Part shown: positions 1 through 64,000 of the stretch, one piece after another
Numbering within the stretch: position 1 is the first letter of the stretch
How the letters are laid out: each line of letters starts with the position of its first letter
DNA from: Clostridiales bacterium
GTDB taxonomy: Bacteria; Bacillota; Desulfotomaculia; Desulfotomaculales; VENG01
Length of the DNA stretch: 64,000 bases
Direction of reading: 5' to 3'
Assembly (NCBI GenBank): GCA_016278505.1
Contig: JADQBQ010000028.1
Coordinates: forward strand, 1-64,000
Position numbers and translations under genes: made by a program
Notes under the pieces: generated by a model
Database searches by the model: none
What the model saw: only the letters and a program-made list of their open reading frames with translations
Told to the model about the DNA's origin: nothing

Positions 1-14
1 ATAATATATTTTAT

Positions 15-89
15 GCGGAAGTAGCTCAGTGGTAGAGCATCGGCTTGCCAAGCCGGGGGTCGCGGGTTCGAATCCCGTCTTCCGCTCCA
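15..89 (+). tRNA. tRNA-Gly (GCC)
   Basis: A 75-nt cloverleaf with the 7-bp acceptor stem GCGGAAG/CTTCCGC, D-loop GGTAGAGC, anticodon loop CTTGCCAAG (anticodon GCC), T-arm GGTTCGAATCC and an encoded CCA end. Its promoter must lie near or beyond the left edge of the window. A perfect terminator hairpin follows 15 nt later. Confidence 0.98.
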
Positions 90-104
90 TTTTATCTAAT
101 TTAT

Positions 105-141
105 AAGAACTCCCACTTCTAGAAGTGGGAGTTCTTATTTT
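105..141 (+). terminator. Terminator after tRNA-Gly
   Basis: A perfect 16-bp inverted repeat (105-120 with 121-136) built on ACTCCCACTTCT, followed by a short T-rich stretch. It ends the tRNA-Gly transcript. Confidence 0.9.
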
Positions 142-168
142 GCTGTATAAGTAAATTTATGTAAATAA

Positions 169-262
169 AATGTCGAAAAAAAGACATTTCATTGTCGACA
201 TAATGACATTGGATAATATGAATTTCAGTTATCCTATTGATAACGCTAATTTATTCTATACT
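169..262 (+). promoter_or_regulatory. Tandem operators and -10 upstream of the Mo operon
   Basis: Two matching 20-bp palindromes, AATGTCGAAAAAAAGACATT (169-188) and ATTGTCGACATAATGACATT (191-210), share the form AWTGTC-N8-GACATT and start 22 bp apart, about two helical turns. About 47 bp downstream is a good -10 (TATACT, 257-262) without a recognisable -35. That layout is typical of a promoter needing an activator bound upstream. The arrangement is seen; the regulator is not in the immediate neighbourhood and is unknown. Confidence 0.55.
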
Positions 263-334
263 TAGGGAAAATTTAAAGAAATTTGAGAGAGAAGTTGACA
301 TCTGTTTTAGCAAAAAAGTGGGGGGCAGCAGGTT

Positions 335-2419
335 ATGCAGGAAGTTAACAGTATTTGTCTGATGTGCACGGTAAGATGTCCAATTAATGTTAAGGTCAAA
401 AATGATGACGTGGAACTCATTGAGGGAAACCCGCATGCTGCTGGTATTGAAGGTAGTATATGCCCGAAGGGTGCAGCGGGTGTTAGTCTTTTACACGATG
501 AGGAAAGGATTAAGAAGCCTTTGATTCGTTCAGGTCCGAGAGGTTCCGGAGAGTGGCGGGAAGCCAGTTGGGAAGAGGCTCTTGACTACGTGGCTGAAAA
601 CCTTGAAAAGGTTAAAGATAAATATGGCAGCCGTGCTATAGCTCATACCGAGCGTAGTCACTTGAACTCCCATGTCAGCAAAACTTTTATGAAGGCCATT
701 GGTTCACCCAATTACTTTAGCCATGATTCTTGTTGTAAAGGGTCATTAAACACGGCCTTTCGTTCCTTAACCGGGCATGCCGATGGCAAAGTGGGTGTGG
801 ATCTAGGTAAAGCAAAGCATGTCATTTTATACGGGCGCAATTACTTTGAGGCCATTGAGCTTAAAGCAATTAAACAGCTGACCAATGCACTGGAAGAGGG
901 AACCAAACTTACTTATATTGATCCAAGGATTACGGTTACTGCTACTAAGGCTGATGACTACCTTATGATTAGACCCGGAACTGACCTGGCGCTGAACTAT
1001 GCCCTGATGCATGTAATTATCAATGAAGGCCTATATGATAAGGAGTTTGTAAACCGCTGGGTTGAAGGGTTTAAAGAATTGAAGAGTTTTGTTGAGATGT
1101 ATACCCCGGAGTGGGCCGAAAAAGAAACCGGTATCCCGGCGCAGAAAATTATTTCCCTGGCCCGTGAGGCGAGTGAAGCGAAGCCTGCGGTCATTTTCCA
1201 CCACGGGTACCGCAGTGCGCATTATACCAATGAGGTATATTTTAGAAGGTCTATGATTATGCTCAATGCCCTTATGGGTAGTATCGAGACGCCGGGCGGG
1301 ATGTTCTTCAAAAAAGGACTTTCCGATGTTGGTAAAAAGGGTCTTAACAAGCTGACCGGACAAGACCTGCCCAAGGTGACCGAGGAAAGATGTGACGGTT
1401 CCGGGACACCAAGGCTGCCAACCCCTGATCCAAACCATGGTGTGGTCCAATTACTTCCGAAAGCTATCCTGGAAGAGTACCCTTACCCTGTAAAAGCTTT
1501 AACAGTTTGGCGTCATAACCCCATGCTTTCAATTCCTGATTATGAAACTAATAAACGTGCCTTTAATGCATTAGATTTTATCGTAACTATTGATATACAA
1601 TTCAGTGAAACGGCATGGTATTCCGATGTAATTCTCCCTGAATCTATTTACCTGGAGAGAGGGGATTCTATCCAGGAGGCGGATGGCCTGAAACCGAGCC
1701 TGGTTATTCGGAAACCGGCAGTGACACCCAGACATGACACCAAGCCTGGCTGGGAAATCATCAAAGGCATTGCCGACCGGTTGGACATAGGTCATTTTTT
1801 CCCTTACAACTCTGTGGAAGATTTATGGGATTACCAATTAAATGGTACCGGAATCTCATGGAGCGAACTTGAAGAAAAAGGTTTCAAAGTTTTTAGTGAT
1901 AAACCTATTTACTGGGACCGTGAAAACGGGATGAAGTTTAAGACTCCGTCCGGTAAGATTGAATTTATCTCCAGCCTGTTTGAAGATAACAAGATCCCGT
2001 CTCTGCCTGCTTACAAACCTGTTGCTATGCCGGAAGAAGGTTCTTTCCGTTTCATGATCGGCCGTGGTATTGCTCATACTCATGTTTCAACCCAAAACAA
2101 TCCGTTATTAAATGAACTGGTCAGTGAAAACAAACTCTGGATTAACACTAAGCAAGCAGCAAAGTTGGGTATAAAGGAAGGTCAGATGGTAGAAGTTGAA
2201 TCCAGTGCAGGTAAACAAACCCTTAAAGCCTATGTTACAGACCTTATCCACCCGGAGGCTGTTTTTATGCTGCACGGATTTGGGCGAAAAGTGCCGGCGC
2301 AGTCGAGATCCTTTAATAAAGGTGCCAGCGATACTGCATTACAGGAGAACATAACCGATATGGTTGGGGGGAGTCCGGCTCTGCAGCATGTTCACGTAAA
2401 AGTTCGGCCGGTGCAATAG
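335..2419 (+). CDS. Cytoplasmic molybdopterin oxidoreductase, thiosulfate/polysulfide reductase-like
   Basis: Catalytic subunit of the DMSO-reductase superfamily, 694 aa. The N-terminal CLMCTVRCPIN...CPKG cysteines bind a [4Fe-4S] cluster. Molybdopterin-binding stretches follow, with SHDSCCKG near residue 130 giving the probable Mo-ligating cysteine as in PhsA/PsrA enzymes. The C-terminal part (about 565-690) is the dinucleotide-binding domain. There is no twin-arginine signal, so the enzyme should be cytoplasmic, unlike classical periplasmic thiosulfate or polysulfide reductases. It is first of three co-directional genes and has a G-rich ribosome site before the ATG. A sulfur-compound substrate is likely given the genome, but formate or another oxyanion cannot be excluded. 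Confidence 0.85.
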   Translation: MQEVNSICLMCTVRCPINVKVKNDDVELIEGNPHAAGIEGSICPKGAAGVSLLHDEERIKKPLIRSGPRGSGEWREASWEEALDYVAENLEKVKDKYGSRAIAHTERSHLNSHVSKTFMKAIGSPNYFSHDSCCKGSLNTAFRSLTGHADGKVGVDLGKAKHVILYGRNYFEAIELKAIKQLTNALEEGTKLTYIDPRITVTATKADDYLMIRPGTDLALNYALMHVIINEGLYDKEFVNRWVEGFKELKSFVEMYTPEWAEKETGIPAQKIISLAREASEAKPAVIFHHGYRSAHYTNEVYFRRSMIMLNALMGSIETPGGMFFKKGLSDVGKKGLNKLTGQDLPKVTEERCDGSGTPRLPTPDPNHGVVQLLPKAILEEYPYPVKALTVWRHNPMLSIPDYETNKRAFNALDFIVTIDIQFSETAWYSDVILPESIYLERGDSIQEADGLKPSLVIRKPAVTPRHDTKPGWEIIKGIADRLDIGHFFPYNSVEDLWDYQLNGTGISWSELEEKGFKVFSDKPIYWDRENGMKFKTPSGKIEFISSLFEDNKIPSLPAYKPVAMPEEGSFRFMIGRGIAHTHVSTQNNPLLNELVSENKLWINTKQAAKLGIKEGQMVEVESSAGKQTLKAYVTDLIHPEAVFMLHGFGRKVPAQSRSFNKGASDTALQENITDMVGGSPALQHVHVKVRPVQ

Positions 2420-2455
2420 TATTAATGGAAAAAAGAGAAGCCCAGGGGGGATAAT

Positions 2456-2956
2456 ATGAGTATTTACTATTTAAGCCAGGACAACAAAAGATGTATTTCG
2501 TGCCGCGCCTGTCAGGTGCAATGTAAGGTAAATAAGAGACTTGGTGTAGGACCTAAACCTAGCCAGATAGTTGAAGTCGGTCCAGTGGAAAGAGAAGACA
2601 GTCCTCAAGCGAATTATGTATTCCTATCGTGTTTTCATTGTGAAAATCCCTGGTGTGTGGCAGCCTGTCCGAATGGTGCCATGCAAAAACGCTTCAAAGA
2701 CGGTATTGTATATATAAACCATGATCTTTGTGCCGGCTGCAAGAGCTGTATCGTGGCCTGCCCGTGGGGCGCGCCGCAGTGGGATGAGCAAAGAGGGAAG
2801 GCCGTAAAGTGTGACTATTGCAAGGATCGCCTTGATGCGGGATTAAGGCCGGCCTGTGTTACCGCCTGTCCTACGGACAGCCTTAAATTTGATACTGCTA
2901 ACAAGACTGAGAATATCAAACGTAATCGTTATGCAAAAGAGATTTCAAATATTTAA
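2456..2956 (+). CDS. Four-cluster ferredoxin subunit (DmsB/HycB-like)
   Basis: 166-aa electron-transfer subunit of the molybdoenzyme. Four cysteine groups are visible: CISCRACQVQC, CENPWCVAACP, CAGCKSCIVACP and CDYCKD...CVTACP, the standard pattern for four [4Fe-4S] clusters in the beta subunits of DMSO-reductase-type enzymes. The ATG has a strong AGGGGGG site. It lies 36 bp after the catalytic gene and 27 bp before the flavoprotein gene. No membrane-anchor (gamma) subunit follows, so electrons probably pass to the next gene product and not to quinone. Family assignment is firm; the partner is inferred from gene order. Confidence 0.88.
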   Translation: MSIYYLSQDNKRCISCRACQVQCKVNKRLGVGPKPSQIVEVGPVEREDSPQANYVFLSCFHCENPWCVAACPNGAMQKRFKDGIVYINHDLCAGCKSCIVACPWGAPQWDEQRGKAVKCDYCKDRLDAGLRPACVTACPTDSLKFDTANKTENIKRNRYAKEISNI

Positions 2957-2983
2957 AGCCCGTCAACAAAGGAAGTGTTTAAA

Positions 2984-5161
2984 TTGGCAGGAATTGGATG
3001 TAAGGTTAAAGAAACTGCAGATCTTATACAGTCCTTTATTAATGAGCAAAATCATTGCAGTGTTTGCCGTCGCAATTTTATTGTCTGCCTGTCTATCCTG
3101 GAAAATATACGCATCGGCAGGGCTTCCAAGGAGGACTTTGAACACCTCCGTGGTTTGGTTGCCGCAGTTTCTCATAGTTGTGAGTGCGGATCCGGAAAAA
3201 TAATTGCCGAAGAGGTCCTTGATCTTTTAAAAGACAACGCCGATACTTTCTTGGTTCATATCGAGAATAAAGTATGCCCTTCGTCTGAGTGTCCCAAGCT
3301 TGTGCTTGCTCCTTGTCAGGCTGCCTGCCCTGCGGGCATTGATATTCCTAATTATGTTGCCATGATTGGTATGGGCAGACACCGGGAGGCTCTTGAGCGT
3401 ATAAGGGAGGATGTTCCCCTGCCGGGCTCTCTGGGGCGCATTTGTGAGCACCCCTGTGAGAGATCTTGCAGAAGGGGTGAAATTGATCAACCCATTTCAA
3501 TTTGCGCTTTAAAAAGACTCGCCTACGACAAATGCGATCAAAGGGAAAGTAAAGCAACTTCGGTGCCGGATAAAAGGTACGACGAGAAGGTGGCGGTTAT
3601 AGGTGCCGGCCCTGCAGGTCTTTCCACTGCTTATTTTTTAGCGCGCAAGGGTTATCCCGTCACCGTTTTTGAGGCTATGCCTGAACCTGGAGGTATGCTT
3701 GCTTACGGCATTCCCTCGTACAGACTGCCAAGAAAAGTGCTGAGGAATGAGATAGCACGAATTGAAAGCCTGGGCGTGGAGATTAAAGTTAATACCGCAA
3801 TAACCGGGGATAATGGCATCCAATCATTAAAAAAACAGGGGTACAAAGCAATATTTTTGGGCGCGGGGGCTTGGAAAGGTGCAATACCCATTTCCACTGC
3901 CCGGCAGCTTGAAGGTGTCTATGACGGCATCTCCTTTTTGACCGGTGCAAACATTGAATTAAACCAACAAATTGACACCCCAAAAATTAAACTTGACAAT
4001 AAAAAAGTGGTTGTTGTGGGCGGCGGTAATGTTGCTGTTGACGCTGCCAGAGTCTCATCGCGTCTAGGGGCAGAGGAAGTTAGGGTTGTTTATAGGCGTA
4101 CCCGTGATGAGATGCCGGCTTTGCTGGAAGAGATTGAGGATGCGGAAAAAGAAGGTATAATATTTGATTATCTCATTTCCCCGGTTAGTATTAGTGGGGA
4201 GGACGGGAGAGTCGCTTACATTGAGTGCTTGGAAAACAGGTTGAGTGAGCCTGATGCCAGTGGGCGCTGCAAGCCTTTGCCCATCGATAATTCCGAATTT
4301 AAGATGGAAGCTGATATGGTGGTTTTCGCCACCGGCCAAAAGCCTGAGCTTTCGTTTCTGGAAGCAGAAGCTAACACGCAAGAATTGATATCCGTCAAGG
4401 GGAGGCTGGCAGCAGACCCGGTCACCACGGGAACCGCTATACCGGGATTCTTTGCCGGAGGTGATGCAGTAACCGGCCCGGCAAGTGCCATTAAAGCCAT
4501 GGGTGCAGGCAAGAAAGCCGCTGCGGCCATTAATGCGTACTTGAGGGGGGAAAAAACTCCTGCCGGCATTAATTACCCTGTTAAAAGAAGTAGTATCAGG
4601 CCCATTCCCGTGAGTACGGGGGATAGGGCTCAATTAAGTAAAATCAACGTGCACGACCTATATATGGATAGTAAGCAGAATTCCTTTGAGGAAATAATGC
4701 AGGCGGTTAGTGATGATGCTGCAGTTGCCGAAGCAGCACGGTGCTTACGATGCGATCTCTGTATTGCTTGTGGTGAGTGCGTGGGTAACTGCCGAAACGG
4801 TGTTGGTGTAGATGCCCTTGAGCTGGGCTATGTCGATTCTGAGGACCTTAAAACAGATTTTTATCGCCCGGTGAACAAGTGTGTCGGGTGTGCTACTTGC
4901 TCCGTGAATTGCCCTACCGGTGCTATTACCCAGCAAGACAAAGATGGTTTTAGGGAGATGCGCCTGTGCGGGGCATTGATGAGCAGATTACAGCTTGTTT
5001 CATGTAATGTTTGCGGCCATACGTATGTTACAAAGAAATATCTCCAATTCATAAAAGAGAACGTTGGTAATGAATTTAGCTTTAGTCATGGATACATTAA
5101 TGAAAACATTTGCCCGGCATGCTCGGGAGGACGTTTAACTAAAAAAGCTTTTGCCATATAA
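2984..5161 (+). CDS. GltD/NfnB-like NAD(P)H flavoprotein with extra Fe-S domains
   Basis: 725-aa protein related to the glutamate synthase small subunit and NfnB. A cysteine-bearing N-terminal extension (1-95) precedes a GltD-type Fe-S domain (CQAACPAGIDIP...CEHPCERSC, about 108-165). Then come an FAD fold (GAGPAGLSTAYFLARKG, near 205), an NAD(P)H fold (GGGNVAVDAARV, near 345), two [4Fe-4S] motifs (CDLCIACGECVGNC near 587, CVGCATCSVNC near 632) and a terminal zinc-ribbon-like CNVC...CPAC. The TTG at 2984 is preferred because AAAGGAAG sits 8 nt upstream; the GTG at 2975 overlaps that site. It should link NAD(P)H to the molybdoenzyme through the ferredoxin subunit. It is not a true glutamate synthase: no large subunit is present. 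Confidence 0.82.
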   Translation: MAGIGCKVKETADLIQSFINEQNHCSVCRRNFIVCLSILENIRIGRASKEDFEHLRGLVAAVSHSCECGSGKIIAEEVLDLLKDNADTFLVHIENKVCPSSECPKLVLAPCQAACPAGIDIPNYVAMIGMGRHREALERIREDVPLPGSLGRICEHPCERSCRRGEIDQPISICALKRLAYDKCDQRESKATSVPDKRYDEKVAVIGAGPAGLSTAYFLARKGYPVTVFEAMPEPGGMLAYGIPSYRLPRKVLRNEIARIESLGVEIKVNTAITGDNGIQSLKKQGYKAIFLGAGAWKGAIPISTARQLEGVYDGISFLTGANIELNQQIDTPKIKLDNKKVVVVGGGNVAVDAARVSSRLGAEEVRVVYRRTRDEMPALLEEIEDAEKEGIIFDYLISPVSISGEDGRVAYIECLENRLSEPDASGRCKPLPIDNSEFKMEADMVVFATGQKPELSFLEAEANTQELISVKGRLAADPVTTGTAIPGFFAGGDAVTGPASAIKAMGAGKKAAAAINAYLRGEKTPAGINYPVKRSSIRPIPVSTGDRAQLSKINVHDLYMDSKQNSFEEIMQAVSDDAAVAEAARCLRCDLCIACGECVGNCRNGVGVDALELGYVDSEDLKTDFYRPVNKCVGCATCSVNCPTGAITQQDKDGFREMRLCGALMSRLQLVSCNVCGHTYVTKKYLQFIKENVGNEFSFSHGYINENICPACSGGRLTKKAFAI

Positions 5162-5178
5162 TAGTTTATAAGTTTATG

Positions 5179-5206
5179 AAACGCTCTTTTAAAGGGCGTT
5201 TTTTTC
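5179..5206 (+). terminator. Terminator of the Mo operon
   Basis: Stem AACGCTCTTT/AAAGGGCGTT (10 bp, one G-U) followed by seven T residues, directly after the third operon gene. Confidence 0.9.
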
Positions 5207-5318
5207 TTGTGTTCACTCAATTTTTCAAGTAATCTTAATTTTTCACAAAAAAAGCAGGAAAAATGAATATCCGCTCATAATATATAAAGAGATATTTCAT
5301 TTAAGGGGTGACGGGCAA

Positions 5319-6461
5319 TTGAAAATGAGTGTGGGCTGGAAAATGGGGTCGAGACTGATTCCGGTGTTGGTTATTGCTGCTGGCGTTATGCTTTACATTA
5401 CGAATAAAGTGGTTCCCGGTTTTGAGCTAACGATAGCAGTGGTAACGATTTTTTATTTGCAGCTTTTAGTAGTTATTCTGGCTGTTGTTATTGGCATTAA
5501 AATGTACATAGCTTTTCCCCTGCGACAGATGTGTGACAGATTGGAAGTATTGGCAGACGGCAATTTTACAGGGGAACGAATAACTATAAAAGATGAAAAC
5601 GAAATTGGACGCTTAGCAGGAGTAGTTAATAAAACTCAGGATACAATGGTTAATTTATTGCGGGACATCAATTATGTTTCGGAAAGATTAGCTGAGCAGA
5701 GCGAGAATCTGGCGGCATCCGGGCAGGAAATTAATGCTCTGGTGGAGGAAATGGCCGGTAATACATTGAATATAGCATCTGTAACGGAAGATGCATCGTC
5801 TAACGCACTGCATTTTGCAGACTTTGGTGAAGAAGTCCGTTTAGCTGCGGCAGAGGGAATGACAATGTCTGAACAGACAATGAGTAAAATAAGTGTGGTA
5901 AACGATACTGTTAATGAGATCGCGGGAACCATTGAGAGCTTAAACCAGAATTCAAAGCATATAGCAGAAATAATTACGGTAATAACTCATATTTCAGAAC
6001 AGACTAATTTATTGGCCTTAAATGCTGCCATTGAAGCGGCACGGGCAGGAGAACATGGAAAAGGATTTGCTGTAGTTGCGGAGGAAGTTAGAAAGTTAGC
6101 CGACCAATCGAGTACTTCTGCTGAAGAAATAGCTAAGTTACTAAAAACCATACATATCGAAACTGAAAGTGCTGTGCAGCGGGTGAGGGAGAGCCAGGTA
6201 GAAACCACCGATGGGGTTACCCTGGTCAGGGAAACCGGTAGTCAACTTAAAGACGTGTCAGATAAGGTAGCCGCAATAAATAAGAGGATAAAAGAAACAG
6301 TAAAGGAATTGAAGTTGGCAAGTGAAGGAACGGGTCAGTTAGCATCCAGTAGTGAGGAAATTGCTGCTGGAACCACCGAGGCGGCTCAAACGGCTGAAGA
6401 ACTTGCAGGTATGGCTGAGAAGCTGAGAGCAGTTTTAAACAAATTTGTATTTACAATATAA
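5319..6461 (+). CDS. Methyl-accepting chemotaxis protein without sensory domain
   Basis: 380-aa chemoreceptor. Two membrane helices (about 10-28 and 33-60) are separated by only a few residues, so there is no extracytoplasmic sensing domain. A HAMP segment (about 63-115) and a long signalling helix bundle follow, carrying the conserved tip [20 protein letters not shown]. The start is TTG with AAGGGGTG 8 nt upstream. It would signal through CheA/CheW encoded elsewhere, perhaps sensing membrane or redox state. It stands alone between two terminators, so it is probably monocistronic. The family is certain; the stimulus is unknown. Confidence 0.9.
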
Positions 6462-6507
6462 ATATGAAGTTGCCATATTAAGCAAGGTATGCTTTTCTAA
6501 AGTGAAA

Positions 6508-6541
6508 TAAAAAAGCTCGGCATTTTTAACCGAGCTTTTTG
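6508..6541. terminator. Bidirectional terminator
   Basis: AAAAAGCTCGG/CCGAGCTTTTT stem between the convergent chemoreceptor and YlbF-type genes, with A and T runs on both sides, so it can serve both strands. Confidence 0.9.
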
Positions 6542-6547
6542 GGGTAT

Positions 6548-6883
6548 TTAGTTTTCCCTGCAGGGCTTGATTACTGTTTCAATGGCGCTGTTTAGTAATT
6601 GTTGAAACTTGTTTTGGGCTTCGAAAAAACCATTGATAGAAGCGTTACCTGATAATTGTGCTTCGGCATTTTCCATGGCCTTGGTGTCCTCGTCCGTAAG
6701 TTGTTCCCCTTTTTCCTGCTTTTCCTTTTGAGTTTTTTTCAGCTCATCATATGCTTGTAGTAATTCTACGGCGTTGCCGTCTTTAAACATTGCCGATTGT
6801 TTTTCCTTCACGTCGGCATATTCTTTAGTTTCAGTGATCAGGTTTCCTAATTCAGCAGCCTTGTCCATAACAGCCTGAGACAA
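6548..6883 (-). CDS. YlbF/YmcA-family protein
   Basis: 111-aa, highly charged helical protein of the YlbF/YmcA (Com_YlbF) family, with the typical VMDKAAELGNLITET start and a ...NGFFEAQNKFQQLLNSAIETVI end. Relatives in Bacillus form a complex that affects RNase Y, competence and sporulation. The TTG at 6883 is chosen because GGGAGG lies 8 nt upstream; an upstream in-frame ATG at 6922 has no ribosome site. Monocistronic, ending at the shared bidirectional terminator. The family is recognised from sequence; the role here is inferred. Confidence 0.8.
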   Translation of the reverse strand: MSQAVMDKAAELGNLITETKEYADVKEKQSAMFKDGNAVELLQAYDELKKTQKEKQEKGEQLTDEDTKAMENAEAQLSGNASINGFFEAQNKFQQLLNSAIETVIKPCREN

Positions 6884-7052
6884 TGTTCCTACCTCCCAAA
6901 ATAATTTCGTCATCTTAATCATTTACACTCAGATATTATAACATGTATAACAAAAACACCATAGGTATTTTTGGAAAAAAGTAACGCCTGCTTTTCTTGT
7001 TTAGCAGGCGTTACTTTTAAAACTAAAATAAAACCGTACCCAAATTCGCAAG

Positions 7053-7499
7053 TTAGTGTCCACCGGAGCCTAATATGCCGGATGCTGCCAGAACTAGAAC
7101 TAAGATTTCTGTGATGACAATGGCTAAAAAAGCGTTATCTTTCTTTTTCAGAAAGGCGGGAAGCAACAAGATAGTATACCCAATAACGGTAAGCCCGGCT
7201 AAAAATGCAATTCCGAGGAAGTTAATAAAATCCCCGCTACCTAACATCGTAATCCATTCCCAGCCACCGTGCAATCCAACTTCACTAAGGTATTCAGTAG
7301 ATTGCATACTCCAATATTGTGGCATATCAGCCGGGTTAATATAAGCAGGCATTACTCCGAAAACATACAGAGAAAAGGTAATTGCAAGAACGGCTATTCC
7401 TAACCATGAACCATATAGCAGCAAATTCGCATACTTAACCTGATAATCCGGTACATCTATAGTTTGTGCCGGTTGTCTGTTCTTTTCCTTTGCACTCAT
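7053..7499 (-). CDS. Small membrane protein, partner of TSUP transporter
   Basis: 148-aa protein with a hydrophilic N-terminus and about three membrane helices (near 25-50, 92-114 and 120-142). It resembles the small DUF1634-type proteins encoded beside TauE/SafE transporters, but I cannot confirm the family. The ATG has GGGGGTAGG 3-4 nt upstream and lies 4 bp after the TSUP stop codon, so the two genes are translated from one message. Likely an accessory subunit for anion export or uptake. Confidence 0.65.
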   Translation of the reverse strand: MSAKEKNRQPAQTIDVPDYQVKYANLLLYGSWLGIAVLAITFSLYVFGVMPAYINPADMPQYWSMQSTEYLSEVGLHGGWEWITMLGSGDFINFLGIAFLAGLTVIGYTILLLPAFLKKKDNAFLAIVITEILVLVLAASGILGSGGH

Positions 7500-7503
7500 T
7501 TTC

Positions 7504-8451
7504 CTACCCCCATCCGAGTCCTTCTAAAAGGGACCTGATTCCGGCAAACAGCAGTATGGCAATCACAAGATATCTTACAGCCTTAGGTTTAGCAATAGCT
7601 AAAAGTTTTACACCCACCAGGGATCCTAACATAATTCCCAGAACTGAAGGAACCGCAATGATGGGAAGAACCGCGCCTTTATTTAAGTAGATCCAGGCTG
7701 CTGATGTGTCTGTTATGGAAAGCAAAAATTTACTGGAACCGACAGCGACCTTGAGAGGTGCTCCCATTAACAAATTCAATACCGGGACATTGGCCCAACC
7801 GGCACCCAGCCCGAACATGCCTGCAACTAAACCGATAATAATGAATAGCAAGAAGCCCTGTGGTGTACGCCAAACAGTCCAATCAATTTTTTTATTGTAG
7901 GAGGGCTCCCAGTAAGAGCCGGAAATTTCCAGTTTCTTGGTTAAAGAGTCTCTTTCCCCAACGGTAGGATACTCACTGTTTTTGGAAAAAATAAAAAGTA
8001 AAGCGATCAAGGTAATAGTAATACCTAAACATATTTTTAAGATTGGCACTGGTAGTGCTAGGCCTAAAAAGGCACCCACTATACTGAATGTTGATGCGAT
8101 AAGTGCTACCGGTAATGCCAGCCTTAGGTTGGCCAGGTTTGCCTTCAATAAGCCTGGTCCTGCTGCCAGGGCACCGGATAGCGCTACTATTAAACCTGCC
8201 CCTCGGACGAAGTCCAGGTGGAACGGAAAAAAGCTTCCCACAATGGGAACAAACAGTACACCACCGCCAACTCCGGCTAAAACAGCAGCAATACCCATAA
8301 CGAAAGTAGTTGCAAAGAGGATTAACGGCCACATCCACCAGTCCAGTCCTGAGTTGCCGGCAGCCGCGGCCACGGCCTCACCTGTTCCGCCGGCGTTCGA
8401 CGAGACCGTCATGCCTATGTTATTGATACTATCCAGCAAGCCTTGTATCAT
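7504..8451 (-). CDS. TSUP (TauE/SafE) family anion transporter
   Basis: 315-aa polytopic membrane protein with the two glycine-rich repeats of the TSUP family: GVGGGVLFVPIVGSFFP near residue 60 and GLGAGWANVPVLNLLMG near 225. Family members export or import sulfite, sulfoacetate, taurine-derived and other sulfur or carboxyl anions. The start at 8451 follows GGGAGGG by 8 nt; the longer reading frame (8472) lacks a site. It is first of two genes with the small membrane protein downstream. The substrate is not readable, but a sulfur oxyanion is likely in a sulfate reducer. Confidence 0.85.
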   Translation of the reverse strand: MIQGLLDSINNIGMTVSSNAGGTGEAVAAAAGNSGLDWWMWPLILFATTFVMGIAAVLAGVGGGVLFVPIVGSFFPFHLDFVRGAGLIVALSGALAAGPGLLKANLANLRLALPVALIASTFSIVGAFLGLALPVPILKICLGITITLIALLFIFSKNSEYPTVGERDSLTKKLEISGSYWEPSYNKKIDWTVWRTPQGFLLFIIIGLVAGMFGLGAGWANVPVLNLLMGAPLKVAVGSSKFLLSITDTSAAWIYLNKGAVLPIIAVPSVLGIMLGSLVGVKLLAIAKPKAVRYLVIAILLFAGIRSLLEGLGWG

Positions 8452-8970
8452 GGTCTTTCCCTCCCTAATCACAGCGAAAGCGGTAATAGAATCTAATTTA
8501 TTATTTTATTATTTTCAAATCATTACTTCCTTATTTTGTTTTAGGCCTCACCCCTTCTTAAAATGTTGGTAATGTTAATTTCAGTTTCAGATTTGTGAAA
8601 ATGAGTATAATCTACTGACTTTTTATGCATTTAGCGTGCCAATACAACCGGTCATTGGATGATTATTTATGAAATGGCGCAATCTATGCGGTTTTTGGAG
8701 TGTAGAAATATATGTTAGCAGACAATTACAAGTCTGACTTGTGAAACAATGCTCTTACCTTGTTGTATTTGATACAACTATGTACGATATTAAACACAAA
8801 AAAGTTAGTCAACTAATTACTTGAAGATATTTACATTCTTACAGGTATTTCGACATTTTTTTTGTTTATACTAGAAGTAGATGTTTGAAAAGAATCACAA
8901 AGGTAGGAAGTATAAGGCGGGCTTTAAATTAATCTCTGTAAATACGTGTAATCTGAGAAGGTGGGCTAAA
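8452..8970. other. Intergenic region with two palindromes
   Basis: About 520 bp between divergent genes. Two perfect palindromes lie close together: ACAAGTCTGACTTGT (8728-8742) and GTTGTATTTGATACAAC (8762-8778). A -10-like TATACT sits at 8867-8872. If that is the promoter of the downstream gene, transcription would begin near 8879, which argues for the 8971 start. No gene is seen here. Confidence 0.4.
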
Positions 8971-9738
8971 ATGGGCAAGCAAGGAAAGTTTACATTACGG
9001 AAATACTCCTGGACTTTATTAATAGGTTTTTTAGCTATTGGCTGGTTCTACCCCGCCATAGGTATAATAGCCTTGGTTTGCATGACTGCACCGGTAATTG
9101 TAGCACTTATTACAGGTCGCCGAAAATGGTGCGCGCTGTTTTGTCCCCGGGGTATATTTAATGATGTTATTTTATCTAAAATAAGCCGCAGCCGAAAGGC
9201 ACCGGCTTTTCTTAGATCTGTCTGGTTTAAAGTGATTTTTTTATTGTTTCTGTTTTATACGTTATTTACCGGGTTATCCGCCGCAGACACTATTGCTGAA
9301 ATAGGGCTTGTATTTGTCCGGTTAGTCTCGGTGACAACGGCTATAGGTATTATTGCCGGAGTTGCCTTTCATCAGCGTACCTGGTGTAGTTTTTGCCCCA
9401 TGGGTTTTCTTGCCGGGCAAATGATTAGACTAAGGCAGTGGTGGCATGATAAACCCCGTCGTGAACCGGCCGTCCAATTGAAAACGTCCGGGGTTGTGGT
9501 TTATACGGGTGACCATTGCCCTGCTTGTGCCGAGGTGATAAATGCAATTAAAGAGCAAAATATAGCTTTTAAGGAATACAATATAGACCGGGTTAGGGAA
9601 GCGCGTGAGTGTTTGGCCGGGATCAAAAAAGGATTAGTGGTGCCAACGGTAACTATTAATGATAATGTGGTACAAGCTGGTGATACTAAGGAGCTGCAGG
9701 AAAAGTTAAAGAAGCTGGTTTCTGCTAAGGCGGGTTGA
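8971..9738 (+). CDS. Polytopic CxxFCP membrane protein fused to glutaredoxin
   Basis: 255-aa protein. The first 175 residues hold about four membrane helices and two cysteine motifs, WCALFCPRG and WCSFCPMG, as in NapH/YccM-type electron-transfer proteins, but without their ferredoxin domain. The last 80 residues (VVYTGDHCPACAEVINAI...VVPTVTINDN) are a glutaredoxin fold with a CPAC active site and a cis-Pro TVP-like loop. The fusion suggests thiol-disulfide chemistry coupled to a membrane redox centre. ATG 8971 has GAAGGTGG upstream; an in-frame ATG at 8881 is a weaker alternative. Domain calls are good; the function is inference. Confidence 0.75.
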   Translation: MGKQGKFTLRKYSWTLLIGFLAIGWFYPAIGIIALVCMTAPVIVALITGRRKWCALFCPRGIFNDVILSKISRSRKAPAFLRSVWFKVIFLLFLFYTLFTGLSAADTIAEIGLVFVRLVSVTTAIGIIAGVAFHQRTWCSFCPMGFLAGQMIRLRQWWHDKPRREPAVQLKTSGVVVYTGDHCPACAEVINAIKEQNIAFKEYNIDRVREARECLAGIKKGLVVPTVTINDNVVQAGDTKELQEKLKKLVSAKAG

Positions 9739-9899
9739 TAAGTATAAAGCCCAGAGATTTTCATTGCGTAGCTTTAAGGCAGATAAAAATAAATATTTAC
9801 TCCTCTTGAAAACAGACAGTGTTTGACTGTTAAAAAGCACAATGTTAAACTTGCGTTTGGTAGAAATACGAGAATCTTCTTATTAAGGAAGGGGATTGG

Positions 9900-10418
9900 A
9901 TGTCTTTTTCCACAGATATAAAATTAAGGCGGGAAATAAACACCACCGATGTCGAACAGATGGTGGAATGGATGGCAGATGAGGAAGTAACACGTTATCT
10001 AAATGAAAAACCTGATATGTCCAGGCGTTTAGAACAGCTTTTAGAAAACAGCCAAATGGATATTTTTACGCAACATTTTAATCGCGAGAGTCGTTTTTAT
10101 TTGGTTGATATACAGGGCGCCACTGAACCGGTAGGTTATTTGAGGTTAATTCCCAAAAACAATGACAAGCTTGAAATGGTAGTTGCCATAGCCGACAAAG
10201 AGAAATGGAACAATGGTTTGGGAACGAAGGCTGTGTGGGAGGGATTAAAAGAGGCTTTTTTAAATTTAAGATTTGAAAAGGTGGAAGCTAAAATCCATAA
10301 GGAAAACAAGCCTTCCAGAAAAGTTTTTAGAAAAGTGGGGTTTGACAAAAAAGAGGATTCTAAAGCAAAGGATACTTTTCAGTTGTCTTTTGACGAATTT
10401 CTTGAATTGGTGGCGTAG
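9900..10418 (+). CDS. GNAT-family N-acetyltransferase
   Basis: 172-aa protein with a RimJ/RimL-type GNAT fold. The acetyl-CoA loop is recognisable around GLGTKAVWEGLKEAF (residues 102-116), and the classical ENKPSRKVFRKVGF segment follows (about 138-151). It would transfer acetyl from acetyl-CoA to an amine, either a protein N-terminus or a small molecule. AAGGAAGGGG precedes the ATG. Single gene ending at a good terminator. The substrate cannot be predicted. Confidence 0.85.
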   Translation: MSFSTDIKLRREINTTDVEQMVEWMADEEVTRYLNEKPDMSRRLEQLLENSQMDIFTQHFNRESRFYLVDIQGATEPVGYLRLIPKNNDKLEMVVAIADKEKWNNGLGTKAVWEGLKEAFLNLRFEKVEAKIHKENKPSRKVFRKVGFDKKEDSKAKDTFQLSFDEFLELVA

Positions 10419-10470
10419 TGACTTGTTTAGGAATGCCTCCAATTGATGGGGATTCCATCCGCCTGAAGTA

Positions 10471-10506
10471 AAAAAGACTCCTACTCACAGAAGTGGGAGT
10501 CTTTTT
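10471..10506 (+). terminator. Terminator after acetyltransferase
   Basis: AAAAAGACTCCTACT paired with AGTGGGAGTCTTTTT (15 bp, one G-U), loop CACAGA, ending in T5. Confidence 0.9.
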
Positions 10507-10701
10507 ATGTTTAACGATAATTAACACTTATTATTATCATTGGTTTTAAGCTTGTTTTGTCTGGTTGTAGGACAAAGCAATCATGTAAAATTATGTTTGG
10601 TTGATTATTTTTAGGTGAAAATGTGAACCTATTAGAATGCATTAAAAATTCCGAGCCCCTGCTGAAATCTATATTACTAGTGCATTCTGCATAGAATATC
10701 C

Positions 10702-10749
10702 AGTATCATGTATACTTAATACTGTGCCAATAAGTATCATGTATACTTA
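10702..10749. promoter_or_regulatory. Duplicated palindromic operator upstream of biotin carboxylase
   Basis: AGTATCATGTATACTTA occurs exactly twice (10702-10718 and 10733-10749), 31 bp apart, about three helical turns. Each copy holds the inverted half-sites AGTAT/ATACTT. A third partial copy (GTATCATGT) lies at 10906-10914 nearer the gene. This has the look of cooperative repressor binding, but the protein is not identifiable here. The rest of the 540-bp gap shows no gene. Confidence 0.55.
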
Positions 10750-10961
10750 TTCTATAATTATTGACGTGGAAGAGTAAAAGTAATAATCTATTAGAGAAAT
10801 AAATAGTTAATTATTCTTTTTACCTGTTACATACCAGTTGTTCAACAAATGTACCAAATATAAATCTGTAAAAGCTTTTTTTTTGTGTAAGTTGCTCCCA
10901 AACAGGTATCATGTCTGTAGATTAATTATATGTGGTTTATCGGAGGTGACCGAAAGTAAAG

Positions 10962-12338
10962 ATGAGAATCCAAAAAGTATTAATTGCCAATAGAGGCGAG
11001 ATAGCGGTCAGAATTATTAGAGCCTGTCAGGAATTAGATATCAGCACGGTAGCTATATATTCAGAAGCAGACACAACTTCCAAACACGTCATGATGGCAG
11101 ATGAAGCCTATTACGTAGGTAAGGCATCAGCGCTGGATAGTTACATGAACATAACGAATGTTCTTGCCGTAGCTGCTGAGGCTCAAGTTGACGCTATACA
11201 CCCGGGATATGGATTTTTGGCTGAAAACGAGGATTTTGCTAGGGCTTGCGAGGACAATGGCTATACCTTTATAGGTCCTTGCCCATCGATAATGAGTCGC
11301 ATGAGCAGCAAGATAGATGCTAGGGAAACTGCTGTACAATTGGGAGTTCCTGTGGCTGAAGGTAATACCAAACCCGTTCGCAGTAAGCGAGAAGCTATTC
11401 ATACAGCCAAAAGAGTAGGTTATCCGGTTCTGATAAAGCCTTCCGGCGGCGGTGGCGGTCGTGGTCTTAGAGTGGCCCGAAATGAGCGCGAATTAAACGA
11501 ATTTTGGGTTATGTCTGAAAGAGAAGCAAATATGTCCTTTGTAGATGCCGGGGTATTTCTGGAGAAATACATGGAAAAAGCACGTCACATCGAAGTGCAA
11601 ATACTTGCGGATAATTATGGGAATGTTATACACCTGGGAGAGAGGGACTGCACAATTCAGAGGCGGCACCAAAAATTAATCGAGGAAAGCCCGTCACCGG
11701 TACTCAGTGAAGAGCTCCGCCGGCAAATACTGAATGCAGCTCTGAAACTGGCTCGGGGAATTAAATATAACAGTGCCGGCACGGTTGAGTTCATACTTGA
11801 TCAAGACCAAAACTTCTATTTTATTGAAATGAACACTCGTATTCAAGTTGAGCATACGGTGTCGGAAATGGTCACCGGAGTTGATATTGTCAAAGAGCAG
11901 ATCATGGTTGCCGCCGGAGAAAAATTAAACTTTTCTCAGGATGATATTGCAAATAAAGGCTGCTCCATTGAATGCCGCATCAATGCTGAAGACCCTGAAC
12001 AAAACTTCATGCCCAGCCCTGGTTTAATAACTTTCTATGAAAGACCGGCAGGCCATTCCATACGCGTGGACGATTATGTGTACAGCGGTTACGAGCTTCC
12101 TTATTTCTATGATTCCTTATTAAGTAAGGTAATAGTGTGGGGAAACACCCGTGAAGAAGCTATGGCCAGGATGAAAAGAGCCTTGAACGAGTTCAACATT
12201 GAGGGAATAAAAACCACTATACCATTTCACCAACAGGTGTTAAAGCATCCTCTGTTTATTGACGGAGATATTTACACCACTTTTGCCCAGGAATTGGTCA
12301 GTGATTTGGTGCCATTAAAAAATGCGGCTGTAAAATGA
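10962..12338 (+). CDS. Biotin carboxylase subunit (acetyl-CoA or pyruvate carboxylase)
   Basis: 458-aa ATP-grasp enzyme that carboxylates biotin with bicarbonate and ATP. It has the N-terminal ANRGEIAVRIIRA motif, the glycine-rich ATP loop KPSGGGGGRGLRVARN (about 158-173) and the catalytic EMNTRIQVEHTVSEMVTG (about 288-305). Length equals AccC or the A subunit of split pyruvate carboxylase. No BCCP or carboxyltransferase gene is adjacent, so which complex it serves is open. GGAGGTGA lies 12 nt before the ATG, rather far. Upstream is the duplicated operator; downstream is a very strong terminator. Confidence 0.9.
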   Translation: MRIQKVLIANRGEIAVRIIRACQELDISTVAIYSEADTTSKHVMMADEAYYVGKASALDSYMNITNVLAVAAEAQVDAIHPGYGFLAENEDFARACEDNGYTFIGPCPSIMSRMSSKIDARETAVQLGVPVAEGNTKPVRSKREAIHTAKRVGYPVLIKPSGGGGGRGLRVARNERELNEFWVMSEREANMSFVDAGVFLEKYMEKARHIEVQILADNYGNVIHLGERDCTIQRRHQKLIEESPSPVLSEELRRQILNAALKLARGIKYNSAGTVEFILDQDQNFYFIEMNTRIQVEHTVSEMVTGVDIVKEQIMVAAGEKLNFSQDDIANKGCSIECRINAEDPEQNFMPSPGLITFYERPAGHSIRVDDYVYSGYELPYFYDSLLSKVIVWGNTREEAMARMKRALNEFNIEGIKTTIPFHQQVLKHPLFIDGDIYTTFAQELVSDLVPLKNAAVK

Positions 12339-12348
12339 GATAGATATT

Positions 12349-12396
12349 AATTAAAATAAAGGCCTTGGTGATTTGACCAAGGCCTTTATTTTAATT
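12349..12396 (+). terminator. Strong terminator after biotin carboxylase
   Basis: A perfect 21-bp stem (12349-12369 with 12376-12396) including AAAGGCCTTGGT/ACCAAGGCCTTT. A- and T-rich flanks make it potentially bidirectional. Confidence 0.9.
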
Positions 12397-12409
12397 AATT
12401 GCACTTTCG

Positions 12410-12440
12410 GAAAGTATACCTTGCCATATATGGCAAGGGC
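12410..12440. repeat. Dispersed repeat with 20-bp palindrome
   Basis: AAAGTATACCTTGCCATATA (12411-12430) recurs exactly at 60309-60328. Here it runs into the perfect palindrome CCTTGCCATATATGGCAAGG (12419-12438); the second copy lacks the right half. Confidence 0.5.
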
Positions 12441-12538
12441 TAAGGTGTAAAGTATTAAAAAACGTGCTCAGGGAACTGACTTAGTGTTCTTTTTTCAAAC
12501 CTGGCATGTTACCATTTTTTAAATTGCGCAGCTTTATG

Positions 12539-12567
12539 TTGCAATGGCAAGTTATTTTTGTTATAAT
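12539..12567 (+). promoter_or_regulatory. Promoter of tRNA-Leu
   Basis: TTGCAA, 17-nt spacer, perfect TATAAT; predicted start near 12574, about 50 nt before the mature tRNA. Confidence 0.75.
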
Positions 12568-12626
12568 TACTTCTGCGCAAGCGATACAAGGTTAATTGAA
12601 AGCACCAGTTTTTTTAGTAAGATTAT

Positions 12627-12715
12627 GCCGGAGTGGCGGAACTGGCAGACGCACGGGACTTAAAATCCCGCGATTGGTAACAATCGTACCGGTTCAATTC
12701 CGGTCTCCGGCACCA
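12627..12715 (+). tRNA. tRNA-Leu (TAA)
   Basis: An 89-nt class II tRNA with acceptor GCCGGAG/CTCCGGC, anticodon loop ACTTAAAAT (anticodon TAA), a long variable arm, T-arm GGTTCAATTCC and an encoded CCA. Confidence 0.97.
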
Positions 12716-12737
12716 GTGAAATCAAGGTTTTCAGGGA

Positions 12738-12769
12738 AATGACCACCTGTAATAAGGTGGTCATTTTTT
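12738..12769 (+). terminator. Terminator of tRNA-Leu
   Basis: AATGACCACCT/AGGTGGTCATT stem (11 bp) with a six-T run. Confidence 0.9.
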
Positions 12770-12808
12770 CCTGTGTAATCGACACTTCGCACAAAAAAGA
12801 GGGATAGA

Positions 12809-14074
12809 ATGAAGCAACCAGTAAAACTTTTATTTGTTTTCCTAGCGGCATTAACCGTTGCAGTGTTAATTGCAGGGTGCTCTAGTTTGTCAGACAACCA
12901 AACAACAGATAAAAATCGAAAACCTGCCGCCGGAAAAGACATCCTTAAAGTGCATTTCATTGACGTAGGGCAGGCTGACTCAATACTGGCCCAACTGCCA
13001 ACCGGTCAAAACATATTGATCGATGTCGGTAACAATGCTGATGCAGACCTGGTAGTAAACTACCTCCGCCGGCAGGGAGTTAAGCAATTAGACCATGTTA
13101 TCGGAACCCATCCACATGAAGACCACATTGGCGGGCTCGATGTAGTTATAAAAACTTTTGACACCGGCAAGGTTTACCTGCCCCGGGTGTCTCATAATAC
13201 TAAAACCTACGAAGACGTACTTATGGCAATTAAAAATAAAGGCCTTAAAGTTACCGAGGCCAAAACCGGTGTTGAACTGGATGCCGTCTCCGGTGTGGAT
13301 GCAGTTTTCCTTGCGCCCGGCAAATCAAGCTATGATGGTCTTAACAACTACAGCGCGGTACTAAAGCTTACCTATGGCAGTACCAGCTTTTTATTCACAG
13401 GTGACGCCGAGGCTGAATCAGAACAAGAAATGCTGCTGTCCTCGTGGCAAAACCCCAAGGCAGATGTGCTTAAAGTAGGGCATCACGGCAGCCACAGCTC
13501 CACCACAGCGACATTTCTAGATATAGTCTCCCCTGATTATGCCGTTATTTCTGTTGGCAAAGACAATGACTACGGTCATCCCCATGCCGAAACCATGGCC
13601 AAACTTGCAGCAGCGGGAGTGCAGGTCTTTCGCACCGATCAGCAGGGGACTATCATGGCCACCAGCGATGGAAAGAACATAACATTCAATAAAGAAGGCT
13701 CCCCGGTAAAAGAACGCGCCCCGGGTTCCTCACCGCTCGCGACAAAATTGCCAGCCAATGTTTCCTTATCCGGCAGTGAGGAGATAATAGGTGTAGACCT
13801 GGGCAGAGAAATAGTTACTATAAAGAATACCGGCAGCGATCCAGCAGACCTCTCCGGGTGGAAGTTAGTCAGCCAAAAAGGTGACCAGGTATTTAATTTC
13901 CCGGCAGGGACGGCTATAGCCGCTGGAGAGATCTTGAAAGTTAAGAGCGGCCCTGATGCGCAGGCTGGCTTCAATTCTCTGGTATGGACTGAAAAAAATA
14001 TTTGGAACAACAAGGGTGACCCGGGTGTACTTTATGATTCTGATGGAAAAGAAGTGTCCGGATTTCCGAGGTGA
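12809..14074 (+). CDS. Secreted MBL-fold hydrolase (ComEC-like) lipoprotein with lamin-tail domain
   Basis: 421-aa protein starting with a lipoprotein signal (AVLIAGCSS, lipidated Cys about 24). The metallo-beta-lactamase domain (about 50-300) shows the zinc-binding GTHPHEDHIGGLD and later GHHGSHSS and DYGHPHAETM, as in the hydrolase part of ComEC. The C-terminal 110 residues, IIGVDLGREIVTIKNTGSDP onward, form a lamin-tail-like domain. It probably cleaves nucleic acid or phosphodiesters at the outer membrane face. Translationally coupled to the following DUF3006 gene. Confidence 0.88.
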   Translation: MKQPVKLLFVFLAALTVAVLIAGCSSLSDNQTTDKNRKPAAGKDILKVHFIDVGQADSILAQLPTGQNILIDVGNNADADLVVNYLRRQGVKQLDHVIGTHPHEDHIGGLDVVIKTFDTGKVYLPRVSHNTKTYEDVLMAIKNKGLKVTEAKTGVELDAVSGVDAVFLAPGKSSYDGLNNYSAVLKLTYGSTSFLFTGDAEAESEQEMLLSSWQNPKADVLKVGHHGSHSSTTATFLDIVSPDYAVISVGKDNDYGHPHAETMAKLAAAGVQVFRTDQQGTIMATSDGKNITFNKEGSPVKERAPGSSPLATKLPANVSLSGSEEIIGVDLGREIVTIKNTGSDPADLSGWKLVSQKGDQVFNFPAGTAIAAGEILKVKSGPDAQAGFNSLVWTEKNIWNNKGDPGVLYDSDGKEVSGFPR

Positions 14075-14079
14075 TGAAA

Positions 14080-14277
14080 ATGCTTGTGATTGATCGTTTT
14101 GAAGGGGAATGGGCTGTTGTAGAATACAATAAAACAACCTTTAACATTCCCAAGGCTCTTTTGCCCGCGGAAGCTAAAGAGGGCGATGTTTTAAAAGTAA
14201 CCATAGAAATAGACAAACAGGCTACTGAAAAAAACAACAAAAAGATAAGCGGTTTAATAGATGATGTCTTTGAATAA
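14080..14277 (+). CDS. DUF3006 small protein
   Basis: 65-aa protein with the family signature MLVIDRFEGEWAVVEYN and an acidic, lysine-rich end. DUF3006 genes often follow ComEC-like MBL-fold genes, as here. ATG 14080 is chosen because GAGGTG lies 6 nt upstream; ATG 14074, which overlaps the previous stop as TGATG, is an alternative. Function unknown; probably a small beta-barrel partner. Confidence 0.75.
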   Translation: MLVIDRFEGEWAVVEYNKTTFNIPKALLPAEAKEGDVLKVTIEIDKQATEKNNKKISGLIDDVFE

Positions 14278-14677
14278 AGTGATTCAGGCGAATAGCTTTG
14301 AAGTGGCCCCAATCTATCCGAGAAATGTCCTCTTAACACCTTTTAGCTGAAAAAAGTGTGAAAAAATAGGGGATTGACAGAGAAGGCTACGTGCAAAGGG
14401 CATGTTGATGTGTGGTGGGGAAGGGGTAAGTAAAAAGTAACAGATCGTGTTAGTGGCCGCGGGCAAAGTCGGCGACCTTTTCAGTGAGGCCGGGATGTGT
14501 GGGCGGCGCGGTTTTTGCCGGCACACATCCCGGCTGTTCCTTATCAGCTTAGAATTCTCACTTCAAATTCCCGCAACCACTGTCAGTAAACCCGAGAATT
14601 CCTACTCCAACTGTTAGCAAAACTGAATAAGTTGCTGTATAAAATAGGTAAAATGTGCAGGCAATAGTGATTTAGGA
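14278..14677. other. Intergenic region with GC-rich hairpin
   Basis: About 400 bp without a convincing gene. A local GC-rich island holds the perfect 13-bp inverted repeat GCCGGGATGTGTG (14489-14501) and CACACATCCCGGC (14522-14534), with further G/C pairing inside. It lacks a T-run, so it is not an ordinary terminator. Confidence 0.4.
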
Positions 14678-14863
14678 TTATCGTTTTTTTTCTACTGCGA
14701 AAGCTTTTAGTGCCATAAAAAAAGCAAAAATAATAAATACAAAACCTGAGAAGTATCCGACCAAAGGAGCATAAGTGAAGGTTGTTTTAGCTGCTTGCCC
14801 AAACAACCCAGAGGTAGCGCTTAGCAAGCAAAATATAACAGTCAGCTTTTGGTGCTTGCCCAA
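14678..14863 (-). CDS. Small two-helix membrane protein
   Basis: 61-aa protein with two hydrophobic segments, LTVIFCLLSATSGLFG and PLVGYFSGFVFIIFAFFMAL, and a basic C-terminus (VEKKR). The TTG at 14863 has a perfect GGAGG 8 nt upstream. I do not recognise a family. Another small membrane protein gene lies just upstream on the same strand. Confidence 0.6.
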   Translation of the reverse strand: MGKHQKLTVIFCLLSATSGLFGQAAKTTFTYAPLVGYFSGFVFIIFAFFMALKAFAVEKKR

Positions 14864-14983
14864 ATTTAATACCTCCATAAAAATTAATAGATTTAACAAT
14901 AAGAAGCTAACTTGCTAGTCTTTTAGAATATCTGCCTGCGAATCACAGACCTATAGCGAGGAATCCAAAAACAAATATGAAAT

Positions 14984-15178
14984 TCAAGGTGTCTTCATGT
15001 ATTTATAAGCCAGAGTAATGACGGCCCAACCAATGGCAGCACCACAGATTCGGCTAAGAAGCCTAAACAAGCTAAATTCTTGCCCCTTAACGATATATCG
15101 CCCAACTTCTATCAGGCAATAAGCAAACGTAAAACAAAGGAATAAATATATATCTCGAAGCGATTTTACTTTAACCAC
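14984..15178 (-). CDS. Small membrane protein, unknown
   Basis: 64-aa protein with two hydrophobic stretches (IYLFLCFTFAYCLIEVG and LLSRICGAAIGWAVITLAY) separated by a basic loop. The GTG start sits almost on top of its AGAGGA site, so the start is doubtful. Upstream on the same strand is a TATAAT (about 15199-15204). No family recognised. Confidence 0.45.
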   Translation of the reverse strand: MVKVKSLRDIYLFLCFTFAYCLIEVGRYIVKGQEFSLFRLLSRICGAAIGWAVITLAYKYMKTP

Positions 15179-15263
15179 TTCCTCTAAAATCTTAGTATCA
15201 TTATATCCCGATTAAATCATTTCTGGGATAGGTTTATTTGTCGCATTATGTCTGTAATACGCA

Positions 15264-15292
15264 GGAAAAAACCACCCGTCGAAAACGGGTGG
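15264..15292 (-). terminator. Terminator on minus strand
   Basis: CCACCCGT/ACGGGTGG stem, preceded on the plus strand by an A-run that becomes a T-run on the minus strand. Confidence 0.75.
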
Positions 15293-15339
15293 AGATTGCT
15301 GCAAAACTACTGACAGTGCTATAAAAATCTACAGAGTAG

Positions 15340-15365
15340 AATCAGGTTTTAGACCTGATTTTTTT
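15340..15365 (+). terminator. Terminator on plus strand
   Basis: AATCAGGT/ACCTGATT stem with seven T. No plus-strand gene is seen upstream; it may end an unannotated short transcript. Confidence 0.65.
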
Positions 15366-15718
15366 GATTTGGACGCCCTGTGCGTCTTTGCCTGGCGGTC
15401 GGCGCGGCCGGTCGTTTGCAGGTCAGATAGGCTGACGCAGTGTACTGTTTCGGTGCTTGCCGGCAATGTCCACCTTTGAACCTTTGTAAGGTTAATAGAT
15501 ATTGAACTTAATTCTTCTATAATTTGAACTGCTTTATAAATAGATCCTTATTTTAAAAATGGGAACAATTATGTCAGTGCAATTATTGAGGCTTAATTGA
15601 TCATTAATTCCATAGATTTCATGGAGTACTATAACCACTGTAGTGGAATTATTCAAGTAAGAAATGCACAGAAAGTGGTGTGGTTCATCTTCAATGTCCC
15701 GAAAAACCAATGGAAAGA

Positions 15719-15746
15719 AGCAAGTCGAGAACCGTCCCCACTTGCT
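15719..15746. repeat. Dispersed palindromic repeat, copy A
   Basis: AGCAAG and CTTGCT flank the core CGAGAACCGTCCCC. The same core with the same flanks recurs at 18786-18810. Confidence 0.6.
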
Positions 15747-15845
15747 GGCAGGGGGGGGTAAAAAAATCCCCTCTGCCGTTTAACTGACCGAGGGGAATAA
15801 GGTAATTCGCAGTGTGGCTTTTATTATGTGCTGGGCTTTCCGTTT

Positions 15846-17174
15846 TTATTTATCAACGGTGGGATCTGATTCTTGTACGAAAGGAATTTCAATATAAAAA
15901 GTTGTTCCCTTGCCGGGTTTAGTGTTAAACCAAATACGCCCTTTGTGTACCGTGGTGATCGCATAATTCACCATGTACAGCCCAAGACCTGTACCGCTTT
16001 GACGCCCGTGAACAAATGGCTCAAAAATTTTATCTTGAATCTCCGGCGGCACTCCCGGGCCGTTATCTTCTATAGAAATAAGTACTTTGCCCTTTTCTTT
16101 AAAAATATTTAACGATATTTTTCCGCCTTTTGGCATGGCTTTTATGGAGTTTTTTAAAAGGTTATAAAGGGCACGTTTAAATAATGCCACCTGTAATTGA
16201 ATCTGTACGTTGTCATCGGCGGAAAACTCTAAGTTTATGTTTTGTACATTGCAGACCGGTCTTAATTCTTCAATGAGTTCTCGGCTAACACCCACCAGCG
16301 AACATGGGGTGAAACTTTCCTCTTTAAATATGCCAAGTAATCCATTAAGCATATCCGTCAGGGAGTCTACATTGTCCACTATTTTTTGGAAATAATTTCT
16401 TTCTTTATCGGATTCAGAGACCATACTGCCCAGTTGGCCCAAACCTCGTATGGTGGTTAAAGGGTTTTTGATATCGTGTATAGTTGTCGATAAAAGACTT
16501 GCAGTTGCCAATAACTTATCCACTTGGTCATTTTTAGCGTGTGGGCGTATAAAATTTAGGTGGCTTTCAATGGAATTAACACAGGCCTGGGCAATATTAA
16601 GGCATCCCGGGTGAGCATGCTCTACCGGCACGGAAATATCCAGTGCTCCCACTATTTTATCATTTTGAATTCTGATCGGAATTCCCAGACATGCACAGGC
16701 TTTGTAAGGTTCACAATAGTGCTCAACACCATAGATAAGAACAGGTTTCTTTTGGGAAAGTGCTGTGCCGATGCCGTTATTGCCAATATACTGTTCAGAC
16801 CAATTTGCCCCTATACCTAAACAGATTTTATCTCCACCTATTTCATAAGGTGTTCCTTCTACCCATATAATCCATCCTTCCTTATCTGCTAAAACGATCA
16901 TATGAGGTTTGCCTTTTAGCATCAGGGAAAGGTGTTCCATGTATGGTTTTGCGACTTCAATTAATTTAGAGTTATCCTTTTGTTTTTGTTTAAGCTCCTT
17001 TTCAGTTAAACTAACGTAATTTGAATGATGCGGGCTGACTCCTAATTCTCTGCATCTTTGCCATTCTTCCATGATTGCAGGCCTAAAGGTAGGATTATTA
17101 TTTGCAGCTGCTATAAAACTTTCCCACTCGTCAAACATTTGATTGACAATTGTTTTGGAATATTCTTCGGTCAC
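15846..17174 (-). CDS. Soluble histidine kinase with AcoR-like GAF sensor
   Basis: 442-aa kinase without membrane helices. The N-terminal half (1-215) looks like the sensor region of sigma-54 activators such as AcoR: an EEWQRCRELGVSPHH opening (usual S-W-x-R-C) and a GAF domain with WSEQYIGNNGIGTAL. The second half is a kinase core: phospho-acceptor in TTIHDIKNPLTTIRG (His about 232), N-box LLKNSIKAMPKGG, G-boxes IEDNGPGVP and SGTGLGLYMV. No receiver gene is adjacent. It probably senses a small cytoplasmic ligand. Confidence 0.88.
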   Translation of the reverse strand: MTEEYSKTIVNQMFDEWESFIAAANNNPTFRPAIMEEWQRCRELGVSPHHSNYVSLTEKELKQKQKDNSKLIEVAKPYMEHLSLMLKGKPHMIVLADKEGWIIWVEGTPYEIGGDKICLGIGANWSEQYIGNNGIGTALSQKKPVLIYGVEHYCEPYKACACLGIPIRIQNDKIVGALDISVPVEHAHPGCLNIAQACVNSIESHLNFIRPHAKNDQVDKLLATASLLSTTIHDIKNPLTTIRGLGQLGSMVSESDKERNYFQKIVDNVDSLTDMLNGLLGIFKEESFTPCSLVGVSRELIEELRPVCNVQNINLEFSADDNVQIQLQVALFKRALYNLLKNSIKAMPKGGKISLNIFKEKGKVLISIEDNGPGVPPEIQDKIFEPFVHGRQSGTGLGLYMVNYAITTVHKGRIWFNTKPGKGTTFYIEIPFVQESDPTVDK

Positions 17175-17285
17175 AATCCATTCCTCCTAAATTAATTATG
17201 CCAATAGTTGTTATGTAATAACTACGTGGTATGGTTAGAAGTTCCTGCAGAGGTTTTTTAATAAAATTCGAAAAAAATATAATGC

Positions 17286-17510
17286 TTAGCTATTGGAGAT
17301 TTTTTTTTCCCAGTCTTTTTTTTCAAGCTTAAAAAGATCGTTAACCGAAATCTTTAGAATCTCCGAAATTTTTAAAGCTACTCGCAATGAAGGGTTATAC
17401 ACTCCATGTTCTATCTGGCTTAATTGAGGGCGAGATATGCCAATTTGTTTTGCTAAGCTGGTTTGAGTCATATTTATGTTTAATCTGGCTTTTTGGATAT
17501 TATTTCTCAC
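17286..17510 (-). CDS. Cro/C1-type (XRE) DNA-binding protein
   Basis: 74-aa single-domain regulator: helix-turn-helix MTQTSLAKQIGISRPQLSQI followed by the usual NPSLRVALKISEIL helix. The GTG start has GAGGG 7 nt upstream. It lies 110 bp downstream of the kinase start on the same strand, so it would be transcribed ahead of the kinase gene, possibly from one promoter. The target is unknown. Confidence 0.85.
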   Translation of the reverse strand: MRNNIQKARLNINMTQTSLAKQIGISRPQLSQIEHGVYNPSLRVALKISEILKISVNDLFKLEKKDWEKKISNS

Positions 17511-17713
17511 CTTTGAACCCTCTTTTAGGTGGGGTTATATGATCTAAGTAGGAGCTCACTTGTTAAGTGAAAAACATATGTGCCCATTGCCTATTTTTTA
17601 TATTTTAATCGAAAATATGTCGCACGAAAAATATTTTTTGGCCGGTATGTTCTTCTACTTTTAATTGCCTATTATGCCGGGCATATTAAAAAAAATGTGC
17701 GGGGGTGATTTGA

Positions 17714-18691
17714 ATGCTCAGGAATCCTTTAAAAACCAGAAAACAGCAAAATCTGTTAATAGATACTTCAGAAGCTTATAACCTATGGGACATTTTGAAT
17801 TCTAAGTATCTGCAGGCTGATAGATTATTGTTATGGAAAAACTATATTCACGATCCAGACTTGCTTCATTTCTTTGAAAATGCGGAAGGCAAGTTAAAAA
17901 ATTCCATACTGGAATTGGAAAATGAACTTGAAAAATTCGGCATTAAAGGACCGGATAAACATCGAAGCGTAATTAAAACTGCAACAAATGCCGAAGTGAT
18001 AAGGGATGAAACTATAGCTCAGGACTACTATTTAATTTTACAAGAAATGATAGAAATGCTGTTAAGGGCTATCAGAACATCTACTACCAATGATTACGTG
18101 CGCAATATATACTTAAAGCAATTGAAAAACATGCTCAATTTTATGGATTCCTATGTTAAATATCTTAAAGTAAAAGGCTGGTTAGCAGTCCCTCCTTTAT
18201 ATAAAAACGTTCCTGTAGATGTTAAAGAGAAGCTGGATGCGGGGGAAGCATATCACTTGTGGGACCATCTCACGTATAGATATGATAACTTACATCAAAC
18301 AGATATGTTTTATACATTTGCTCATGATACAGAATTTAAAAAAATCATGCAAACGGGAATACAGATGACCCTAAAGAGACAAATTGATATGTTAGAAAAG
18401 GAATTGAGTCATTTTGGCATACCTGTACCAAAACGCCCGACAAATGTCTATGTGGCTCCTCAGGATACGACACTACTGGATGACGACCATATGTATAGAA
18501 CTATCTTAACAGGAATTCAAGGAGCAGCTTCTTTGCATGGTCAAGCTTACAAGCAATGTTCTACAAACGACAGAATAAGAAAGATTTTCAAAGAGTTGTT
18601 ATTTAGTGAGGTCGATTTCTTGGACAAATTAATTAAATTTGGTAAATTAAAAGGGTGGTTATACCCGGCTCCACAATACAGGTTGCAGTAA
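17714..18691 (+). CDS. DUF3231 protein, two tandem repeats
   Basis: 325-aa protein built of two homologous helical halves (about 18-165 and 175-322). Each starts EAYxLWD and ends KxKGWLxxPPxY, the DUF3231 pattern of ferritin-like helical proteins found mainly in spore-forming Firmicutes. GGGGGTGA lies before the ATG. It is divergent from the XRE gene. A spore-coat or stress role is suggested by distribution only. Confidence 0.8.
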   Translation: MLRNPLKTRKQQNLLIDTSEAYNLWDILNSKYLQADRLLLWKNYIHDPDLLHFFENAEGKLKNSILELENELEKFGIKGPDKHRSVIKTATNAEVIRDETIAQDYYLILQEMIEMLLRAIRTSTTNDYVRNIYLKQLKNMLNFMDSYVKYLKVKGWLAVPPLYKNVPVDVKEKLDAGEAYHLWDHLTYRYDNLHQTDMFYTFAHDTEFKKIMQTGIQMTLKRQIDMLEKELSHFGIPVPKRPTNVYVAPQDTTLLDDDHMYRTILTGIQGAASLHGQAYKQCSTNDRIRKIFKELLFSEVDFLDKLIKFGKLKGWLYPAPQYRLQ

Positions 18692-18785
18692 TACAGGAAC
18701 AAGTTAAGTATCTTGTCCCTGTATTTACTAGGGAGTTTTAGGGATAGAGTAGCGGGGATTATGGAGAAAGATGGACGGTGAAGGG

Positions 18786-18810
18786 GCAAGCGAGAACCGT
18801 CCCCGCTTGC
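18786..18810. repeat. Dispersed palindromic repeat, copy B
   Basis: GCAAGCG and CGCTTGC (7-bp arms) enclose AGAACCGTCCC. It abuts the stop codon of the following minus-strand kinase gene. Same core as 15719-15746. Confidence 0.6.
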
Positions 18811-20642
18811 TAGGGATTGATGTGAGCAAACCGGACAGAAAAGGTTGTTCCAGTGGGACCGGTGTCAATGTCAATTTGTGCATGGTGCCTGGTTGCAGTG
18901 TTGTAGCAAACTGCTAACCCCAGCCCCGTACCGTAATCTTTTGTGGTAAAGAAGGGGTTACCGATTTTGTCAATTAATTCCGGTTCTATGCCGGGCCCAT
19001 CATCTTGCACAGCTAAAACTACTTTACCGGCTTTCGCATATATGCTAATGTCCACATTTCCACCCTGTTCTGCCGCTTCAAAAGCATTACGTACCAAGTT
19101 GAATATCAGCTGGCGGATTTCTTTTTCATTAAATGAAAAATCGGGGACATTATCCAGGTGAAGGAAAACATTTATCCCGGATTTTATGGCGTCCGACTCA
19201 ATTAGGGGCTTAATCCTTTCTATAAGTGTTTTAAGGTTTTGCTTCTTTAATTCTGAGGGTTTGTTCTTGGCCAGCGAAAGAAACTCTGTGATAATTGAAT
19301 TTGCCTGATCGAGTTCTTCGATCATAAGAGTGTAATGGTTTGCATATTGAGAGCTGTTGTCCTTTTCCCGGAGTAGTTGCAAAAAGCCTCGTACTGTGGT
19401 CATGGGATTCCTTATTTCATGACTGATCCCGGCCGCCATTTGGCCCACCAGGTTTAAACGGTCCAAGCGCACCATTTCTAATTCATACTTTTTGCTTTCA
19501 GTAATATCTCGGGCCATGGTTGAAGCGCCGACCAGTTCACCGCTTGCATCTTTGATCGGTGATACGGTAATTGAAACATTTATTAATGTACCGTCTTTTT
19601 TCACTCGCGCAGTATCGAGATGTTTTACACTCTCCCCGCTTCTTATTTTTGCAAGTAATTTCGAAAATTCCTCTTCTTTATCATTTGGTATAATGATGTT
19701 AACTAGTCTTCCAATGGCTTCTTGTGCGGTATAACCGTATATTTTTTCGGCACCGGCATTCCAACTGGTGATAACTCCGTCTAAATCTGTCCCGATGATG
19801 GCATCTTCTGAAGATTCTACAATGAAAGCCAGCTGCTGTAGTTGTTGATGGTTTTTAGCCAGTGTCTTTTTTTGTTCTCTGACTAGTTTTACCAAGGGCT
19901 CTAATTCCGGGAGCAAGGCAATGGAAGCATTAAGGTCATCGTTTTTAACTGCCAATGCGAATTGCTTCAGGTCCCCGCCCAGCATATAAAATACATACCA
20001 GGAGAAACCGATGATGATAACCAATGTCAATATGCCTGACAAAACTATATTTGTTGCTCCACGAAGAACACTGGAGTAAATGTGCTGCATTTTTATGCTT
20101 GCCCACGTATGGCCGATGAGCTTACCGTCTCGGTAAATGGGATATGTTTGATAAAGTACCGGTGCTTCAAGAGCGGTTGAATTTAGCTGATATAATAGAT
20201 CCGGTGTGCCGGTTTCATAAAAACTGAAGTTAGGGTAATTTTTGTGAAACAGATTGATAAGAGATGGCGGTGTGAAAGAAGTTTTAGCTAGTTGATGGTT
20301 TAATTCTTTATTGTAATAACCCATGCCAACGTCAGGGTGTGAATATGACAATTGCTGAATAATGGGCTGTAATGCAGAGTTTAACACTTTTATTTGATCA
20401 GGTACCGGTTTGCCTACTGCATTATGTTGTTTCAGTATTTCATTATAAGAAATAGGTAGGTTGATTTCCAGCTGCAGAGCAACAGCAAATAATTCCTTCC
20501 CTACTCTGTCTTTGATCGATTCTGTAAAACTTTGCAAAACAATGAAGGAAAGTATTACGGATGAAAGGATGATAACCAAAGTTAGAAACAAAAAATACCG
20601 TTTTGTAAAATGTAAAGGGAATATTTTCCTTGCCCGTGCCAC
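18810..20642 (-). CDS. Membrane PAS histidine kinase
   Basis: 610-aa sensor kinase. Helix 1 (about 15-36), an extracytoplasmic domain (37-195) and helix 2 (about 198-220) precede a coiled linker, a PAS domain (about 265-385, with ITSWNAGAEKIYGYTAQEAIG) and a kinase core: GISHEIRNPMTTVRG (His near 408), N-box LVRNAFEAAEQGG and GTGLGLAVC. The set resembles KinB/KinC-type kinases that feed sporulation phosphorelays in Firmicutes. No receiver gene is adjacent, consistent with an orphan kinase. GTG start after GAGAGGATAGG. Confidence 0.88.
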   Translation of the reverse strand: MARARKIFPLHFTKRYFLFLTLVIILSSVILSFIVLQSFTESIKDRVGKELFAVALQLEINLPISYNEILKQHNAVGKPVPDQIKVLNSALQPIIQQLSYSHPDVGMGYYNKELNHQLAKTSFTPPSLINLFHKNYPNFSFYETGTPDLLYQLNSTALEAPVLYQTYPIYRDGKLIGHTWASIKMQHIYSSVLRGATNIVLSGILTLVIIIGFSWYVFYMLGGDLKQFALAVKNDDLNASIALLPELEPLVKLVREQKKTLAKNHQQLQQLAFIVESSEDAIIGTDLDGVITSWNAGAEKIYGYTAQEAIGRLVNIIIPNDKEEEFSKLLAKIRSGESVKHLDTARVKKDGTLINVSITVSPIKDASGELVGASTMARDITESKKYELEMVRLDRLNLVGQMAAGISHEIRNPMTTVRGFLQLLREKDNSSQYANHYTLMIEELDQANSIITEFLSLAKNKPSELKKQNLKTLIERIKPLIESDAIKSGINVFLHLDNVPDFSFNEKEIRQLIFNLVRNAFEAAEQGGNVDISIYAKAGKVVLAVQDDGPGIEPELIDKIGNPFFTTKDYGTGLGLAVCYNTATRHHAQIDIDTGPTGTTFSVRFAHINP

Positions 20643-21003
20643 TATAACCTATCCTCTCTAAACTCTTTTTACCTATTTTATTCCCCTAAAAATTCCAAAT
20701 ACCTTTTTAGTTTTTTGTATTGTTTTGAAGGATAATGTAGCTTGGCCGGGACAATTAAAAGAAGTCAAAAAGAAAATTATAAAACGAAAAGGTGGTCAGG
20801 CTAAAACAGCCTGACCAGAATACAAGGGGTTATAAAGCGTCTGCTTACTCAGATTATAAGGGATGCAGAAGATTTGTATAGAGCGTACGGTCTTGGAGTT
20901 GATGGGAAATAAGTCCTGAAATCATTATAAAGCCTTAGTGTCGGCAGGATAGTATTAAGCAGAAATCGAATAATCACTAATAATGTAGTTTTGAGGGTGT
21001 TTC
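20643..21003. other. Intergenic region with hairpin
   Basis: About 360 bp. It contains a perfect 10-bp hairpin TGGTCAGGCT/AGCCTGACCA (20793-20817) without T-run. An open stretch (about 20808-20910) reads as a protein tail ending RDAEDLYRAYGLGVDGK but has no usable start, perhaps a gene remnant. No cobalamin riboswitch core was found ahead of cobS. Confidence 0.35.
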
Positions 21004-21765
21004 TTGGATTGGGGTGGTATCTTGAAGCAATTTTTACTTGCGCTTCAGTTTCTCACCAGAATACCTGTTATAGTTCGCGGTACCGTTATCGAAGAAGATA
21101 TGGCCCGCTCTATGGCTTGGTATCCAATGGTGGGATTATTTATCGGCGGAGGGGCTGCTGCTGTTAATGTAATATTGTCCTACGTTTTTACCCCTCCTGT
21201 GTGTGATCTTTTTTCTATCATCTTTTTAATTGTGATTACCGGAAATATGCACATGGACGGGCTTATGGATGCTGCGGACGGTTTTTTCAGCGGCAAGCCA
21301 CGGGACCGTATTTTAGAAATAATGAAAGACAGCCGGGTAGGTTCACACGGAGTAATTGCGGGCTGCATAGTTTTTGCTTTAAAGCTAGTTCTCTTGATAC
21401 AACTACCGCAGGAAATGAAGGTTCCGGCTTTAATAGTAATACCTGTCTTAGGGCGTTGGTCACAAGTTTATGGGGCGAAAGTATATACTTATGCCAGGGT
21501 GGGTGAAGGCACAGGAGCCTTCACAGACCATGTAGGTTGGCGTGAAATTACATGGGCAACAATAACTGCAGGTTTGGTTGTGGCGGCATTATTTAAGTTC
21601 ATGGGGATTTTTATAGCCATACCCGTTTTATTGGGAACATTACTGCTTTTTGTGTATGTATATACAAAGCTTAAGGGAATCACCGGAGATTCCCTGGGGG
21701 CAGTAACTGAGTGTGTTGAGGTTCTTGTACTGCTTACCCTACAGCAACTCCCGCCTATACTTTAG
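21004..21765 (+). CDS. cobS: Adenosylcobinamide-GDP ribazoletransferase
   Basis: 253-aa integral membrane enzyme that joins alpha-ribazole to adenosylcobinamide-GDP, the last step in cobalamin assembly. Family marks: LALQFLTRIPV at the start, MARSMAWYPMVGLFIGG, the acidic GNMHMDGLMDAADGFF and RVGSHGVIAG, with several membrane helices. Two TTG starts are possible. The one at 21004 has GAGGGTG upstream; the one at 21022 (MKQFLLALQFLTRIPV) matches the family start better. No other cobalamin genes are nearby. Confidence 0.92.
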   Translation: MDWGGILKQFLLALQFLTRIPVIVRGTVIEEDMARSMAWYPMVGLFIGGGAAAVNVILSYVFTPPVCDLFSIIFLIVITGNMHMDGLMDAADGFFSGKPRDRILEIMKDSRVGSHGVIAGCIVFALKLVLLIQLPQEMKVPALIVIPVLGRWSQVYGAKVYTYARVGEGTGAFTDHVGWREITWATITAGLVVAALFKFMGIFIAIPVLLGTLLLFVYVYTKLKGITGDSLGAVTECVEVLVLLTLQQLPPIL

Positions 21766-21893
21766 TAAAGGGGGGGGGGTGCGGTTTTCAATTTTGCTAA
21801 TATTTATAATCTTCTGCAGGATTGGTTTTAGTAATGTTGAAGTACCTGTTATACATTGACTCTGACTAGCAGTAGCTTTAGGGAGGTTGTTTA

Positions 21894-23090
21894 ATGAGTA
21901 GTGCGATAGAGATTAACGGTGCTCTTGCAGGACTCACGGTGGTTGACTTATCAAGGCTGCTTCCGGGCCCGTATTGTTCTATGATGCTGGCTGATTTGGG
22001 TGCCGATGTCATAAAAGTTGAAGAGCCGGGCCGGGGTGACTACTTAAGGGACTTCCCTCCCAAAGCTAACAAGGAAGGGGCCATGTACCTGGCCATAAAC
22101 CGAAACAAAAAGAGTTTGACATTAAATCTAAAAACTGAACAGGGAAGGGAAATTTTATTTGAACTTGTTCGAAAGGCGGATGTATTGTTAGAAGGTTATC
22201 GTCCCGGGGTAATGAAGAAGTTAGGCCTGGGTTATTCTGTCTTAGAAGAGGTGAACCCCCGTCTTGTTTATTGCTCTATCTCCGGTTACGGTCAGGACGG
22301 GCCATTGGAACAAAGGGCCGGCCATGATATAAATTATTTGGCACTTGCGGGTATTTTGGGCTTTACCGGTACCGGGGAAGGCGTTCCTTCAATTCCGGGG
22401 ATTCAAGTTGCAGATGTGGGCGGGGGAGCAATGCCGGCGGTCATTTCTATTCTGGCAGCGCTCATGGCCAGGGGGAAAACGGGTGAGGGACAATACATTG
22501 ATGTTGCCATGTTGGACGGTGCGGTATCATGGCTTAATATGTTTGCCGGCAAATACTTTGTCGACGGAGAAAATCCGGTCCCGGGCAGTACCATGTTAAA
22601 CGGCGGTATTCCCTGTTATAATGTTTATCGTACAAAGGATCGGCGCTATATGGCCTTAGGGGCGCTAGAACCACGGTTTTGGACTGCCTTCTGCCATGCC
22701 GTGGAGCGGCAGGATTTGCTTGATCGGCAGTTTGACATCGGAGCAAGGGGTCACGAAGTTTTTAATCAGCTGGAAGATATTTTTGTCGGCAAAACCATGG
22801 ATGAGTGGGTGGAATTCTTTAAAGACATAGATTGTTGCTGCGAGCCTGTTAACAATTTTACGGAAGTATTTGAACATCCTCACGTCAAGCACCGTAATTT
22901 AATCAGTGAAATGGACCATCCAACGGAAGGAAAAATTCGACAGATAGCCTTTCCCGCCAAACTGTCCAAAACTCCCGGCACTATACGGTCAGCACCTCCG
23001 GCGTTGGGGCAGCATACAGAGGAGGTTTTAGCCGGCTTAGGGTACACAAATGAGGAAATAAAAAAACTAGCCCAAAATAAAATAACCTAG
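21894..23090 (+). CDS. CaiB/BaiF family (class III) CoA-transferase
   Basis: 398-aa family III CoA-transferase or racemase. The opening GLTVVDLSRLLPGPYCSMMLADLGADVIKVE is diagnostic, followed by RNKKSLTLNLK and GYGQDGP. The acidic catalytic residue is expected near YIDVAMLDGAVSW. Family members move CoA between carboxylic acids or act as 2-methylacyl-CoA racemases. GGGAGG lies before the ATG. It stands alone ahead of a tRNA gene; the substrate is unknown. Confidence 0.87.
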   Translation: MSSAIEINGALAGLTVVDLSRLLPGPYCSMMLADLGADVIKVEEPGRGDYLRDFPPKANKEGAMYLAINRNKKSLTLNLKTEQGREILFELVRKADVLLEGYRPGVMKKLGLGYSVLEEVNPRLVYCSISGYGQDGPLEQRAGHDINYLALAGILGFTGTGEGVPSIPGIQVADVGGGAMPAVISILAALMARGKTGEGQYIDVAMLDGAVSWLNMFAGKYFVDGENPVPGSTMLNGGIPCYNVYRTKDRRYMALGALEPRFWTAFCHAVERQDLLDRQFDIGARGHEVFNQLEDIFVGKTMDEWVEFFKDIDCCCEPVNNFTEVFEHPHVKHRNLISEMDHPTEGKIRQIAFPAKLSKTPGTIRSAPPALGQHTEEVLAGLGYTNEEIKKLAQNKIT

Positions 23091-23128
23091 CCAACAAATA
23101 CCTAACGCCTGACCCTTAACTACTCCTC

Positions 23129-23156
23129 TTGACTTTAAAACACAAAGTGTTATAAT
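23129..23156 (+). promoter_or_regulatory. Promoter of tRNA-Gly (CCC)
   Basis: TTGACT, 16-nt spacer, TATAAT; predicted start near 23163, about 20 nt before the tRNA. Confidence 0.85.
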
Positions 23157-23181
23157 AAATATTGCTGCTGACGCTCAAAAT

Positions 23182-23256
23182 GCGGGTGTAGCTCAATGGT
23201 AGAGCATCAGCTTCCCAAGCTGAGGGCTGAGGGTTCGATCCCCTTCACCCGCTCCA
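23182..23256 (+). tRNA. tRNA-Gly (CCC)
   Basis: A 75-nt tRNA with acceptor GCGGGTG/CACCCGC, anticodon loop CTTCCCAAG (anticodon CCC), T-arm GGTTCGATCCC and an encoded CCA. It complements the GCC isoacceptor at the left edge. Confidence 0.97.
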
Positions 23257-23362
23257 GTTAAAATTCGAGATTGATGGCAAACCTGTCTTTTGCGTATAGT
23301 GAATGAATTGAATCGAGTAGCTGCAAAATACAGGATAGGTAACGATGCTTTGTCAACAACTT

Positions 23363-23389
23363 TAACTCCTGCCTGGAAGGCAGGAGTTA
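23363..23389 (+). terminator. Hairpin between tRNA-Gly and typA
   Basis: Perfect 12-bp stem TAACTCCTGCCT/AGGCAGGAGTTA with a 3-nt loop and no T-run. It may end the tRNA transcript or act in the typA leader. Confidence 0.5.
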
Positions 23390-23435
23390 CTTGTGTTATA
23401 AATTGAACAGACTTAGCGAGAAAGGAAATCTATCT

Positions 23436-25220
23436 ATGCATGAGCAGAATATGATTAGAAACTTGGCTATTATTGCCCACGTGGATCATGGTAAAACAAC
23501 CCTTGTGGACGGGATGTTAAAGCAAAGCGGTGTTTTTCACGCCAAACAAGTGATAGAAGACCGGGTAATGGACCGTAATGACTTGGAGAGGGAACGAGGC
23601 ATAACTATTATGTCTAAGAACACTGCGGTAGTTTATGGTAATTATAAGTTGAATATAGTTGATACTCCAGGTCATGCTGACTTCGGTGGAGAGGTAGAGC
23701 GTATTGTGCAGATGGTGGATGGTGTTTTACTGTTAGTGGATGCTTTTGAAGGTCCCATGCCCCAGACACGTTTTGTGCTACGTAAAGCTTTAGACGCTAA
23801 TCTTATTCCCATTGTAGTAATAAATAAAATTGATCGTCTGCATGCAAGGCCGGACGAGGTCCTAGATGAGGTTTTGGAATTATTTATTGATCTGGATGCC
23901 AACGATGATCAGCTGGATTTCCCGGTGGTTTATACTAATGGCCGACTGGGAACAGCTTCATTAAAGCCCGGTGAGCCTAGTGGTGATCTGAAACCTCTTT
24001 TTGATATGATTGTGGATAGTATTCCCGCTCCCAAAGGCAATCCTGAAGCGCCTTTGCAGGTAGGGGTTACATTGATTGATTATGATCCTTATTTAGGCCG
24101 GCAGGCAGTGGGCCGCGTCGTAAACGGTATCATAAGGGCTAAACAAGAGGCAGTTTTGATCAAAGCCGGTGGAGAAATGCAACGGCAGCGTCCAACAGGG
24201 CTGTACGTATTCAGTAAGTTGGAAAAAACTCCGGCGAATGAAGCTGTAGCGGGCGAAATTGTTGTTGTCTCAGGGCTGGAGGACGTGAATGTAGGTGACA
24301 CCATAGCAGATCCCGTGGAGCCTATGCCACTTTCTTTTATTAGTATAGACGAGCCTACCGTTTCGGTCACCTTTCATGTTAGCAAGAGCCCCTTTGCCGG
24401 GCAGGAGGGATCATATGTTACCTCCCGCAAATTAGGTGAGAGATTAATGCGGGAGGCCGAATCAGATGTGAGTTTGCGGGTAAAGACATCTGACTCACCA
24501 GATAGATTTTTGGTGTCCGGACGTGGGGAGTTGCATTTATCAATACTTATGGAGACTATGCGCAGAAAAGGATATGAATTTGAGGTTTCGCGTCCGCAGG
24601 TAATTAAAAAAGAAATCAACGGTGTATTATGCGAACCAATAGAAGAATTATTAATTGAAGTCCCTGATGAGTACGTAGGAATTGTTATGGAAAGGCTTGG
24701 GCCACGCAAGTGCGAGTTTGTAAATATGCAGCAAAAGGGTGACGGTCACACGCGTTTAGATTTTCATGTACCGGCACGGGGATTGTTTGGCTTTCGCTCG
24801 GAATTTATGACTGACACCAAGGGCATGGGCATCATGTATCACTCGTTCCATAACTACGCGCCCTGGCAAGGGGAAATATTAACACGTTCCAGGGGTTCCT
24901 TGGTGGCTTATGAAGACGGGGAAACCACGGCTTACGGTCTTGAGAATGCGCAAGAGCGGGGCGAGTTGTTTGTGGGTGCAGGTGTGCCTGTATACAAGGG
25001 TATGATTATCGGAGAAAACTCCGGATCCGAGGATCTTCTCGTCAATGTATGTAAAAAGAAACATTTATCTAATATGCGCAGTTCAACTGCTGAAATATCA
25101 ACCAAGTTGTCCCCACATCGACAAATGAGCCTGGAACAGTGCCTGGAGTTTATAGCCGACAACGAACTGGTGGAAATGACTCCCAAATCGTTACGTATGC
25201 GCAAACAGTCAGTAAAATAA
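23436..25220 (+). CDS. typA: Ribosome-binding GTPase TypA/BipA
   Basis: 594-aa translational GTPase that binds ribosomes and acts under stress and cold. G1 [10 protein letters not shown], switch region [12 protein letters not shown]3 [12 protein letters not shown] and G4 NKIDR are all intact. The EF-G-like domains III and V and the BipA C-terminal domain (...[18 protein letters not shown] region) follow. ATG 23436 is chosen because GAAAGGAA lies 9 nt upstream; the longer frame from 23391 would start inside the preceding hairpin area. Confidence 0.95.
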
Positions 25221-25335
25221 AGCCTCATCGTTCTGCTAACTTCCTAAACTTTTAGAAACCTCTTAATTTTTGTATTTAATAAACAGTGTATAGACAGACT
25301 ATGGTTTAGGAAGCCAGAGTAGAGGGGGAGTCAGT

Positions 25336-26010
25336 ATGACTTTGTCTGCAATGCGTAGAATTCCTAAACACATTGGAATTATTCCTGACGGAAACAGGAG
25401 GTGGGCTGAAATAAATGGGCTCACCAAGGAAAAAGGATATGCCTATGGGCTCAAACCAGGGATAAGGTTATATGAACTTTGCTTGGAATTAGGTGTGGGT
25501 GAATTAACCTTTTACGGTTTTACGCAGGATAACACCAAACGTCCTTCACTACAGACTGCTGCCTTCCGTAAAGCCTGTGTGGATGCGGTAAGTATGCTCT
25601 CGGGCAGGGATGCTTCCCTGTTAGTAGTAGGGGACACATCCTCTCCGTCGTTTCCTAAAGAACTTGTTCCCTATACTACAAGGCGGGTTTTCGGCAGTGG
25701 CAGAATCAAAGTCAATTTTTTGGTTAACTACGGGTGGAAGTGGGATTTGAGCTTCCTGCAGGGACAAAACAGCAGCAGTAAAAAGTTTTCTAAAGGCAAT
25801 TTGCATAATTCTTTAGCATCGTCAGAACTCTCCCGCATTGACCTTATCATTCGATGGGGTGGGCGCCGCAGGCTCAGTGGTTTTTTACCTGTTCAAACCA
25901 TCTATTCTGACTTTTATGTTGTGGACGACCTCTGGCCTGATTTTCGTGAAGAGCATTTTTATAAGGGTCTGCACTGGTATCAAAGCCAGGATGTCACTCT
26001 TGGGGGGTAA
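25336..26010 (+). CDS. Divergent cis-prenyltransferase (UppS-like)
   Basis: 224-aa member of the undecaprenyl diphosphate synthase family. Kept motifs: IPDGNRRWA (diphosphate-binding Asp and Asn), DNTKRP (usually ENxxRP) and RWGGRRRLSGFLPVQTIYSDFYVVDDLWPDF spread over 194-224. Several normally invariant residues differ: the RGHxxG histidine is tyrosine (KGYAYG), ENW is DN, and the final Glu is Asp. It is also shorter than UppS (about 240-250 aa). Likely a paralogue making another polyprenyl chain rather than the cell-wall enzyme. Confidence 0.8.
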   Translation: MTLSAMRRIPKHIGIIPDGNRRWAEINGLTKEKGYAYGLKPGIRLYELCLELGVGELTFYGFTQDNTKRPSLQTAAFRKACVDAVSMLSGRDASLLVVGDTSSPSFPKELVPYTTRRVFGSGRIKVNFLVNYGWKWDLSFLQGQNSSSKKFSKGNLHNSLASSELSRIDLIIRWGGRRRLSGFLPVQTIYSDFYVVDDLWPDFREEHFYKGLHWYQSQDVTLGG

Positions 26011-26129
26011 AATATTCCTGAACAACCAACTGAAGTGTTAAGAGTTTGTAAAGAAAACTTAAACATATTATTGCATTGTCATTTTTTTTGTTAAAATGTC
26101 CTTTGGAACTATTAATACGGAGGTGGCCC

Positions 26130-27848
26130 ATGCAACTACCTGTTCAGGATATCCTGTTTCACTTTTGTGGTGGACTGGCCTTATTTCTTTTTGGTATTAA
26201 GTATATGTCAGAGGGCTTGCAATCCGCCGCTGGAAAACGCTTGCGGTACTTTCTGGAAAAAGGAACCAAGACTCCCCTGCGTGGCGTGTTAACGGGAGCC
26301 ACGGTAACAGCATTAATTCAGAGTAGTAGTGGAACATCAGTTTTAACTGTAGGATTGGTTAATGCCGGTTTATTGAACCTTAGGCAGGCCATTGGCATTA
26401 TTATGGGTGCCAACATTGGAACTACCTTAACTGCTTATCTAATTGGTTTTGAAATAAAAGAGTATGCTTTACCAATTATGGCCGTAGGGGCAGTGATGCT
26501 ATTTTTTTTGAAACAGGAAAAGGCAAAGTTGATTGGTCAAGTTTTATTTGGTTTTGGAACGCTTTTCTACGGCATGGAAGTAATGGGGTCGGGGCTTAAG
26601 CCACTAAGAGAATGGGATTATTTTTTGCACTTGATGACAAATGTGCAGGAAAATCCGCTGATAGGGGTAGCGATAGGAACCGTCTTTACTGTTGTAGTAC
26701 AAAGTAGTAGCGCCACCATTGGTGTTTTGCAGGAATTAGCGAGTCAAGGTCTGGTTACTTATCAGCAGGCGGTACCTATTTTATTTGGAGATAATATTGG
26801 CACCACGATAACAGCGCTGCTGGCTGCTATCGGAGCTTCTGTTGCCGCCCGCAGGGCAGCCGTGACGCACTTATTATTTAATCTGAGCGGTACAGCCGTC
26901 TTTTTACCACTAACCATTGCGGGTATTTTTCCTGAAATAGTAAGGCTGTTAACTGATTATCTTTATGTATTCCTGCCAGGTTTTGAAGGCTCATGGGCAA
27001 CCATGAATATAAGAATGCAAATTGCTCAGACCCATGGGGTATTCAATCTTATAAATACACTGGTTCAGCTGCCGCTGGTTGGTTTTTTGGCCTGGGCGGT
27101 AACCAGGCTGGTGCCCAGCAGGGAAGGTGAGCTTAGAGAATCTAAATATTTGGAGCCACGGGTTTTGGGAAACCCAGATGTAGCCCTGGGACAGGCCATG
27201 CATGAAATTCAACGTATGGGTAGACTGGCCAGGGGTCTTTTCCATGGTGCAATGGATTACTTTTTCGGTATTAAGCCGGATGATAAAGGAGCCGGGCTTA
27301 AGGCAATTGAAGCCCAGATTAACCTTTTAGATACAGAAATAACTGATTATCTGGTAAAGTTGTCCTATAACCGGATGAATGAGGCTCAATCAATTCAGGC
27401 TTCAATATTGCAACAGGCAGTTACTGACCTGGAGAGAATAGGCGATCATGCTGAAAATGTTCTGGAATTAGCTTGGTATGCTGAAGAGCATGGAGTTGAA
27501 TTTTCGGATCATGCCGGCAGTGACCTGGAATCCATGGTAGATCTAACAGATCTTACGTTGCAGCAGGCCATGAATGCCATGGAAAAAAACAATGTGGGCT
27601 TGGCCAGGCAGGTGCTGCAAAATGAAATTGTCATAGATAAGATGGAAAAAGATTTTAGAAAAGCACATTTAAGGCGCTTAAACGAAAATGTGTGTACCGC
27701 AGAGGCAGGAGCCGTATACCTGGATCTTTTAAGTAATCTGGAGCGTATAGGCGATCACTCAGTAAACATTGCTGAATACGTCTTGGGTGAGTCCGGTGCG
27801 GAACAGAGGCATGTGGTAAGGTATGAGCTGGAAAATGACGCGAATTAA
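26130..27848 (+). CDS. Na/Pi cotransporter family protein with PhoU-like tail
   Basis: 572-aa protein. The N-terminal 310 residues hold about nine membrane helices with the duplicated QSSS motifs of the NptA/PhoU-type family (LIQSSSGTSVLTVGLVNAGL and VVQSSSATIGVLQELAS) and GANIGTT/GDNIGTT. The C-terminal 240 residues are helical and PhoU-like (DLERIGDHAENV, NLERIGDHSVNI). It is expected to move phosphate with sodium. ATG 26130 has GGAGGTGG upstream. Single gene. Confidence 0.88.
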   Translation: MQLPVQDILFHFCGGLALFLFGIKYMSEGLQSAAGKRLRYFLEKGTKTPLRGVLTGATVTALIQSSSGTSVLTVGLVNAGLLNLRQAIGIIMGANIGTTLTAYLIGFEIKEYALPIMAVGAVMLFFLKQEKAKLIGQVLFGFGTLFYGMEVMGSGLKPLREWDYFLHLMTNVQENPLIGVAIGTVFTVVVQSSSATIGVLQELASQGLVTYQQAVPILFGDNIGTTITALLAAIGASVAARRAAVTHLLFNLSGTAVFLPLTIAGIFPEIVRLLTDYLYVFLPGFEGSWATMNIRMQIAQTHGVFNLINTLVQLPLVGFLAWAVTRLVPSREGELRESKYLEPRVLGNPDVALGQAMHEIQRMGRLARGLFHGAMDYFFGIKPDDKGAGLKAIEAQINLLDTEITDYLVKLSYNRMNEAQSIQASILQQAVTDLERIGDHAENVLELAWYAEEHGVEFSDHAGSDLESMVDLTDLTLQQAMNAMEKNNVGLARQVLQNEIVIDKMEKDFRKAHLRRLNENVCTAEAGAVYLDLLSNLERIGDHSVNIAEYVLGESGAEQRHVVRYELENDAN

Positions 27849-27962
27849 AAAATATAATAATTAGAGATTTGCCAAGAGTTCAAGAGTATGTTTCTAATTT
27901 AAAGAAGGATTGGATGTTATGGGTAGCTTGACTAATCCCGTAGCTCCATATACAATTAATTA

Positions 27963-27991
27963 TTGACATTGGATTTTAAGCAATGTTATGA
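27963..27991 (+). promoter_or_regulatory. Promoter of dsrC
   Basis: TTGACA, 17-nt spacer, TTATGA; predicted start near 27998, giving a leader of about 130 nt. Confidence 0.65.
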
Positions 27992-28063
27992 ATGAGATGT
28001 ACAGATGGAAGATTGTAACATTGATTTAATGGTGTAGTGGGGGTTTAATTCGGCAATAGGCGC

Positions 28064-28079
28064 AAAGAATAAATAGAGC
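28064..28079 (+). promoter_or_regulatory. Shared leader motif, dsrC copy
   Basis: AAAGAATAAATAGAGC, exactly repeated upstream of aprB at 31951-31966. In the dsrC leader it lies 48 nt before the ATG. Confidence 0.4.
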
Positions 28080-28127
28080 GGGGATTAAGGTAAAGCATGG
28101 CTAAATTTGGTGGAGGTGAAGTGTTTA

Positions 28128-28445
28128 ATGGCAAACATAGAAATAAACGGCCAGCAAGTTGAAATTGATGAGGATGGTTTTATAGTAAATCCTGAGCAGT
28201 GGGATGAGAATGTTGCAGCATATTTTTGTAAAGATGAAGGTATTGAAGAGCTTACCGATGAGCACTGGAAAGTGATTAACTACCTGCGTGATTATTACCA
28301 GCAGTTTGAAGTTGCTCCTATGATCCGGAAGCTTTGTAAAGAGACAGGCTGCAACCTTAAGAAGATCTACGAGCTTTTCCCCAGCGGCCCGGCAAAAGGT
28401 GCCTGTAAGGTAGCTGGTTTGCCGAAGCCTACCGGTTGCGTATAA
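28128..28445 (+). CDS. dsrC: Dissimilatory sulfite reductase-associated DsrC
   Basis: 105-aa sulfur carrier that takes sulfite-derived sulfur from DsrAB as a trisulfide for reduction. Both conserved C-terminal cysteines are present with ten residues between them (GACKVAGLPKPTGCV; the second is penultimate), which separates a functional DsrC from TusE-like proteins. GGAGGTGA precedes the ATG. The gene stands alone under its own promoter; dsrAB is not in the window. Its leader shares a 16-nt motif with aprB. Confidence 0.95.
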   Translation: MANIEINGQQVEIDEDGFIVNPEQWDENVAAYFCKDEGIEELTDEHWKVINYLRDYYQQFEVAPMIRKLCKETGCNLKKIYELFPSGPAKGACKVAGLPKPTGCV

Positions 28446-28652
28446 TTAAGTAGAGATTGTAAGCCGGTAGATTGTAGGACAGACAACATTAGACTTCTCC
28501 CGGACAAAAAAGACGTTTACCCAAAAAGCTTACCCCACTTAGGGTAAAGCGAAGGGAGAGGTATGTTAGGCGCGGGGCTATTATGTTTGTTTGTGCCTGT
28601 TGCCTTTAATTTTTCAAAACATAAGAAATGTCTATATTTACGTGCCCCCTTA

Positions 28653-28674
28653 AAAACCCGCCAATGGCGGGTTT
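28653..28674 (+). terminator. Terminator downstream of dsrC
   Basis: AAACCCGCC/GGCGGGTTT stem followed by ATTTGT. Confidence 0.75.
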
Positions 28675-28738
28675 ATTTGTAGTATAATGGGATAAGTTAA
28701 GAATCTTGGCTTCTTTATATTAAATGCAATTTTTATTA

Positions 28739-28767
28739 TTGACATTTGTTCATGTGATGGTTAAACT
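28739..28767 (+). promoter_or_regulatory. Promoter of NifX/NifB-like gene
   Basis: TTGACA, 17-nt spacer, TAAACT, about 50 nt before the start codon. Confidence 0.6.
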
Positions 28768-28821
28768 TATTATGATTGGATGTCCAAAATTAATATCATA
28801 CATACTAAGGAGGCGTAACAT

Positions 28822-29184
28822 TTGAGAATTGCAATGCCCATTGATAATCAAAATGTGAATCAGCATTTTGGAACCAGCAGTGAATTTGCTGTGATAGAAA
28901 TTGAGGGTGACCAAATTAAAGATAATAAAACAGTGTCGGCAGCAAGCTTGGCACACAACCATGGGGGGTTGGCCGGTCTCCTGAAAAACGAGAATGTGGA
29001 AGTGGTGATTGTAGGTGGCATTGGTCCCCCGGCTCAGCAGGCACTTGAGGAAACTGGCATGAAGGTTATTACAGGAGCTCAGGGAGTGATTAAAGACATT
29101 GCCATTATGTTTGCGAAGGGGCAACTGAGATCCAAGCCTGTATCCTGCAATCATGGGCATGGTCATAGTTGCGGGCAGCATTAA
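28822..29184 (+). CDS. NifX/NifB-C family metal-cluster protein
   Basis: 120-aa protein of the dinitrogenase iron-molybdenum cofactor family: MRIAMPIDNQNVNQHFGTSSEFAVIEI at the start and VVIVGGIGPPAQQALEETG in the middle. The tail CNHGHGHSCGQH is rich in His and Cys and should bind metal. Stand-alone members occur in many anaerobes without nitrogenase and are thought to handle Fe-S or Mo clusters. TTG start with AAGGAGG upstream. Monocistronic, with its own promoter and terminator. Confidence 0.87.
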   Translation: MRIAMPIDNQNVNQHFGTSSEFAVIEIEGDQIKDNKTVSAASLAHNHGGLAGLLKNENVEVVIVGGIGPPAQQALEETGMKVITGAQGVIKDIAIMFAKGQLRSKPVSCNHGHGHSCGQH

Positions 29185-29218
29185 AATGGGTGCAGTCATA
29201 AAAATCAGATAAACTTTT

Positions 29219-29251
29219 AAAATAAGGTTTTTATATGAACCTTATTTTTTT
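29219..29251 (+). terminator. Terminator
   Basis: AAAATAAGGTT/AACCTTATTTT stem with seven T. Confidence 0.9.
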
Positions 29252-29369
29252 GCAGAAATAGAGTGGTTAAATGGGCAGGATTTAGCTAATAGATGTATAA
29301 TAATGATTAGACCAGCAAATTTGCTATATTAGAAAACTTTATGTGCAGCAATATTCTAAGAAGGGAATG

Positions 29370-30122
29370 ATGAAATTAATGCTGGCTTTATCAAAGCTAT
29401 ACCCTACATTAAGCTACGCGGAAAAAGAAGGCCTTTTAAGTGAGTTGGAAAGTACTTATAGCCGTTTGCCGGGGACCACTTGCGATCAGTGTGCAACCTG
29501 CTGTACTGTACCCCCGCCGGGTTACTTGATAGAGTTTTTAAATATGTTTAAATATATACGGGATAATCTTGCGGATTCACAGCCGGAAATAATGGAAAAG
29601 GTTGTACGTTATTTTTTCCTCGAATTAGTTGATATTAATGTGAAATGTCCGTTTTTGGATCAATCTAACAACTGCTTGGTTTATCCTGTAAGGCCTTTAA
29701 GCTGTCGGATGTTTGGTCTTTTAAGTGAGAAAGATTCTCACTTGGGTTCCAGACGGCAACTAGATACCGTGGCTGAAAAATACCGGCAGAAATACAGCAT
29801 CGAACTTCCCCGGGAAGTAGTAGAATTCGAATTACAGTACTGTGACCAGGTTCGCCCTGCTAACGGCGGTAAGAAGAAAGTCGCTATAGATTTGATACAA
29901 GATATGGCTACTAATATTGAAAATTTAGAAGCAAAGATTATGCCTCAGCAGGTAATTGATGAACATTACACCTTTGTGCCTATGGCAACTCACCTTGCTT
30001 TGTCTGTTTTGCCGGAAGGCGCTAGGCTGAGACGACCGAAGGTCATGAAAGAATACATGGAGCAGGGGAGTAGTGAAGTGCTTAGTAATTATACTGAAAA
30101 ATATAAAGGCTTCAAATTTTAA
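29370..30122 (+). CDS. YkgJ-type CxxCxxCC cluster protein
   Basis: About 250 aa. The N-terminal CDQCATCCTVPP and later CPFLDQSNNCLVYPVRPLSCRMFG are the conserved cysteine patterns of the YkgJ/UPF0153 family, thought to bind zinc or an Fe-S cluster. ATG 29370 is preferred (AAGAAGG 5 nt upstream); GTG 29343 and ATG 29367 are in frame. Function unknown. The C-terminal 100 residues show no further motif. Confidence 0.8.
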   Translation: MKLMLALSKLYPTLSYAEKEGLLSELESTYSRLPGTTCDQCATCCTVPPPGYLIEFLNMFKYIRDNLADSQPEIMEKVVRYFFLELVDINVKCPFLDQSNNCLVYPVRPLSCRMFGLLSEKDSHLGSRRQLDTVAEKYRQKYSIELPREVVEFELQYCDQVRPANGGKKKVAIDLIQDMATNIENLEAKIMPQQVIDEHYTFVPMATHLALSVLPEGARLRRPKVMKEYMEQGSSEVLSNYTEKYKGFKF

Positions 30123-30624
30123 GTTTGGTCTAAAAAGAAACACGATAAAAAGCAAAAGCCTTCCTTAAAATAACTTTAAGGGGGCTTTTGCGATAATGGT
30201 GGTGTTTGTACATAATAGTACTTGCCAGAAGGGGAAATTCATGCTATATTTGTTGTAGTTGGCTAATTGATTGAAAATAAAGTTTAACGACCGTATATGT
30301 TGGTTTTATGCGGTTTTTTATGGAAGCTTTAAGTGCTTGTGTTCACAAGAGAGGCTGAGGAAAAAAATACTTTCTGTTACAGGAAGGTGTTTTAGAAAAA
30401 ATGTAGAATAAGTTAAAGTAAAGCAAGTTATTAATCGTGCTTATGCTTTAAGTGGGCATGATTGGCACTTATAACTTATTGTTTAGTAAAAATTAGTGCT
30501 AAGGTTCACAATGGGGAAGTGTTGCGGGGAAGATTCAGAATGAGTCTGGTCTGAGGCTCTTCGTTCCTCGAGACACAAGTTACAAATAATAAATAATAAA
30601 TAAAAAACAGGAGGGGAATTTTTT
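30123..30624. promoter_or_regulatory. sat upstream region
   Basis: About 500 bp before sat. After a terminator (30152-30191) there is a 14-bp palindrome CTTGTG-TT-CACAAG (30336-30349) and a folded segment near 30530-30572 (GAAGA...TCTTC). A long leader is likely but no clear promoter was found. The palindrome resembles a truncated Rex-type site but lacks the full length. Confidence 0.35.
30152..30191 (+). terminator. Terminator
   Basis: GCAAAAGCC/GGCTTTTGC outer stem with inner CCTTAAA/TTTAAGG. Confidence 0.75.
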
Positions 30625-31863
30625 ATGGCACTACCGAAACCACATGGTCCTGAAGGAAAGCTTAAGCCTCTGTTGCTTTATGGCGGAGAAAGAGAAGCTG
30701 AAATCAAAAAGGCAGAAGGACTGCCGAAGGTGTACATGAGTTCCCGTGAAACTTCAGATATCCTAATGTTGGGTATCGGCGCTTTTACACCGTTGGATGG
30801 TTTTATGAAGGAAAAAGATTTTACCGGTTCTGTTTTTGACATGAAACTCACCGATGGCACAATGTGGCCCATGCCTGTCACTCTTTCCATTACCAAGGAA
30901 GAAAAAGAAGCCCTTAACCTCAAAGAAGGTATGGATGTAGCTTTAATTGACAGGGCAACTGATGAGCTTTACGCTACCATGAAAGTAGAAGAAATTTATA
31001 CGTATGACAAGGAAGCCCAGTGCCGTGAAGTATTCACTACTCTGGACGCTGAAGGACATCCGGGTGTTGGCAGTGTAATGGCACAAGGTGAATTTAACAT
31101 AGGCGGGCCTGTCAAGGTAGTTAATGAAGGTATATATCCTGAAAAGTATCCTGATTATTACCTGTATCCCGAGCAGGCTCGTAAGCTTTTCGAATCAAAG
31201 GGTTGGTCTAATGTAGTTGCTTTCCAAACTCGTAACCCTATGCACCGTTCTCATGAATACTTGGTTAAGTTTGCGCTGGAAGGCGGAGCTGTAGACGGTG
31301 CTTTTATCCACGCCATTGTTGGTGCCTTGAAGCCTGGTGATATTCCCGGTGAAACCCGCGTTAAGTGCTACGAAGTTTTAGCTGAAAATTATTTCCCGAA
31401 AGAGAACATGGCTGTTGGTGTGTACCCGATGGAAATGCGTTATGGTGGTCCTAGGGAAGCATTGCTGCACGCTATATTCCGCCAGAACTGGGGATGTAGT
31501 TACCTGATCGTAGGTCGTGACCACGCCGGTGTTGGCGATTACTATGGAGCATTTGATGCTCAAGATATATTTGACAAGCTTTGGGATGGCGCTCTGGAAC
31601 TGAAGTGCATGAAAATTGCCTGGACATTCTACTGCCACAAGTGCGAAAGTATGGCCAGTCAGCGTACATGCCCCCATGACGCAGAAGACCGCGTAGTAGT
31701 TAGTGGAACTAAGTTCCGCCGCACAATGCAAGAGGGTGGGGATATTAATCCCAAGTTTAGCCGCCCGGAAGTTCTGGAAATACTGAAAGATTACTATAAA
31801 ACTGCTGAAAAAGTGGAAATTAAGAAAGGCGCATTCGAAGATATTCCTGCTACCAAGAAGTAG
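30625..31863 (+). CDS. sat: Sulfate adenylyltransferase (ATP sulfurylase)
   Basis: 412-aa enzyme that activates sulfate with ATP to adenosine 5'-phosphosulfate, the first step of dissimilatory sulfate reduction in the cytoplasm. The nucleotide-binding QTRNPMHRSHEYL (near 200) and GRDHAGVGDYYG (near 296) motifs are intact. The cysteines CHKCES...CPHD (336-350) form the zinc site of the dissimilatory-type enzyme. There is no APS-kinase domain. AGGAGGGG precedes the ATG. A terminator separates it from aprBA, so it is transcribed alone. Confidence 0.97.
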   Translation: MALPKPHGPEGKLKPLLLYGGEREAEIKKAEGLPKVYMSSRETSDILMLGIGAFTPLDGFMKEKDFTGSVFDMKLTDGTMWPMPVTLSITKEEKEALNLKEGMDVALIDRATDELYATMKVEEIYTYDKEAQCREVFTTLDAEGHPGVGSVMAQGEFNIGGPVKVVNEGIYPEKYPDYYLYPEQARKLFESKGWSNVVAFQTRNPMHRSHEYLVKFALEGGAVDGAFIHAIVGALKPGDIPGETRVKCYEVLAENYFPKENMAVGVYPMEMRYGGPREALLHAIFRQNWGCSYLIVGRDHAGVGDYYGAFDAQDIFDKLWDGALELKCMKIAWTFYCHKCESMASQRTCPHDAEDRVVVSGTKFRRTMQEGGDINPKFSRPEVLEILKDYYKTAEKVEIKKGAFEDIPATKK

Positions 31864-31873
31864 CTGTAAAAAC

Positions 31874-31912
31874 ACTGGATGCTCCCATTCGGGTGGCATC
31901 CAGTTAAACAAA
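31874..31912 (+). terminator. Terminator of sat
   Basis: ACTGGATGC/GCATCCAGT outer stem with inner CCC/GGG, followed by a T-rich stretch. Confidence 0.8.
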
Positions 31913-31950
31913 ATTTTTTATAACAAGAAGGATTTGATTAACCAACGTCG

Positions 31951-32261
31951 AAAGAATAAATAGAGCTTGTGCAACTGGATACAAACTGTTAACTAAGCAT
32001 GGTATTTTAAAAATCTGGATTCATTCATTTTGTCGAGAATTGTAGAATTGACTTTAGAATGAATGTTACCAAACATAAAGGTGGATAAATATCAGCTAGT
32101 TGACAGAAATAAAAGAAAGTTGGTCAACAAAGTAAATTCTAAAGAATTTTTGCACAAGAACTGTCATATGCAGGTGAGGCAAAGTAGTATTATTGGCAGT
32201 CGTGCAATGTTAAGATTTTTTGGAGGAGGTGGTTATGGAAAACTTGGTGATGTTATTTTAG
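31951..32261 (+). promoter_or_regulatory. aprB leader: shared motif, inverted repeat and 8-codon ORF
   Basis: The 470-bp sat-aprB gap holds AAAGAATAAATAGAGC (31951-31966, also in the dsrC leader). It also has the spaced inverted repeat GTTGAC/GTCAAC (32099-32104 and 32123-32128) and a tiny ORF MENLVMLF (32235-32261) with a very strong GGAGGAGGTGG site. The latter could be a translated leader peptide about 75 bp ahead of aprB. All three are seen; regulation is inferred. Confidence 0.4.
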
Positions 32262-32336
32262 TTCACCATTATGCTCACCAATTAGCCACTCAAATCCTAT
32301 TAATTCCTAAAAAAAGGGAACAGGAGGTTAGTAATT

Positions 32337-32780
32337 ATGCCAACTTTTGTAATGACTGAAAAGTGTGATGGCTGCAAGGGTCAGGATAAGACTGCTTGCA
32401 TGCATGCTTGCCCCAACGACCTGATGGTCTTGGACAAGGAGAAAATGAAGGCTTACAACCGTCACCCCGAGTACTGCTGGGAATGTCTCTGCTGTGCTAA
32501 GGCTTGTGCGCAACAGGCAATGGACCTGCGCGGATATGCTGACTTTGTACCTATGGGCGCTACTTGTACTCCTCTGAGAGGTTCTGACAACATTATGTGG
32601 ACCATTCGGTTCCGTAACGGTATGATCAAGCGGTTTAAGTTTCCCATCCGTACCAACGAAGAAGGTTCTGCTGTGCCGGACGGCGGATTCCCCGCTGACC
32701 AGGATGACCTCAAGAGCCCTGCTCTGTTCACCGAGCCTGCATCACTCTTGTTAGACGAAGTTCCCACTCCCAAGAAATAA
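32337..32780 (+). CDS. aprB: Adenylylsulfate reductase beta subunit
   Basis: 147-aa ferredoxin-like subunit of APS reductase. Two [4Fe-4S] motifs (CDGCKGQDKTACMHACP and CWECLCCAKACAQQAMD) pass electrons to FAD in AprA. The C-terminal tail (about 90-147) is the extension that wraps the alpha subunit. The ATG follows AACAGGAGG. aprA starts 51 bp later, so the two form an operon. Confidence 0.97.
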   Translation: MPTFVMTEKCDGCKGQDKTACMHACPNDLMVLDKEKMKAYNRHPEYCWECLCCAKACAQQAMDLRGYADFVPMGATCTPLRGSDNIMWTIRFRNGMIKRFKFPIRTNEEGSAVPDGGFPADQDDLKSPALFTEPASLLLDEVPTPKK

Positions 32781-32831
32781 ATCTTGAGAGGGTTAAAACG
32801 CTAAATAATGACCACGGAGGAGGTTAATTCT

Positions 32832-34712
32832 ATGCCAATTAATGTTGAAACCGTAGAAGTTACAACTGATCTTTTGCTAGTTGGTGGCGGCATGTCCGCT
32901 TGTGGTGCTGCCGTTGAAGCATCCTACTGGGCCAAGAAGAACGGCCTAAAGGTAACCTTGGTTGACAAGGCTGCTATGGACCGCAGTGGTGCTGTTGCCA
33001 TGGGTCTGTCCGCTATCAACCAATACCTGGGTGTAGGTAAAGGTAAAAATACTGTTGAGCAGTATGTAGACTATGTAAAACAGGACATGATGGGTATTGC
33101 TCGCGACGACTTGGTATATAACATTGCCCGTCACGTTGACGGTACAGTGCATCTGTTTGAAAAGTGGGGCCTTCCCATTTGGAAAGATGAAAACGGCGAC
33201 TATGTAAATGAAGGTCGTTGGCAGATTATGATCAACGGTGAATCCTACAAGGTTATCGTTGCTGAAGCTGCAAAGAATGCCCTTGGTATGGATAATATTT
33301 ACGAGCGTGTATTCATTATTGAGCCTCTGATGGATGGCGACAGAGTTGCCGGTGCTGTAGGCTTCAGCGTTCGTGAAGAGAAATTCTATGTATTCAAGGC
33401 TAAGGCTGTTATGACCTGCATGGGCGGCGCAGTTGGCGTATTTAAGCCCCGCTCTACTGGTGAAGGTCTTGGACGTTCCTGGTATCCTCCCTTCAGCACA
33501 GGTTCCAGTGCTTACTTCACATTGAGGGCCGGCGCTGAGATGACCTGTCAGGAAGTAAGGTTCATCCCTGTTCGCTTTAAGGATGCATACGGCCCGGTTG
33601 GCGCTTGGTTCCTGCTCTTCAAGTCCAGGGCAACCAACGCATTCGGCGGCGAGTATATGGTAGAGCGTAAAGATGAGCTTAAGAAGTGGGGCCCCTATGG
33701 TCAGGTCAAGCCTATTCCCGCTAACCTGCGTAACTGGCTCGGCATGTTGGATGAATCCGAAGGTAAAGGCCCTCTGTATATGAGGACTGAAGAAGCAATC
33801 CAAAAGATTGCCGATGCATATAAAGATGATCAGAAAGCCTTCAAGAAGAAGATGAAGGAACTGGAAAGTGAAGCATGGGAAGACTTCTTGGATATGACTA
33901 TTGCACAGGCTCTGCTGTGGGCAGCCACCAACACCGAGCCAGAGAAAAAGTCATCCGAGATCTGTGCTGCTGAACCTTACTTCATCGGTTCACACTCCGG
34001 TGCTACCGGCGCTTGGGTAAGCGGTCCGGAAGATATTGCTCCGGCAGAGTACAACTGGGGCTACTCCAACATGACTACCATTAAGGGTCTGTTTGCAGTG
34101 GGTGATGCCTCCGGTGCATCTGCTCACAAGTTCTCCTCCGGTTCCTGCACTGAAGGTCGTATTGCTGCTAAGGCCGCAATTCGCTTCATTGTTGAGAATA
34201 ACGATCAGCCTAATGTTGATGCTGCCAAAGTAGAAGAGCTCAAAGAGCTTACCTTTAGGCCCATGAATCTCTTCGAAGAGCACAAAGACTTCACTACTGA
34301 CCCTGAAATTAACCCTAATTACATTCTGCCGAAGATGTTCATGTTCCGGATCCAGAAGTGCATGGACGAATACGTAGGCGGTGTATCCTCTAACTTCACT
34401 ACCAACGAATCGAAGTTAAACAGAGCTATGGAGCTTCTGGAAATGATGAAAGAAGACTCTGAGAAGTTGGGCGCACGTAACCTGCACGAGCTCATGAGGT
34501 GTTGGGAGAACATCCACAGAATGTGGCAGGCTGAATCCCATACCCGTACCATCATGGCACGTAAGGAAACCAGATGGCCCGGTTATTATTTCAGGGCTGA
34601 CTACCCCACCATCGATGAAGATAACTGGAAGAAGTTCGTCAACATCAAGTGGGATCCTAGCAGCAATGAGTGGGAAATCATTGAGAGGCCGGTTATCGAC
34701 CTTCTGAAGTAG
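32832..34712 (+). CDS. aprA: Adenylylsulfate reductase alpha subunit
   Basis: 626-aa FAD enzyme reducing APS to sulfite and AMP. The FAD-binding LVGGGMSACGAAVEA lies near residue 17. MDRSGAVAMGLSAINQYLG and the FAD-contacting SGSCTEGRIAAKAA segment near the end of the flavin domain are conserved. The ATG at 32832 follows GGAGGAGG; an in-frame ATG at 32808 lies upstream of that site. Length is near the family norm (about 610-660). Cytoplasmic; electrons arrive through QmoABC. Confidence 0.97.
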   Translation: MPINVETVEVTTDLLLVGGGMSACGAAVEASYWAKKNGLKVTLVDKAAMDRSGAVAMGLSAINQYLGVGKGKNTVEQYVDYVKQDMMGIARDDLVYNIARHVDGTVHLFEKWGLPIWKDENGDYVNEGRWQIMINGESYKVIVAEAAKNALGMDNIYERVFIIEPLMDGDRVAGAVGFSVREEKFYVFKAKAVMTCMGGAVGVFKPRSTGEGLGRSWYPPFSTGSSAYFTLRAGAEMTCQEVRFIPVRFKDAYGPVGAWFLLFKSRATNAFGGEYMVERKDELKKWGPYGQVKPIPANLRNWLGMLDESEGKGPLYMRTEEAIQKIADAYKDDQKAFKKKMKELESEAWEDFLDMTIAQALLWAATNTEPEKKSSEICAAEPYFIGSHSGATGAWVSGPEDIAPAEYNWGYSNMTTIKGLFAVGDASGASAHKFSSGSCTEGRIAAKAAIRFIVENNDQPNVDAAKVEELKELTFRPMNLFEEHKDFTTDPEINPNYILPKMFMFRIQKCMDEYVGGVSSNFTTNESKLNRAMELLEMMKEDSEKLGARNLHELMRCWENIHRMWQAESHTRTIMARKETRWPGYYFRADYPTIDEDNWKKFVNIKWDPSSNEWEIIERPVIDLLK

Positions 34713-34734
34713 TTAGTTTTTATACAGCGAAATA

Positions 34735-34762
34735 GGGCCCGTGGCCGTTTGGCCACGGGCCC
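34735..34762 (+). terminator. Terminator of aprBA
   Basis: Perfect 12-bp stem GGGCCCGTGGCC/GGCCACGGGCCC with a GTTT loop; the T-run is weak. Confidence 0.8.
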
Positions 34763-34847
34763 GTATTTAACCTGAGTTAGCTGCAGGCAATGGTTGTAAA
34801 TTTTTGTGGGAGCTGGATGAAAACTTTGTAATGCTGAGCTGTTAAAT

Positions 34848-34879
34848 CCAGGTCCTGCTTTGGCAGCCTGGGCTTTTTG
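34848..34879 (+). terminator. Terminator-like hairpin upstream of qmoA
   Basis: CCAGG..CTGC-TTTG-GCAG.CTGG with CTTTTTGATTTTT after it. It lies 125 bp before qmoA and could be a second terminator or an attenuator. Confidence 0.55.
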
Positions 34880-35004
34880 ATTTTTCGATGGATATGTTAA
34901 TCTGTCTCAATTTTACGTAGAATTTACGGAATTTGAGTTAGCCTTTGAGAGAACCTTCCCGGTTAACAGCAACATTCAAAGACATTGAAATGTGGGTGAT
35001 AGAA

Positions 35005-36270
35005 TTGGCAAATAAGAGTATATTGGTTGTTGGTGGGGGAATTAGTGGGCTAACTGCTGCTGTAGAGGCCGCTGAAGTAGGCTATGAAGTCTTTTTAGTT
35101 GAAAAAAGTCCCTACTTAGGCGGTAGAGTGGCACAATTAAACCAGTATTTCCCCAAGCTTTGTCCTCCCAACTGTGGTTTGGAGATAAACTTCCAAAGGA
35201 TTAAAAATAATCCTAAAATTAGATTCATTACCGATTCGGTAGTAGAGAATATAGCCGGGGAAGCAGGAAACTTTGACGTAACGGTTAAAACCAATCCCAG
35301 GTATGTTAATGAAAAATGTACCGGATGCAATAAATGTGTTGAGGTGTGCCCTGCAGAGCGGGACAATGCCTTTAATTACGGTTTAAATAAAACCAAAGCT
35401 ATTTACTTGCCGCACCAGTTCGCTTTTCCTATGAGGTATGTCATCGACTGTGACGCCTGTCAGGGAAGTGAATGTGGAAAATGCGTGGAGGCTTGCCCAT
35501 ATGGTGCTATTGATTTAAATATGGAAGCCAAAAATACCACGTTTAATGTAGGTGCAGTTGTATGGGCTGCAGGCTGGGATCCTTATGATGCTAAGAAAAT
35601 CAGCTATTATGGGTTTGGACAGTCTGAAAACGTCATTACTAACGTTATCATGGAACGGATGGCTTCTGCCAACGGTCCTACTGAGGGTAAAATCGTTCGT
35701 CCTTCCGATGGTAAAGAAGTTAATAGCATTGCCTTTATCCAGTGTGCCGGTTCGAGAGATGAAAATCATTTGAACTGCTGCTCATCGGTGTGTTGCCTTG
35801 CTTCGTTGAAGCAGGCTACTTATGTGCGAGAGCAGTATCCCGATGCTAAAATATCCGTGTACTTTATTGATATCAGGGCCCGTGGTAAGTTTGAAGACTT
35901 CTATACAAAAGTACAGGCAGAAACTGGTTTGAATCTTATTAAAGGTAAGGCCGGGGATATTAAGGAAGACCCCCAGACAAAACAATTAGTTGTCCATGCT
36001 GAAGACCAAGCGGCAGGTAAGATTACAGACGAGAAATATGACTTGGTTGTTCTTGCTACTGGTATGGCCCCCACCACCAGGGACTGCAAGATTCCAGCTG
36101 ATGTATCTTATGATCAAGACGGATTTGTTGCCTCTGATCCTCAAGTACCCGGAATATATGCTGCCGGTTGCGTAAAGCGTCCCATGGACGTAGCTGCATG
36201 TGTTCAGGACGCCACGGCTGCGACACTAAAAGCTATTCAATCCACGGTGAGGGGGCAGAAAAATGGATAA
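35005..36270 (+). CDS. qmoA: QmoA, quinone-interacting membrane-bound oxidoreductase subunit
   Basis: 421-aa HdrA-like flavoprotein of the complex that passes menaquinol electrons to APS reductase. The FAD motif ILVVGGGISGLTAAVEAAEVG is at the start. Fe-S cysteines lie at CTGCNKCVEVCP (near 104) and CDACQGSECGKCVEACP (near 149); CCSSVCCLASLKQA is typical of HdrA proteins. The TTG at 35005 is preferred, with GGGTGAT upstream; a longer in-frame start at 34945 has no good site. Its stop overlaps qmoB by 8 bp. Confidence 0.95.
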   Translation: MANKSILVVGGGISGLTAAVEAAEVGYEVFLVEKSPYLGGRVAQLNQYFPKLCPPNCGLEINFQRIKNNPKIRFITDSVVENIAGEAGNFDVTVKTNPRYVNEKCTGCNKCVEVCPAERDNAFNYGLNKTKAIYLPHQFAFPMRYVIDCDACQGSECGKCVEACPYGAIDLNMEAKNTTFNVGAVVWAAGWDPYDAKKISYYGFGQSENVITNVIMERMASANGPTEGKIVRPSDGKEVNSIAFIQCAGSRDENHLNCCSSVCCLASLKQATYVREQYPDAKISVYFIDIRARGKFEDFYTKVQAETGLNLIKGKAGDIKEDPQTKQLVVHAEDQAAGKITDEKYDLVVLATGMAPTTRDCKIPADVSYDQDGFVASDPQVPGIYAAGCVKRPMDVAACVQDATAATLKAIQSTVRGQKNG

Positions 36271-38476
36271 AAAAGTTGGATTTTATATTTGCACCGGTTG
36301 TGGAATTGCTGAAGCTTTGGACATTGAAGCACTTGCTAAAGCAGGTCAGGAAGATTCACCTGCATGCTGTAAGAACCATGAGTTCTTATGCGGTGAAGAG
36401 GGTGTTCAATTAATTAAACAAGATATAGAGTCCGGCGAAATTAATGCTGTTATTATTGCCGGATGTTCCTCCAGGGTTAATTACGATGTATTTAACTTTG
36501 GTAAGGATGTTCTTGTTGAAAGGGTAAACCTGCGGGAGCAGGTAATTTGGACACAGCCTGCCGGGGAAGAGGATACCCAGATGATGGCGGAAGATTATAT
36601 CCGTATGGGTATGGCTAAAGTTACCCGGATGGAGAGTCCCGAGCCGTATGCACCTGAAGGTGAGGAGCTGGTTAAGACTATATTGGTTGTCGGTGGCGGT
36701 CTAAGTGGTATGACAGCTGCCCTGGAATCAGCAAATGCCGGTTACAAAACTATTTTAGTTGAAAAGGCTGACTCATTAGGTGGATGGGCTGCTAATTTAT
36801 ACAAAATGGCCCCAATCAAGGGATCATTTAATGAACTTCAAGATAATTTTATTCCCGAATTAGTTAAGCAAGTAGAAGAAAATACTAATATTACCGTATA
36901 TACTGGTTCCCAAGTTAAGAATACTGCTAACGGCCCCGGGTTGTTTGATGTTACAATTCACCAGGGTGGCAGTGAGATTAATGAAAGAGTGGGATCAATT
37001 GTTTTGGCCACCGGTGCCAAGCCCTATGAACCCGATAATTTGGGGTACCTTGGTTACGGGAAGTCAGACAAGGTTATTACGCAGGCCATGTTTGAAGAAT
37101 TGGCTGCCAACGGTCAGCTCAAAGGTGTGGAGAAGATTGGTTTTATTCAGTGTGCCGGATCCAGGGATGAGGAGCACCTAGCATACTGTTCTGCCGCATG
37201 TTGTGTTGAGTCCTTGAAGCAGTCCATGGTCTTTAAAGAAATAAATCCTGAAGGTGTTGCTTATGTCTTTTATAAAGACATTCGTTCCACTGGTCAGTAT
37301 GAGCACTTTTACAAGAGTGCACAGGAAAACGGTGTAATTTTTGTTAAATACGATCAGATAGATGATGTAGCAGAAAGTGACGGAAAGCTAGCGGTTACGC
37401 TGGACGATGTGCTCATGGGTGAAAAGACCGAGGCCGATGAGTTTGATTTGATTGTATTGGCTAACGGCATGGTTCCGACGACTGCGCTGGGTGAGGTAGT
37501 TGAAGAGCCTAAAGAAGACGAAGATGGGAATGCCGAGGAAGAGCAGCCCACGCAGCCTCCCGTCATTGAGGCTGATCTTTTGAACCTTGAATATAGGCAG
37601 GGCCCGGAACTGCCCATATTGAAGTACGGTTTCCCGGATTCACATTATATTTGCTTCCCTTATGAAACACGCAGAACCGGTATCTATGCTGCCGGTAGTG
37701 TAAGGGCGCCGATGGATCTGGTTACTACCATAGAAGACGCTACCGGTGCAGCACTAAAAGCTATTCAGTGTGCGGAAGCAACGTCTGAAGGTAAGGCTGT
37801 ACACCCCAGATCCGGGGATATGTCTTATCCCGAGTTTTATATGAACCGTTGTACTCAATGTAAACGTTGCACCGAAGAATGTCCTTTCGGAGCAATTAAT
37901 GAAGACGAGAAGGCCAACCCGCTTCCCAATCCTACCAGGTGCAGAAGGTGTGGCACCTGCATGGGTGCTTGTCCGGAAAGAATTATTTCCTTTAAGGACT
38001 ACAATATTCCCATGGTAGGAAATATGCTTAAGTCTATCGAGATGCCCGAGGAAGACGAGGAGAAGCCGAGGATTCTAATTTTTGCCTGTGAGAATGATGC
38101 CATTCCGGCCCTTGATATGGTGGGAATCAACAGGCTAAATTACAATGCTTGGGTAAGGATTATCCCGCTCAGGTGTCTCGGATCATTAAACCTTATTTGG
38201 GTAAACGATGCTATGTCCGGTGGTTTTGACGGTGTGTTCCTGCTGGGATGTAAGCACGGTGATGATTATCAATGCCACTTCATGAAGGGCAGTGAGCTTG
38301 CCGAATATCGTTTGAGTAAAGTATCGGAAACTTTGGACAGGTTGGGCCTAGAGTCAGAGCGTGTACGTATGACCCAAGTCACAATCATGGATTACGATAA
38401 GATTCCAAAGATGTTGGATGACTTTGCTGAAGAGTTGGATGATCTTGGTCCCAACCCCATGAAAGATTTTGCCTAG
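36263..38476 (+). CDS. qmoB: QmoB, HdrA/MvhD-like subunit
   Basis: 737-aa subunit of the Qmo complex. The N-terminal HdrA-type domain (ICTGCGIAEALD, CSSRVNYDVF) leads into an FAD fold (ILVVGGGLSGMTAALES, near 140). An acidic insert (EEPKEDEDGNAEEEQP, about 411-426) interrupts the flavin domain. Two [4Fe-4S] motifs follow (CTQCKRCTEECP and CRRCGTCMGACP, near 528-570). The tail (about 604-737) is MvhD-like (LIFACENDA, PLRCLGSLNL, GCKHGDDYQC). Translation is coupled to qmoA by the overlap. Confidence 0.95.
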   Translation: MDKKVGFYICTGCGIAEALDIEALAKAGQEDSPACCKNHEFLCGEEGVQLIKQDIESGEINAVIIAGCSSRVNYDVFNFGKDVLVERVNLREQVIWTQPAGEEDTQMMAEDYIRMGMAKVTRMESPEPYAPEGEELVKTILVVGGGLSGMTAALESANAGYKTILVEKADSLGGWAANLYKMAPIKGSFNELQDNFIPELVKQVEENTNITVYTGSQVKNTANGPGLFDVTIHQGGSEINERVGSIVLATGAKPYEPDNLGYLGYGKSDKVITQAMFEELAANGQLKGVEKIGFIQCAGSRDEEHLAYCSAACCVESLKQSMVFKEINPEGVAYVFYKDIRSTGQYEHFYKSAQENGVIFVKYDQIDDVAESDGKLAVTLDDVLMGEKTEADEFDLIVLANGMVPTTALGEVVEEPKEDEDGNAEEEQPTQPPVIEADLLNLEYRQGPELPILKYGFPDSHYICFPYETRRTGIYAAGSVRAPMDLVTTIEDATGAALKAIQCAEATSEGKAVHPRSGDMSYPEFYMNRCTQCKRCTEECPFGAINEDEKANPLPNPTRCRRCGTCMGACPERIISFKDYNIPMVGNMLKSIEMPEEDEEKPRILIFACENDAIPALDMVGINRLNYNAWVRIIPLRCLGSLNLIWVNDAMSGGFDGVFLLGCKHGDDYQCHFMKGSELAEYRLSKVSETLDRLGLESERVRMTQVTIMDYDKIPKMLDDFAEELDDLGPNPMKDFA

Positions 38477-38555
38477 GAAGTATTGCAATTTAGTAAATGA
38501 GAGATGGTGGGCAGTGTAAAATGATGCCCATCACCTCTCTATAAAACAAAAAAAG

Positions 38556-38605
38556 AGACGGCTTTCTTAGAGCCGTCTTGAGCTTCAAAACAGTAATAGT
38601 ATATT
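38556..38605 (+). promoter_or_regulatory. Hairpin and candidate promoter of qmoC
   Basis: Stem AGACGGCT/AGCCGTCT (38556-38578) without T-run, immediately followed by TTGAGC, 16-nt spacer, TATATT (38578-38605). The 242-bp qmoB-qmoC gap therefore may hold a weak stop and a separate promoter for qmoC. Confidence 0.45.
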
Positions 38606-38718
38606 AAATTGTGTTGGAGAAAAATAAAATGGAAAGCCTCCACTTGATTAGTGAATTATAAGGATCGTTGGAACAATTGAACTTGTGTCAGAATGATGGT
38701 TTTGAAAGGAGGCAGAAG

Positions 38719-39912
38719 ATGGCTACACGGTTAGATCCCAACCTTAAAAAAGAGGTTAAAGAATATGGGATTAAGGACTCCGACAAATGTATGCAATGTG
38801 GCCTTTGCTCTGCAGTATGTCCCCTGGCCACCACTGAAGAATCATTTCCACGAAAGATGATTAGGCTTACCCAAATGGGCTTAAGGGATAAACTTATTGC
38901 AAGCCCGGAACCTTGGCTCTGCTACTATTGCGGTGAATGCTCCGACTTTTGCCCCAGAGGTGCCGAACCAGGTGAAACAATGATGGGCTTGAGAAGATAT
39001 CTCACTGCCCAGTATGACTGGACCGGTTTTTCTAAGCGTTTCTACACATCCGAGAAGTTCGAAATATTTTCTATTGTTGGATTCGCCCTGTTGATAGGAC
39101 TGGGGTTTTTACTATTTGCCGGTGACAGCCCGGACATGGAAAAGGCAAGACTAAGTACGTTTGTCGATGCACATGTTATTGAATATCTAGATTTAGCAAT
39201 GGCAGCAATTTTGTCGGCACTCTTACTCAGCAATGTATATAGAATGGCAAAGTTCCAAATGGGAGACCTAATAGGTAAAGTGCCACTGAGTATGTACTTG
39301 GGTGAAGTTAAGGAATTAATTGTTCATTTTATTACTCAAAAAAGGTTCTCCAAGTGTCATGATCAGAGGCAGTGGTTCATTCATCTTTTGATTATGACTT
39401 CATACTGTTCGGTATTTTTTATGGTAGTAGTACTTCTCAGTGGGTTGGGCGGCCTCTTACCTGCCTTCCAAACGGATGAAGTGCGATCCATCATACATCC
39501 ATATAATCTAATTGGCTATTACGCTACCTTTGGACTTCTCTACGGAACGACTTATGCCATGATAGGCAGACTACGCAAAAACAGGCCGGCATACAAGCAT
39601 ACTCACTCAACGGACTGGTGTTTTCTCATTCTCTTATGGTTAACAGCCTTTACAGGCATTCTTATTAATGCATTCCGTTCCATTGGTGTTGATGGCCTAC
39701 CTCTTGCCACCTATGTGATTTACGTTCTTCACTTAATGGTTGCGGTTCCAATGCTTGTTTTCGAAGTACCTTTCGCAAAGTGGTCTCACCTAGCCTTTAG
39801 GCCGGTAACTATTGTTCTAACTAATGTTAAGAAAAAATATCATGAAAATTTAAAGTTTAATCCTTCCTTTGCCAAGCAGGTAGAAAATAAGTCTGTTGGA
39901 ACAGGCAACTAA
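38719..39912 (+). CDS. qmoC: QmoC, membrane subunit (HdrC plus cytochrome b-like)
   Basis: 397-aa protein joining an HdrC-like ferredoxin domain (CMQCGLCSAVCP and CYYCGECSDFCP, about 24-80) to a NarI/HdrE-like membrane domain. That domain has about six helices and histidines suited to heme b. It would oxidise menaquinol and feed QmoAB. ATG 38719 follows AAAGGAGG; an upstream frame start at 38668 has no site. Many Gram-positive sulfate reducers are reported to carry hdrBC in place of qmoC, so an intact qmoC here is notable. Confidence 0.92.
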   Translation: MATRLDPNLKKEVKEYGIKDSDKCMQCGLCSAVCPLATTEESFPRKMIRLTQMGLRDKLIASPEPWLCYYCGECSDFCPRGAEPGETMMGLRRYLTAQYDWTGFSKRFYTSEKFEIFSIVGFALLIGLGFLLFAGDSPDMEKARLSTFVDAHVIEYLDLAMAAILSALLLSNVYRMAKFQMGDLIGKVPLSMYLGEVKELIVHFITQKRFSKCHDQRQWFIHLLIMTSYCSVFFMVVVLLSGLGGLLPAFQTDEVRSIIHPYNLIGYYATFGLLYGTTYAMIGRLRKNRPAYKHTHSTDWCFLILLWLTAFTGILINAFRSIGVDGLPLATYVIYVLHLMVAVPMLVFEVPFAKWSHLAFRPVTIVLTNVKKKYHENLKFNPSFAKQVENKSVGTGN

Positions 39913-39938
39913 ACACGGTTGATTTTGATGTTATGATT

Positions 39939-39967
39939 ACGCCCGGTGGTTTTTACCCGCCGGGCGT
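39939..39967 (+). terminator. Terminator of qmoC
   Basis: ACGCCCGGTGG/CCGCCGGGCGT stem (11 bp, one G-U) followed by ATTTAAAT. Confidence 0.8.
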
Positions 39968-40048
39968 ATTTAAATATTATTTACTAGAAAATTGATATCT
40001 TAATTGTAGAAGTTGCAACATCTATGCCACAAAGCAAAAAATTGTGAC

Positions 40049-40127
40049 AATTGGCGTGCCGTAGTACGGCAATTGTGGAGTACCAATCATTTGGCAAAGT
40101 GATAGTGTGTATAACTATCACTTTTTT
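40049..40127 (+). ncRNA. Possible small RNA with own terminator
   Basis: A second terminator (AAGTGATAGT/ACTATCACTT with T7, 40097-40127) lies 130 nt after the qmoC terminator with no gene between. Just before it is a bulged hairpin whose tip is the perfect palindrome GCCGTA-G-TACGGC. A short transcript is a reasonable guess; no clear promoter was seen. Confidence 0.3.
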
Positions 40128-40154
40128 TATTTTTTAGACAGAATTATACGTCTA

Positions 40155-40172
40155 CATTGTGGACATACAATG
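40155..40172. promoter_or_regulatory. Palindrome upstream of sigma-54 promoter
   Basis: CATTGT-GGACAT-ACAATG lies about 165 bp before the sigma-54-type promoter, a usual distance for an enhancer-binding protein. Its core ATTGTGGACATA differs by one base from part of the operator at 191-202. Confidence 0.35.
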
Positions 40173-40335
40173 CCATAGTGTCATCAATGTATTCACCTTC
40201 CTATCAATGCCTCAAAATTGGGAAAATTCAATTAAATGCACCTTTTAATACAGTTAGTTTAAGTGAATTGTGGGAAACCAAACAGCTGCATAGCGAGTGT
40301 TACCCTGCAGCCCAGATAGTATGTGCATTTGTTGA

Positions 40336-40352
40336 TTGGCACGAAAGTTGCG
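40336..40352 (+). promoter_or_regulatory. Sigma-54 promoter of CBS gene
   Basis: TTGGCACGAAAGTTGCG matches the -24/-12 consensus TTGGCACG-N4-TTGC with the required 12-bp GG-to-GC spacing. Predicted start near 40362, 55 nt before the proposed ATG. A sigma-A-like TATAAT (40386-40391) lies just downstream. Confidence 0.75.
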
Positions 40353-40416
40353 ACATATAGTACATTAAACGACAGTAGGTGTATTGTATAATTTCATTTC
40401 TCTGCTTGTGGGGCGT

Positions 40417-40926
40417 ATGACGTCATCTAATATGAAGGGTGATGGTTATGGAAAAAAAGTGCGGGATTTAATGACGCCGTTGGAAAAGGTTCCATGGGTA
40501 GACCTTGGTGATGATATGGGTGATACCATTCACTTGCTTTATAATTTCCGTCAAGATTGCCGGAGTTGTAATTCAGCAGTTGTCAGTAGTGATGACAAGG
40601 TGGTAGGCCTTTTGACCATGAGGAGTATGCTGGAAGCTTTGGAGCCCAAGGCGTTTAACGTTAACCAGTGGTCGGTGCCCGTATTCTGGAGTGGGCTTTG
40701 GACGGAACAGGTCAAAAAACTTAATTCCAAAAAGGTAAGCGATATCTTTGTGCCTGTAAAAATGGTAGGTGTGCACGCTGATGGCTGTTTGATGAGGGCT
40801 GTTTACTGTTTTAATAAAACAAAAATGCCCGCGCTGGCTGTCTTAGACGGTCCTAATGTAATTGGTGTCCTAGAGGTCCCGGTTATATATGAGGAATTGT
40901 TGAGAAACGGGCAGCAAAACATCTAA
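40417..40926 (+). CDS. CBS-pair protein, FWxG family, copy 1
   Basis: About 169 aa, two CBS domains (about 15-80 and 105-165) joined by a linker with PVFWSGLWTEQ. CBS pairs bind adenine nucleotides and regulate transporters or enzymes. Four more paralogues in the window share the same layout and the FW(S/E)G linker. The start is uncertain: ATG 40417 has GTGGGG 3 nt away, ATG 40432 has none but matches the paralogues' length. A sigma-54 promoter lies upstream; copy 2 follows 24 bp later. Confidence 0.8.
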   Translation: MTSSNMKGDGYGKKVRDLMTPLEKVPWVDLGDDMGDTIHLLYNFRQDCRSCNSAVVSSDDKVVGLLTMRSMLEALEPKAFNVNQWSVPVFWSGLWTEQVKKLNSKKVSDIFVPVKMVGVHADGCLMRAVYCFNKTKMPALAVLDGPNVIGVLEVPVIYEELLRNGQQNI

Positions 40927-40950
40927 CTGGAATCCTAGGAGGGATTATGT

Positions 40951-41454
40951 ATGTCGTGGGAAAAAAGAGTGGAGGATATAATGGAATCTCTGCCGGCGGC
41001 AGAAGTGCAACCGGATAGCCAGTTGCGTACAGTCTTGAACATTATTTCTGAGGCTGAGGGAAAAGGCAAGTGTAACCCTACGGTTTTGGTCCGGGAAGGC
41101 GATTTGATATTAGGGACAGTAAGTAGCTCCGATATCTTGAGTGCTCTTCAGCCTCGCTACACTAAGGGACGTATGAAGATGGAGATATTTTGGGAAGGTC
41201 TCTTAACCGAACAATGGCATAAGATAGCTTGCCGAGCAGTAACAGATGTTATGAAAACGCCGGTGATAGTAGATGCGAATGATACCTTGATGAAAGCTAG
41301 TCACAAAATGACTAAACATAATGCTAGCGTGGTGTTAGTAGCAGATTTAAACCGCATAGTGGGTGCTGTCTCTGTAAAAGGGTTGTTCCGTGAATTGAAT
41401 ACCATAAAAGGTGAAAAGCAGGCAAGTATTATGGCAAGTGCAGGATCAATGTAA
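40951..41454 (+). CDS. CBS-pair protein, FWxG family, copy 2
   Basis: 167 aa, opening WEKRVEDIMESLPAAEVQPDS, then the linker EIFWEGLLTEQW (near 90) and a second CBS domain starting AVTDVMKTPVIVDANDTLMKA. AGGAGGG precedes the ATG. Co-transcribed with copy 1, 24 bp upstream. Closest in the window to the copy at 50.0 kb (same PPYTKG/PRYTKG segment and EIFWEGLL). The likely role is an adenylate sensor for a neighbouring protein; direct evidence is absent. Confidence 0.83.
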   Translation: MSWEKRVEDIMESLPAAEVQPDSQLRTVLNIISEAEGKGKCNPTVLVREGDLILGTVSSSDILSALQPRYTKGRMKMEIFWEGLLTEQWHKIACRAVTDVMKTPVIVDANDTLMKASHKMTKHNASVVLVADLNRIVGAVSVKGLFRELNTIKGEKQASIMASAGSM

Positions 41455-41563
41455 ATTCCTCAAGTTTTCTTGTATTCTAAGGTATTTACCATAGAACAAA
41501 AATAAGTTATTATTAACTTGAATTTGGTAAACCACAAGGCAAGAGACTAAAGGGGGAATTTTA

Positions 41564-42019
41564 TTGATTACCGACCGCATTCTAGTTCCAACTGACGGTT
41601 CCGAACAATCGCTGAGAGCGGCAAAGAAGGCAGCCGAATTAGCTAAAGCAAATGATAATTCAGATGTGAGAGTTATTAGTATAGATAGCGTCCCCAATAG
41701 GTTTGTTGAACGGCACCTTTATTGGGTAGCCGGCGACAAAGGTGATCAGGGTAAGCACATTGAAGATATGTTTGCCGAAGAGCGCAACAGAATATTAGAT
41801 GAGACAGCATCGATCTTTAAAGAAGTGGGTATAAAAGTTGAGTGTGATAGCGATACCGGTAATCCTGCCGAAAAAATCTGTGATTATGCTGGCAGAAATA
41901 ATATTAATTTGATAGTAATGGGGACCAGTGGAAAGAGCAATATTGGTGAAATAGTTTTGGGCAGTGTCAGTAATAAGGTGCTTCACCTATCTCCTTGCCC
42001 AGTACTTCTGGTTAAGTAA
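41564..42019 (+). CDS. Universal stress protein, copy 1
   Basis: 151-aa UspA-fold protein. It starts ILVPTDGSEQSLRAAKKAAELA and carries the ATP-binding GTSGKSNIGEIVLGSVS (G-x2-G-x9-G-S), so it belongs to the nucleotide-binding branch. TTG start after AAGGGGG. A central segment (VERHLYWVAGD) is shared with copy 2 at 44.6 kb. It follows the two CBS genes, pointing to energy-state or stress signalling. Confidence 0.9.
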   Translation: MITDRILVPTDGSEQSLRAAKKAAELAKANDNSDVRVISIDSVPNRFVERHLYWVAGDKGDQGKHIEDMFAEERNRILDETASIFKEVGIKVECDSDTGNPAEKICDYAGRNNINLIVMGTSGKSNIGEIVLGSVSNKVLHLSPCPVLLVK

Positions 42020-42045
42020 TTGGCTCCTTTATTGAAATAATAAAT

Positions 42046-42082
42046 CGCCAGATTCAGTACTAATAGACCTTCTGATCTGGCG
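42046..42082 (+). terminator. Hairpin after USP copy 1
   Basis: CGCCAGAT/ATCTGGCG stem with a 21-nt loop and weak T-rich tail. Confidence 0.5.
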
Positions 42083-42146
42083 TAAAATTTCATCATAGTA
42101 AGTGATTGTGAGTGCTTTCGCAATTACTTAAAGGGAGAAATTTATA

Positions 42147-43640
42147 ATGATAATCCTAGGCAGAAGAGGGTTACGGTTTCAAATATTGTTACTTTTAACA
42201 TTCATTTTAATAGTACCGGTGCTGGTAATGTTATACGACCTCTTTTTTGCTAGTAAAAGCGACGAGGTGGTACTAGAAAATCGAGAAAGATATTTAAGCG
42301 AAATAATGAATGAAATGGCATCCGGGTTAGAGTACAATGAAGATGAAACACCGCGGCAACTAGTGAATTCATTCACTCAAGAGGCCGGCTATTTGGTCAG
42401 GGAAAATAAAGGTGTTCGCCTGGGCATTTATATAGTAGAGAATGAAAAAATGTATATAGAGGGATTTTTACATGAATATCGAAAACTGACTAAACAAGAG
42501 CAAATAGAACGAGAAAGACGCATATCCGGAGAAGTGTCAGCCGGGATTCAATCCGTACTGGCTACCGGTGAGAAAATTGTCAGAGTAGGGCGTACCTGGG
42601 ACGATGAAATATTGGAGTGTTTGCGCCCGGTCAGAGTAAAGGGAAAAATCGTGGCGGTGGTATGGGCGGAGCAGATGATGCATCCTATCTTCGCTAAAAG
42701 CTATAATTTTAGAATGGTTACACGTTATACCACTCTGGTTATCTTTTGTTTTAGTTTATTTTGTGTTGTAGCCGTGGTGCTTAACCTTACGCGGAATATA
42801 AATACAATCAAGGAAGGTTTAGAAAGCCTGGAAGCGGACATAGATTTTCGGTTGGAGCCCCTTCCGGGGGAGATGGGCCAAATAACCACGGCTATTAATA
42901 ATATGGGTGAGGGCTTAGCTGAAAGAGAACAATTAAAAGAAAAACTCAGGCAAAATGATTTCCTGGCTGCGCTGGGTAGGCTGGTGACTGGAATAGCACA
43001 TGAACTACGCAATCCGCTGGGAGTATTAATGGCTACGGTAGAGGTGATGGAAGAAGATTTACAAAACTGTGACGGCATCAAGGATTATGCAGAACGTATC
43101 AAAAAGCAGGTGGACCGTCAAAGTAAGACTGTAAATGGATTATTAGATTTCGGGCGGCCTGATGACGGTATGCTGGAAAAACTGGACTTAAATGAATTGC
43201 TGCTTAATGTTATGGATTTCGCACAACCATTATTGCAAAAGAGTAATGTGGATATATCTACTCATTTGGAGCAAAGCCTTCCCCATGTAGTCGGCAGTGC
43301 AGAAAAATTGCAGCAGGTCTTTTTAAACCTCATTATAAATGCAATTCAGGCCATGCCTTCCGGTGGGTCTATAATCATTACTTCCGGCAGTACCGGAGAA
43401 GAAGTGTTTGCTACTGTAAATGATACGGGTAAAGGAATCCCTGAAAACGATTTAGAGCATATATTTGAACCATTTTACACCACTAAAGATGGTGGAAGCG
43501 GCTTGGGCCTGTCCATAAGTAATCAGGTGGTCAGAATTCACGGAGGGCGGATTATTGCTCGCAGTACCCCCGGTAAAGGGACAGAAATGACGGTATGCCT
43601 ACCATTTTTAATGAAAGGAGAAATAAAGCATGAAGCCTAA
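42147..43640 (+). CDS. Membrane histidine kinase, island sensor 1
   Basis: 497-aa sensor kinase. Helix 1 (about 10-31, LLLLTFILIVPVLVMLYDLFF), an extracytoplasmic domain (32-192), helix 2 (193-215) and HAMP (216-262) lead to the kinase core GIAHELRNPLGVLMATVEV (His about 284), N-box NLIINAIQAMPSGG and GSGLGLSIS. The sensor domain is paralogous to that of the kinase at 63.4 kb (GVRLGIYI...IEGFLHEYRKLT). AAGGGAG precedes the ATG. It overlaps its receiver partner by 11 bp. Confidence 0.92.
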   Translation: MIILGRRGLRFQILLLLTFILIVPVLVMLYDLFFASKSDEVVLENRERYLSEIMNEMASGLEYNEDETPRQLVNSFTQEAGYLVRENKGVRLGIYIVENEKMYIEGFLHEYRKLTKQEQIERERRISGEVSAGIQSVLATGEKIVRVGRTWDDEILECLRPVRVKGKIVAVVWAEQMMHPIFAKSYNFRMVTRYTTLVIFCFSLFCVVAVVLNLTRNINTIKEGLESLEADIDFRLEPLPGEMGQITTAINNMGEGLAEREQLKEKLRQNDFLAALGRLVTGIAHELRNPLGVLMATVEVMEEDLQNCDGIKDYAERIKKQVDRQSKTVNGLLDFGRPDDGMLEKLDLNELLLNVMDFAQPLLQKSNVDISTHLEQSLPHVVGSAEKLQQVFLNLIINAIQAMPSGGSIIITSGSTGEEVFATVNDTGKGIPENDLEHIFEPFYTTKDGGSGLGLSISNQVVRIHGGRIIARSTPGKGTEMTVCLPFLMKGEIKHEA

Positions 43641-44007
43641 TATTTTGATTATTGATGACGAGCCTGAAATGTGTTGGGCTGTTGCCAAGGCCATGGAGAT
43701 GGAAGGCTTCACGGCTATTACTGCCAACGGAGGCCAAGAAGGTCTGAAGATATTCTCAAGCGAAAAAATTTCAGTAGTTTTAGTAGATCTGAAAATGCCG
43801 GATATGGACGGGATAGAAGTAATTAAAGAGTTAAGGCATGTCGATCCTGAAGTGCCCGTGGTATTGATCACAGGACACGGAAGCATGGATGTGGCCCACG
43901 AGGCACTGTCGGAAGATGCAACCGGCTATATCATTAAGCCGTTTCGTATGGCAGCTCTTAGAGCAACAGTGAAAAAAATGATTAATGAGTTAGAGCTGCA
44001 AGATTGA
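43630..44007 (+). CDS. Receiver-only response regulator
   Basis: 125-aa CheY-like protein with the acidic pocket IIDDEPE, phospho-acceptor VLVDLKMPDMDG (Asp about 53), switch Thr in VVLITGHGS and Lys in YIIKPF. No output domain. It overlaps the kinase gene, so the two form a pair. Output must be through protein contact, a phosphorelay or competition, not direct DNA binding. Confidence 0.93.
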   Translation: MKPNILIIDDEPEMCWAVAKAMEMEGFTAITANGGQEGLKIFSSEKISVVLVDLKMPDMDGIEVIKELRHVDPEVPVVLITGHGSMDVAHEALSEDATGYIIKPFRMAALRATVKKMINELELQD

Positions 44008-44062
44008 CGGAAGTTTGTAATGTTTTAAATATTCTGGATTCAGCGAGGTCTTAATAATTTAC

Positions 44063-44091
44063 TTGACACCATTACGTTCATTTGCTAGGTT
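44063..44091 (+). promoter_or_regulatory. Island-type promoter 1
   Basis: TTGACA, 17-nt spacer ending TTTGC, TAGGTT. Start near 44098; the leader to the first YezD-like gene is about 130 nt, with CCGTGG (44108) able to pair with CCACGG (44209). Confidence 0.65.
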
Positions 44092-44229
44092 TAATTTATC
44101 AAATATTCCGTGGATAAAGAATTTAGTTTAGAGGAGATACCTTTGTGAACGTAAAAACAATCACACGCCCAAGTATTTAATTGCTTAAAATCACTGCGGC
44201 AGCATAACCACGGGAAAGAGGTGAAGTTT

Positions 44230-44475
44230 TTGGATGTAAAGGGAATTTCCAATATAACTAACCGGGAAAAAAAATTAATACTTTTCCTGCGTCAAATGGG
44301 TTGGGGTGAGGTGAGGATTAGAGTTGAAAATGGGCAGCCGGTGGTAATTTACGAAGCGATTAGGACAGTCCGCTTGGAGGAAAAATCCAATGGCAACAAA
44401 AAAAATTCAAAAGACCGGGTTGTAAAACCACTGGAGGAAATAGCGGAAAACACCTTTGGTGAAAATATTAATTAG
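44230..44475 (+). CDS. YezD-like (DUF2292) small protein, copy 1
   Basis: 81 aa with the core FLRQMGWGEVRIRVENGQPVVIYEAIRTVRLEE, matching the YezD/DUF2292 small-protein family, whose Bacillus member lies in a sulfur-metabolism operon. The tail is lysine- and glutamate-rich. TTG 44230 has AGAGGTGA 5 nt upstream; a GTG at 44221 overlaps that site. Two further copies follow within 1.5 kb. The function is unknown; the fold may bind nucleic acid or a partner protein. Confidence 0.75.
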   Translation: MDVKGISNITNREKKLILFLRQMGWGEVRIRVENGQPVVIYEAIRTVRLEEKSNGNKKNSKDRVVKPLEEIAENTFGENIN

Positions 44476-44549
44476 CCGAATCGAACAACGAAAGGCTGTT
44501 ATACTGTTTAATTTATCAAGCAATTAATCGGTATAACAGCCTTTTTTTT
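44474..44549 (+). promoter_or_regulatory. AATC-box leader element E1
   Basis: AGCCGAATCGAACAACGAAAGG, here given as box AATCGAACAACGA, followed by stem AGGCTGTTATAC/GTATAACAGCCT and T8. It starts on the stop codon of the YezD-like gene and ends about 50 nt before USP copy 2. Confidence 0.7.
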
Positions 44550-44597
44550 AATAGACAGTAATGAAAGATTAAAACTTTGGGAGGTGCGAAAGGGATA

Positions 44598-45047
44598 ATG
44601 AATAAAATTCTAATCCCCATAGATGGCTCGGAGTATTCCATGCGTGCGGTTAAATTTGCTGCGGAGTTCATTGCCTTAAAACCGGAAGTTAAAGTAGTGG
44701 TTTTTTCTGTGGATAGGTTGCCACAACAATTCATGGTTAGGGATTTGTACTGGGTGTCCTCTGACATCGGAGAAAGTGTAAGACACATTCAGGAGGTATT
44801 TGCCGAAGTGCGTGAGGCCAATTTTAAAAAAGCGGCTGCTTATTTTAACCAAAAAGGGCTAAATGTGCAATGTGACTATACTTTTGGTAATCCCGCCGAA
44901 GAAATTACCCACTACGCCGGTAAAAATGGTGTTGACATGATTATAATGGGTACCCGTGGTTTGAGTTCTCTGAAGGAAGTATTCCTGGGTAGTGTCAGCC
45001 ATAAGGTGCTCCAGCTGTCCACATGTCCTGTGCTGTTGGTTAAATAA
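44598..45047 (+). CDS. Universal stress protein, copy 2
   Basis: 149-aa UspA-fold protein (ILIPIDGSEYSMRAVKFAAEF). The ATP-binding signature GTRGLSSLKEVFLGSVS is intact. It shares FMVRDLYWVSSDIGES and GNPAEEITHYAGKNGVD with copy 1, so the two are paralogues from one duplication. The ATG follows GGAGGTG and AAAGGG. It is preceded by leader element E1, suggesting attenuated expression. Confidence 0.9.
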   Translation: MNKILIPIDGSEYSMRAVKFAAEFIALKPEVKVVVFSVDRLPQQFMVRDLYWVSSDIGESVRHIQEVFAEVREANFKKAAAYFNQKGLNVQCDYTFGNPAEEITHYAGKNGVDMIIMGTRGLSSLKEVFLGSVSHKVLQLSTCPVLLVK

Positions 45048-45062
45048 AAAGCAAAAAAACTA

Positions 45063-45091
45063 TTGACATGATTGCAGAGGTTTGCTAATTT
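45063..45091 (+). promoter_or_regulatory. Island-type promoter 2
   Basis: TTGACA, 17-nt spacer ending TTTGC, TAATTT; predicted start near 45098, 45 nt before leader E2. Confidence 0.7.
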
Positions 45092-45142
45092 ATAGATGAC
45101 AAATAATTGTGAAGTCAATCACTAATAAGACTAAAAATGTAT

Positions 45143-45210
45143 GGCTGAATCGAACAACGATAGGCCGCTATTGCTTCGAGGTTGAAAGCAATGGCGGCCT
45201 ATTGTGTTTT
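45143..45210 (+). promoter_or_regulatory. AATC-box leader element E2
   Basis: Box AATCGAACAACGATAGGCCG followed by a long stem (AGGCCGCTATTGCTT with AAGCAATGGCGGCCT) and a T-rich tail. It lies in the 5' leader of YezD-like copy 2. Confidence 0.75.
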
Positions 45211-45236
45211 AAACTAGAGCAAAGGAGAGAAGAGAC

Positions 45237-45437
45237 ATGTCAACTATAGATTTGAGTAACAGGGAAAAACAGCTGTTGGCGTTCCTCCGGCAACTTAGAT
45301 CAGGAGAAGTTAAAATTAGAATAGAAAATGGCCAGCCGGTAGTTATTTACGAAGCTATTAACTCACGGGCACTGGAAGATTACCCCTCGGAGCAAGATGA
45401 CTTTGACAAAGAAAGCCGGGGCCAAGCAAAGTCTTAA
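45237..45437 (+). CDS. YezD-like small protein, copy 2
   Basis: 66 aa: NREKQLLAFLRQLRSGEVKIRIENGQPVVIYEA then an acidic tail. The core is nearly identical in layout to copies 1 and 3, and closer here to the Bacillus form (LRSGEV). AAAGGAGAG precedes the ATG. It is preceded by island-type promoter 2 and leader E2, so it is probably a separate unit. Confidence 0.75.
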   Translation: MSTIDLSNREKQLLAFLRQLRSGEVKIRIENGQPVVIYEAINSRALEDYPSEQDDFDKESRGQAKS

Positions 45438-45448
45438 GGTTAAACTTG

Positions 45449-45520
45449 GCCGGCATACTATACCGTAATACCTGACATGCGGGGAAGGTTCCGGGCTGAG
45501 GTGTGTCGGCTGTTTTTTTT
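45449..45520 (+). terminator. Structured terminator between YezD-like copies 2 and 3
   Basis: GCCGGCATAC pairs with GTGTGTCGGC (three G-U) across a 42-nt loop, followed by T8. Confidence 0.55.
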
Positions 45521-45534
45521 AAAAATAAATAATT

Positions 45535-45592
45535 AGGCTGAATCGATTAAAGATAAGCCGGTACCTATATTTAGGTATCGGCTTATGGTTTA
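45535..45592 (+). promoter_or_regulatory. AATC-box leader element E3
   Basis: Variant box AATCGATTAAAGATAAGCCG then AAGCCGGTACCT/AGGTATCGGCTT stem. It lies 47 nt before YezD-like copy 3. The downstream T-run is weak. Confidence 0.65.
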
Positions 45593-45638
45593 GGTGCATT
45601 TATTAATACTTAAAAACTTTTATAGAGGGGGAATTTCA

Positions 45639-45854
45639 GTGCATCTCGCGGATATGACACCTCAGGAGGAAAAACTGATAAAATTTTTGCGACAGGTTGG
45701 ATGGGGGGAGGTGAGGTTGCGTGTAAGTGAAGGGCAGCCGGTATTGATCTACGAGGCAATACGCACGCACCGCTTGGAAAAGGCTGAGCAAAATAAGCAG
45801 AAGAAAAGAAATTCCGGGCAAAAGGAAAGAACGAGAGTTTGGCGGGCTCAATAA
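45639..45854 (+). CDS. YezD-like small protein, copy 3
   Basis: 71 aa: KLIKFLRQVGWGEVRLRVSEGQPVLIYEAIRTHRLEK with a basic tail (NKQKKRNSGQKERTRV). The GTG at 45639 follows GAGGGGG; a longer frame from 45594 overlaps the leader hairpin. The basic tail differs from the acidic tails of the other copies, suggesting divergence in partner or nucleic-acid binding. Confidence 0.72.
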   Translation: MHLADMTPQEEKLIKFLRQVGWGEVRLRVSEGQPVLIYEAIRTHRLEKAEQNKQKKRNSGQKERTRVWRAQ

Positions 45855-45900
45855 GTCTGCTCACCGCCGCTGCATTGGCTTCTAAACTTCATAACCTTTA

Positions 45901-45962
45901 GGGCTAAATCGATTAACGATAAGCCGTCGTCCTACTTCAGGGGTGACGGCTTTAAATTTTTA
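45901..45962 (+). promoter_or_regulatory. AATC-box leader element E4
   Basis: Box AATCGATTAACGATAAGCCG then a CGTC-loop-GACG-type stem (AAGCCGTC.../...GACGGCTT) and T-rich tail. It lies about 90 nt before the SLC13 transporter. Confidence 0.68.
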
Positions 45963-46053
45963 TAAAAAGGGGGTGATATGGAAGGCCTAGTTATAGAAAG
46001 GACTCATTCTACAATTGATAAGGAAAGAAAGTATTATTATAGGGGGTGTCCAC

Positions 46054-47679
46054 ATGAGTGATTTACAAAACACAACTGCTGTGCCGGAATTGTCAGCAGG
46101 ATCAGGTCTCAGTGAACTATCCAAATGGTCCTGGTGGGTAGGTGTACCCGGGCAGCGGCCGCTTCTAATTCTGGCATTATTCATTTTCTTTACTACAATG
46201 GTGTTGATGCCGGTACCGGGTAGCATGCTTTCTTTAATGACGGAGCAGGATCCGTTGGGAGCATCGCTCAAATCAGGAACTCACACATTCGTGGATTCTT
46301 ATAACAAGTTAATGGGTTCAAGCCTTACCGCAACGGAAGTGGCGCAACAGGCAAAGGTATGTGTGGCCCTGCTTTTTACAGCTGCACTTTGCTGGGGAAC
46401 TGAAGCTATTCCCCTGGGAGCCACCAATATTCTGGTAGGTGTCATTCTGTATTTGTTCACCATATTGCCAATTAACGATATAGGTAAAGCGTACTTGAAA
46501 GATGCAGTATGGTTCATTGCCGGTGTGCTGGCGGTGGCCGGGGGCGTATCGTTGACGGGCCTGGACCGGCGGATTGGTTACCTTCTCTTAGGGCGCATAA
46601 AGGGTCTGGGAGGATTCGTTTCAGTATTTTTTGTAACGCTGGCGATAGCAGCCGGTTTTTTCTCGGAGCACGCGTTGGTAGCCTTATTATGCCCGGTTCT
46701 GCTGCTGGTGTATAAGGCAGGGTGCAAAAAAATGGACGTCAAACACAGTAAGCATCTGGCTGTCCTGCTTTTCCTGGGTATATGTTTTGCCGCTAATGTA
46801 GGCGGTTCAGGTTCTCCCGCCGTGGGCGGACGTTCTGCGATAATGGTAGGCTATTTCAGCGGTTATAACATGCCCATCAGTTTCGGGCAATGGATGATGT
46901 ACGGTCTGCCCATTGTACCTATTCTGGCATTGGCCATGGGTGCGTACCTCTTTTTTATAGTACGGCGCAAAATCCCTATAAATATTAACATTTCCGAAAT
47001 CATGAAGGAAAATGTAGAAGGAATTGGTCCCATGCGTGGTAAGGAATTACGTATGGCCGTACTTTTTGGACTGCTTGTGGTGCTGTGGGTGTTTTTCAGT
47101 GACTCTTATGGGCTGGGTGGAACTACAGCAATAGTGTGCTTGCTGATGCTTCTTTCCCGGATCATGACGTGGAAGGAAATGCAAAACAGGGTGCCCATTG
47201 ATGTGGTGCTGCTCTATGCCGGGGCATGCGCCATGGGAGTGGCGCTGAAAAGTACCGGTGGCGCGCTGTGGGTGGCCCGCTCCTTCCTGGATCTGCTGCC
47301 CCAGGCTATCACCGAGGGAGGTGCCATTGTAATTGCGGTGAGCTTATTCACCACACTTATTACTAACTTCATGAGTGACGGGGCAGCTGTGGGAGCAATT
47401 GGACCGGTGGTTCTGCCCATGGCGGCTATGGCCGGGGTTCACCTCTGGAAAGTGGGTTTGGCCTGCGCCTTCAGTTCCTCCTATGCCCATGCCATGGTGG
47501 TCGGTACCGTAAATAATGCTATTGCTTATAGTATGGCCAGAGATCCTGAAACAGGGGACCCGCTGTTGTCCGTTACGGACTTTATAGTCTACGGCTTCCC
47601 GGCCATTATTATCTCACTGGCAGTTCTGTGGGGGGTAGCATTCTTCGGATACTGGAATTTCCTGCCCTGGCCTTCTTAA
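46054..47679 (+). CDS. SLC13 (DASS)-type anion transporter 1
   Basis: 541-aa polytopic membrane protein of the divalent anion:Na symporter superfamily. CWGTEAIPLGATNILVGVILYLF and the repeated Asn/Ser loops FAANVGGSGSPAVGGRSA and FMSDGAAVGAIGPV mark the two substrate-binding hairpins. About twelve helices. Substrates in the family are sulfate, thiosulfate and dicarboxylates; sulfate uptake is likely beside sat-apr-qmo. The ATG has GGGGGTG upstream and leader E4. Ends at a strong terminator. Confidence 0.87.
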   Translation: MSDLQNTTAVPELSAGSGLSELSKWSWWVGVPGQRPLLILALFIFFTTMVLMPVPGSMLSLMTEQDPLGASLKSGTHTFVDSYNKLMGSSLTATEVAQQAKVCVALLFTAALCWGTEAIPLGATNILVGVILYLFTILPINDIGKAYLKDAVWFIAGVLAVAGGVSLTGLDRRIGYLLLGRIKGLGGFVSVFFVTLAIAAGFFSEHALVALLCPVLLLVYKAGCKKMDVKHSKHLAVLLFLGICFAANVGGSGSPAVGGRSAIMVGYFSGYNMPISFGQWMMYGLPIVPILALAMGAYLFFIVRRKIPININISEIMKENVEGIGPMRGKELRMAVLFGLLVVLWVFFSDSYGLGGTTAIVCLLMLLSRIMTWKEMQNRVPIDVVLLYAGACAMGVALKSTGGALWVARSFLDLLPQAITEGGAIVIAVSLFTTLITNFMSDGAAVGAIGPVVLPMAAMAGVHLWKVGLACAFSSSYAHAMVVGTVNNAIAYSMARDPETGDPLLSVTDFIVYGFPAIIISLAVLWGVAFFGYWNFLPWPS

Positions 47680-47685
47680 GCACTC

Positions 47686-47719
47686 AAAATAAAGGCCCCA
47701 TCAAGGGGCCTTTATTTTT
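47686..47719 (+). terminator. Terminator of SLC13 transporter 1
   Basis: AAAATAAAGGCCCC/GGGGCCTTTATTTT, 14 bp, perfect. Confidence 0.92.
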
Positions 47720-47731
47720 CTTCCCAAAGGG

Positions 47732-47760
47732 TTGACATTATTGCCTATTTCTGATCTAAC
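47732..47760 (+). promoter_or_regulatory. Island-type promoter 3
   Basis: TTGACATTATTGC, identical over 13 nt to the promoter at 48953, with TCTAAC at 17-nt spacing. The -10 is weaker than in the others. Confidence 0.5.
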
Positions 47761-47792
47761 TACACTACATATAATTAAAGGGGGGGGGTAGG

Positions 47793-48956
47793 ATGTTGCT
47801 CAAAGCCGGTATAAATGATGTTTGGAAAATTATCTGGTTGGTAGTGTTATTGGCAGCAACTCTTTTGCATGCCCAGCCGTGTCATGCAGAGGCACAATTA
47901 ACCAAATATGACATTACCATCCCGGCGGGCGAATCTCATGAAGGTCCCTTTTTTGCTGCCGGGAAAGAAATAATCATTGACGGAAAGATAAAAGGTGATT
48001 TGTATGCAGTTGGTACCAATGTGGTTGTTAATGGCACTGTTAACGGTGACCTGCTGGTGGTTAGCGCTACTCTTAAAGTGAACGGGATTGTTAACGGTGA
48101 CGTGAGAAGTTTGAGTGCAACGGCAAATATAAACGGGCAGGTTGACGGCAATGTAAGCTATGTTGGCAGGCAATTGGTTCTGACTCCCAGTGGAATAATT
48201 AATAAAAGTATGCTGTTAGTCACTATGCAGGGAGAAGTAAATGGCTCGGTACAAAACAAAGTATGCGGGTGGGGCTCAAATATCAAGTTAGGGGGTAATC
48301 TTGGCGGAGGGGTCACTTTATATAAGGTTGGAAGCCTGGCAATTGAGCAGAAAGCCAAGATTAACGGGCCGGTTCGGTATACCGGTGCAAACAGCGCCGA
48401 CGTGTCACCCGGAGCTGCCTTATCAGGTAAACTCCACTGGGAGCGTAAAGAGGCTGAAGGTGGCTCACTGTTCATGACCTTGCTTTGGTTTTTGGCAGGA
48501 GTCCTGGTTTGGTATTCTTTTAACTTCATCTTTCCGGGTTTTTGGAGTACTTTGATCTCACCGGCACTAAACAAGCCTCTGGCTGCAGTGCTATGGGGAA
48601 CAACCATATTTTTGGTTACCCCTGTTTTGGTTCTCGCACTCTTATTTACCTTGCTGGGGATCCCTATGGCCTTAATAATTTCAGGTTTTTATGTTAGTAC
48701 GTTATATTTGGGTAAAATTATTGCCGGCCAATCTTTGGGGAGTTTGTTTGCCAAGCGTTTCGGATGGGAAAGTAGGTTTAAACCTTTTACGTGGTTTTTA
48801 CTGGGTTACGGTGTAGTGGTGCTAGTGGGTAGTTTACCTTACTTAAACTCCTTTGTCAGTATAATTTCAGTGTGCTGGGCCATGGGGGTTATTTGCTGGG
48901 CCGCTGTGCTTAACAGGCGCAAAATCATCCATGATAGCAGGTGGAAAATATGTTGA
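47793..48956 (+). CDS. Exported bactofilin-like beta-helix with membrane tail
   Basis: 387 aa. A signal peptide (about 10-33, ending near CHAEA) precedes a repetitive domain (about 45-215) of bactofilin/polymer-forming type, e.g. IIIDGKIKGDLYAVGTNVVV and NGTVNGDLLVV. Four or five membrane helices follow (about 228-375). Bactofilins normally lack signal and membrane parts, so this is an envelope-anchored variant with the beta-helix outside. Its stop codon lies inside island-type promoter 4. The role is unknown; perhaps scaffolding. Confidence 0.72.
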   Translation: MLLKAGINDVWKIIWLVVLLAATLLHAQPCHAEAQLTKYDITIPAGESHEGPFFAAGKEIIIDGKIKGDLYAVGTNVVVNGTVNGDLLVVSATLKVNGIVNGDVRSLSATANINGQVDGNVSYVGRQLVLTPSGIINKSMLLVTMQGEVNGSVQNKVCGWGSNIKLGGNLGGGVTLYKVGSLAIEQKAKINGPVRYTGANSADVSPGAALSGKLHWERKEAEGGSLFMTLLWFLAGVLVWYSFNFIFPGFWSTLISPALNKPLAAVLWGTTIFLVTPVLVLALLFTLLGIPMALIISGFYVSTLYLGKIIAGQSLGSLFAKRFGWESRFKPFTWFLLGYGVVVLVGSLPYLNSFVSIISVCWAMGVICWAAVLNRRKIIHDSRWKIC

Positions 48957-48981
48957 CATTATTGCACCGCTTTGCTACCTT
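48953..48981 (+). promoter_or_regulatory. Island-type promoter 4
   Basis: TTGACA, 17-nt spacer ending TTTGC, TACCTT. The TTGACA overlaps the TGA of the preceding gene. Confidence 0.68.
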
Positions 48982-49008
48982 TGATATGAAAAGAGATCCA
49001 ATATGATC

Positions 49009-49087
49009 GGCGCCGAATCAAACAATGATAGGCCGCTGTTTCTTCTGCGTGTTTGATATCATGCAGGGAAGTAGCGGCCATTTTTTG
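49009..49087 (+). promoter_or_regulatory. AATC-box leader element E5
   Basis: Box AATCAAACAATGATAGGCCG: the G-C closing pair of the other copies is replaced by A-U on both sides, a compensatory change. Stem AGGCCGCT.../...AGCGGCC, then T6. Confidence 0.75.
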
Positions 49088-49124
49088 TCAACCGGAACCT
49101 TCGGGACGGTGGGGGGGGGCTGAA

Positions 49125-49568
49125 CTGATACGTAAAGCAGTGATATGTTTGCTGGTGGTATTTATTGTCCTTATGGCCGGATACAAGGCCAAAATAGATT
49201 GGTTTGATACGTACAAAGAAAAGCAAACTGTAAATTTGTGGTTGTTATTAATGCAGGAGGGGAAGTTGGAAAGGGCACAGCAATTAGTAGATGAGAAGGA
49301 CTGTCGCAGTAATGGGTTTAAAAGCTTTAGTAAGCTTGAATCTTATGCTAAAAATGGTTATTTTGCCGGCGCCTCAATTTCCAAAATGTACCTCAATGAC
49401 CGTGGCCAGCCGGTGGCCAGGATTGAATTACCCGGCAATCCCCAAATCGATAAACTGTTATTAAGAGTGGACAACATCAATAATAAGTTTCAAATTGTTG
49501 AAATAGACTTTATTACGAGGGGGTCCGGGCCGGTGAACAAAATACTAGACTGGTTTTCCAGTAGATGA
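49125..49568 (+). CDS. Unknown single-helix membrane protein
   Basis: About 147 aa: one N-terminal helix (KAVICLLVVFIVLMAGY) and a polar domain of about 120 residues with no family I recognise. The start is problematic. The open frame upstream runs through leader E5, and the only codon near a ribosome site is CTG 49125, five nt after a run of nine G. One extra G would put a GTG (49109) in frame. It is followed 11 bp later by a 41-residue membrane peptide gene. Confidence 0.55.
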   Translation: MIRKAVICLLVVFIVLMAGYKAKIDWFDTYKEKQTVNLWLLLMQEGKLERAQQLVDEKDCRSNGFKSFSKLESYAKNGYFAGASISKMYLNDRGQPVARIELPGNPQIDKLLLRVDNINNKFQIVEIDFITRGSGPVNKILDWFSSR

Positions 49569-49579
49569 AGGGAGGGTGC

Positions 49580-49705
49580 ATGGTGAGACAACGCACGCGC
49601 AAAGGGAAGGAGGAACACCCATTTATTAAAAGGTTGAGGCGAGTAGTTCTCTGTGTGACTATTGTGCTTATACTACTGTTTTTTTACGAAGCATATTTCG
49701 GGTAA
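49580..49705 (+). CDS. 41-residue membrane peptide
   Basis: MVRQRTRKGKEEHPFIKRLR is followed by a single helix (VVLCVTIVLILLFFY) and ends EAYFG. The basic N-terminus predicts a cytoplasmic N-end. GGGAGGG sits 3 nt before the ATG, and the gene starts 11 bp after the preceding membrane-protein gene, so both look co-translated. No family recognised. The clear ribosome site and bipartite charge pattern support it as real. Confidence 0.6.
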   Translation: MVRQRTRKGKEEHPFIKRLRRVVLCVTIVLILLFFYEAYFG

Positions 49706-49744
49706 TCATAAATGGGGTTAGTGAATAAAAAAATAAAAAAACTA

Positions 49745-49773
49745 TTGACTTTATTACCGGGGTTTGCTAGATT
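49745..49773 (+). promoter_or_regulatory. Island-type promoter 5
   Basis: TTGACT, 17-nt spacer ending TTTGC, TAGATT; predicted start near 49780. Confidence 0.68.
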
Positions 49774-49848
49774 AAAGCAACTAAAAAAACAATATTGGTT
49801 GAATTATACAGGTATTATTGTGAATTCAAATACAATACCTGGACAAAT

Positions 49849-49926
49849 AGGCTGAATCGAAAAACGATAGGCCGTTATTATCTTCGACGTGTGTTACGTG
49901 CGAGGAAATAGCGGCCTTTTTTATTT
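49849..49926 (+). promoter_or_regulatory. AATC-box leader element E6
   Basis: Box AATCGAAAAACGATAGGCCG then a long stem closing AGGCCGTTATT/AATAGCGGCCT, then T6. About 110 nt before CBS copy 3. The rest of the 330-bp gap holds the promoter above and no gene. Confidence 0.75.
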
Positions 49927-50037
49927 GCCAAAAGTGTCTTTGGGACCAATGGAAGAAAGGAGGGATAAGGGTAATATTGGGGGGCTTGCTTATTTTTCCA
50001 AAGGTTGGTTACGGTTGTTAAAGGAGGTATGATCCGA

Positions 50038-50541
50038 ATGGCAAAGGAAAAGCGTGTACGAGATATAATGGGCTTTTCACAAATGGTTGAGATGGGCCAT
50101 GAAAGTACTGTCAAAGAAGTGGTGGCTGCTGCACTACCCGCGTTGAAAGCCGGTTACAATCCTACTATAGTAGTAAAAGAACGGGATAATATAATTGGCG
50201 TGCTGTGTTGGAATGATTTACTAAATGTACTGCTGCCGCCTTATACTAAGGGCGAAATCAAAGTGGAAATATTCTGGGAAGGTCTGCTTTTGGATCAATG
50301 GCGCACCATTGCTGATCTCAATGTGAAAGATGCTATGCGGTCGCCGGTATTTGTGGATATCGATGATACACTGGCCAAAGTGGCTTACACACTGATTGAA
50401 AGTAAAATGTCTTCAGTTTTGGTAACTGACCGGGGGAAAATGGTTGGAATGATTGGTGCCGGCGACTTGTTTAACGAGTTATATGAATGTCCTGCTTCAG
50501 AATTTAACGTCAATCACGGTAGTCTCCCATTAGCAAAGTAA
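50038..50541 (+). CDS. CBS-pair protein, FWxG family, copy 3
   Basis: 167 aa: AKEKRVRDIMGFSQMVEMGHE, linker EIFWEGLLLDQW, second CBS NVKDAMRSPVFVDIDDTLAKV. ATG 50038 follows AAAGGAGG by about 9 nt; earlier in-frame starts lie within or before that site. It stands between two AATC-box leader units and has its own promoter, so it is transcribed alone. Closest to copy 2. Confidence 0.83.
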   Translation: MAKEKRVRDIMGFSQMVEMGHESTVKEVVAAALPALKAGYNPTIVVKERDNIIGVLCWNDLLNVLLPPYTKGEIKVEIFWEGLLLDQWRTIADLNVKDAMRSPVFVDIDDTLAKVAYTLIESKMSSVLVTDRGKMVGMIGAGDLFNELYECPASEFNVNHGSLPLAK

Positions 50542-50585
50542 AATGAACTGCTCACATCACTATTAAATAGTATAAAAAATAATTG

Positions 50586-50614
50586 TTGACAAAATCACGC
50601 ACTTTTAGTAACTT
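50586..50614 (+). promoter_or_regulatory. Island-type promoter 6
   Basis: TTGACA, 17-nt spacer, TAACTT; predicted start near 50621, 32 nt before leader E7. Confidence 0.65.
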
Positions 50615-50652
50615 ACAATTAACTTAATACCTTAGAAACTCAGTAGCTTTGC

Positions 50653-50714
50653 AGGCTGAATCGAACAACGATAGGCCGACATCTACTCCCGCGGGAGAGA
50701 TGTCGGCCTTTTTG
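50653..50714 (+). promoter_or_regulatory. AATC-box leader element E7
   Basis: Box AATCGAACAACGATAGGCCG then the perfect stem AGGCCGACATCT/AGATGTCGGCCT with T5: a textbook intrinsic terminator inside the TSUP leader. The upstream AGGCTG could compete with AGGCCG for the same 3' strand. Confidence 0.8.
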
Positions 50715-50745
50715 CGTTACTTTTTAAGACAAATGAATATTTATT

Positions 50746-50857
50746 GAGCCGAATTGATTATCTAATAGGCCGATGTACATAAAACCGGTGTGCATCCCTT
50801 GGAGACGGGTTTCCGTAAGTGGATCCCATAAATTCGGCTCAAAGGGTGACACCGGTT
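50746..50857 (+). ncRNA. Pseudoknotted leader element E8 (riboswitch-like)
   Basis: A perfect 10-bp outer stem GAGCCGAATT (50746-50755) with AATTCGGCTC (50831-50840) encloses a variant box (ATTGATTATCTAATAGG) and nested helices, including ACGG-GTTT-CCGT. AACCGGTGT inside the loop (50783-50791) pairs with ACACCGGTT (50849-50857) outside it, giving a 9-bp pseudoknot. It lies between terminator E7 and the TSUP start. The pairings are seen; ligand binding is a guess. Confidence 0.6.
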
Positions 50858-50971
50858 AACTATGTCTAAGGGGGGTGAGACCTTACAGAGTTTGTATACT
50901 CCGTTAATGACTAACAAATAAGAAAAAATGAATAAATTAGTTAATTGAACCGAAGAAGGAGGAGGATTCCA

Positions 50972-52255
50972 GTGCGAAAGCTATACGAGATGTTTATGGA
51001 AGCATCTGTTGCACACGCCCGTTGGGATTACGAAACATCTCTCAGCATCCTTAAGAATCGTAGGAAACTGCTGATATTACTAATCATGGCGCTTCCAGTA
51101 ATTGCAGTTCCGGTTTATAGCTATGCGGCTGGCCTGCCGGAGCTTTTGGGGGGTAAACATGCGTACGGTCCCGCATTTTACGATCCCACTATATTTTTTG
51201 TCTCCATTGCCATAGGACTGTGTGCAGGGTTGATTACCGGATGTATTGGAGCCGGGGGAGGGTTTATTATTACACCTGCCCTGATGAGCGCGGGAATCAG
51301 AGGTATATTGGCAGTGGGCACCGACTTGTTCCATATTTTTGCCAAGGCGATAATGGGTACTACTGTGCATAAGAAAATGGGTAATGTTTCGGTGGGATTA
51401 GCTATTGCCTTTGTTGTTGGCTCACTTATTGGTGTTTCCGGTGGGGGCGTTTTAAACAGGGCATTATATGAGAGCAACCCGGTTTTAAGTGATATTTTTA
51501 TTAGTATTGTATACGTTGTTTTACTCGGGTTTCTCGGTTCCTATGCCCTTAATGATTTTCTTAAGGAACGGAAGAAGGATAAAATGATAGACCCGGCGGC
51601 AGAAGCAGAGACGGCAGCAACGGCTGTTGCCGGAGGCAGATTACCCGGGCTTCCCGGTAAGTTGCAGGCTGTAAATATTCCACCTAGCATTAAATTTGAC
51701 GAAAATGTTGTTGAGGGTGGTCGTAAAATACCGGCTATATTTGTTGCAGGATGTGGAAGTATTGTGGGTTTTGTTGCTGCCATCATGGGTGTCGGCGGAG
51801 GGTTCTTAACTTTCCCCATGTTCGTTTACGGTCTGGGCGTATCCTCATTCACTGCGGTAGGTACTGATATTTTCCAAATTATTTTGACGGCAGGCTACGC
51901 TTCCATTTCCCAGTATGCTATTTACGGTTATATATTCTATACTCTGGCCATTGGTATGCTTCTGGGTTCACTGCTGGGCATCCAGGTGGGCGCACTGACA
52001 ACCAAAGTTGTTAAGGGAGTCTATATCAGAGGATTTTATGCCGTAGCGATTCTTGCAGGTTTCATTAACCGCTTATTTGTATTACCAGCTAAGTTATCCA
52101 GTATGGGCGTAATCAGCATTAGTCCGGGGTTGGGCAAGGCGCTGACTGCGATAGGAAACTGGCTCTTCTTCTTAATAGTTGGGATGTTTGCAGTGTGGGT
52201 TATCAGCACATTTTTAAGAAATCTGCCCAAGTTAAGGGGGGAGACTGAATTATGA
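50972..52255 (+). CDS. TSUP family anion transporter with long N-terminus
   Basis: 427-aa TSUP protein. A cytoplasmic N-terminus (about 1-33) and one helix precede the two TSUP repeats (GCIGAGGGFIITPALMSAG near 90; GVGGGFLTFPMFVYGLG near 275). A charged central loop (about 195-245) joins them. GTG 50972 has GAAGGAGGAGG upstream. Its leader carries E7 and the pseudoknotted E8, the most elaborate control region in the island. It overlaps the next gene by ATGA. Sulfite, sulfate or another sulfur anion is the expected substrate. Confidence 0.87.
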   Translation: MRKLYEMFMEASVAHARWDYETSLSILKNRRKLLILLIMALPVIAVPVYSYAAGLPELLGGKHAYGPAFYDPTIFFVSIAIGLCAGLITGCIGAGGGFIITPALMSAGIRGILAVGTDLFHIFAKAIMGTTVHKKMGNVSVGLAIAFVVGSLIGVSGGGVLNRALYESNPVLSDIFISIVYVVLLGFLGSYALNDFLKERKKDKMIDPAAEAETAATAVAGGRLPGLPGKLQAVNIPPSIKFDENVVEGGRKIPAIFVAGCGSIVGFVAAIMGVGGGFLTFPMFVYGLGVSSFTAVGTDIFQIILTAGYASISQYAIYGYIFYTLAIGMLLGSLLGIQVGALTTKVVKGVYIRGFYAVAILAGFINRLFVLPAKLSSMGVISISPGLGKALTAIGNWLFFLIVGMFAVWVISTFLRNLPKLRGETEL

Positions 52256-52959
52256 TAGCTGATCGCAAAAGTTTTATGATGGGAATAGTTTTAAGCGTAT
52301 CGTTCATCCTGGCGCTGGTAGGGATTTACTCACCGGTCTTTGATGGTCTAAACGGATTACAATATGCTGACAGGTTCTTTAATTCAGTAGCTAAAGGTTC
52401 TACTTACTATATCCCGGAGGTACAACAGCAGGCAGCCGATTATAAAGGAGAGTCAATTGAAGCAACAATAAACTTGGAGACCGTAGATGACGCCAAAAAG
52501 ACGGCTGTGTTGTTTGAAGAAAATGGCGCAACAGTAAGTACCAGCGGTACAGAGGTTCATATCAAAGGTGGATTCGGTGCCATGATAAGTGCATCTCTTA
52601 ATGATGCAGATATGATGTTTAATAATGAAGGAGATGCTCTTACAGATAAGTACGGGTACCAGAAAAAAAATGTTATGTATCACTGGTGGCTGGGACTGAG
52701 TGCTCTGAATGATGCGTTAACGCAGCAGAAGGCATTTTCCCAAGCAGCATTTGTGAACCATGTTGTCCAGAAAGCAATAGAGCCGGCGTATAACTTTTAT
52801 GGTATCGAGCCTGAAAGTGCCTCAGAACATGCTCCAAAGCTCACCTTTATGCTGGTCTTCTATATTGTGTATACCATCTGGTGGGGCTTTGCCATTTACT
52901 ATCTATTTGAGGGCTTAGGTCTACGCATGAGCGGCGGGCATAAAAAAGCAGAAGCATAA
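52252..52959 (+). CDS. TSUP-associated membrane protein, unknown
   Basis: 235 aa with helix 1 near 10-30, a large extracytoplasmic domain (about 31-195) and helix 2 near 197-222, then a short basic tail. Translationally coupled to the TSUP gene through an ATGA overlap, so it is probably a subunit or accessory of that transporter. No family recognised. Confidence 0.7.
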   Translation: MIADRKSFMMGIVLSVSFILALVGIYSPVFDGLNGLQYADRFFNSVAKGSTYYIPEVQQQAADYKGESIEATINLETVDDAKKTAVLFEENGATVSTSGTEVHIKGGFGAMISASLNDADMMFNNEGDALTDKYGYQKKNVMYHWWLGLSALNDALTQQKAFSQAAFVNHVVQKAIEPAYNFYGIEPESASEHAPKLTFMLVFYIVYTIWWGFAIYYLFEGLGLRMSGGHKKAEA

Positions 52960-52990
52960 TAGACAAAGTTGGATTGTGTTTTATTCCATA

Positions 52991-53022
52991 TTGCCGGGGA
53001 AAGTTTATCCTGTCCCCGGCAA
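52991..53022 (+). terminator. Hairpin after TSUP operon
   Basis: TTGCCGGGGA/TCCCCGGCAA, 10 bp, no T-run. Confidence 0.5.
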
Positions 53023-53134
53023 CGGGTGGAATGATTAGGAACCCTGTTCCAGGTAATTTAAAGGCGGTCAACCATGATTAGATATGCATTTGATTAAGCT
53101 CCTGGAATGGCGGTTAAAAAAGGAGCTGGTTTTT

Positions 53135-53608
53135 TTGGCGGATGAGCTGCGTGTCAAAAATGTCATGGAATACCCGGCAATTCTATGGTGCGCCCCCGAA
53201 AGCAGCCTGGATACTATATTAAAGAGGCTGGTTGTGATGGAAGATATGGGTAAAGATCTGGATATTGTAGTGGTAAAAGACGATGAACGGATTGTAGGAA
53301 TCATGAATGCCATGGACATATTCAACGCTTTACAGCCTTCGTTCTCACATCTTGCCAAAGGCTACGGTACTTATGAAGTATTTTGGAGCGGGCTATTTAC
53401 ATCGCGGTGTAAACGCCTGGGGACAAAAAAAGTAAAACAATTTATGCAGCCGCCGGTTGGGTTAAGTCCGGATGATACCTTAATGAAAGCAGTCAATTTT
53501 TTAGTTGAGCACCAGGAAAATATTGCGCCGGTCATAAGTGATGAAGATGTAGTGGGGTTGGTGCGAAGTAAAACCTTAATGCGTTTAATTTCATTTTCTG
53601 TAGCATGA
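53135..53608 (+). CDS. CBS-pair protein, FWxG family, copy 4
   Basis: 157 aa: ADELRVKNVMEYPAILWCAPE, linker EVFWSGLFTSRCKRLGTKKVKQFMQPP and second CBS domain DDTLMKAVNFLVEHQ. TTG 53135 has AAGGAG 9 nt upstream and gives the same N-terminal length as the other copies; ATG 53084 has no site. It follows the TSUP operon. Its linker is closest to copies 1 and 5 (FWSG, KK after the linker). Confidence 0.8.
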   Translation: MADELRVKNVMEYPAILWCAPESSLDTILKRLVVMEDMGKDLDIVVVKDDERIVGIMNAMDIFNALQPSFSHLAKGYGTYEVFWSGLFTSRCKRLGTKKVKQFMQPPVGLSPDDTLMKAVNFLVEHQENIAPVISDEDVVGLVRSKTLMRLISFSVA

Positions 53609-53625
53609 GCATGGCGTAATGATAT

Positions 53626-54291
53626 TTATGTAAGAGTGCGTATTAATCCCTGTGTGATAAATTCAGCAACATTAGTGACATTGTATAGACGAGTGGTATG
53701 GAGTTTTTGAAAGTCATTTACAATGCCGGTAATGGAAATATCCCCTACTGCGGGAAGCTTTTTATGCACTGCATTACCTGGATTCAATGTTCCATTATTA
53801 AGCCATACTTTTCCGATATCGGATTTAGTATAACTCAAAGAAGCATCAATAGCTATAACAAGAGCATTATGGTGTGTTTGCCTGATTTCTTTCAGGCAGT
53901 TTTCCAGGTTAAGTGCATGTACCGGATTTTGTAGTGTACCATAAACTATGTAGTCCCCGGATTTGTTATTCACCAATGAGCTACCTATCAGAGGGCCCAG
54001 GCAGTCACCTGTGCAACGGTCACTACCGATACACAGAATGATTTTTGTTCTATCATAGTGAGGATCTTTTTGGCACATGTATTTGTGTAGAATATGCTCG
54101 AATTTGTCCATGGCATAGGTGTCTTTAAGGCTAACATACAAACCGTCATTCTCAATCGTGTCTCGGGCAGCGGTTGTTGCCGCACCTGAACAATCACTAT
54201 GCCGCAAGGAAAAACTGGTAAAAGAAATAGCCGGTACTTTAATAGCAGCATAGAAGATAATTAAGCCTATCAGTATAAATGCTACCACCAT
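53626..54291 (-). CDS. YyaC-like spore protease with membrane anchor
   Basis: 221 aa. One N-terminal helix (VVAFILIGLIIFYAAIKV) precedes a GPR-like peptidase domain with CIGSDRCTGDCLGPLIGSSL and VIAIDASL, the YyaC sporulation-protein signature. YyaC relatives are usually about 200 aa; the N-terminal helix is an addition. ATG 54291 has AAGGGGTAGG upstream; ATG 54309 has none. It marks the host as a spore former. Upstream on the same strand lies leader-like element E9. Confidence 0.82.
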   Translation of the reverse strand: MVVAFILIGLIIFYAAIKVPAISFTSFSLRHSDCSGAATTAARDTIENDGLYVSLKDTYAMDKFEHILHKYMCQKDPHYDRTKIILCIGSDRCTGDCLGPLIGSSLVNNKSGDYIVYGTLQNPVHALNLENCLKEIRQTHHNALVIAIDASLSYTKSDIGKVWLNNGTLNPGNAVHKKLPAVGDISITGIVNDFQKLHTTRLYNVTNVAEFITQGLIRTLT

Positions 54292-54431
54292 TTTCCTACC
54301 CCTTTTCATTTTACTTATTTACTTGCCAAACGTTTTTTCGGGCTTTATTCACTCGCCCTCATTTATGTATTGTTGGCGCTTTTCTGCATCTAAGTGGTGA
54401 TAAATCCATCTGTATTCCACCTAATGAATAC

Positions 54432-54500
54432 AAAAAAAGACCGAATTTGAAACCTCATTACAAGTGAGGAAACCCGACCTATCATTGTTAGATTCGGCTT
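54432..54500 (-). promoter_or_regulatory. AATC-box leader element E9 (minus strand)
   Basis: Reading on the minus strand: AAGCCGAATC, box AATCTAACAATGATAGG, a CCTCA/TGAGG hairpin, then AATTCGG able to pair with the initial CCGAAT, and T7. It shares the outer-stem layout of E8. It lies upstream of the YyaC-like gene. The surrounding 490-bp gap has no gene. Confidence 0.6.
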
Positions 54501-54725
54501 TAGAAAAGCAAGCCAAGCGGATTTTTTAACTTTTTTATACCATAATGGAGTGTAGTAATTTTGTCAAGATGTTTAGATGTGGTTTAATCCTGAACACCTC
54601 CCAATGTCTTTGGGGTTTATTTTACTGCAATTATGATAATTCTGAAATATTTGGCCACTCAAAGACCTAAATAACAAGTCAAGCGTTTCACAAGCCGGAT
54701 CTGATAACCTAATCTTTTATTTAGA

Positions 54726-54778
54726 ACTTTGTTTATAACGGTAGCGGCTGGCAAAAACCGCTGCCGTCATAAACAAAC
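54726..54778 (-). terminator. Terminator of ArsB/NhaD-type gene
   Basis: Long stem (about 20 bp with two imperfect pairs) TTTGTTTAT.ACGG.AGCGG with its complement, directly after the stop codon on the minus strand. Confidence 0.8.
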
Positions 54779-56224
54779 TTACATGCTTTTGGTTTGGTCA
54801 CTACTGCTTTGTACACTCTGTGCCGCAAGACGCTTATTAAAGATATTAAGAATCAGGCCCATTATTGCTGCCAATGCCAACGTGCTAATAAGTGCTACAG
54901 TAGTGTGCAGGTAGAACCAGAGCCACAGGTAGGCGGTGGAAATAACGATCGACAGAATCATTAAGGGAAATGCAATTTTGAAGAAATCCATGAAGGAAAT
55001 CCGAGAGCCGCGTTTTTCCGCCATCCCGATAACCACAACGTTTGCCGAGGCGCCGATGATAGTACCGTTACCCCCCAGACAGGCACCCAGCGAGAGAGCC
55101 CACCAGAGGAAGTTCTGCGCTGTATTAATATCGGCATTATTAGCTGCCATACTTTGAATGAGGGGAATCATAGTGGCCACGAAGGGTATATTGTCAACAA
55201 AAGCTGAGGCTACTGAAGATACCCATAGAATGAGCATGCCCGTAGGGAATACCACCCCGCCGGTGGCTTCGAGTGCAAAATGGGCCAGGGATTCAATAAT
55301 TCCGACCTCTTCCAGTGCACCAACGATAACGAACAGGCCTATAAAGAAGAATATAACCGGCCATTCCACGTTATGCAGGGGATGCTCTGGGTCGGAATTG
55401 GTAATCAGCAGTAAAAGTGATGCACCGGTAAGTGCTATAACGCTGGACTCCAAGTGCAGGAACTGGTGCAGGAAAAAACCTAAAATGGTAATGCCCATCA
55501 CCAAAAGACATTTTTTCATTAAGGGAATGTCTTTAAGTTCCTGAGTTTCGTCCAGATCGTAAATGCGCTCCTGTATTTCCGGTGTAACAATCATTTGACG
55601 TTTATAGATTAACTGAAGTATAAAGATTGTTACCACGTGAATAAGAATAACTACCGGGGTAAGGTTAATTACAAAATCCAAGAAACCCAAGTGTGTTGCG
55701 CTTCCGATCATAATGTTAGGTGGGTCACCGATAAGGGTGGCCGTTCCACCAATGTTTGAAGATATAATCTCTACAATTAAAAACGGAATAGGGCTCAGTT
55801 CCAGCTTGCGCGCAATGGCGAAGGTTACTGGCACCATTAACAGCACTGTGGTAACGTTATCCAGTAGTGCCGAACATATTGCTGTGATTGCTGCCAGGGA
55901 AACCATAATAGCCAGGGGACGACCTTTGGCTATTTTCGCTGCCTTAATGGCTAGAAATTCAAAAAGCCCGGTTTCCCGAGTGATACCAACAATAATCATC
56001 ATACCCACCAGAAGGCCGATGGTGTTCCAATCAACATAATGAACGGCCAGTTCCGGGTTTAGGATGCCGGTGAGAATCATCACCGCGGCACCTACGAAGG
56101 CTATTACCGAGCGGTGGATTTTTTCGGAAACGATTATAGCGTAAGTGATTAAAAATACTGCTGTAGCAAAAGCAACCTGCATGTTCTCAGGTATGGCTAA
56201 TGCGGAAATCGACTGTTGCTCCAT
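54779..56224 (-). CDS. ArsB/NhaD (IT superfamily) transporter
   Basis: 481-aa polytopic protein, about eleven helices. The motifs ALLDNVTTVLLMVPVTFAIA, GGTATLIGDPPNIMIG and, in the second half, FVDNIPFVATMIPL and LGGNGTIIGASANVV belong to the ArsB/NhaD/P-protein branch of the ion-transporter superfamily. Possible roles are Na/H antiport or oxyanion movement. The ATG has GGAGGG upstream. It is last in a three-gene minus-strand row with a CBS gene and an SLC13 gene. Confidence 0.87.
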   Translation of the reverse strand: MEQQSISALAIPENMQVAFATAVFLITYAIIVSEKIHRSVIAFVGAAVMILTGILNPELAVHYVDWNTIGLLVGMMIIVGITRETGLFEFLAIKAAKIAKGRPLAIMVSLAAITAICSALLDNVTTVLLMVPVTFAIARKLELSPIPFLIVEIISSNIGGTATLIGDPPNIMIGSATHLGFLDFVINLTPVVILIHVVTIFILQLIYKRQMIVTPEIQERIYDLDETQELKDIPLMKKCLLVMGITILGFFLHQFLHLESSVIALTGASLLLLITNSDPEHPLHNVEWPVIFFFIGLFVIVGALEEVGIIESLAHFALEATGGVVFPTGMLILWVSSVASAFVDNIPFVATMIPLIQSMAANNADINTAQNFLWWALSLGACLGGNGTIIGASANVVVIGMAEKRGSRISFMDFFKIAFPLMILSIVISTAYLWLWFYLHTTVALISTLALAAIMGLILNIFNKRLAAQSVQSSSDQTKSM

Positions 56225-56312
56225 TGTTTGTCACTTCCCTCCTACTATACATTCATAAAATAACTAACTTATAAATTATACAATAATTAAAATTATTCAT
56301 CAAATTTGGATG

Positions 56313-56801
56313 TCACTTTTCATACAAATCTGTCACCAGGCCGGCTATTTCTTGAAAAATTTCATGTAGTCGCAAAACTCCTGCTACCTTGCCTTCTTTT
56401 AAAACAGGTAGTAGGCCCACATGGTTATCGACCATCATGTGTACTGCCTTGATGATAGGGTCGTCTGCTTCCACTGTCTGTAAATTGATGGGACGCATTA
56501 TTTCTTTTACTTTTTTTTGAGCTTCAGCTTTGCATTTATCAGTAAAAAAGCCGCTCCAAAATACCGGCAGAGCCCACCGGTCAGTAACCACAAATTTAGG
56601 TTCCAGTATCTGCAGTAACACTCTCCTGCTCAGAATGCCGATAGGCTGTCCTTCCTCATCCACTACTAAAACGCATTGATGTCCATCTGCTGCTGCCTTT
56701 TTAAGTAGCGTGATGGCATGTTGTACTGTGTCATTTGGTGATACTGCGGGACATTTATTTAGGGGGATCATGAGGTCATGCACAATTTTATCATGCGGCA
56801 T
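56313..56801 (-). CDS. CBS-pair protein, FWxG family, copy 5
   Basis: 162 aa: DKIVHDLMIPLNKCPAVSPND, linker PVFWSGFFTDKCKAEAQKKVKEIMRP and second CBS with DDPIIKAVHMMVDNHVGLLPVL. The only site for ATG 56801 is AAGGGTGA about 13 nt upstream, so the start is moderately sure. It sits between two transporter genes on the same strand, the best hint that this CBS family regulates anion transporters. Confidence 0.82.
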   Translation of the reverse strand: MPHDKIVHDLMIPLNKCPAVSPNDTVQHAITLLKKAAADGHQCVLVVDEEGQPIGILSRRVLLQILEPKFVVTDRWALPVFWSGFFTDKCKAEAQKKVKEIMRPINLQTVEADDPIIKAVHMMVDNHVGLLPVLKEGKVAGVLRLHEIFQEIAGLVTDLYEK

Positions 56802-56845
56802 GAATTTTCGTTCACCCTTCCGGCAAATCTAGAAGTTGCTGCCAA

Positions 56846-56872
56846 ACTGGCGGGAATTACATTCCCGCCAGT
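56846..56872 (-). terminator. Hairpin between SLC13 and CBS genes
   Basis: Perfect 12-bp stem ACTGGCGGGAAT/ATTCCCGCCAGT with a 3-nt loop; only a short T-run, so it may attenuate rather than end transcription. Confidence 0.6.
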
Positions 56873-56881
56873 AGCAGATAT

Positions 56882-58321
56882 TTACCAAACACCTATAATC
56901 TTCCACCATCCGCCTACCATTACCACGATCAAAATAAAAAGTGAAATTAAAAACAGAACAGACCCGGCTTTCAGGTAGTCACTGGCTTTTAGGTATCCCG
57001 GGCCGTAAACAATAGCATTGGCCGGGGTGCCGATAATTAACAGGAACGCAAATGCTGCTGATAATGAGGTGGCAATACCCAGTGCTACTGGTGAAGTGCC
57101 GGAAAGTTCAGCGGTTTTTAAGAGAATTGGACCGAGCACAGCTACTGTTGGGCCGTCAGCCATTAAGTTTGTGGTTATGGATGTAATGGTACTGGTGATG
57201 GCGATCAGAGGTAACCCCTGGGTGATACCGAAGAATTCTGCACTGGCCAGGAGTTTTTGTGCCATCCACATTGCTGCTCCTGTTTTCTCCAGCATGCCGC
57301 CCATGGAAATGGCTCCTGCGTACAATAAAACTACACCCCATTGGGTTTGCTGTTCAATGTACTTCCAATCTACGAGCCCAAGTACAAGGGCCACAACGGC
57401 TCCCATAACGGCAATGTTACCTAGGCCTATATGGTGGCTTTGTGTAATCCAGAGGAACAGCACAACTAAAAACAGCCCCAGGGCCATTTTACCTTGTGTG
57501 CTAAGGCCGCCTTCTTTAGCCATATCTGCTTTAATCTTTTCCACTGCTTCACCCAAATCCGTTAATTCCGGCTTGAAGCACTTGTTAAGCCAAAGGACAA
57601 GTATAGGAATCATAATCAGGGTGAAAGGAAAGGCCATCAGCAGCCACTGGCCGTAAGTGACAGTGACGTCAAATTGTTGTAAATATCCTATCATCAAGGC
57701 GTTGCGGGCACCACCGGAAGGGGATGCCAGCCCGCCGATGACACAACCGTATGCTATGGCCAGCATAAGCATTTTGCCCAGGCGGGGCACCTTTTCAATG
57801 CCGCCGCTAAGTCCTACTATTCCCATGCCCACCGGCAGCATAATGGTGGCAGTGGCATGCTCCGAGATAAAGCCGGCACAAAGTGCACAAAATGTCACAA
57901 TGCCGAAGCTAACTCGTGTTACGTTTGTGCCTGACAGGCGTAGAATAACAAGTGCAATACGGTTGTGAATGCCGTGTTTTACCAGAACCGCGCCTATCAT
58001 TAAGGCACCCATAATAAATGCAACGGCATCCGCCATGAAGGTCTGGGGCACTTCTCTGAAGTCGGTAATTCCCATCATGACTTGGTAAGACCCGATAGTC
58101 AGAGCCACTGCTGGGAGTGGAATAGCTTCAGTGAAGAAGCATACAATTACAAACCCCATTAGTCCAAGGGCATATTTGCCTTCCAAAGTAAGCCCTTCAG
58201 GTGTAGGCATCAAGCATATAGCCAAGGCCACGGCAGCAGCGACTAGAAAAGCTCTGCGCTGTTTAACTAAAGCTCCGAAACTGAACTGCGAGGAAGGTTC
58301 CGGACTGAGTGAAGGTTGCAT
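56882..58321 (-). CDS. SLC13 (DASS)-type anion transporter 2
   Basis: 479-aa SLC13-type symporter: FFTEAIPLPAVALTIGSYQVM, GGLASPSGGARNALMIGYL and the second loop NLMADGPTVAVLGPI. About twelve helices. Only distantly similar to transporter 1 at 46 kb, so likely another affinity or substrate. ATG 58321 has GAAAGGGGTG upstream. A minus-strand promoter (TTGACA, 17 nt, TATCAC) reads out of the end of the transposase-like gene. Confidence 0.86.
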   Translation of the reverse strand: MQPSLSPEPSSQFSFGALVKQRRAFLVAAAVALAICLMPTPEGLTLEGKYALGLMGFVIVCFFTEAIPLPAVALTIGSYQVMMGITDFREVPQTFMADAVAFIMGALMIGAVLVKHGIHNRIALVILRLSGTNVTRVSFGIVTFCALCAGFISEHATATIMLPVGMGIVGLSGGIEKVPRLGKMLMLAIAYGCVIGGLASPSGGARNALMIGYLQQFDVTVTYGQWLLMAFPFTLIMIPILVLWLNKCFKPELTDLGEAVEKIKADMAKEGGLSTQGKMALGLFLVVLFLWITQSHHIGLGNIAVMGAVVALVLGLVDWKYIEQQTQWGVVLLYAGAISMGGMLEKTGAAMWMAQKLLASAEFFGITQGLPLIAITSTITSITTNLMADGPTVAVLGPILLKTAELSGTSPVALGIATSLSAAFAFLLIIGTPANAIVYGPGYLKASDYLKAGSVLFLISLFILIVVMVGGWWKIIGVW

Positions 58322-58464
58322 ATTTAACGCACCCCTTTCGCATAAAAGCATAATTCGATTGATTATTCTTCTAGTTGACTATTTTAAAAATAATATTTTT
58401 TGAATTAACAAAATCCAACCTTGCAATAATTGCATAATAGTGATAATATTAAGAGTCGTGGCTG

Positions 58465-59943
58465 TCAATCCTTCTGTCCGACAAGTACTTCCAGGGTACA
58501 GCTAATCAAATTGATTAAGGCTTGACCGATAATGTAATCTTTGCACTGTGGCGTATCTATTAAAGGATGCACAATAGGGATTTTTACAGAATCAGTTATG
58601 AGTTGCAAATAGTTCTTGATTGTACCCCACTGCTTATAAGCATTAATAATTTCCAGGGCAGGTAGGTCTTTTAGATTAGTCTCTAAAACGGTTGTACGGT
58701 TTAAAGTCTTAAGCTTCTGGATCACCTCCTCGTTACGGTTAATATGAATATCTTGTTTTTTAAGGTTGAGCCGGTAATTAAAATAATTTTCACATTCGTG
58801 TTTTTTCAATGTCTTAATAATTTGATTGGTGATGGTTTTTTCCCGGCGTAACCTTTGCTGCCTTACAGAAGAGCGAATTTTATCCAGATCACGGACCGCT
58901 TGGGTCAAAGTTTTTTCTAAAGCTTGGTCAGACTTAGTGTTGGCCCTAAGATCGTGGCAAATGATATAACGTTTTTTTGATTTGGCAATATCTTTAACCC
59001 ACAATGTGTTGTCAACGGTGAATGCATCACGATCTTGCCACAGGTCTGCAGATGAAACCGGTATGATTCCGAATTCTTCCGGTGGTAAAGATTTAATACT
59101 TGGAAAATTCGGAGGCAGTAGTGGCAAGTGATTACTATCACCAGACACCATACACAAATTGATTCCTAAACGTTTGGCCAAATTTTGTTGATTTGCCGAA
59201 ATGTCCTCGGTGGCAAATGGGCTGTTTTTAATGCTGCAATTAATAGGGATGCCGGGTGGTACAGCAGTTACCAGTAATTGCAATGGTTGGTGGTGGGGTT
59301 GCACCTGGTAGGCTGTACCTGTGCTGTTAACGTCACATTTATAGCCGACATATTCGCCCTGCAGCGAAGTCACATATAAAAAAGATGATTTATTCAATTG
59401 CCGGTGCAGAGTTACAAACAAATGGTTTTCAAGCTGTTCCTGATATTTTGCCAGGCAGATTGTGGCCTGGTAAAAATCATTTTCGCCTAAAGAGCAGTTG
59501 TGAAGCTCTGGTAAACTAATATTTTTGTAGCTTAAAGCAATGGGCCGGTTTTCTTGGGGGAACAGCAGCTTTTGGAAAACCATTGTTTTTATTAGCCTGG
59601 GCATTGAACCGTATTTTTTTTCGTCCAAAGTGCGGGACAAAAAGTCCGACATGCCCAGCTTTTGCCACAATTTATCCAAGTTTGTAATTTGCATTCGCGG
59701 ATGACGCTGTTCCTGCATTGGATATGTCTTTCTCGACAGGTCTAATTCCGGCATGTCAGGGTCTGCAAGTTTGTTCAAGCTGGTAATAAGGGTATTTACT
59801 TTTTCCGGATCAATGTGGTCTATGTTACCCAGATTGGCAATAACTCTTTGTTTTACTTTGCCGTTCTCACGATAACTTTCAATCAACTTCAGGTAGGTAT
59901 ACTCCTTACCATTACGCTTAGTAACGATTCGGCGGAAAAACAT
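58465..59943 (-). CDS. IS1634-like transposase, catalytically degenerate
   Basis: 492 aa, full length, with the family N-terminus (KRNGKEYTYLKLIESYRENGK) and DDE layout. The first Asp of yDvTS is Tyr (FLYVTSLQGEY), the second Asp remains (MVSGDSNHL), and the Glu of the final IExxFRxLK helix is Lys (TIKNYLQLI). Two of three catalytic acids are therefore lost while the frame stays open. No terminal inverted repeats were found around the gene. It has a strong promoter and long leader shared with the small protein at 62.3 kb. A domesticated protein is plausible. Confidence 0.72.
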   Translation of the reverse strand: MFFRRIVTKRNGKEYTYLKLIESYRENGKVKQRVIANLGNIDHIDPEKVNTLITSLNKLADPDMPELDLSRKTYPMQEQRHPRMQITNLDKLWQKLGMSDFLSRTLDEKKYGSMPRLIKTMVFQKLLFPQENRPIALSYKNISLPELHNCSLGENDFYQATICLAKYQEQLENHLFVTLHRQLNKSSFLYVTSLQGEYVGYKCDVNSTGTAYQVQPHHQPLQLLVTAVPPGIPINCSIKNSPFATEDISANQQNLAKRLGINLCMVSGDSNHLPLLPPNFPSIKSLPPEEFGIIPVSSADLWQDRDAFTVDNTLWVKDIAKSKKRYIICHDLRANTKSDQALEKTLTQAVRDLDKIRSSVRQQRLRREKTITNQIIKTLKKHECENYFNYRLNLKKQDIHINRNEEVIQKLKTLNRTTVLETNLKDLPALEIINAYKQWGTIKNYLQLITDSVKIPIVHPLIDTPQCKDYIIGQALINLISCTLEVLVGQKD

Positions 59944-60019
59944 TTGATCACCGCCTTATTAATTGTTTGAGTCTTAAAAAAGGGCGCAAAAACCCCTCAA
60001 AAGAAAGTCAATTAAAAAT

Positions 60020-60262
60020 TTAGAAAGTGACAAATTACATTCCTATACCCGGAAGTGCTCCCAACACAGTGACGGGCATGAAACGTAGAGCCGACAGGTG
60101 AGGAATTCTTTTTTATTATATCTCACCGGTGGATAGTTCTAATCTATTAAGTTCTGATATCTGTATATCTATGTAGTGACAAATTGTGAACTCTATCACT
60201 ATTTTTTCACATGCATAGTACCATAGGGCCATAATTAGGTCAATATATTTTAAAATTATTTT
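60020..60262 (-). repeat. Promoter-leader repeat, left copy
   Basis: About 240 nt homologous, in inverted orientation, to 61890-62170. On the minus strand it holds TTGACC, 17 nt, TACTAT (60243-60215), a GTGATA...TTCACAA segment and a 27-nt core (60049-60075) identical to the right copy. It ends about 75 nt before the transposase-like gene. Confidence 0.75.
60215..60243 (-). promoter_or_regulatory. Promoter of transposase-like gene
   Basis: TTGACC, 17-nt spacer, TACTAT on the minus strand; the spacer and -10 (CCTATGGTACTAT) nearly match the promoter at 61908. Start near 60208, giving a 265-nt leader. Confidence 0.75.
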
Positions 60263-60308
60263 TAACAAAATTGTTAAGCATTTTTGTCATTGTCTTTACC
60301 CCTTGATG

Positions 60309-60328
60309 AAAGTATACCTTGCCATATA
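60309..60328. repeat. Dispersed repeat, second copy
   Basis: AAAGTATACCTTGCCATATA, identical to 12411-12430, here downstream of the CoA-transferase gene. Confidence 0.5.
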
Positions 60329-60360
60329 GGAACTGATTTGACGCGCTTTTTTTAGCGCTG

Positions 60361-61692
60361 TCACCTAGTATACCCTAGTTTTTTAGCTGCTTCACTTAAG
60401 CCATAGCGGTAGTCGGGATGGGCTATTGATATTAATGCTTCGACTCTCTCTCGAACCGTTTTGCCTTTTAGTTTAACAATACCATATTCGGTGGCCACAA
60501 AGTCGACGTCATTGCGGCTGATGGTGGTTACCGTGCCTTTTTCCAATTGGGGAACGATATTAGACTGTTTTTTGTAATTAGTTGACCTAAGAGTCATAAA
60601 AAATTTACCATTTCGGGCCATAGCCACGCCGCGTGCAAAGTCAACCTGGCCTCCGGTACCGCAAAGCTGTTTGGGTCCTATGGGTTCAGCGGTACATTGG
60701 CCAAGTAAATCAACTTTACTGGCACCGTTAACAGCCGTGATATTTTCATTCTTTGCAATAATATATGGGTCATTAGTGAAAGAAACCGGTCGCATTTCAA
60801 TCATGGGATTGTCATCCATGAAATCATATAGCTGCTTTGTTCCAATAGCTGAAGTGCAAATAATCTTCCCCGGGTGTAGTATTTTGTTTTGGTTGGTGAT
60901 CACTCCGGCGTCCACTAGCTTTACCACCGCATCCGTAAGAATCTCAGTGTGAACGCCCAATTCTTTTTTATCATGCAGTGAATAAGCTAAACTTTGGGGG
61001 ATGGCGGTTACCCCCAGTGCCAATGTATCTCCGTCGTTGATATAAGCAGCAATTTCTTGAGCAACTTTCATGTCAATTTCAGTCACAAGATCAGAGGAAG
61101 CTTCGGGTAAAGGAGAGTTGTCCTCGATGATTAAATCGACCTGAGAGATGTGGATATGCCCGCTGCCGTGCGTGCGGGGCATGTTATTATTTACCGACAG
61201 TATTACAATGTCAGCCTTTTGTGCTGCTGCCATGGTGAAGTTTACAGAAACACCAAAACTAAAAAAACCATGCCGGTCCATGCGGGAAACGCAAGCAATA
61301 AAAACATTTACCGGCAGACTTTCAGAAAAGAAACGAGGATATTCATGCAGGTATCCCATCATTATACCGGATTGGCCGGCCTTGACCCCCGGGCGGCTAA
61401 TGGCGCTGTTAAACCATGAAACATGGCGAAAATGACGCTCCATACCTTTTTGCATGTATTTAGGTTCCGCAAGAGGTAGCATTTGGTGAATACGGACGTC
61501 GCGTAGTTCATGTTTGCGCTCTGTGATGGCATCAAGTAATAAAGTGGGCTCTCCGGCCCCCATTGAGCTTACTACATTATCACCGGATTTAATATGTTCA
61601 GCCGCTTCTTTTGTCGTGACAAGTTTGTCTTTAAATAACCTGTTTAGTTCACTGGTATTGGAACTAAGCGGGCCTGTTTGATACCAAGCCAT
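60361..61692 (-). CDS. Acetyl-CoA hydrolase/CoA-transferase family enzyme
   Basis: 443-aa family I CoA-transferase of the acetyl-CoA hydrolase/4-hydroxybutyrate CoA-transferase type. It has VVSSMGAGEPTLLLDAI early, GVTAIPQSLAY in the middle, CGTGGQVDFARGVAMARNGK and the terminal VATEYGIVKLKGKTVRERVEALISIAHPDYR. Such enzymes move CoA between acetate and other acids, useful for oxidising butyrate or acetate. AAGGAG precedes the ATG. It lies exactly between the two inverted promoter-leader repeats. Confidence 0.88.
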   Translation of the reverse strand: MAWYQTGPLSSNTSELNRLFKDKLVTTKEAAEHIKSGDNVVSSMGAGEPTLLLDAITERKHELRDVRIHQMLPLAEPKYMQKGMERHFRHVSWFNSAISRPGVKAGQSGIMMGYLHEYPRFFSESLPVNVFIACVSRMDRHGFFSFGVSVNFTMAAAQKADIVILSVNNNMPRTHGSGHIHISQVDLIIEDNSPLPEASSDLVTEIDMKVAQEIAAYINDGDTLALGVTAIPQSLAYSLHDKKELGVHTEILTDAVVKLVDAGVITNQNKILHPGKIICTSAIGTKQLYDFMDDNPMIEMRPVSFTNDPYIIAKNENITAVNGASKVDLLGQCTAEPIGPKQLCGTGGQVDFARGVAMARNGKFFMTLRSTNYKKQSNIVPQLEKGTVTTISRNDVDFVATEYGIVKLKGKTVRERVEALISIAHPDYRYGLSEAAKKLGYTR

Positions 61693-61792
61693 CTAACACA
61701 ACTCCTTGTAAATTACTCTTAAAAAAGCACCTGGATTTTTCGCTTTTGCAGCAAAGGACGTCGTGATTTCTGTCACATTTAATTTTATGTTA

Positions 61793-61822
61793 ATCATATG
61801 ATAAAGCAGAACAGAGAGTCAA
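61793..61822 (-). promoter_or_regulatory. Promoter of CoA-transferase gene
   Basis: TTGACT, 18-nt spacer, TATGAT on the minus strand, about 95 nt before the start codon. Confidence 0.6.
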
Positions 61823-61907
61823 CAAAAGATTTTGGTAAATAAGAGAGGGGGGGGTATATTTCGAATACTATTTGCTGGTATTGTTGTCACAAAAATATAA
61901 AAAATTG

Positions 61908-61936
61908 TTGACGAATTTATGGCGCTATGGTACTAT
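61908..61936 (+). promoter_or_regulatory. Promoter of the 65-residue protein
   Basis: TTGACG, 17-nt spacer, TACTAT; predicted start near 61943, giving a 320-nt leader. Confidence 0.75.
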
Positions 61937-62078
61937 GCAACTGAAAAAGTGATATAGTTCACAAGAGTTGTCATTACGATGTATGTAGTTGAAAAATGGT
62001 ATGTAGACGAAAAATGCAAGGACTGCAGATAAAACGAAGGGTATATGGTCGATGTTTAAGTAGGGGCGATAAAAAAAA

Positions 62079-62150
62079 GAACCCCCTCACCCGTCGGCTC
62101 AATGTTCCGTATCCGTCACTGTGTTGGGAGCACTTCCGGATATGGAAACA
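62079..62150 (+). ncRNA. Conserved leader RNA core
   Basis: From CTCACCCGTCGGCTC to CACTTCCGG this segment matches the left leader (60040-60112, minus strand), with 27 nt perfectly conserved and flanks differing by scattered substitutions. Local stems CCG/CGG and GGGA-GCAC-UUCC are possible. It looks like a cis-acting RNA in two unrelated transcripts. Confidence 0.5.
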
Positions 62151-62261
62151 TATTGTTGTCACTTTTCACCGACTTTCTTATGAGGGGTTAGTCTAACTTT
62201 TTATATGCAATTTTGACAAAGCACATTACATCTCACAAATCCAACGAAAGGAGGGATTGCA

Positions 62262-62459
62262 ATGGTTGCACAATCCACAAGTGCCAACTGGTTCAAAAAT
62301 GTTTTAGAAATACCGTTTTTTGAAGCAGAAATGGCTCGGGTTGAAATGACTAAAGTTAACCCGGGTGAAGAAAGTATGCTACCGGTAACTTTGCTGGCAA
62401 TTTATGGTGTAGGCTTTGCGGTTTTATGCAGTTATTCTGTCGTTAATTATTTGTTATAA
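62262..62459 (+). CDS. 65-residue membrane protein, unknown
   Basis: A polar N-terminus (about 1-38, acidic and amphipathic) and one helix (LPVTLLAIYGVGFAVLCSYSVV). AAAGGAGGG precedes the ATG. It has a strong promoter, a 320-nt conserved leader and a terminator, so it is a deliberately controlled monocistronic unit. No family recognised; it resembles small single-helix transporter subunits in layout only. Confidence 0.7.
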   Translation: MVAQSTSANWFKNVLEIPFFEAEMARVEMTKVNPGEESMLPVTLLAIYGVGFAVLCSYSVVNYLL

Positions 62460-62471
62460 AGTTCAATGCTC

Positions 62472-62506
62472 GGGGTGCTGTGGCAGCAGTACCCCTTTAT
62501 TTTTGT
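62472..62506 (+). terminator. Terminator of the 65-residue protein gene
   Basis: GGGGT.GCTG/CAGC.ACCCC stem followed by TTTATTTTTGT. Confidence 0.8.
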
Positions 62507-62584
62507 GTAGCATATAAAGCTACACTGTATTATTTCCTCCACCCATGACTAACCATTTTGTTTATTTTAACATAGTTTCTTATT

Positions 62585-63061
62585 TTACACCACACCTAAT
62601 TCAGCTAAATATGGTCTGGTTGTTATTATAAATTTGGCAAGTTGGTTTGCGGCATATCGTACATTCTTCTTGTAGTAGACATCATCGGGAATTATTAACT
62701 TTAGGCGGTATTGACCTGTGGCCTCAATATTTGGCAATTCCCTTTCCAGTGCCGCACCCAGTTTTTTTTCAATAATCTCTCTTTTCTTCAATAAAGGAAC
62801 GAATACTTGTTTCTTGTAACCATCCATGACCAAGTCGATTGCTATATATTCCTGACCCTTACGCGGGCCTTTGCGCGGTTTTGTCTTACCTATCCGATAA
62901 AAAATATTTTTAGTGTTCGATATCTGAATACATTTCCAAGATTCTACAATGCCAAGTTTTTTACCCAGGGAGATGCAGCGAACCCTAATGTTATAATCTT
63001 TAAGAATCACAACGGCCTCGTGCAAAACATCTTCCAGAAAATCATTAAATGCCTGTTGCAA
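62585..63061 (-). CDS. Unknown protein, possibly DUF4268-like
   Basis: 158 aa, basic, mixed alpha/beta. The second half (KKREIIEKKLGAALERELPNIEATGQYRLKLIIP) recalls DUF4268, a domain related to restriction-type nucleases, but I cannot confirm it. TTG 63061 has GGGGAG 8 nt upstream. Single gene, upstream hairpin AGTGTGG/CCGCACT near 63100-63122. Confidence 0.5.
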   Translation of the reverse strand: MQQAFNDFLEDVLHEAVVILKDYNIRVRCISLGKKLGIVESWKCIQISNTKNIFYRIGKTKPRKGPRKGQEYIAIDLVMDGYKKQVFVPLLKKREIIEKKLGAALERELPNIEATGQYRLKLIIPDDVYYKKNVRYAANQLAKFIITTRPYLAELGVV

Positions 63062-63432
63062 AACGCTCTCCCCTTTTATAATACGGTATCAGTTTTTTTA
63101 ATAGTGCGGTTTCAAGGCCACACTATTTATGATATAATTCACACAGAGTTGTGAATTAATGTACTACTTTAAGTGTTGTGCATTTTAATGCAATTTATCA
63201 AGCTCGTGTCGATTATAGTACATTCAATGATCAAAGTCCATTATATAAGCTTTAATTTTATGTTAAATTATTTTTGCAAATAGTATGCCATCTTGCTGCG
63301 CACAGTAGAATTGGGGTATTTAGTGATATAGGGAATTTTTCTATAAAAATATTGTGAAAATTGATGTATGATATCAAGCAGGGTGTTAGTTGAAATTTGA
63401 CAGTTAAATTTCCTATATGGGGAGAAATAGCT
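63062..63432. other. Intergenic region
   Basis: About 370 bp between divergent genes. A hairpin near 63100-63122 and a TATAAT near 63130 are visible. No AATC-box element or gene was seen. Confidence 0.35.
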
Positions 63433-64000
63433 ATGGACAGACTTTTTTCACAATTGACCAGCCACCGTATAAGCTCCCAATTTTTGTTTATTGTAATATT
63501 GCTTTTGCTTATTCCCGTGTTGGTAATGCTTTATGACCTGTACTACGCAAGCCGGACTGAGGAAGCGATGCTCCAAGATTACGAGAATAAGCTACAGTCA
63601 ACAGTGGACTCTGTTATTATCCCCAAGATGAAGGAAAATCTTCATCGTCGCTTGGATGGAAAGGGATTTAAGGAGTTAGGAATTGATGCGAAGGAGAAAT
63701 ACCTGGAGCGTGCTTTTAACAATAACGCCAGTATGCTGGTACCTAGTAATCCTGGCGTACGTTTTGGCATGTACATCCCGGATAATAAAAAAGTCTTCAT
63801 TAAGGGGTTTTTACACCAGTACAGGGATTTAACACCCAGGGAGCAGGAAAGGCGGGAAGAAAGGGTTCTTAGTGAAGCTAAAAGTGGTTTAACAGCCGTG
63901 GCGGCTAGTGGAAAGCCTTTATCGAAGTTGACTAGAAGCCTGAATGACGAAACATACGAGTACCTTTCTCCACTAGTTTACAAAGGGGAACTGGTAACGG
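63433..64000 (+). CDS. Membrane histidine kinase, island sensor 2 (partial)
   Basis: The first 189 codons of a gene running off the right edge, without stops. Helix 1 (LFIVILLLLIPVLVMLYDLYYA) and the extracytoplasmic domain match the kinase at 42.1 kb: GVRFGMYIPDN vs GVRLGIYIVEN, IKGFLHQYRDLTPREQERRE vs IEGFLHEYRKLTKQEQIERE. GGGGAG precedes the ATG. The kinase core is expected beyond the window; it is inferred from the paralogue, not seen. Confidence 0.85.
   Translation, partial: MDRLFSQLTSHRISSQFLFIVILLLLIPVLVMLYDLYYASRTEEAMLQDYENKLQSTVDSVIIPKMKENLHRRLDGKGFKELGIDAKEKYLERAFNNNASMLVPSNPGVRFGMYIPDNKKVFIKGFLHQYRDLTPREQERREERVLSEAKSGLTAVAASGKPLSKLTRSLNDETYEYLSPLVYKGELVT

Follow-up and report, generated by a model that had tools for sequence, protein, structure and literature searches.

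A compact operon of three genes at one end of the window (the whole 64,000-nucleotide stretch analysed here, from a bacterium of the Desulfotomaculales) most likely encodes a soluble, cytoplasmic NADPH:thiosulfate oxidoreductase, a reading to which we give a probability of about 0.58. Its genes, called A, B and C here, specify a leaderless PhsA-type molybdenum subunit, a ferredoxin subunit and a flavoprotein (Table 1). An NADPH-type flavoprotein gene beside a monophyletic leaderless PhsA would supply an electron source for an enzyme that has no anchor, and thiosulfate reduction would then share a compartment with Apr and Dsr. Formation of a complex by A, B and C, the preference for NADPH, the electron path, thiosulfate as substrate and the direction of the reaction are all predictions from sequence.

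The first-pass annotation placed a molybdoenzyme of three subunits at 335-5161, and exactly this span is filled by three genes on the same strand, with gaps of 36 nt (A-B) and 18 nt (B-C). The first base of the contig is the start of the window, and a tRNA and a hairpin still precede the operon. Each of the two terminator-like hairpins alone is weak evidence of a boundary, since the consensus scan found 9 sites where 6.2 were expected. The genes after C are, in order, an MCP-like gene (5319-6461), a YlbF-type gene, a gene for a small membrane protein and TauE. The MCP-like gene was considered as an operon member and is not counted as one because a terminator-like hairpin sets it apart from C. 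Among 60 genomes searched (own included), A is found at 67-78% identity in 11 others, and the order A-B-C is kept in all 11, so the arrangement is not due to chance. Neither the operon nor the ORFs scanned up to position 12335 contain a PhsC/NrfD-type membrane domain (Pfam), in line with the earlier claim that there is no anchor gene.

Table 1. Features of the A-B-C operon and its surroundings (window positions).
Feature	Position	Strand	Remarks
tRNA-Gly	15-89		upstream of hairpin 103-138 and operon
Terminator-like hairpin	103..138	+	between tRNA-Gly and gene A
Operon A-B-C	335-5161	+	three genes, same strand, compact
Gene A, 694 aa	335..2419	+	predicted leaderless PhsA-type Mo/W-bisMGD catalytic subunit; ORF list, Pfam, NCBIfam, tree
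N-terminal [4Fe-4S] site of A (C8, C11, C15, C43)	356..463	+	conserved in alignment
C134 codon in A (predicted ligand of Mo)	734..736	+	aligned with C173 of Thermus PSR
Gene B, 166 aa	2456..2956	+	ferredoxin subunit resembling PsrB/DmsB; predicted to hold four [4Fe-4S] (16 Cys)
Gene C, 728 aa, GTG start	2975..5161	+	GltD/Stn-type FAD-NADPH flavoprotein, extra Fe-S domains
Relic of NuoF C-terminal domain (NADH_4Fe-4S, C residues 27-93; C28, C31, C69, C71)	3053..3253	+
Fer4_20 (GltD Fe-S) domain of C	3284..3544	+	contains K180
K180 of C, Stn-type cluster-ligand position	codon 3512-3514	+	aligned to StnC K170
Double Rossmann domain of C for binding of FAD and NAD(P)H	3587..4510	+	Pfam, structure match
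Cys-rich C-terminal part of C (C590-C646, ten Cys)	4742..4912	+	two ferredoxin-like [4Fe-4S] predicted
Four-Cys zinc-ribbon-like end of C (C677, C680, C713, C716)	5003..5122	+
Terminator-like hairpin	5178..5202	+	directly after C, before chemoreceptor-like gene 5319-6461
Small membrane protein, 148 aa	7053-7499		no Pfam match
Window's TauE	7504-8472
Second TauE	50945-52255		no close match to conserved TauE/SafE type

The tree places A in the PhsA/PsrA lineage of the DMSO-reductase superfamily, apart from the formate dehydrogenases, Arr and Dms. It has Molybdopterin, Molydop_binding and Fe4S4 domains (Pfam), and its best NCBIfam model is PhsA, at 632.5 bits and so under the 694-bit cut-off (NF012032, equivalog). 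Nine of ten scanned relatives also fall under this cut-off, the one above it being PhsA of Campylobacter concisus (1118 bits). Thermus 2vpw is the best sequence match in the PDB and, as 2vpw_A, the top structural match to the AF2 model of A (pLDDT 91.3; Z 42.6, 678 residues aligned, rmsd 2.0). In a tree of 119 Mo subunits, built by a quick search with SH-aLRT support only and in which DmsA and certain other rows sit on long branches, the 65 leaderless rows form one clade (100). This clade lies among exported Phs/Psr, and its sister (98) is the PhsA pair of E. coli SE11 and C. concisus; the resemblance to thiosulfate/polysulfide reductases noted at first pass is thereby upheld. Two truncated sequences (L116, L120) and one with a split frame (L121) were left out of the tree, and the second leaderless subclade counts 36 loci without them and 39 with them. 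The ArrA rows come from seven of eight loci, all under the ArrA cut-off. The loci compared come from the best 80 of at least 572 confirmed relatives; this sample therefore leans to near kin, and several of its contigs end close to A.

The open frame of A (702 codons) extends just 8 codons beyond the ORF (694), which leaves A without the Tat signal that the first annotation also found missing. An RR motif precedes the start at 27/27 exported-like loci and at 3/66 leaderless loci, and in those three the hydrophobic stretch is weaker than the weakest exported one. Apart from A, the matches listed by a search of the genome are a Sec-type formate dehydrogenase and one distant protein of 666 aa. At the position of C134, Cys is present in all 65 leaderless rows of the alignment. 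Position 107 (PSR H145) is Arg in 65/65 leaderless rows, Lys in both PhsA rows, Ser in five picked formate dehydrogenase rows and His or Thr in the 25 other exported rows. At the position of PSR R332, Tyr is found throughout the window's subclade (29/29 rows), Trp in 35/36 rows of the second subclade and His in 2/2 PhsA rows, which makes the pocket unlike that of either reference, PhsA or PSR.

The 16 Cys of B fall into four sets, as expected for the four-cluster ferredoxin described earlier. The flavoprotein C combines Fer4_20, Pyr_redox_2 and C-terminal Fer4-type sites with a four-Cys end that is kept in 10/10 aligned close orthologues, and so agrees with the GltD/NfnB-like protein with extra Fe-S domains and a zinc-ribbon-like end of the first description. 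At its N-terminus C also has a NuoF-type NADH_4Fe-4S domain, which that description did not name; the match has an E-value of 1.7e-5, and the FMN domain is absent. The closest structures are the GltD-containing subunits of the NfnABC and Stn complexes (Z 44-47). Family knowledge points to NADPH rather than NADH as the substrate of C. The earlier proposal of an NAD(P)H-type flavoprotein as gene partner of A is supported. Neither a NuoE-like nor an NfnA-like gene is present in the operon (gene list, Pfam).

A C-type ORF (E ≤ 1e-30) is found at 27/28 loci of the window's subclade, 10/36 of the second subclade and none of the 26 exported relatives. Two relatives (L062, L068) have, near A, an intact NuoF FMN module fused to the GltD core (Complex1_51K, 4e-44 and 7e-47; GRGGxGF loop). 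In four genomes of one genus (L034, L035, L039, L040) the C-type flavoprotein is extended by a domain of MCP signalling type (PF00015; 1.1e-22 in L034). The hairpin tip of this extension is partly eroded, with an Arg lost in L039 for example. No report of a chemoreceptor fused to an oxidoreductase was found in the open-licence PMC literature. One possibility, though an unlikely one, is that in this genus chemotaxis reads the redox state of the enzyme directly.

Position 180 is Lys in 39/39 aligned C-type proteins and in 34/35 sequences of a second alignment, where the sole Glu belongs to the genome's own NfnB-like protein. The second tree of C was built without one far, differently built protein (L046) and two whose long branches meet (L087, L146); these three also have Lys at position 180. 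In the C trees, ten rows from the window's order group together (100/100), separate from the C proteins of Desulfobacterota. Topology tests reject neither one common origin (AU p 0.443) nor kinship of the window type with the hydrogenase subunit HydB (p 0.324). A single linear decay from intact NuoF to the window type was therefore dropped, and the forms that have lost FMN are best described as stages, not as one line. This points to the reuse, on a Mo enzyme, of components akin to those of bifurcating hydrogenases, and living relatives show stages in the loss of the FMN site.

One TauE/SafE type, at a sequence identity of at least 47%, is found at 14/28 loci of the window's subclade, 8/36 of the second subclade and 0/26 exported loci, with the query's own locus and four nearly identical genomes counted in. 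The window's TauE at 7504-8472 was rejected as a conserved neighbour because it belongs to another subfamily than the one near the relatives. MCP genes are found at 5/28, 3/36 and 0/26 loci, respectively, with the window's own additional. The tree, the active-site residues and the neighbourhood together make a sulfur compound the likely substrate, as had been supposed. Within the window lie sat, aprBA and a Qmo-like set, and a dsrA over the cut-off is found in the genome; these would provide a sink for sulfite released from thiosulfate. Co-occurrence of dsrA with A is not significant (11/11 other genomes with A, 48/59 overall, p 0.08).

In the proposed mechanism, NADPH would transfer a hydride to the FAD of C, from which single electrons would pass through the GltD-type and ferredoxin-like clusters of C and the four clusters of B to the [4Fe-4S] cluster of A. 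At Mo/W-bisMGD (ligand C134), thiosulfate and two electrons would yield sulfide and sulfite, and the sulfite would be passed on to Dsr within the same compartment. In the textbook case, a thiosulfate reductase faces the periplasm and is fed by menaquinol, with electrons pushed uphill. The thiosulfate/(sulfite + sulfide) couple lies at about -402 mV under standard conditions (PMC10100899, available part), and we compute -225 mV at 1 mM thiosulfate, 1 mM sulfide and 1 uM sulfite. A flavoprotein in place of an anchor is energetically sensible, since -402 mV is too low for menaquinol and NAD(P)H suffices if Dsr keeps sulfite low. In Desulfovibrio alaskensis G20, PhsAB, which would be a member of the leaderless clade, makes a slight contribution to fitness on thiosulfate (-0.79 and -0.30; PMC4215793, available part). 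Counting against the main reading are the sub-threshold PhsA score of A, the differing residue at PSR R332, the subfamily of the window's TauE and the non-significant co-occurrence with dsrA. Low levels of thiosulfate reductase in thiosulfate disproportionation have also cast doubt on a major role of Phs there (PMC9751629, available part).

The same complex might use NADPH on another substrate, such as polysulfide, the sulfane sulfur of a carrier, tetrathionate or a chalcogen oxyanion (selenite, as for SrrA), which we consider possible but not probable. PsrA, PhsA and SrrA make up one lineage (PMC10100899, available part), the best solved structure match of A is a polysulfide reductase, and pocket position 292 is unlike both PhsA and PSR. 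The tree sister of the clade is, however, PhsA and not the Psr-like rows, the basic residue at position 107 is common to the PhsA pair and not to the other exported rows, and a nearby sulfur-oxyanion (TauE/SafE) gene would better suit thiosulfate or sulfite.

The enzyme could also work mainly in reverse or reversibly, forming thiosulfate from sulfite and sulfide with reduction of NADP+ as a relief reaction, or it could serve thiosulfate disproportionation rather than respiration; both seem improbable. The potential of NADPH lies above the roughly -402 mV of the thiosulfate couple, so the reverse reaction would be favoured at high sulfite, but Dsr in the same cell should hold sulfite low. Desulfofundulus strain 435, which has a phsA gene, perhaps of the same clade, is reported to dismutate thiosulfate (PMC11206085, available part).

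Still less probable is flavin-based bifurcation or confurcation, in which NADPH (or NADH with reduced ferredoxin) would be coupled to thiosulfate and ferredoxin. In its favour, C is of the GltD/NfnB type, ferredoxin could dock at its C-terminal ferredoxin-like sites, and L062 and L068 keep the FMN module on the same core. Against it, K180 stands at the cluster next to the FAD, where NfnB has glutamate, and the operon lacks the FMN domain and NuoE-like subunit that bifurcate in Stn/Hyd complexes, as well as an NfnA-like gene. For StnC, the geometry of R239, which cannot be read from sequence, led to the conclusion that its FAD is non-bifurcating (PMC10482914, available part). The suggestion at first pass that the complex is possibly bifurcating is thus not supported for the window's copy. 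In an unlikely extension of the main reading, the leaderless clade would provide the missing thiosulfate reductase of the sulfate reducers' cytoplasm, and modules taken from bifurcating hydrogenases would connect it to pyridine nucleotides. The branch of L062 and L068 (FMN, FAD and PhsA) would then be flavin-confurcating, with two donors driving the -402 mV couple, and the window type would be its one-flavin relative.

Most cytoplasmic Mo enzymes that carry NAD(P)H modules are formate dehydrogenases, and the second-best NCBIfam model of A is of this kind (311.7 bits, about half the PhsA score). That A is one of them, or another non-sulfur Mo enzyme, can be dismissed from the tree, in which formate dehydrogenases are far from A, and from residue 135, where the His that follows the Cys/Sec ligand in 5/5 formate dehydrogenases is absent in 65/65 leaderless rows. 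The phylogeny of the Mo subunit, named in the first-pass annotation as a way to check a sulfur reading against formate dehydrogenases, places A outside them.

The NADPH:thiosulfate oxidoreductase proposed here shares parts with several known systems. PsrA, PhsA and SrrA are listed as periplasmic only in the available part of a superfamily survey (PMC10100899), and no NAD(P)H-linked PhsAB complex was found among the matches listed in open-licence PMC titles and abstract starts; older thiosulfate reductase enzymology mostly lies outside that literature. NSR of Thermotoga maritima reduces thiosulfate/polysulfide in the cytoplasm at the expense of NAD(P)H, but it is a single flavoprotein, with no Mo subunit mentioned in the available part of the source (PMC9431562). 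C resembles NfnB, but has Lys for Glu at the cluster ligand, and its operon lacks an NfnA-like gene. With StnABC/NfnABC it shares the GltD-type FAD/NADPH domain and the Lys at the cluster position, whereas its module adjoins a Mo enzyme and lacks the FMN/NuoF and NuoE parts. HydB of the HydABC-type [FeFe] hydrogenase in the same genome (L147), a NuoF-GltD fusion with Complex1_51K, NADH_4Fe-4S and GltD domains, is 41% identical to C residues 17-595, but its FMN domain is intact and its partner is an [FeFe] hydrogenase.

A and B are homologous to PhsA and PhsB of PhsABC (e.g., E. coli SE11 plasmid pSE11-3, L133), with the same Cys Mo ligand, but the window's A has no Tat leader, and an NADPH-type flavoprotein gene takes the place of the quinol subunit PhsC. 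Phs without subunit C is already known from some sulfate reducers and thiosulfate disproportionators (PMC9751629, available part). The A-B pair is like PhsAB of Desulfolithobacter and the pairs Dde_1076:1075 and Dpo_3c03810-20 (the latter of Desulfotignum), of a type named PhsAB (PMC4215793, PMC4046663, available parts); all are probably in the same clade as A. The available parts of these three sources name no electron-input partner for such pairs. The flavoprotein C would be the new element, and it offers an answer to the question of what supplies electrons, in sulfate reducers, to thiosulfate reductases that have no anchor, a question that one purified complex makes directly testable.

As the first-pass annotation had proposed, a Mo subunit (A), a ferredoxin (B) and a flavoprotein (C) form a three-gene operon, which gene order and domains confirm; the intergenic gaps are 36 (A/B) and 18 bases (B/C). 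Window position 1 is contig base 1. Because a tRNA-Gly gene and a hairpin precede the operon, its 5' end appears to be intact and not cut by the contig start. Among 60 genomes searched (own included), 11 further ones have an A homologue (67-78% identity), all 11 with the order A-B-C. Besides A, the matches listed for the own genome included only a Sec-type formate dehydrogenase and a distant 666-aa protein.

Coordinates of the operon and associated features (window positions unless a relative's locus or own-genome L147 is named)
Feature	Position	Strand	Length	Remark
A	335-5161, first gene	+	694 aa	PhsA-type Mo subunit
B	335-5161, middle gene	+	166 aa	PsrB-like ferredoxin
C	335-5161, last gene	+	728 aa	GltD/NfnB-like flavoprotein
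tRNA-Gly	15-89			upstream of operon
Terminator-like hairpin	103-138		16 pairs	upstream of operon
Terminator-like hairpin	5178-5202		11 pairs	downstream of operon
Chemoreceptor-like gene (MCPsignal)	5319-6461			TTG start
TauE	7504-8472			
Fer4_5 + glutaredoxin protein	8881-9738			
sat, aprB, aprA, QmoABC-like genes	30625-39912			in a row
HydABC-type [FeFe] hydrogenase genes	L147:1623-9560			own genome, contig C48
Split C gene	L049:10662-12841		420 + 306 aa	Peptococcaceae bacterium BRH_c8a
Small C-related protein	L056:13337-14089			
Second B-like ferredoxin	L034:4303-4842			
C with extension	L034:10804-13608; L035:10721-13525; L039:4986-7823; L040:4190-6988		extension ~200 aa	one genus

A carries three molybdopterin oxidoreductase domains (Pfam). 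Its best NCBIfam model is PhsA, at 632.5 bits against a cut-off of 694, with the formate dehydrogenase model at 311.7 bits. The predicted structure (pLDDT 91.3) is closest to Thermus polysulfide reductase (PSR; Z 42.6, 678 residues, 2.0 A), the weaker model matches being ArrA (Z 37.3), acetylene hydratase (36.2) and formate dehydrogenase (36.1). The phylogeny covers 119 Mo subunits and comes from a quick IQ-TREE run supported by SH-aLRT only. Its sample, the top 80 among 572 confirmed relatives of a capped scan plus further genomes, is therefore weighted towards near kin. All 65 leaderless proteins, those without a Tat signal, form a single clade (support 100), sister to the pair of E. coli SE11 and Campylobacter concisus PhsA (support 98), the latter at 1118 bits over the PhsA cut-off. 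Other Tat-bearing Phs/Psr proteins fall outside this group. Formate dehydrogenases lie far off, which speaks against membership of A in their clade. The leaderless clade has two halves, the window's subclade (29 rows, support 99) and a second (36 rows, support 98) that includes Desulfovibrionaceae and others.

The lack of a Tat signal on A, also noted in the first pass, holds: the open frame exceeds the ORF by just 8 codons (702 vs 694 aa), and therefore has no space for a leader. An RR motif precedes the start at all 27 exported-like loci, L121 and the 26 that the tree includes, and at 3/66 leaderless loci (L036, L080, L085), these three in over-long ORF starts without a comparable hydrophobic stretch. 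Given this pattern and the single clade, export would most simply have been lost once.

C134 of A aligns with the Mo ligand C173 of PSR, and is Cys in 65/65 leaderless rows. At position 107, the counterpart of PSR H145, all 65 carry Arg, both PhsA rows (2/2) Lys, the 25 remaining exported rows either His or Thr, and the 5 formate dehydrogenase rows picked Ser; these five have His after the ligand, which is absent in 65/65 leaderless rows. The residue aligned with PSR R332 is Tyr in 29/29 window-subclade rows, Trp in 35/36 second-subclade rows and His in 2/2 PhsA, which speaks against simply equating A with PhsA.

Phs without subunit C has been described in a disproportionator, in a source that states that PhsAB had received no functional analysis; Phs levels in thiosulfate disproportionation were low, and its authors doubt a major role there (PMC9751629, excerpt). 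Dde_1076:1075 gave slight fitness defects on thiosulfate (PMC4215793, excerpt), and PhsAB-type genes are also given in PMC4046663 and PMC11206085. The literature searched, which covered few subscription papers, names no pyridine-nucleotide partner of PhsAB in the excerpts and search listings examined. PhsAB without subunit C is already known and, so far as searched, the putative pyridine-nucleotide partner is the new element.

The core of C is a GltD/NfnB-type unit for Fe-S, FAD and NAD(P)H. Its predicted structure (pLDDT 83.8) is closest to GltD-containing subunits of NfnABC (9n5v, Z 47.2; 9bov, 46.6) and StnABC (8oh5, 44.4), followed by GltD (39.3) and NfnB (38.4). At the cluster next to FAD, lysine 170 of StnC takes the position of the NfnB glutamate, and the FAD of StnC was concluded to be non-bifurcating from the geometry of R239 (PMC10482914, excerpt). 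K170 aligns with K180 of C (numbering counted along the alignment), and Lys is found there in 39/39 C-type proteins aligned; a second protein set has Lys in 34/35, with Glu solely in the own genome's NfnB-like protein. The counterpart of R239 is R250, whose geometry cannot be judged from sequence, the lysine being the sequence marker; the second key residue of StnC, C114, is Ile 124 in C. With StnC-type K180 instead of the NfnB glutamate, the bifurcation that had been considered possible is unsupported for the window copy. Behind the core, ten Cys (residues 590-646) would suffice for two ferredoxin-like clusters with two Cys to spare, and at the end of C, Cys 677, 680, 713 and 716 are kept in 10/10 aligned orthologues. 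The C gene of L049 is split in two frames, either naturally or by assembly error. A small protein in L056, a relative of the C-terminal region of C, has Fer2_4 and ferredoxin domains (Pfam; the only one of its group scanned), and similar genes of 250-300 aa occur in L055, L057, L058, L062, L065, L068, L073, L074, L075, L083 and L125.

Residues 27-93 of C match the C-terminal Fe-S domain of NuoF (1.7e-5), the only relic of NuoF in the window copy. In L062 and L068 the same core is fused to the whole NuoF FMN domain (4e-44, 7e-47), whose GRGGxGF loop is intact. The region is retained without the loop in L052, L053, L085 and L098 (2e-11 to 6e-4), L044 is without even the Fe-S relic, and the region was undetected in the C-type proteins of L050, L055 and L056. 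HydB of the own genome's HydABC-type hydrogenase is a 1034-aa NuoF-GltD fusion with 41% identity to C. Neither grouping all Phs-linked C together (p-AU 0.443) nor grouping window-type C with HydB (p-AU 0.324) was rejected, so that one or two recruitments of C are both compatible with the tree tests. A sigma-54 activator with an [FeFe]-hydrogenase-like domain precedes these hydrogenase genes.

The 16 Cys of B fall into four sets, and its top structure-database sequence match is chain B of Thermus 2vpw. Another gene for a B-like ferredoxin (65-67% identity to window B) lies ~3-4 kb from A in L034, L035, L039 and L040, near nitroreductase-like and UspA-like genes (by eye) and a CitMHS-type permease.

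A C-type ORF is present at 27/28 window-subclade loci (missing in L061), 10/36 second-subclade loci (some distant or on the opposite strand, several contigs ending early) and 0/26 exported loci. Queried with the L034 gene, a TauE/SafE neighbour was found at 15/28, 16/36 and 0/26 loci, respectively (14/28, 8/36 and 0/26 at >=47% identity); the Fisher p of 1.5e-6 overstates the association because rows are not independent. The window's TauE belongs to another subfamily, and was rejected as the conserved neighbour. Four genomes of one genus (L034, L035, L039, L040) have a C-terminal extension of C, which in L034 matches the MCP signalling domain (PF00015, 1.1e-22); its hairpin tip is partly eroded, and an MCP gene directly follows. 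In the window, a chemoreceptor-like gene lies just 3' of the operon beyond the hairpin. A further predicted chain joins a Fer4_5 domain, as in NapH/CcoG-type proteins, to a C-terminal glutaredoxin domain.

The three Qmo-like proteins are below model cut-offs (QmoA/QmoB-like match HdrA models; QmoC-like scores 196 of 300 bits), and the genome's dsrA is over its cut-off. By its content of sat, aprBA, Qmo-like genes and dsrA the host is a sulfate reducer, and a sink therefore exists for sulfite formed in the cytoplasm. dsrA occurs in 11/11 other genomes with A vs 48/59 overall (p 0.08, not significant).

The tree, domains and absent leader uphold the main line of the earlier reading, a putative soluble NAD(P)H-linked reductase of a sulfur compound; substrate, nucleotide and complex formation are what we infer. 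FAD in C would take reducing power from NADPH rather than NADH, as the nucleotide site typical of the GltD family suggests. Electrons would pass from the K180 cluster to the second GltD-type cluster and the two ferredoxin-like clusters of C, then through B and A's cluster to Mo, the putative site of thiosulfate cleavage into sulfide and sulfite. The thiosulfate couple has an E0' of -402 mV (PMC10100899, excerpt). At 1 mM thiosulfate, 1 mM sulfide and 1 uM sulfite we compute -225 mV. The potential of menaquinol is ~ -74 mV, and by these values the couple would be within the reach of NADPH and beyond that of menaquinol. Exported PhsABC spends proton-motive force on thiosulfate reduction, whereas a soluble A-B-C would not need any.

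Follow-up and report, generated by a model that had tools for sequence, protein, structure and literature searches.

A hairpin that overlaps terminators marks a predicted attenuator regulon in Desulfotomaculales and points to a DUF2292-like protein as its candidate antiterminator

A 64,000-nt stretch of a Desulfotomaculales genome (the window, to which all coordinates refer) had been predicted to contain nine leader elements, each consisting of a small hairpin followed by a stronger one and each lying ahead of a gene. The locus thus raises the question of whether these elements control premature termination of transcription and, if so, which factor reads them.

Nine elements and the genes behind them

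All nine elements were found, at most 1-2 nt from their predicted positions (Table 1). When searched with up to three mismatches, the 17-nt box that they share gives seven matches in the window versus 0.12 expected, a number never reached by shuffled sequences. A covariance model built from the nine copies (R1) yields nine strong matches in the 3.9-Mb genome (31-42 bits), all of them inside the window; outside it, there is a single chance-level match of 20 bits. Scanning the window with Rfam 15 returned only tRNAs above the gathering threshold, and a permissive scan of the region gave weak matches to unrelated families, all under their gathering scores.

The types of genes said to follow the elements are borne out: a universal stress protein (USP), DUF2292/YezD-like proteins, and SLC13 (PF00939), CBS (PF00571), TauE/TSUP (PF01925) and YyaC-like DUF1256 (PF06866) proteins, with the Pfam match of the DUF2292/YezD-like gene falling under the cut-off. 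The compensatory change reported at 49009, from AUCG/CGAU to AUCA/UGAU, is real, and folding confirms that the downstream stem varies in sequence while its pairing is kept. The T-run is clear in six of the nine elements (e1, e4, e5, e6, e7, e9), weak in e2, and missing in e3 and e8; these last two may act differently or be degenerate. The two consecutive hairpins both exist, but the small one is the upper part of a single antiterminator hairpin, whose outer stem (GGCY/RGCC, surrounding the small hairpin) had been overlooked and shares its 3' strand with the terminator.

Table 1. Positions of genes, antiterminator hairpins and terminators in the window.
Feature	Position	Strand	Basis and remarks
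Membrane histidine kinase, HisKA + HATPase_c, conserved neighbour	42147..43640	+	domain search
Receiver-only response regulator (RR), 125 aa, without output domain	43630..44007	+	domain search; adjoins DUF2292 in most loci
DUF2292/YezD-like protein 1, 81 aa, proposed RNA-binding antiterminator	44230..44475	+	profile A4, 105 bits; co-occurrence; modelled alpha-beta-beta
e1 antiterminator hairpin, 5' of USP, over DUF2292-like stop codon	44474..44498	+	38.2 bits (R1); outer stem AGCC/GGCU, first inner pair an A.A mismatch
e1 terminator hairpin + T8, outer-stem 3' strand in common	44492..44549	+	fold, sequence
Universal stress protein, predicted target	44598..45047	+	
e2 antiterminator hairpin, 5' of second DUF2292-like gene	45143..45167	+	41.9 bits
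e2 terminator-like hairpin, weak U-tract (TATTGTGTTTT)	45161..45210	+	fold
DUF2292-like protein 2, 66 aa, diverged, without conserved W	45237..45437	+	profile A4
e3 hairpin, 5' of third DUF2292-like gene, without T-run	45536..45560	+	37.5 bits, fold; inner G.A mismatch, outer GGCU/AGCC
DUF2292-like protein 3, 71 aa	45639..45854	+	profile A4
e4 hairpin, 5' of SLC13	45902..45926	+	37.7 bits; outer GGCU/AGCC, loop AUUAA
e4 terminator hairpin + T-rich tail	45921..45962	+	fold
SLC13 transporter, predicted target	46054..47679	+	
e5 hairpin, compensatory inner pair AUCA/UGAU	49011..49035	+	37.9 bits
e5 terminator hairpin + T6	49030..49087	+	fold
e6 hairpin, 5' of CBS-domain gene	49850..49874	+	40.2 bits
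e6 terminator hairpin + T6	49869..49924	+	fold
CBS-domain protein, predicted target	50038..50541	+	
e7 hairpin, first of tandem pair ahead of TSUP gene	50654..50678	+	41.9 bits
e7 terminator hairpin + T5	50673..50714	+	fold
e8 diverged second tandem copy (AUUG-AUUAUC-UAAU)	50747..50772	+	31.2 bits; hairpin 3' of copy, no T-run
TauE/TSUP transporter, predicted target	50972..52255	+	
YyaC-like DUF1256 protein, predicted target	53626..54291	-	
e9 terminator hairpin + T7	54432..54480	-	fold
e9 hairpin, 5' of YyaC-like DUF1256 gene, inner U.U mismatch	54475..54499	-	34.8 bits

A conserved hairpin opposed to a terminator

The outer stem was seen after the box was extended by four bases at its 5' end. 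The resulting 25-nt core has the consensus [R/G]GCY-GA-AUCG-AACAA-CGAU-A-RGCC, followed by G, and forms a 4-bp outer stem, a GA/A internal loop, a 4-bp inner stem, and a loop near AACAA. Across the 52 distinct sequences, the bases at positions 6, 7, and 21 never vary, and the loop nearly always reads A-A-C-A-A.

In 95 of the 97 copies with enough downstream sequence, the 3' strand of the outer stem is also the start of the 5' arm of the downstream hairpin; in the two exceptions (L055:6487 and L060:8162), the downstream hairpin with its T-run stands apart. Because this strand is common to both structures, the antiterminator and the terminator are mutually exclusive. A T-run (at least four T in the next 8 nt) follows in 92 copies (94.8%), compared to 16.7% for shuffled downstream sequence. 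The computed stability of the terminator (median -22.7 kcal/mol) is far greater than that of the antiterminator (median -8.4 kcal/mol); the antiterminator should therefore need help to form, and unaided transcription should stop.

The original nine-copy alignment already contained changes on both sides of four pairs. In a larger alignment of 99 copies (52 distinct), which was fitted to the proposed structure and so favours it, pairing holds in 94.0% of cells, and changes on both sides are seen in six of the eight pairs; its covariation score is matched by none of 500 shuffles, and slid controls score far lower. Among the raw copies, the inner stem occurs as AUCG/CGAU, AUGG/CCAU, and AUUG/CAAU, and the outer stem as AGCC/GGCU, GGCU/AGCC, GACC/GGUC, and AACU/AGUU; in all five sequences with A at position 22, outer position 4 is U. 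Since the 5' strand of the outer stem has no role in the terminator, covariation in this stem supports the antiterminator itself. Taken as computational evidence, these data give good support to the view that the element is a transcription attenuator serving a multi-operon regulon, in which a conserved antiterminator hairpin is set against a terminator.

The motif and DUF2292-like proteins across genomes

A refined covariance model (R2) brings the count to about 100 copies, spread over 33 of the 113 genomes of the order; a class-wide search returned the same 113 genomes, order and class being coincident here. Weak matches in three genomes (G014, G037, and G071) disappeared under this model. 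Beyond the order, in a sample of 398 genomes of the phylum, the motif was found only at a contig edge in one genome (G186) and weakly in another (G174). Contigs with exact matches include those of Desulfofundulus, Desulfoscipio, Desulforamulus, Desulfotruncus, Desulfovirgula, Desulforudis, Ammonifex, and Pelotomaculum; viral contigs had no exact match. We attribute exact matches in Xenorhabdus to chance: every copy has a near-identical context, apparently inside the coding region of an IS1-like transposase, with no terminator 3' of it.

The copies lie 5' of the same gene types from genome to genome. DUF2292-like genes are the most frequent (19), followed by TSUP genes (12), a 146-aa family (10), and a small membrane protein ahead of TSUP (8); others are SLC13, histidine kinase, USP, CBS, and response regulator genes, and a formate transporter with NuoEFG-like genes. 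These targets suggest a link to anion or organic-acid uptake and to energy or stress state. A promoter of the form TTGACA-N12-TTTGNTA lies within 300 nt upstream of 33 of 98 copies, versus 0.97 expected, often 46-90 nt from the motif; e2 has one (TTGACA-N12-TTTGCTA) about 80 nt upstream and e6 one about 105 nt upstream. Such closeness is consistent with short untranslated leaders. The lack of an Rfam match, the covariation, which extends to the small hairpin, and the placement in leaders with terminators rather than only at gene 3' ends all fit the earlier proposal of a regulon controlled through premature termination by a trans-acting factor.

As a candidate for this factor, one protein stands out in a screen that covered chosen protein families. 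A profile of the DUF2292-like subfamily (A4) matches 35 of the 113 genomes, including all 33 with the motif and two of the 80 without it (Fisher p 1.7e-26, a statistic that ignores kinship). When motif labels were shuffled within genera, the observed concordance was reached in 0 of 1,000,000 trials; the two vary together within seven genera and partially in one. Part of this co-occurrence could reflect joint gain or loss, since in most genomes the motif and the DUF2292 gene form one island. In six Pelotomaculum-type genomes (two genera), though, a single motif precedes a formate transporter gene and the DUF2292 gene lies elsewhere, without a motif; among the 25 genomes of this family, the same six have both, and the only other carrier is G107, with a generic DUF2292 protein. 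Concordance in genomes where the two are unlinked implies that the DUF2292-like protein is more than a frequent target.

The two DUF2292 genomes without the motif are G107, whose generic protein scores about 54 bits or less, and G046 (89% complete), which has three DUF2292-like genes, the kinase, and the regulator and no canonical motif. Conversely, G186 (84% complete), with its one motif, gave no DUF2292-like match. Generic DUF2292 proteins are also present elsewhere without the motif.

The DUF2292-like proteins appear to be homologous to DUF2292 (PF10055) and to Bacillus YezD, and the motif-linked subfamily is distinct from generic DUF2292 and longer (WGEV..VENGQPV.IYEAI.T.KL plus a charged tail). 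Its members have about 70 aa and are basic (median pI 9.6). The PF10055 model matches 25 of 38 of them at E<=1 (best E 7.8e-5); two members score 12.6 and 14.6 bits, under the 22-bit cut-off. Generic DUF2292-like proteins, in turn, match profile A4 at 1e-6 to 1e-14. The AlphaFold model, of only moderate confidence (overall pLDDT 63; about 80 for the core), has a helix-strand-strand core and a disordered charged tail. Comparison of this model with PDB folds gave no informative match (best E 0.83) and no solved RNA-binding fold, a sequence search of solved structures returned nothing significant, and a literature search for YezD/DUF2292 found no functional paper. RNA binding by a small basic protein with this predicted fold is plausible, and we infer that the DUF2292-like protein is probably the antiterminator that acts on the hairpin.

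Candidate readers of the hairpin

The histidine kinase has an orthologue (at least 660 bits) in 23 genomes; 22 of these carry the motif, and 11 of the 33 motif genomes, including all those of the Pelotomaculum type, lack the orthologue. Because of these absences, we rejected the kinase as the hairpin-binding factor and regard it as an associated input rather than the RNA reader. The response regulator adjoins the DUF2292 gene on the same strand in most of its loci, and the two are 6-67 nt apart in several loci where the kinase gene is elsewhere. Whether kinase and receiver-only regulator control the DUF2292-like protein where they are present seems to us an even question.

The response regulator could instead bind the hairpin itself, with DUF2292 as a target or accessory. 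In most genomes with the motif, regulator and kinase are neighbours of its copies, and ANTAR response regulators provide a precedent for RNA binding (PMC3369931), but this regulator is a receiver domain alone, with no extra basic domain, and the kinase has the gaps just described; we think this quite unlikely. Unlikely, too, is that a protein outside the screened families is the factor and that DUF2292 co-occurs with the motif through a shared regulon or the island found in most genomes, because the Pelotomaculum-type genes are concordant though unlinked and without a motif of their own. A known kind of antiterminator, of the ANTAR or BglG/LicT type, would follow the same logic of a small hairpin against a terminator, and ANTAR proteins are widespread in the order. 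With 99 of 113 genomes against 33 for the motif, they are too widespread to discriminate between genomes with and without it. Their targets have two hairpins with hexaloops (PMC3369931), as opposed to the single hairpin with the loop AACAA seen here. The CAT_RBD domain (PF03123) is limited to two of the 113 genomes, both of them without the motif. We consider this reading highly improbable.

It is also conceivable that no protein is needed. A riboswitch that binds a metabolite or ion directly, with DUF2292 as a frequent member of its regulon, would suit the conserved loop and internal loop, the leader position, and the transporter targets. Yet a 25-nt element with a 5-nt loop would be a very small riboswitch, the targets are diverse, and DUF2292 also occurs in genomes where it is unlinked and not itself a target; we therefore hold this to be very unlikely. 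That the copies are ordinary terminators carrying a dispersed repeat, such as a mobile element, with no regulation at all, is scarcely credible: copies are clustered and some lie between cistrons, but both stems show compensatory changes, promoters lie shortly upstream, and in many genera the copies stand in sense orientation 5' of the same kinds of genes.

We therefore return to the DUF2292-like antiterminator. In the absence of the factor, the stable terminator would form and transcription would stop in the leader. Binding of the DUF2292/YezD-like protein to the hairpin, through the loop AACAA and the invariant A6 and A21, would stabilise the antiterminator and block the terminator, so that the genes for transporters, USP, and CBS proteins, and in many cases the DUF2292 gene itself, would be switched on. 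With less confidence, we propose that in most species the adjacent membrane kinase and receiver-only regulator set the activity of the DUF2292-like protein, so that the whole would be a two-component antitermination system with its RNA-binding output on a separate protein. This explanation, from attenuator to the kinase and regulator input in most species, is fairly probable as a whole. The stronger claim, that the DUF2292/YezD-like proteins constitute a new family of antiterminators that bind RNA and read a 25-nt hairpin, under a kinase and receiver-only regulator whose output is a separate small protein, we put forward tentatively, as falling a little short of even.

If true, the uncharacterised DUF2292 family, including Bacillus YezD, would gain a concrete, testable role as an RNA-binding regulator, and the widespread generic members might also act on RNA. 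The regulon adds an RNA element that Rfam lacks and may explain the joint switching of anion and organic-acid transporters with genes for stress and energy sensing in Gram-positive sulfate-reducing and syntrophic bacteria.

In the RAT element, a protein stabilises a short hairpin that has internal loops and overlaps a terminator. The element described here resembles the BglG/SacY/LicT systems and their RAT in that its hairpin overlaps the 5' arm of the terminator, but its sequence differs, no motif genome has a CAT_RBD domain, and the protein proposed here, of about 70 aa, belongs to the DUF2292-like group. With ANTAR-based two-component antitermination (EutV/EutW, NasR), it shares an antitermination regulon and the involvement of a response regulator, joined in the case of EutV by a histidine kinase. 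The target RNA of ANTAR proteins has two hairpins with hexanucleotide loops, with A at position 1 and G at position 4 (PMC3369931); here, in contrast, the response regulator has no ANTAR domain and the RNA is a single hairpin, with the loop AACAA in most of the distinct copies.

Promoters upstream of the motif copies

Five promoters in the window share the pattern TTGACA-NN-ATT-N(7)-TTTGCTA, with a slight deviation in the one at 50587, and this conservation exceeds what sigma-A requires. The same pattern also lies upstream of the SLC13 gene in genome G046, so a further regulatory signal may reside in the spacer ATT.

Coordinates of promoters, leaders and adjoining genes
Feature	Sequence	Position
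Promoters with the shared pattern	window	44062, 45066, 48954, 49744, 50587
Same pattern, SLC13 in G046	L131	about 6857
e8 region	window	50745-50842
GAGCCGAATT	window	50745
AATTCGGCTC	window	about 50832
G046 leaders	L131	5760-5830, 6610-6690
G107 generic DUF2292 genes	L138	7223-8099

Leader structures at e8 and in G046

In the region of e8, the diverged second copy of the tandem pair, GAGCCGAATT is complementary to AATTCGGCTC and ACCGGTGT to ACACCGGT; these pairings suggest that a different long-range structure possibly forms upstream of TSUP. The canonical motif is absent from G046, despite the kinase, regulator, and three DUF2292-like genes there; the leaders in this genome contain other strong hairpins (GACC-GGGACAATGACT-GGTC, which overlaps with a terminator), perhaps a diverged recognition element.

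Motif targets and box matches in other genomes

In Pelotomaculum-type genomes (L079, L080, L086-L089), the motif lies upstream of a formate/nitrite transporter gene, followed by genes for an OB-fold protein and NuoE/F/G-like proteins, the latter likely electron-transfer subunits of a formate dehydrogenase or hydrogenase. In Desulfoscipio-type genomes (L057, L066, L068, L073, L074, L081), the motif frequently targets a conserved family of 146-aa proteins that matches nothing in Pfam and whose gene often adjoins DUF2292 divergently. Exact matches to the box in Xenorhabdus (L094, L114, L115, L117-L119, L123, L129) fall within apparent IS1-like transposase coding sequence and are due to chance. 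The generic DUF2292 genes of G107 adjoin sequences that, by eye, we take to resemble cobalamin-riboswitch leaders.

Follow-up and report, generated by a model that had tools for sequence, protein, structure and literature searches.

Two homologous outward-facing leaders with a candidate cis-regulatory RNA around a CoA-transferase gene in a sulfate-reduction island

Two Related Leaders Flank a CoA-Transferase Gene

Within the window, i.e., the whole stretch of 64,000 nucleotides that was analyzed, a gene for an acyl-CoA:acetate CoA-transferase-like protein (443 aa, 60361..61692, minus strand) with a promoter-like site of its own (61822-61793, minus strand) lies between two leader regions that point outward from it. 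Leader A (60243..59991, minus strand) precedes a gene for a 492-aa protein, a probable exapted and catalytically dead IS1634-like transposase (58465..59943, minus strand), and leader B (61908..62193, plus strand) precedes a gene for a small membrane protein of 65 aa (62262..62459, plus strand), whereby each gene is putatively under the control of its leader. Both leaders contain a promoter, an operator-like site, a TTGTCAYTAC motif, and an RNA of 110-120 nt. The promoter is TTGACC-17-TACTAT with a TG before the -10 in leader A (60215..60243, minus strand) and TTGACG-17-TACTAT in leader B (61908..61936, plus strand). Just downstream of the -10 lies the operator-like site TTGTGAA-N4-ATCACTW, at 60184..60201 (minus strand; TTGTGAACTCTATCACTA on the plus strand) in leader A and at 61947..61964 (plus strand; TTGTGAACTATATCACTT on the minus strand) in leader B. 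It is followed by the TTGTCAYTAC motif, present as TTGTCACTAC at 60173..60182 (minus strand) and as TTGTCATTAC at 61968..61977 (plus strand), and by the structured RNA with the helices P1-P4 at 59991..60109 (minus strand) and 62079..62189 (plus strand), respectively.

Four inverted arm pairs, 75-90% alike, were found mechanically in the window: 60040-60119/62069-62148 (80% identity), 60203-60271/61880-61948 (75%), 59991-60017/62163-62189 (85%), and 60184-60204/61944-61964 (90%). A gapped local alignment of A and B reached a best score of 107, compared to no more than 32 across 500 shuffles. A and B share no exact match longer than the 27-mer CCGTCACTGTGTTGGGAGCACTTCCGG (60049-60075 in A, minus strand; 62113-62139 in B, plus strand), which is the sole distant inverted match of at least 20 nt within the window; outside this core the identity is about 76-80%. 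BLAST analysis of the 3.9-Mb genome revealed two copies only, A and B, and a search of phage and plasmid collections yielded no match. Hence the alignment score and the four arms confirm the two homologous, outward-facing promoter-leader units that the preliminary description of this DNA had proposed, and the same holds for the promoter that it assigned to both units and for the identical 27-nt core. The matching segments are homologous but not uniform: they consist of a promoter/operator block and a 3' RNA block, separated by a stretch that is not conserved and differs in length between A and B. Most likely, A and B are paralogs that derive from a single regulatory leader, and the simplest history is a duplication of this leader, with no flipping segment involved.

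A Structured RNA With a Possible P0/P1 Switch

The RNA comprises a closing stem P1 of the CCCCUC/GAGGGG type, P2, a long covarying P3, and P4, which carries an invariant internal loop; the 27-nt core corresponds to the P3 apex, the internal loop, and P4. A and B each fold better than shuffled sequences (z -2.8 and -2.7, respectively), and even A and B alone differ by pair-keeping changes in P3, e.g., C-G to U-A. A two-sequence covariance model of A and B was used to search 30 loci with the transposase-like or the 65-aa gene and returned one new copy (L040 1335-1453, E 9e-9), which lies upstream of the orthologous transposase-like gene in G002, a genome from another family of the same order. 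In this third copy most P3 positions differ and the pairs are kept. The three-sequence alignment, which was fitted to the covariance model and is hence biased towards its structure, has 96.7% of its cells paired and contains seven P3 pairs that changed on both sides; shuffles gave 3.1 such pairs (4/500) and slid structures no more than 2. RNAalifold, run without the structure of the model, predicts the same P1, P2, P3, and P4. Since P4 is invariant in all three copies, covariation is uninformative for this helix. Judged from these alignments, the RNA fold of the leaders is real and appears to be kept by compensatory changes.

The known copies of the RNA are the three in A, B, and G002. With the three-sequence model, nothing further of substance was found in 113 genomes of the order, which also make up the class-level sample, or in 398 genomes from the phylum, whereby both searches were run under the stricter filters for large sets; a match in G090 (29.6 bits) was rejected as a chance match, since it has neither the core nor the P3 apex. 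A degenerate pattern of the core, searched in 84,980 species genomes, matched the contig of G002, which is a Peptococcaceae MAG, and a single unrelated Planctomycete; the latter match has no P3 fold and was likewise rejected as chance. Weak DNA matches seen early on in G001 and G013 resembled coding sequence when they were read. Rfam returned no family at gathering or permissive thresholds, only chance-level matches, and also gave no support for what we presume to be a resemblance of the core to a segment of the cobalamin riboswitch. In the open-access literature, which gives weak evidence of novelty, we found no paper on candidate structured RNAs naming these genera, only an unrelated paper on ANTAR. 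Folding of whole leaders did not reveal unusual structure in those of more distant orthologs, as judged by z-scores, which are weak for A and G002 as well.

If regulation occurred at the DNA level alone, the promoter and operator would have been duplicated and the RNA fold would be a by-product of the fact that A and B descend from a recent common ancestor. Shared ancestry is indeed confined to A and B, and G001, a genome of the same family, has the promoter and the operator in both leaders without the RNA core. In G001, G002, and other families, the ortholog of the transposase-like gene is preceded by a promoter of the same architecture as that of leader A. However, G002 keeps its pairs at P3 positions that mostly differ and is recognized by the A+B model at the E-value given above, so that we consider a purely DNA-based regulation unlikely. 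We also give little weight to a reading of the RNA as an independently transcribed small RNA with a separate promoter and terminator. A strong promoter of its own, a U-rich tract after P1, and a predicted transcript of about 250 nt would fit such a small RNA, but in 3/3 cases a gene with a ribosome-binding site directly follows on the same strand, and a terminator scan of leaders A and B detected no simple terminator. As the copies stand, the RNA of A and B lies within the 5' leader of a gene with a promoter upstream, and that of G002 does likewise. An origin of the 110-120 nt unit as a MITE-like insertion bounded by AACCCCTC/GAGGGGTT is very improbable: the ends of the unit are short and inverted, but they are the strands of a varying stem, no further copy exists in either genome, and in two families the unit sits at the same position ahead of orthologous genes.

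A possible switch lies upstream of P1. In leader A, CUCACC in the 5' strand of P1 has a complement in the P0 strand GGUGAG (60122..60127, minus strand), which thus offers an alternative pairing; in leader B, the P1 5' strand includes CCCCU, with which the P0 strand AGGGG (62062..62066, plus strand) can pair. P0 is predicted with high probability to pair with the P1 5' strand in 3/3 leaders before the P1 3' strand exists. The P0 duplex is better than that of shuffles in A (0.013) and G002 (0.028) and no better than shuffles in B (0.577). Folding of the full leaders favors P0 in A and B and P1 in G002. All three leaders have an A-rich tract before P1 and U-rich sequence after it. Because of the competing P0 strand and the U-rich sequence after P1, an attenuator or riboswitch-like switch would be the most likely mechanism of the leaders. 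Given its A-rich and U-rich ends, P1 could be part of a terminator, or in A and B a hairpin further downstream that draws on the same 3' strand could be its competitor.

Gene Neighborhood and the Transposase-Like Gene

Across genomes, the transposase-like gene is accompanied by genes for a CoA-transferase, a small membrane protein, a TauE permease, and a DASS transporter, as well as by CBS and ArsB-like genes. The 65-aa gene belongs to a family that adjoins TauE permeases. The leaders precede two distinct genes, as the preliminary description had stated, but these are not functionally random neighbors, as the 65-aa family keeps its place beside TauE permeases and the transposase-like gene is conserved. 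Near the 65-aa gene family elsewhere, a further gene is conserved, which in the window encodes a 158-aa protein without a Pfam or NCBIfam match (62585-63061, minus strand). In favor of the circuit proposed below, the density of TTGTCACTAC is 2.06/kb upstream of the transposase-like gene, about 8-fold the 0.26/kb over whole loci, and 2.22/kb upstream of TauE, although this background is mostly coding, so that intergenic sequence as such may account for some of the difference.

The gene order also bears on the proposal that recombination between the repeats inverts the CoA-transferase gene. The arms are inverted, a flip would leave both units intact, and 27 bp are identical between them. Yet the arms are 75-90% alike in blocks only, and an exact identity of at most 27 bp is short for homologous recombination. 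The CoA-transferase and transposase-like genes have the same relative orientation in 4/4 genomes in which they adjoin (the window, G002, G006, and G075), and G002 keeps the order CoA-transferase, leader, transposase-like gene. In G001 (L076, G001:C50), the transposase-like and 65-aa genes are divergent with no CoA-transferase gene between them; it is this pair that shares promoters and operators. Pfam analysis of the ORFs tested between 43.6 and 80 kb on the contig revealed no site-specific recombinase. Moreover, the differences between the arms preserve the RNA pairing. An invertible DNA switch is therefore highly improbable, and this claim had to be given up. A lack of conservation of the repeats elsewhere had been named beforehand as the refuting outcome; instead they were found to be conserved, as RNA structure and operator, which argues for cis regulation and not for recombination.

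The preliminary description had also called the gene behind leader A a degenerate transposase. The 492-aa protein matches the IS1634 model (NF033559) with a score under the family cut-off. Throughout the order there are orthologs whose frames are intact, with one close ortholog per genome; 53/80 genomes have some match at E 1e-5, true IS copies included. The first D and the E of the DDE triad are replaced in the window protein and in every aligned ortholog, whereas the triad is intact in the multi-copy IS1634 elements of G051 and G000. The ends of true IS1634 copies are of the CAAGTTTGA type. From this comparison of sequences, the protein is best described as a conserved, DDE-dead, exapted IS1634-like protein, and its gene as intact. 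A search of the open-access literature, again weak evidence of novelty, yielded no paper on a domesticated IS1634 transposase.

It is conceivable, if rather doubtful, that the RNA represents a new riboswitch class or else the RNA target of the exapted transposase, which would bind the core or the TTGTCACTAC sites and thereby regulate the leader of its own gene as well as the one ahead of the small membrane protein gene. If this were true, a domesticated transposase would act as a local regulator of sulfate-reduction genes.

A Locally Confined Operator and the Proposed Circuit

The operator consensus TTGTGAA-N4-AKCACTW fits the leaders of G000, G001, and G002 and of two other families. Exact matches number six in the 3.9-Mb genome, and 5/6 are inside the window: those in leaders A and B, two upstream of the ATP sulfurylase gene sat (30625-31863), at 30331..30348 and 30494..30511 (both minus strand), and one at 45107..45124 (plus strand), after uspA and ahead of the small ORF that lies in front of a DASS transporter gene. 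The sixth match seems to be within an ORF. With A and B taken as given, 3/4 of the remaining matches fall into 1.6% of the genome. The window also contains six copies of CTRAATCGANYAANGATARGCC (at most 2 mismatches; 45145, 45538, 45904, 49013, 49852, and 50656, plus strand), which are the only ones in the genome and lie on one strand. In the three copies examined, strong hairpins follow that start at GATARGCC (z -3.6 to -6.7) and could compete with a GGCT..AGCC hairpin; Rfam gave no match for the 45-46 kb part of this region.

A rex gene is present in the genome, and Rex has been linked to the regulation of sat in D. vulgaris (PMC11451228). A Rex-type redox repressor or a relative may be regarded as the leading candidate for binding to the operator, which we put forward as a hypothesis because the right half of the operator differs. 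Canonical-like Rex sites are not enriched genome-wide (19 vs. 17).

In the circuit that we consider most likely, the leaders co-regulate the retired transposase-like gene and the small membrane protein gene within the sulfate-reduction island. Transcription would start at the sigma-A-type promoter of each leader, and a repressor that also acts on sat, possibly Rex, would bind to the operator just downstream of the -10. P0 would hold the P1 5' strand until the P1 3' strand is made; a metabolite or protein may then stabilize the folded inner domain, so that P1 replaces P0. This exchange would alter transcription termination ahead of the gene, in one direction or the other, and as an outcome the exapted transposase and the anion-permease-linked small membrane protein would be co-regulated. 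The whole explanation, duplicated leaders with promoter, operator, and a structured RNA switch that co-regulate two genes, builds on the repeats, the promoters, the operator clustering, the RNA covariation, the synteny, and the DDE loss, and we regard it as fairly probable. It describes a small circuit of co-regulated genes that includes a candidate new cis-regulatory RNA. If it is right, an Rfam-unmatched candidate RNA with a strongly conserved core controls genes of the sulfate-reduction island in Gram-positive sulfate reducers, and it acts together with a locally confined operator that is also found at sat. A catalytically dead transposase that is retained throughout an order of bacteria, next to anion-transporter genes, represents an unstudied case of domestication.

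Among known systems, the Desulfovibrio 'nitrate cluster', whose mutants have the same phenotype as rex mutants, likewise combines a TauE-like permease with signaling genes in a sulfate reducer (PMC4001038); no transposase-like gene has been reported for it, and homology was assessed through the TauE annotation. With the Rex operator TTGTGA-N6-TCACAA of Calderihabitans (PMC7306483), the operator shares an identical left half and the same spacing, and it lies next to sat, the gene linked to Rex in D. vulgaris (PMC11451228), but the right half of the leader sites is KCACTW instead of the canonical TCACAA, and exact sites are nearly confined to the island. The transposase-like protein is homologous to IS1634-family transposases (NF033559) in its N-terminal region, but it has lost the DDE residues, is single-copy across many genera, and does not appear mobile. 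Finally, the leaders differ from known riboswitches and protein-responsive attenuators in that they belong to no Rfam family, exist in three copies, and precede the genes for an exapted transposase and for a small membrane protein, whereas they resemble them as multi-helix leaders upstream of a gene, with a strongly conserved apical loop, a closing stem P1 that faces competition from an upstream strand, and U-rich sequence after P1.
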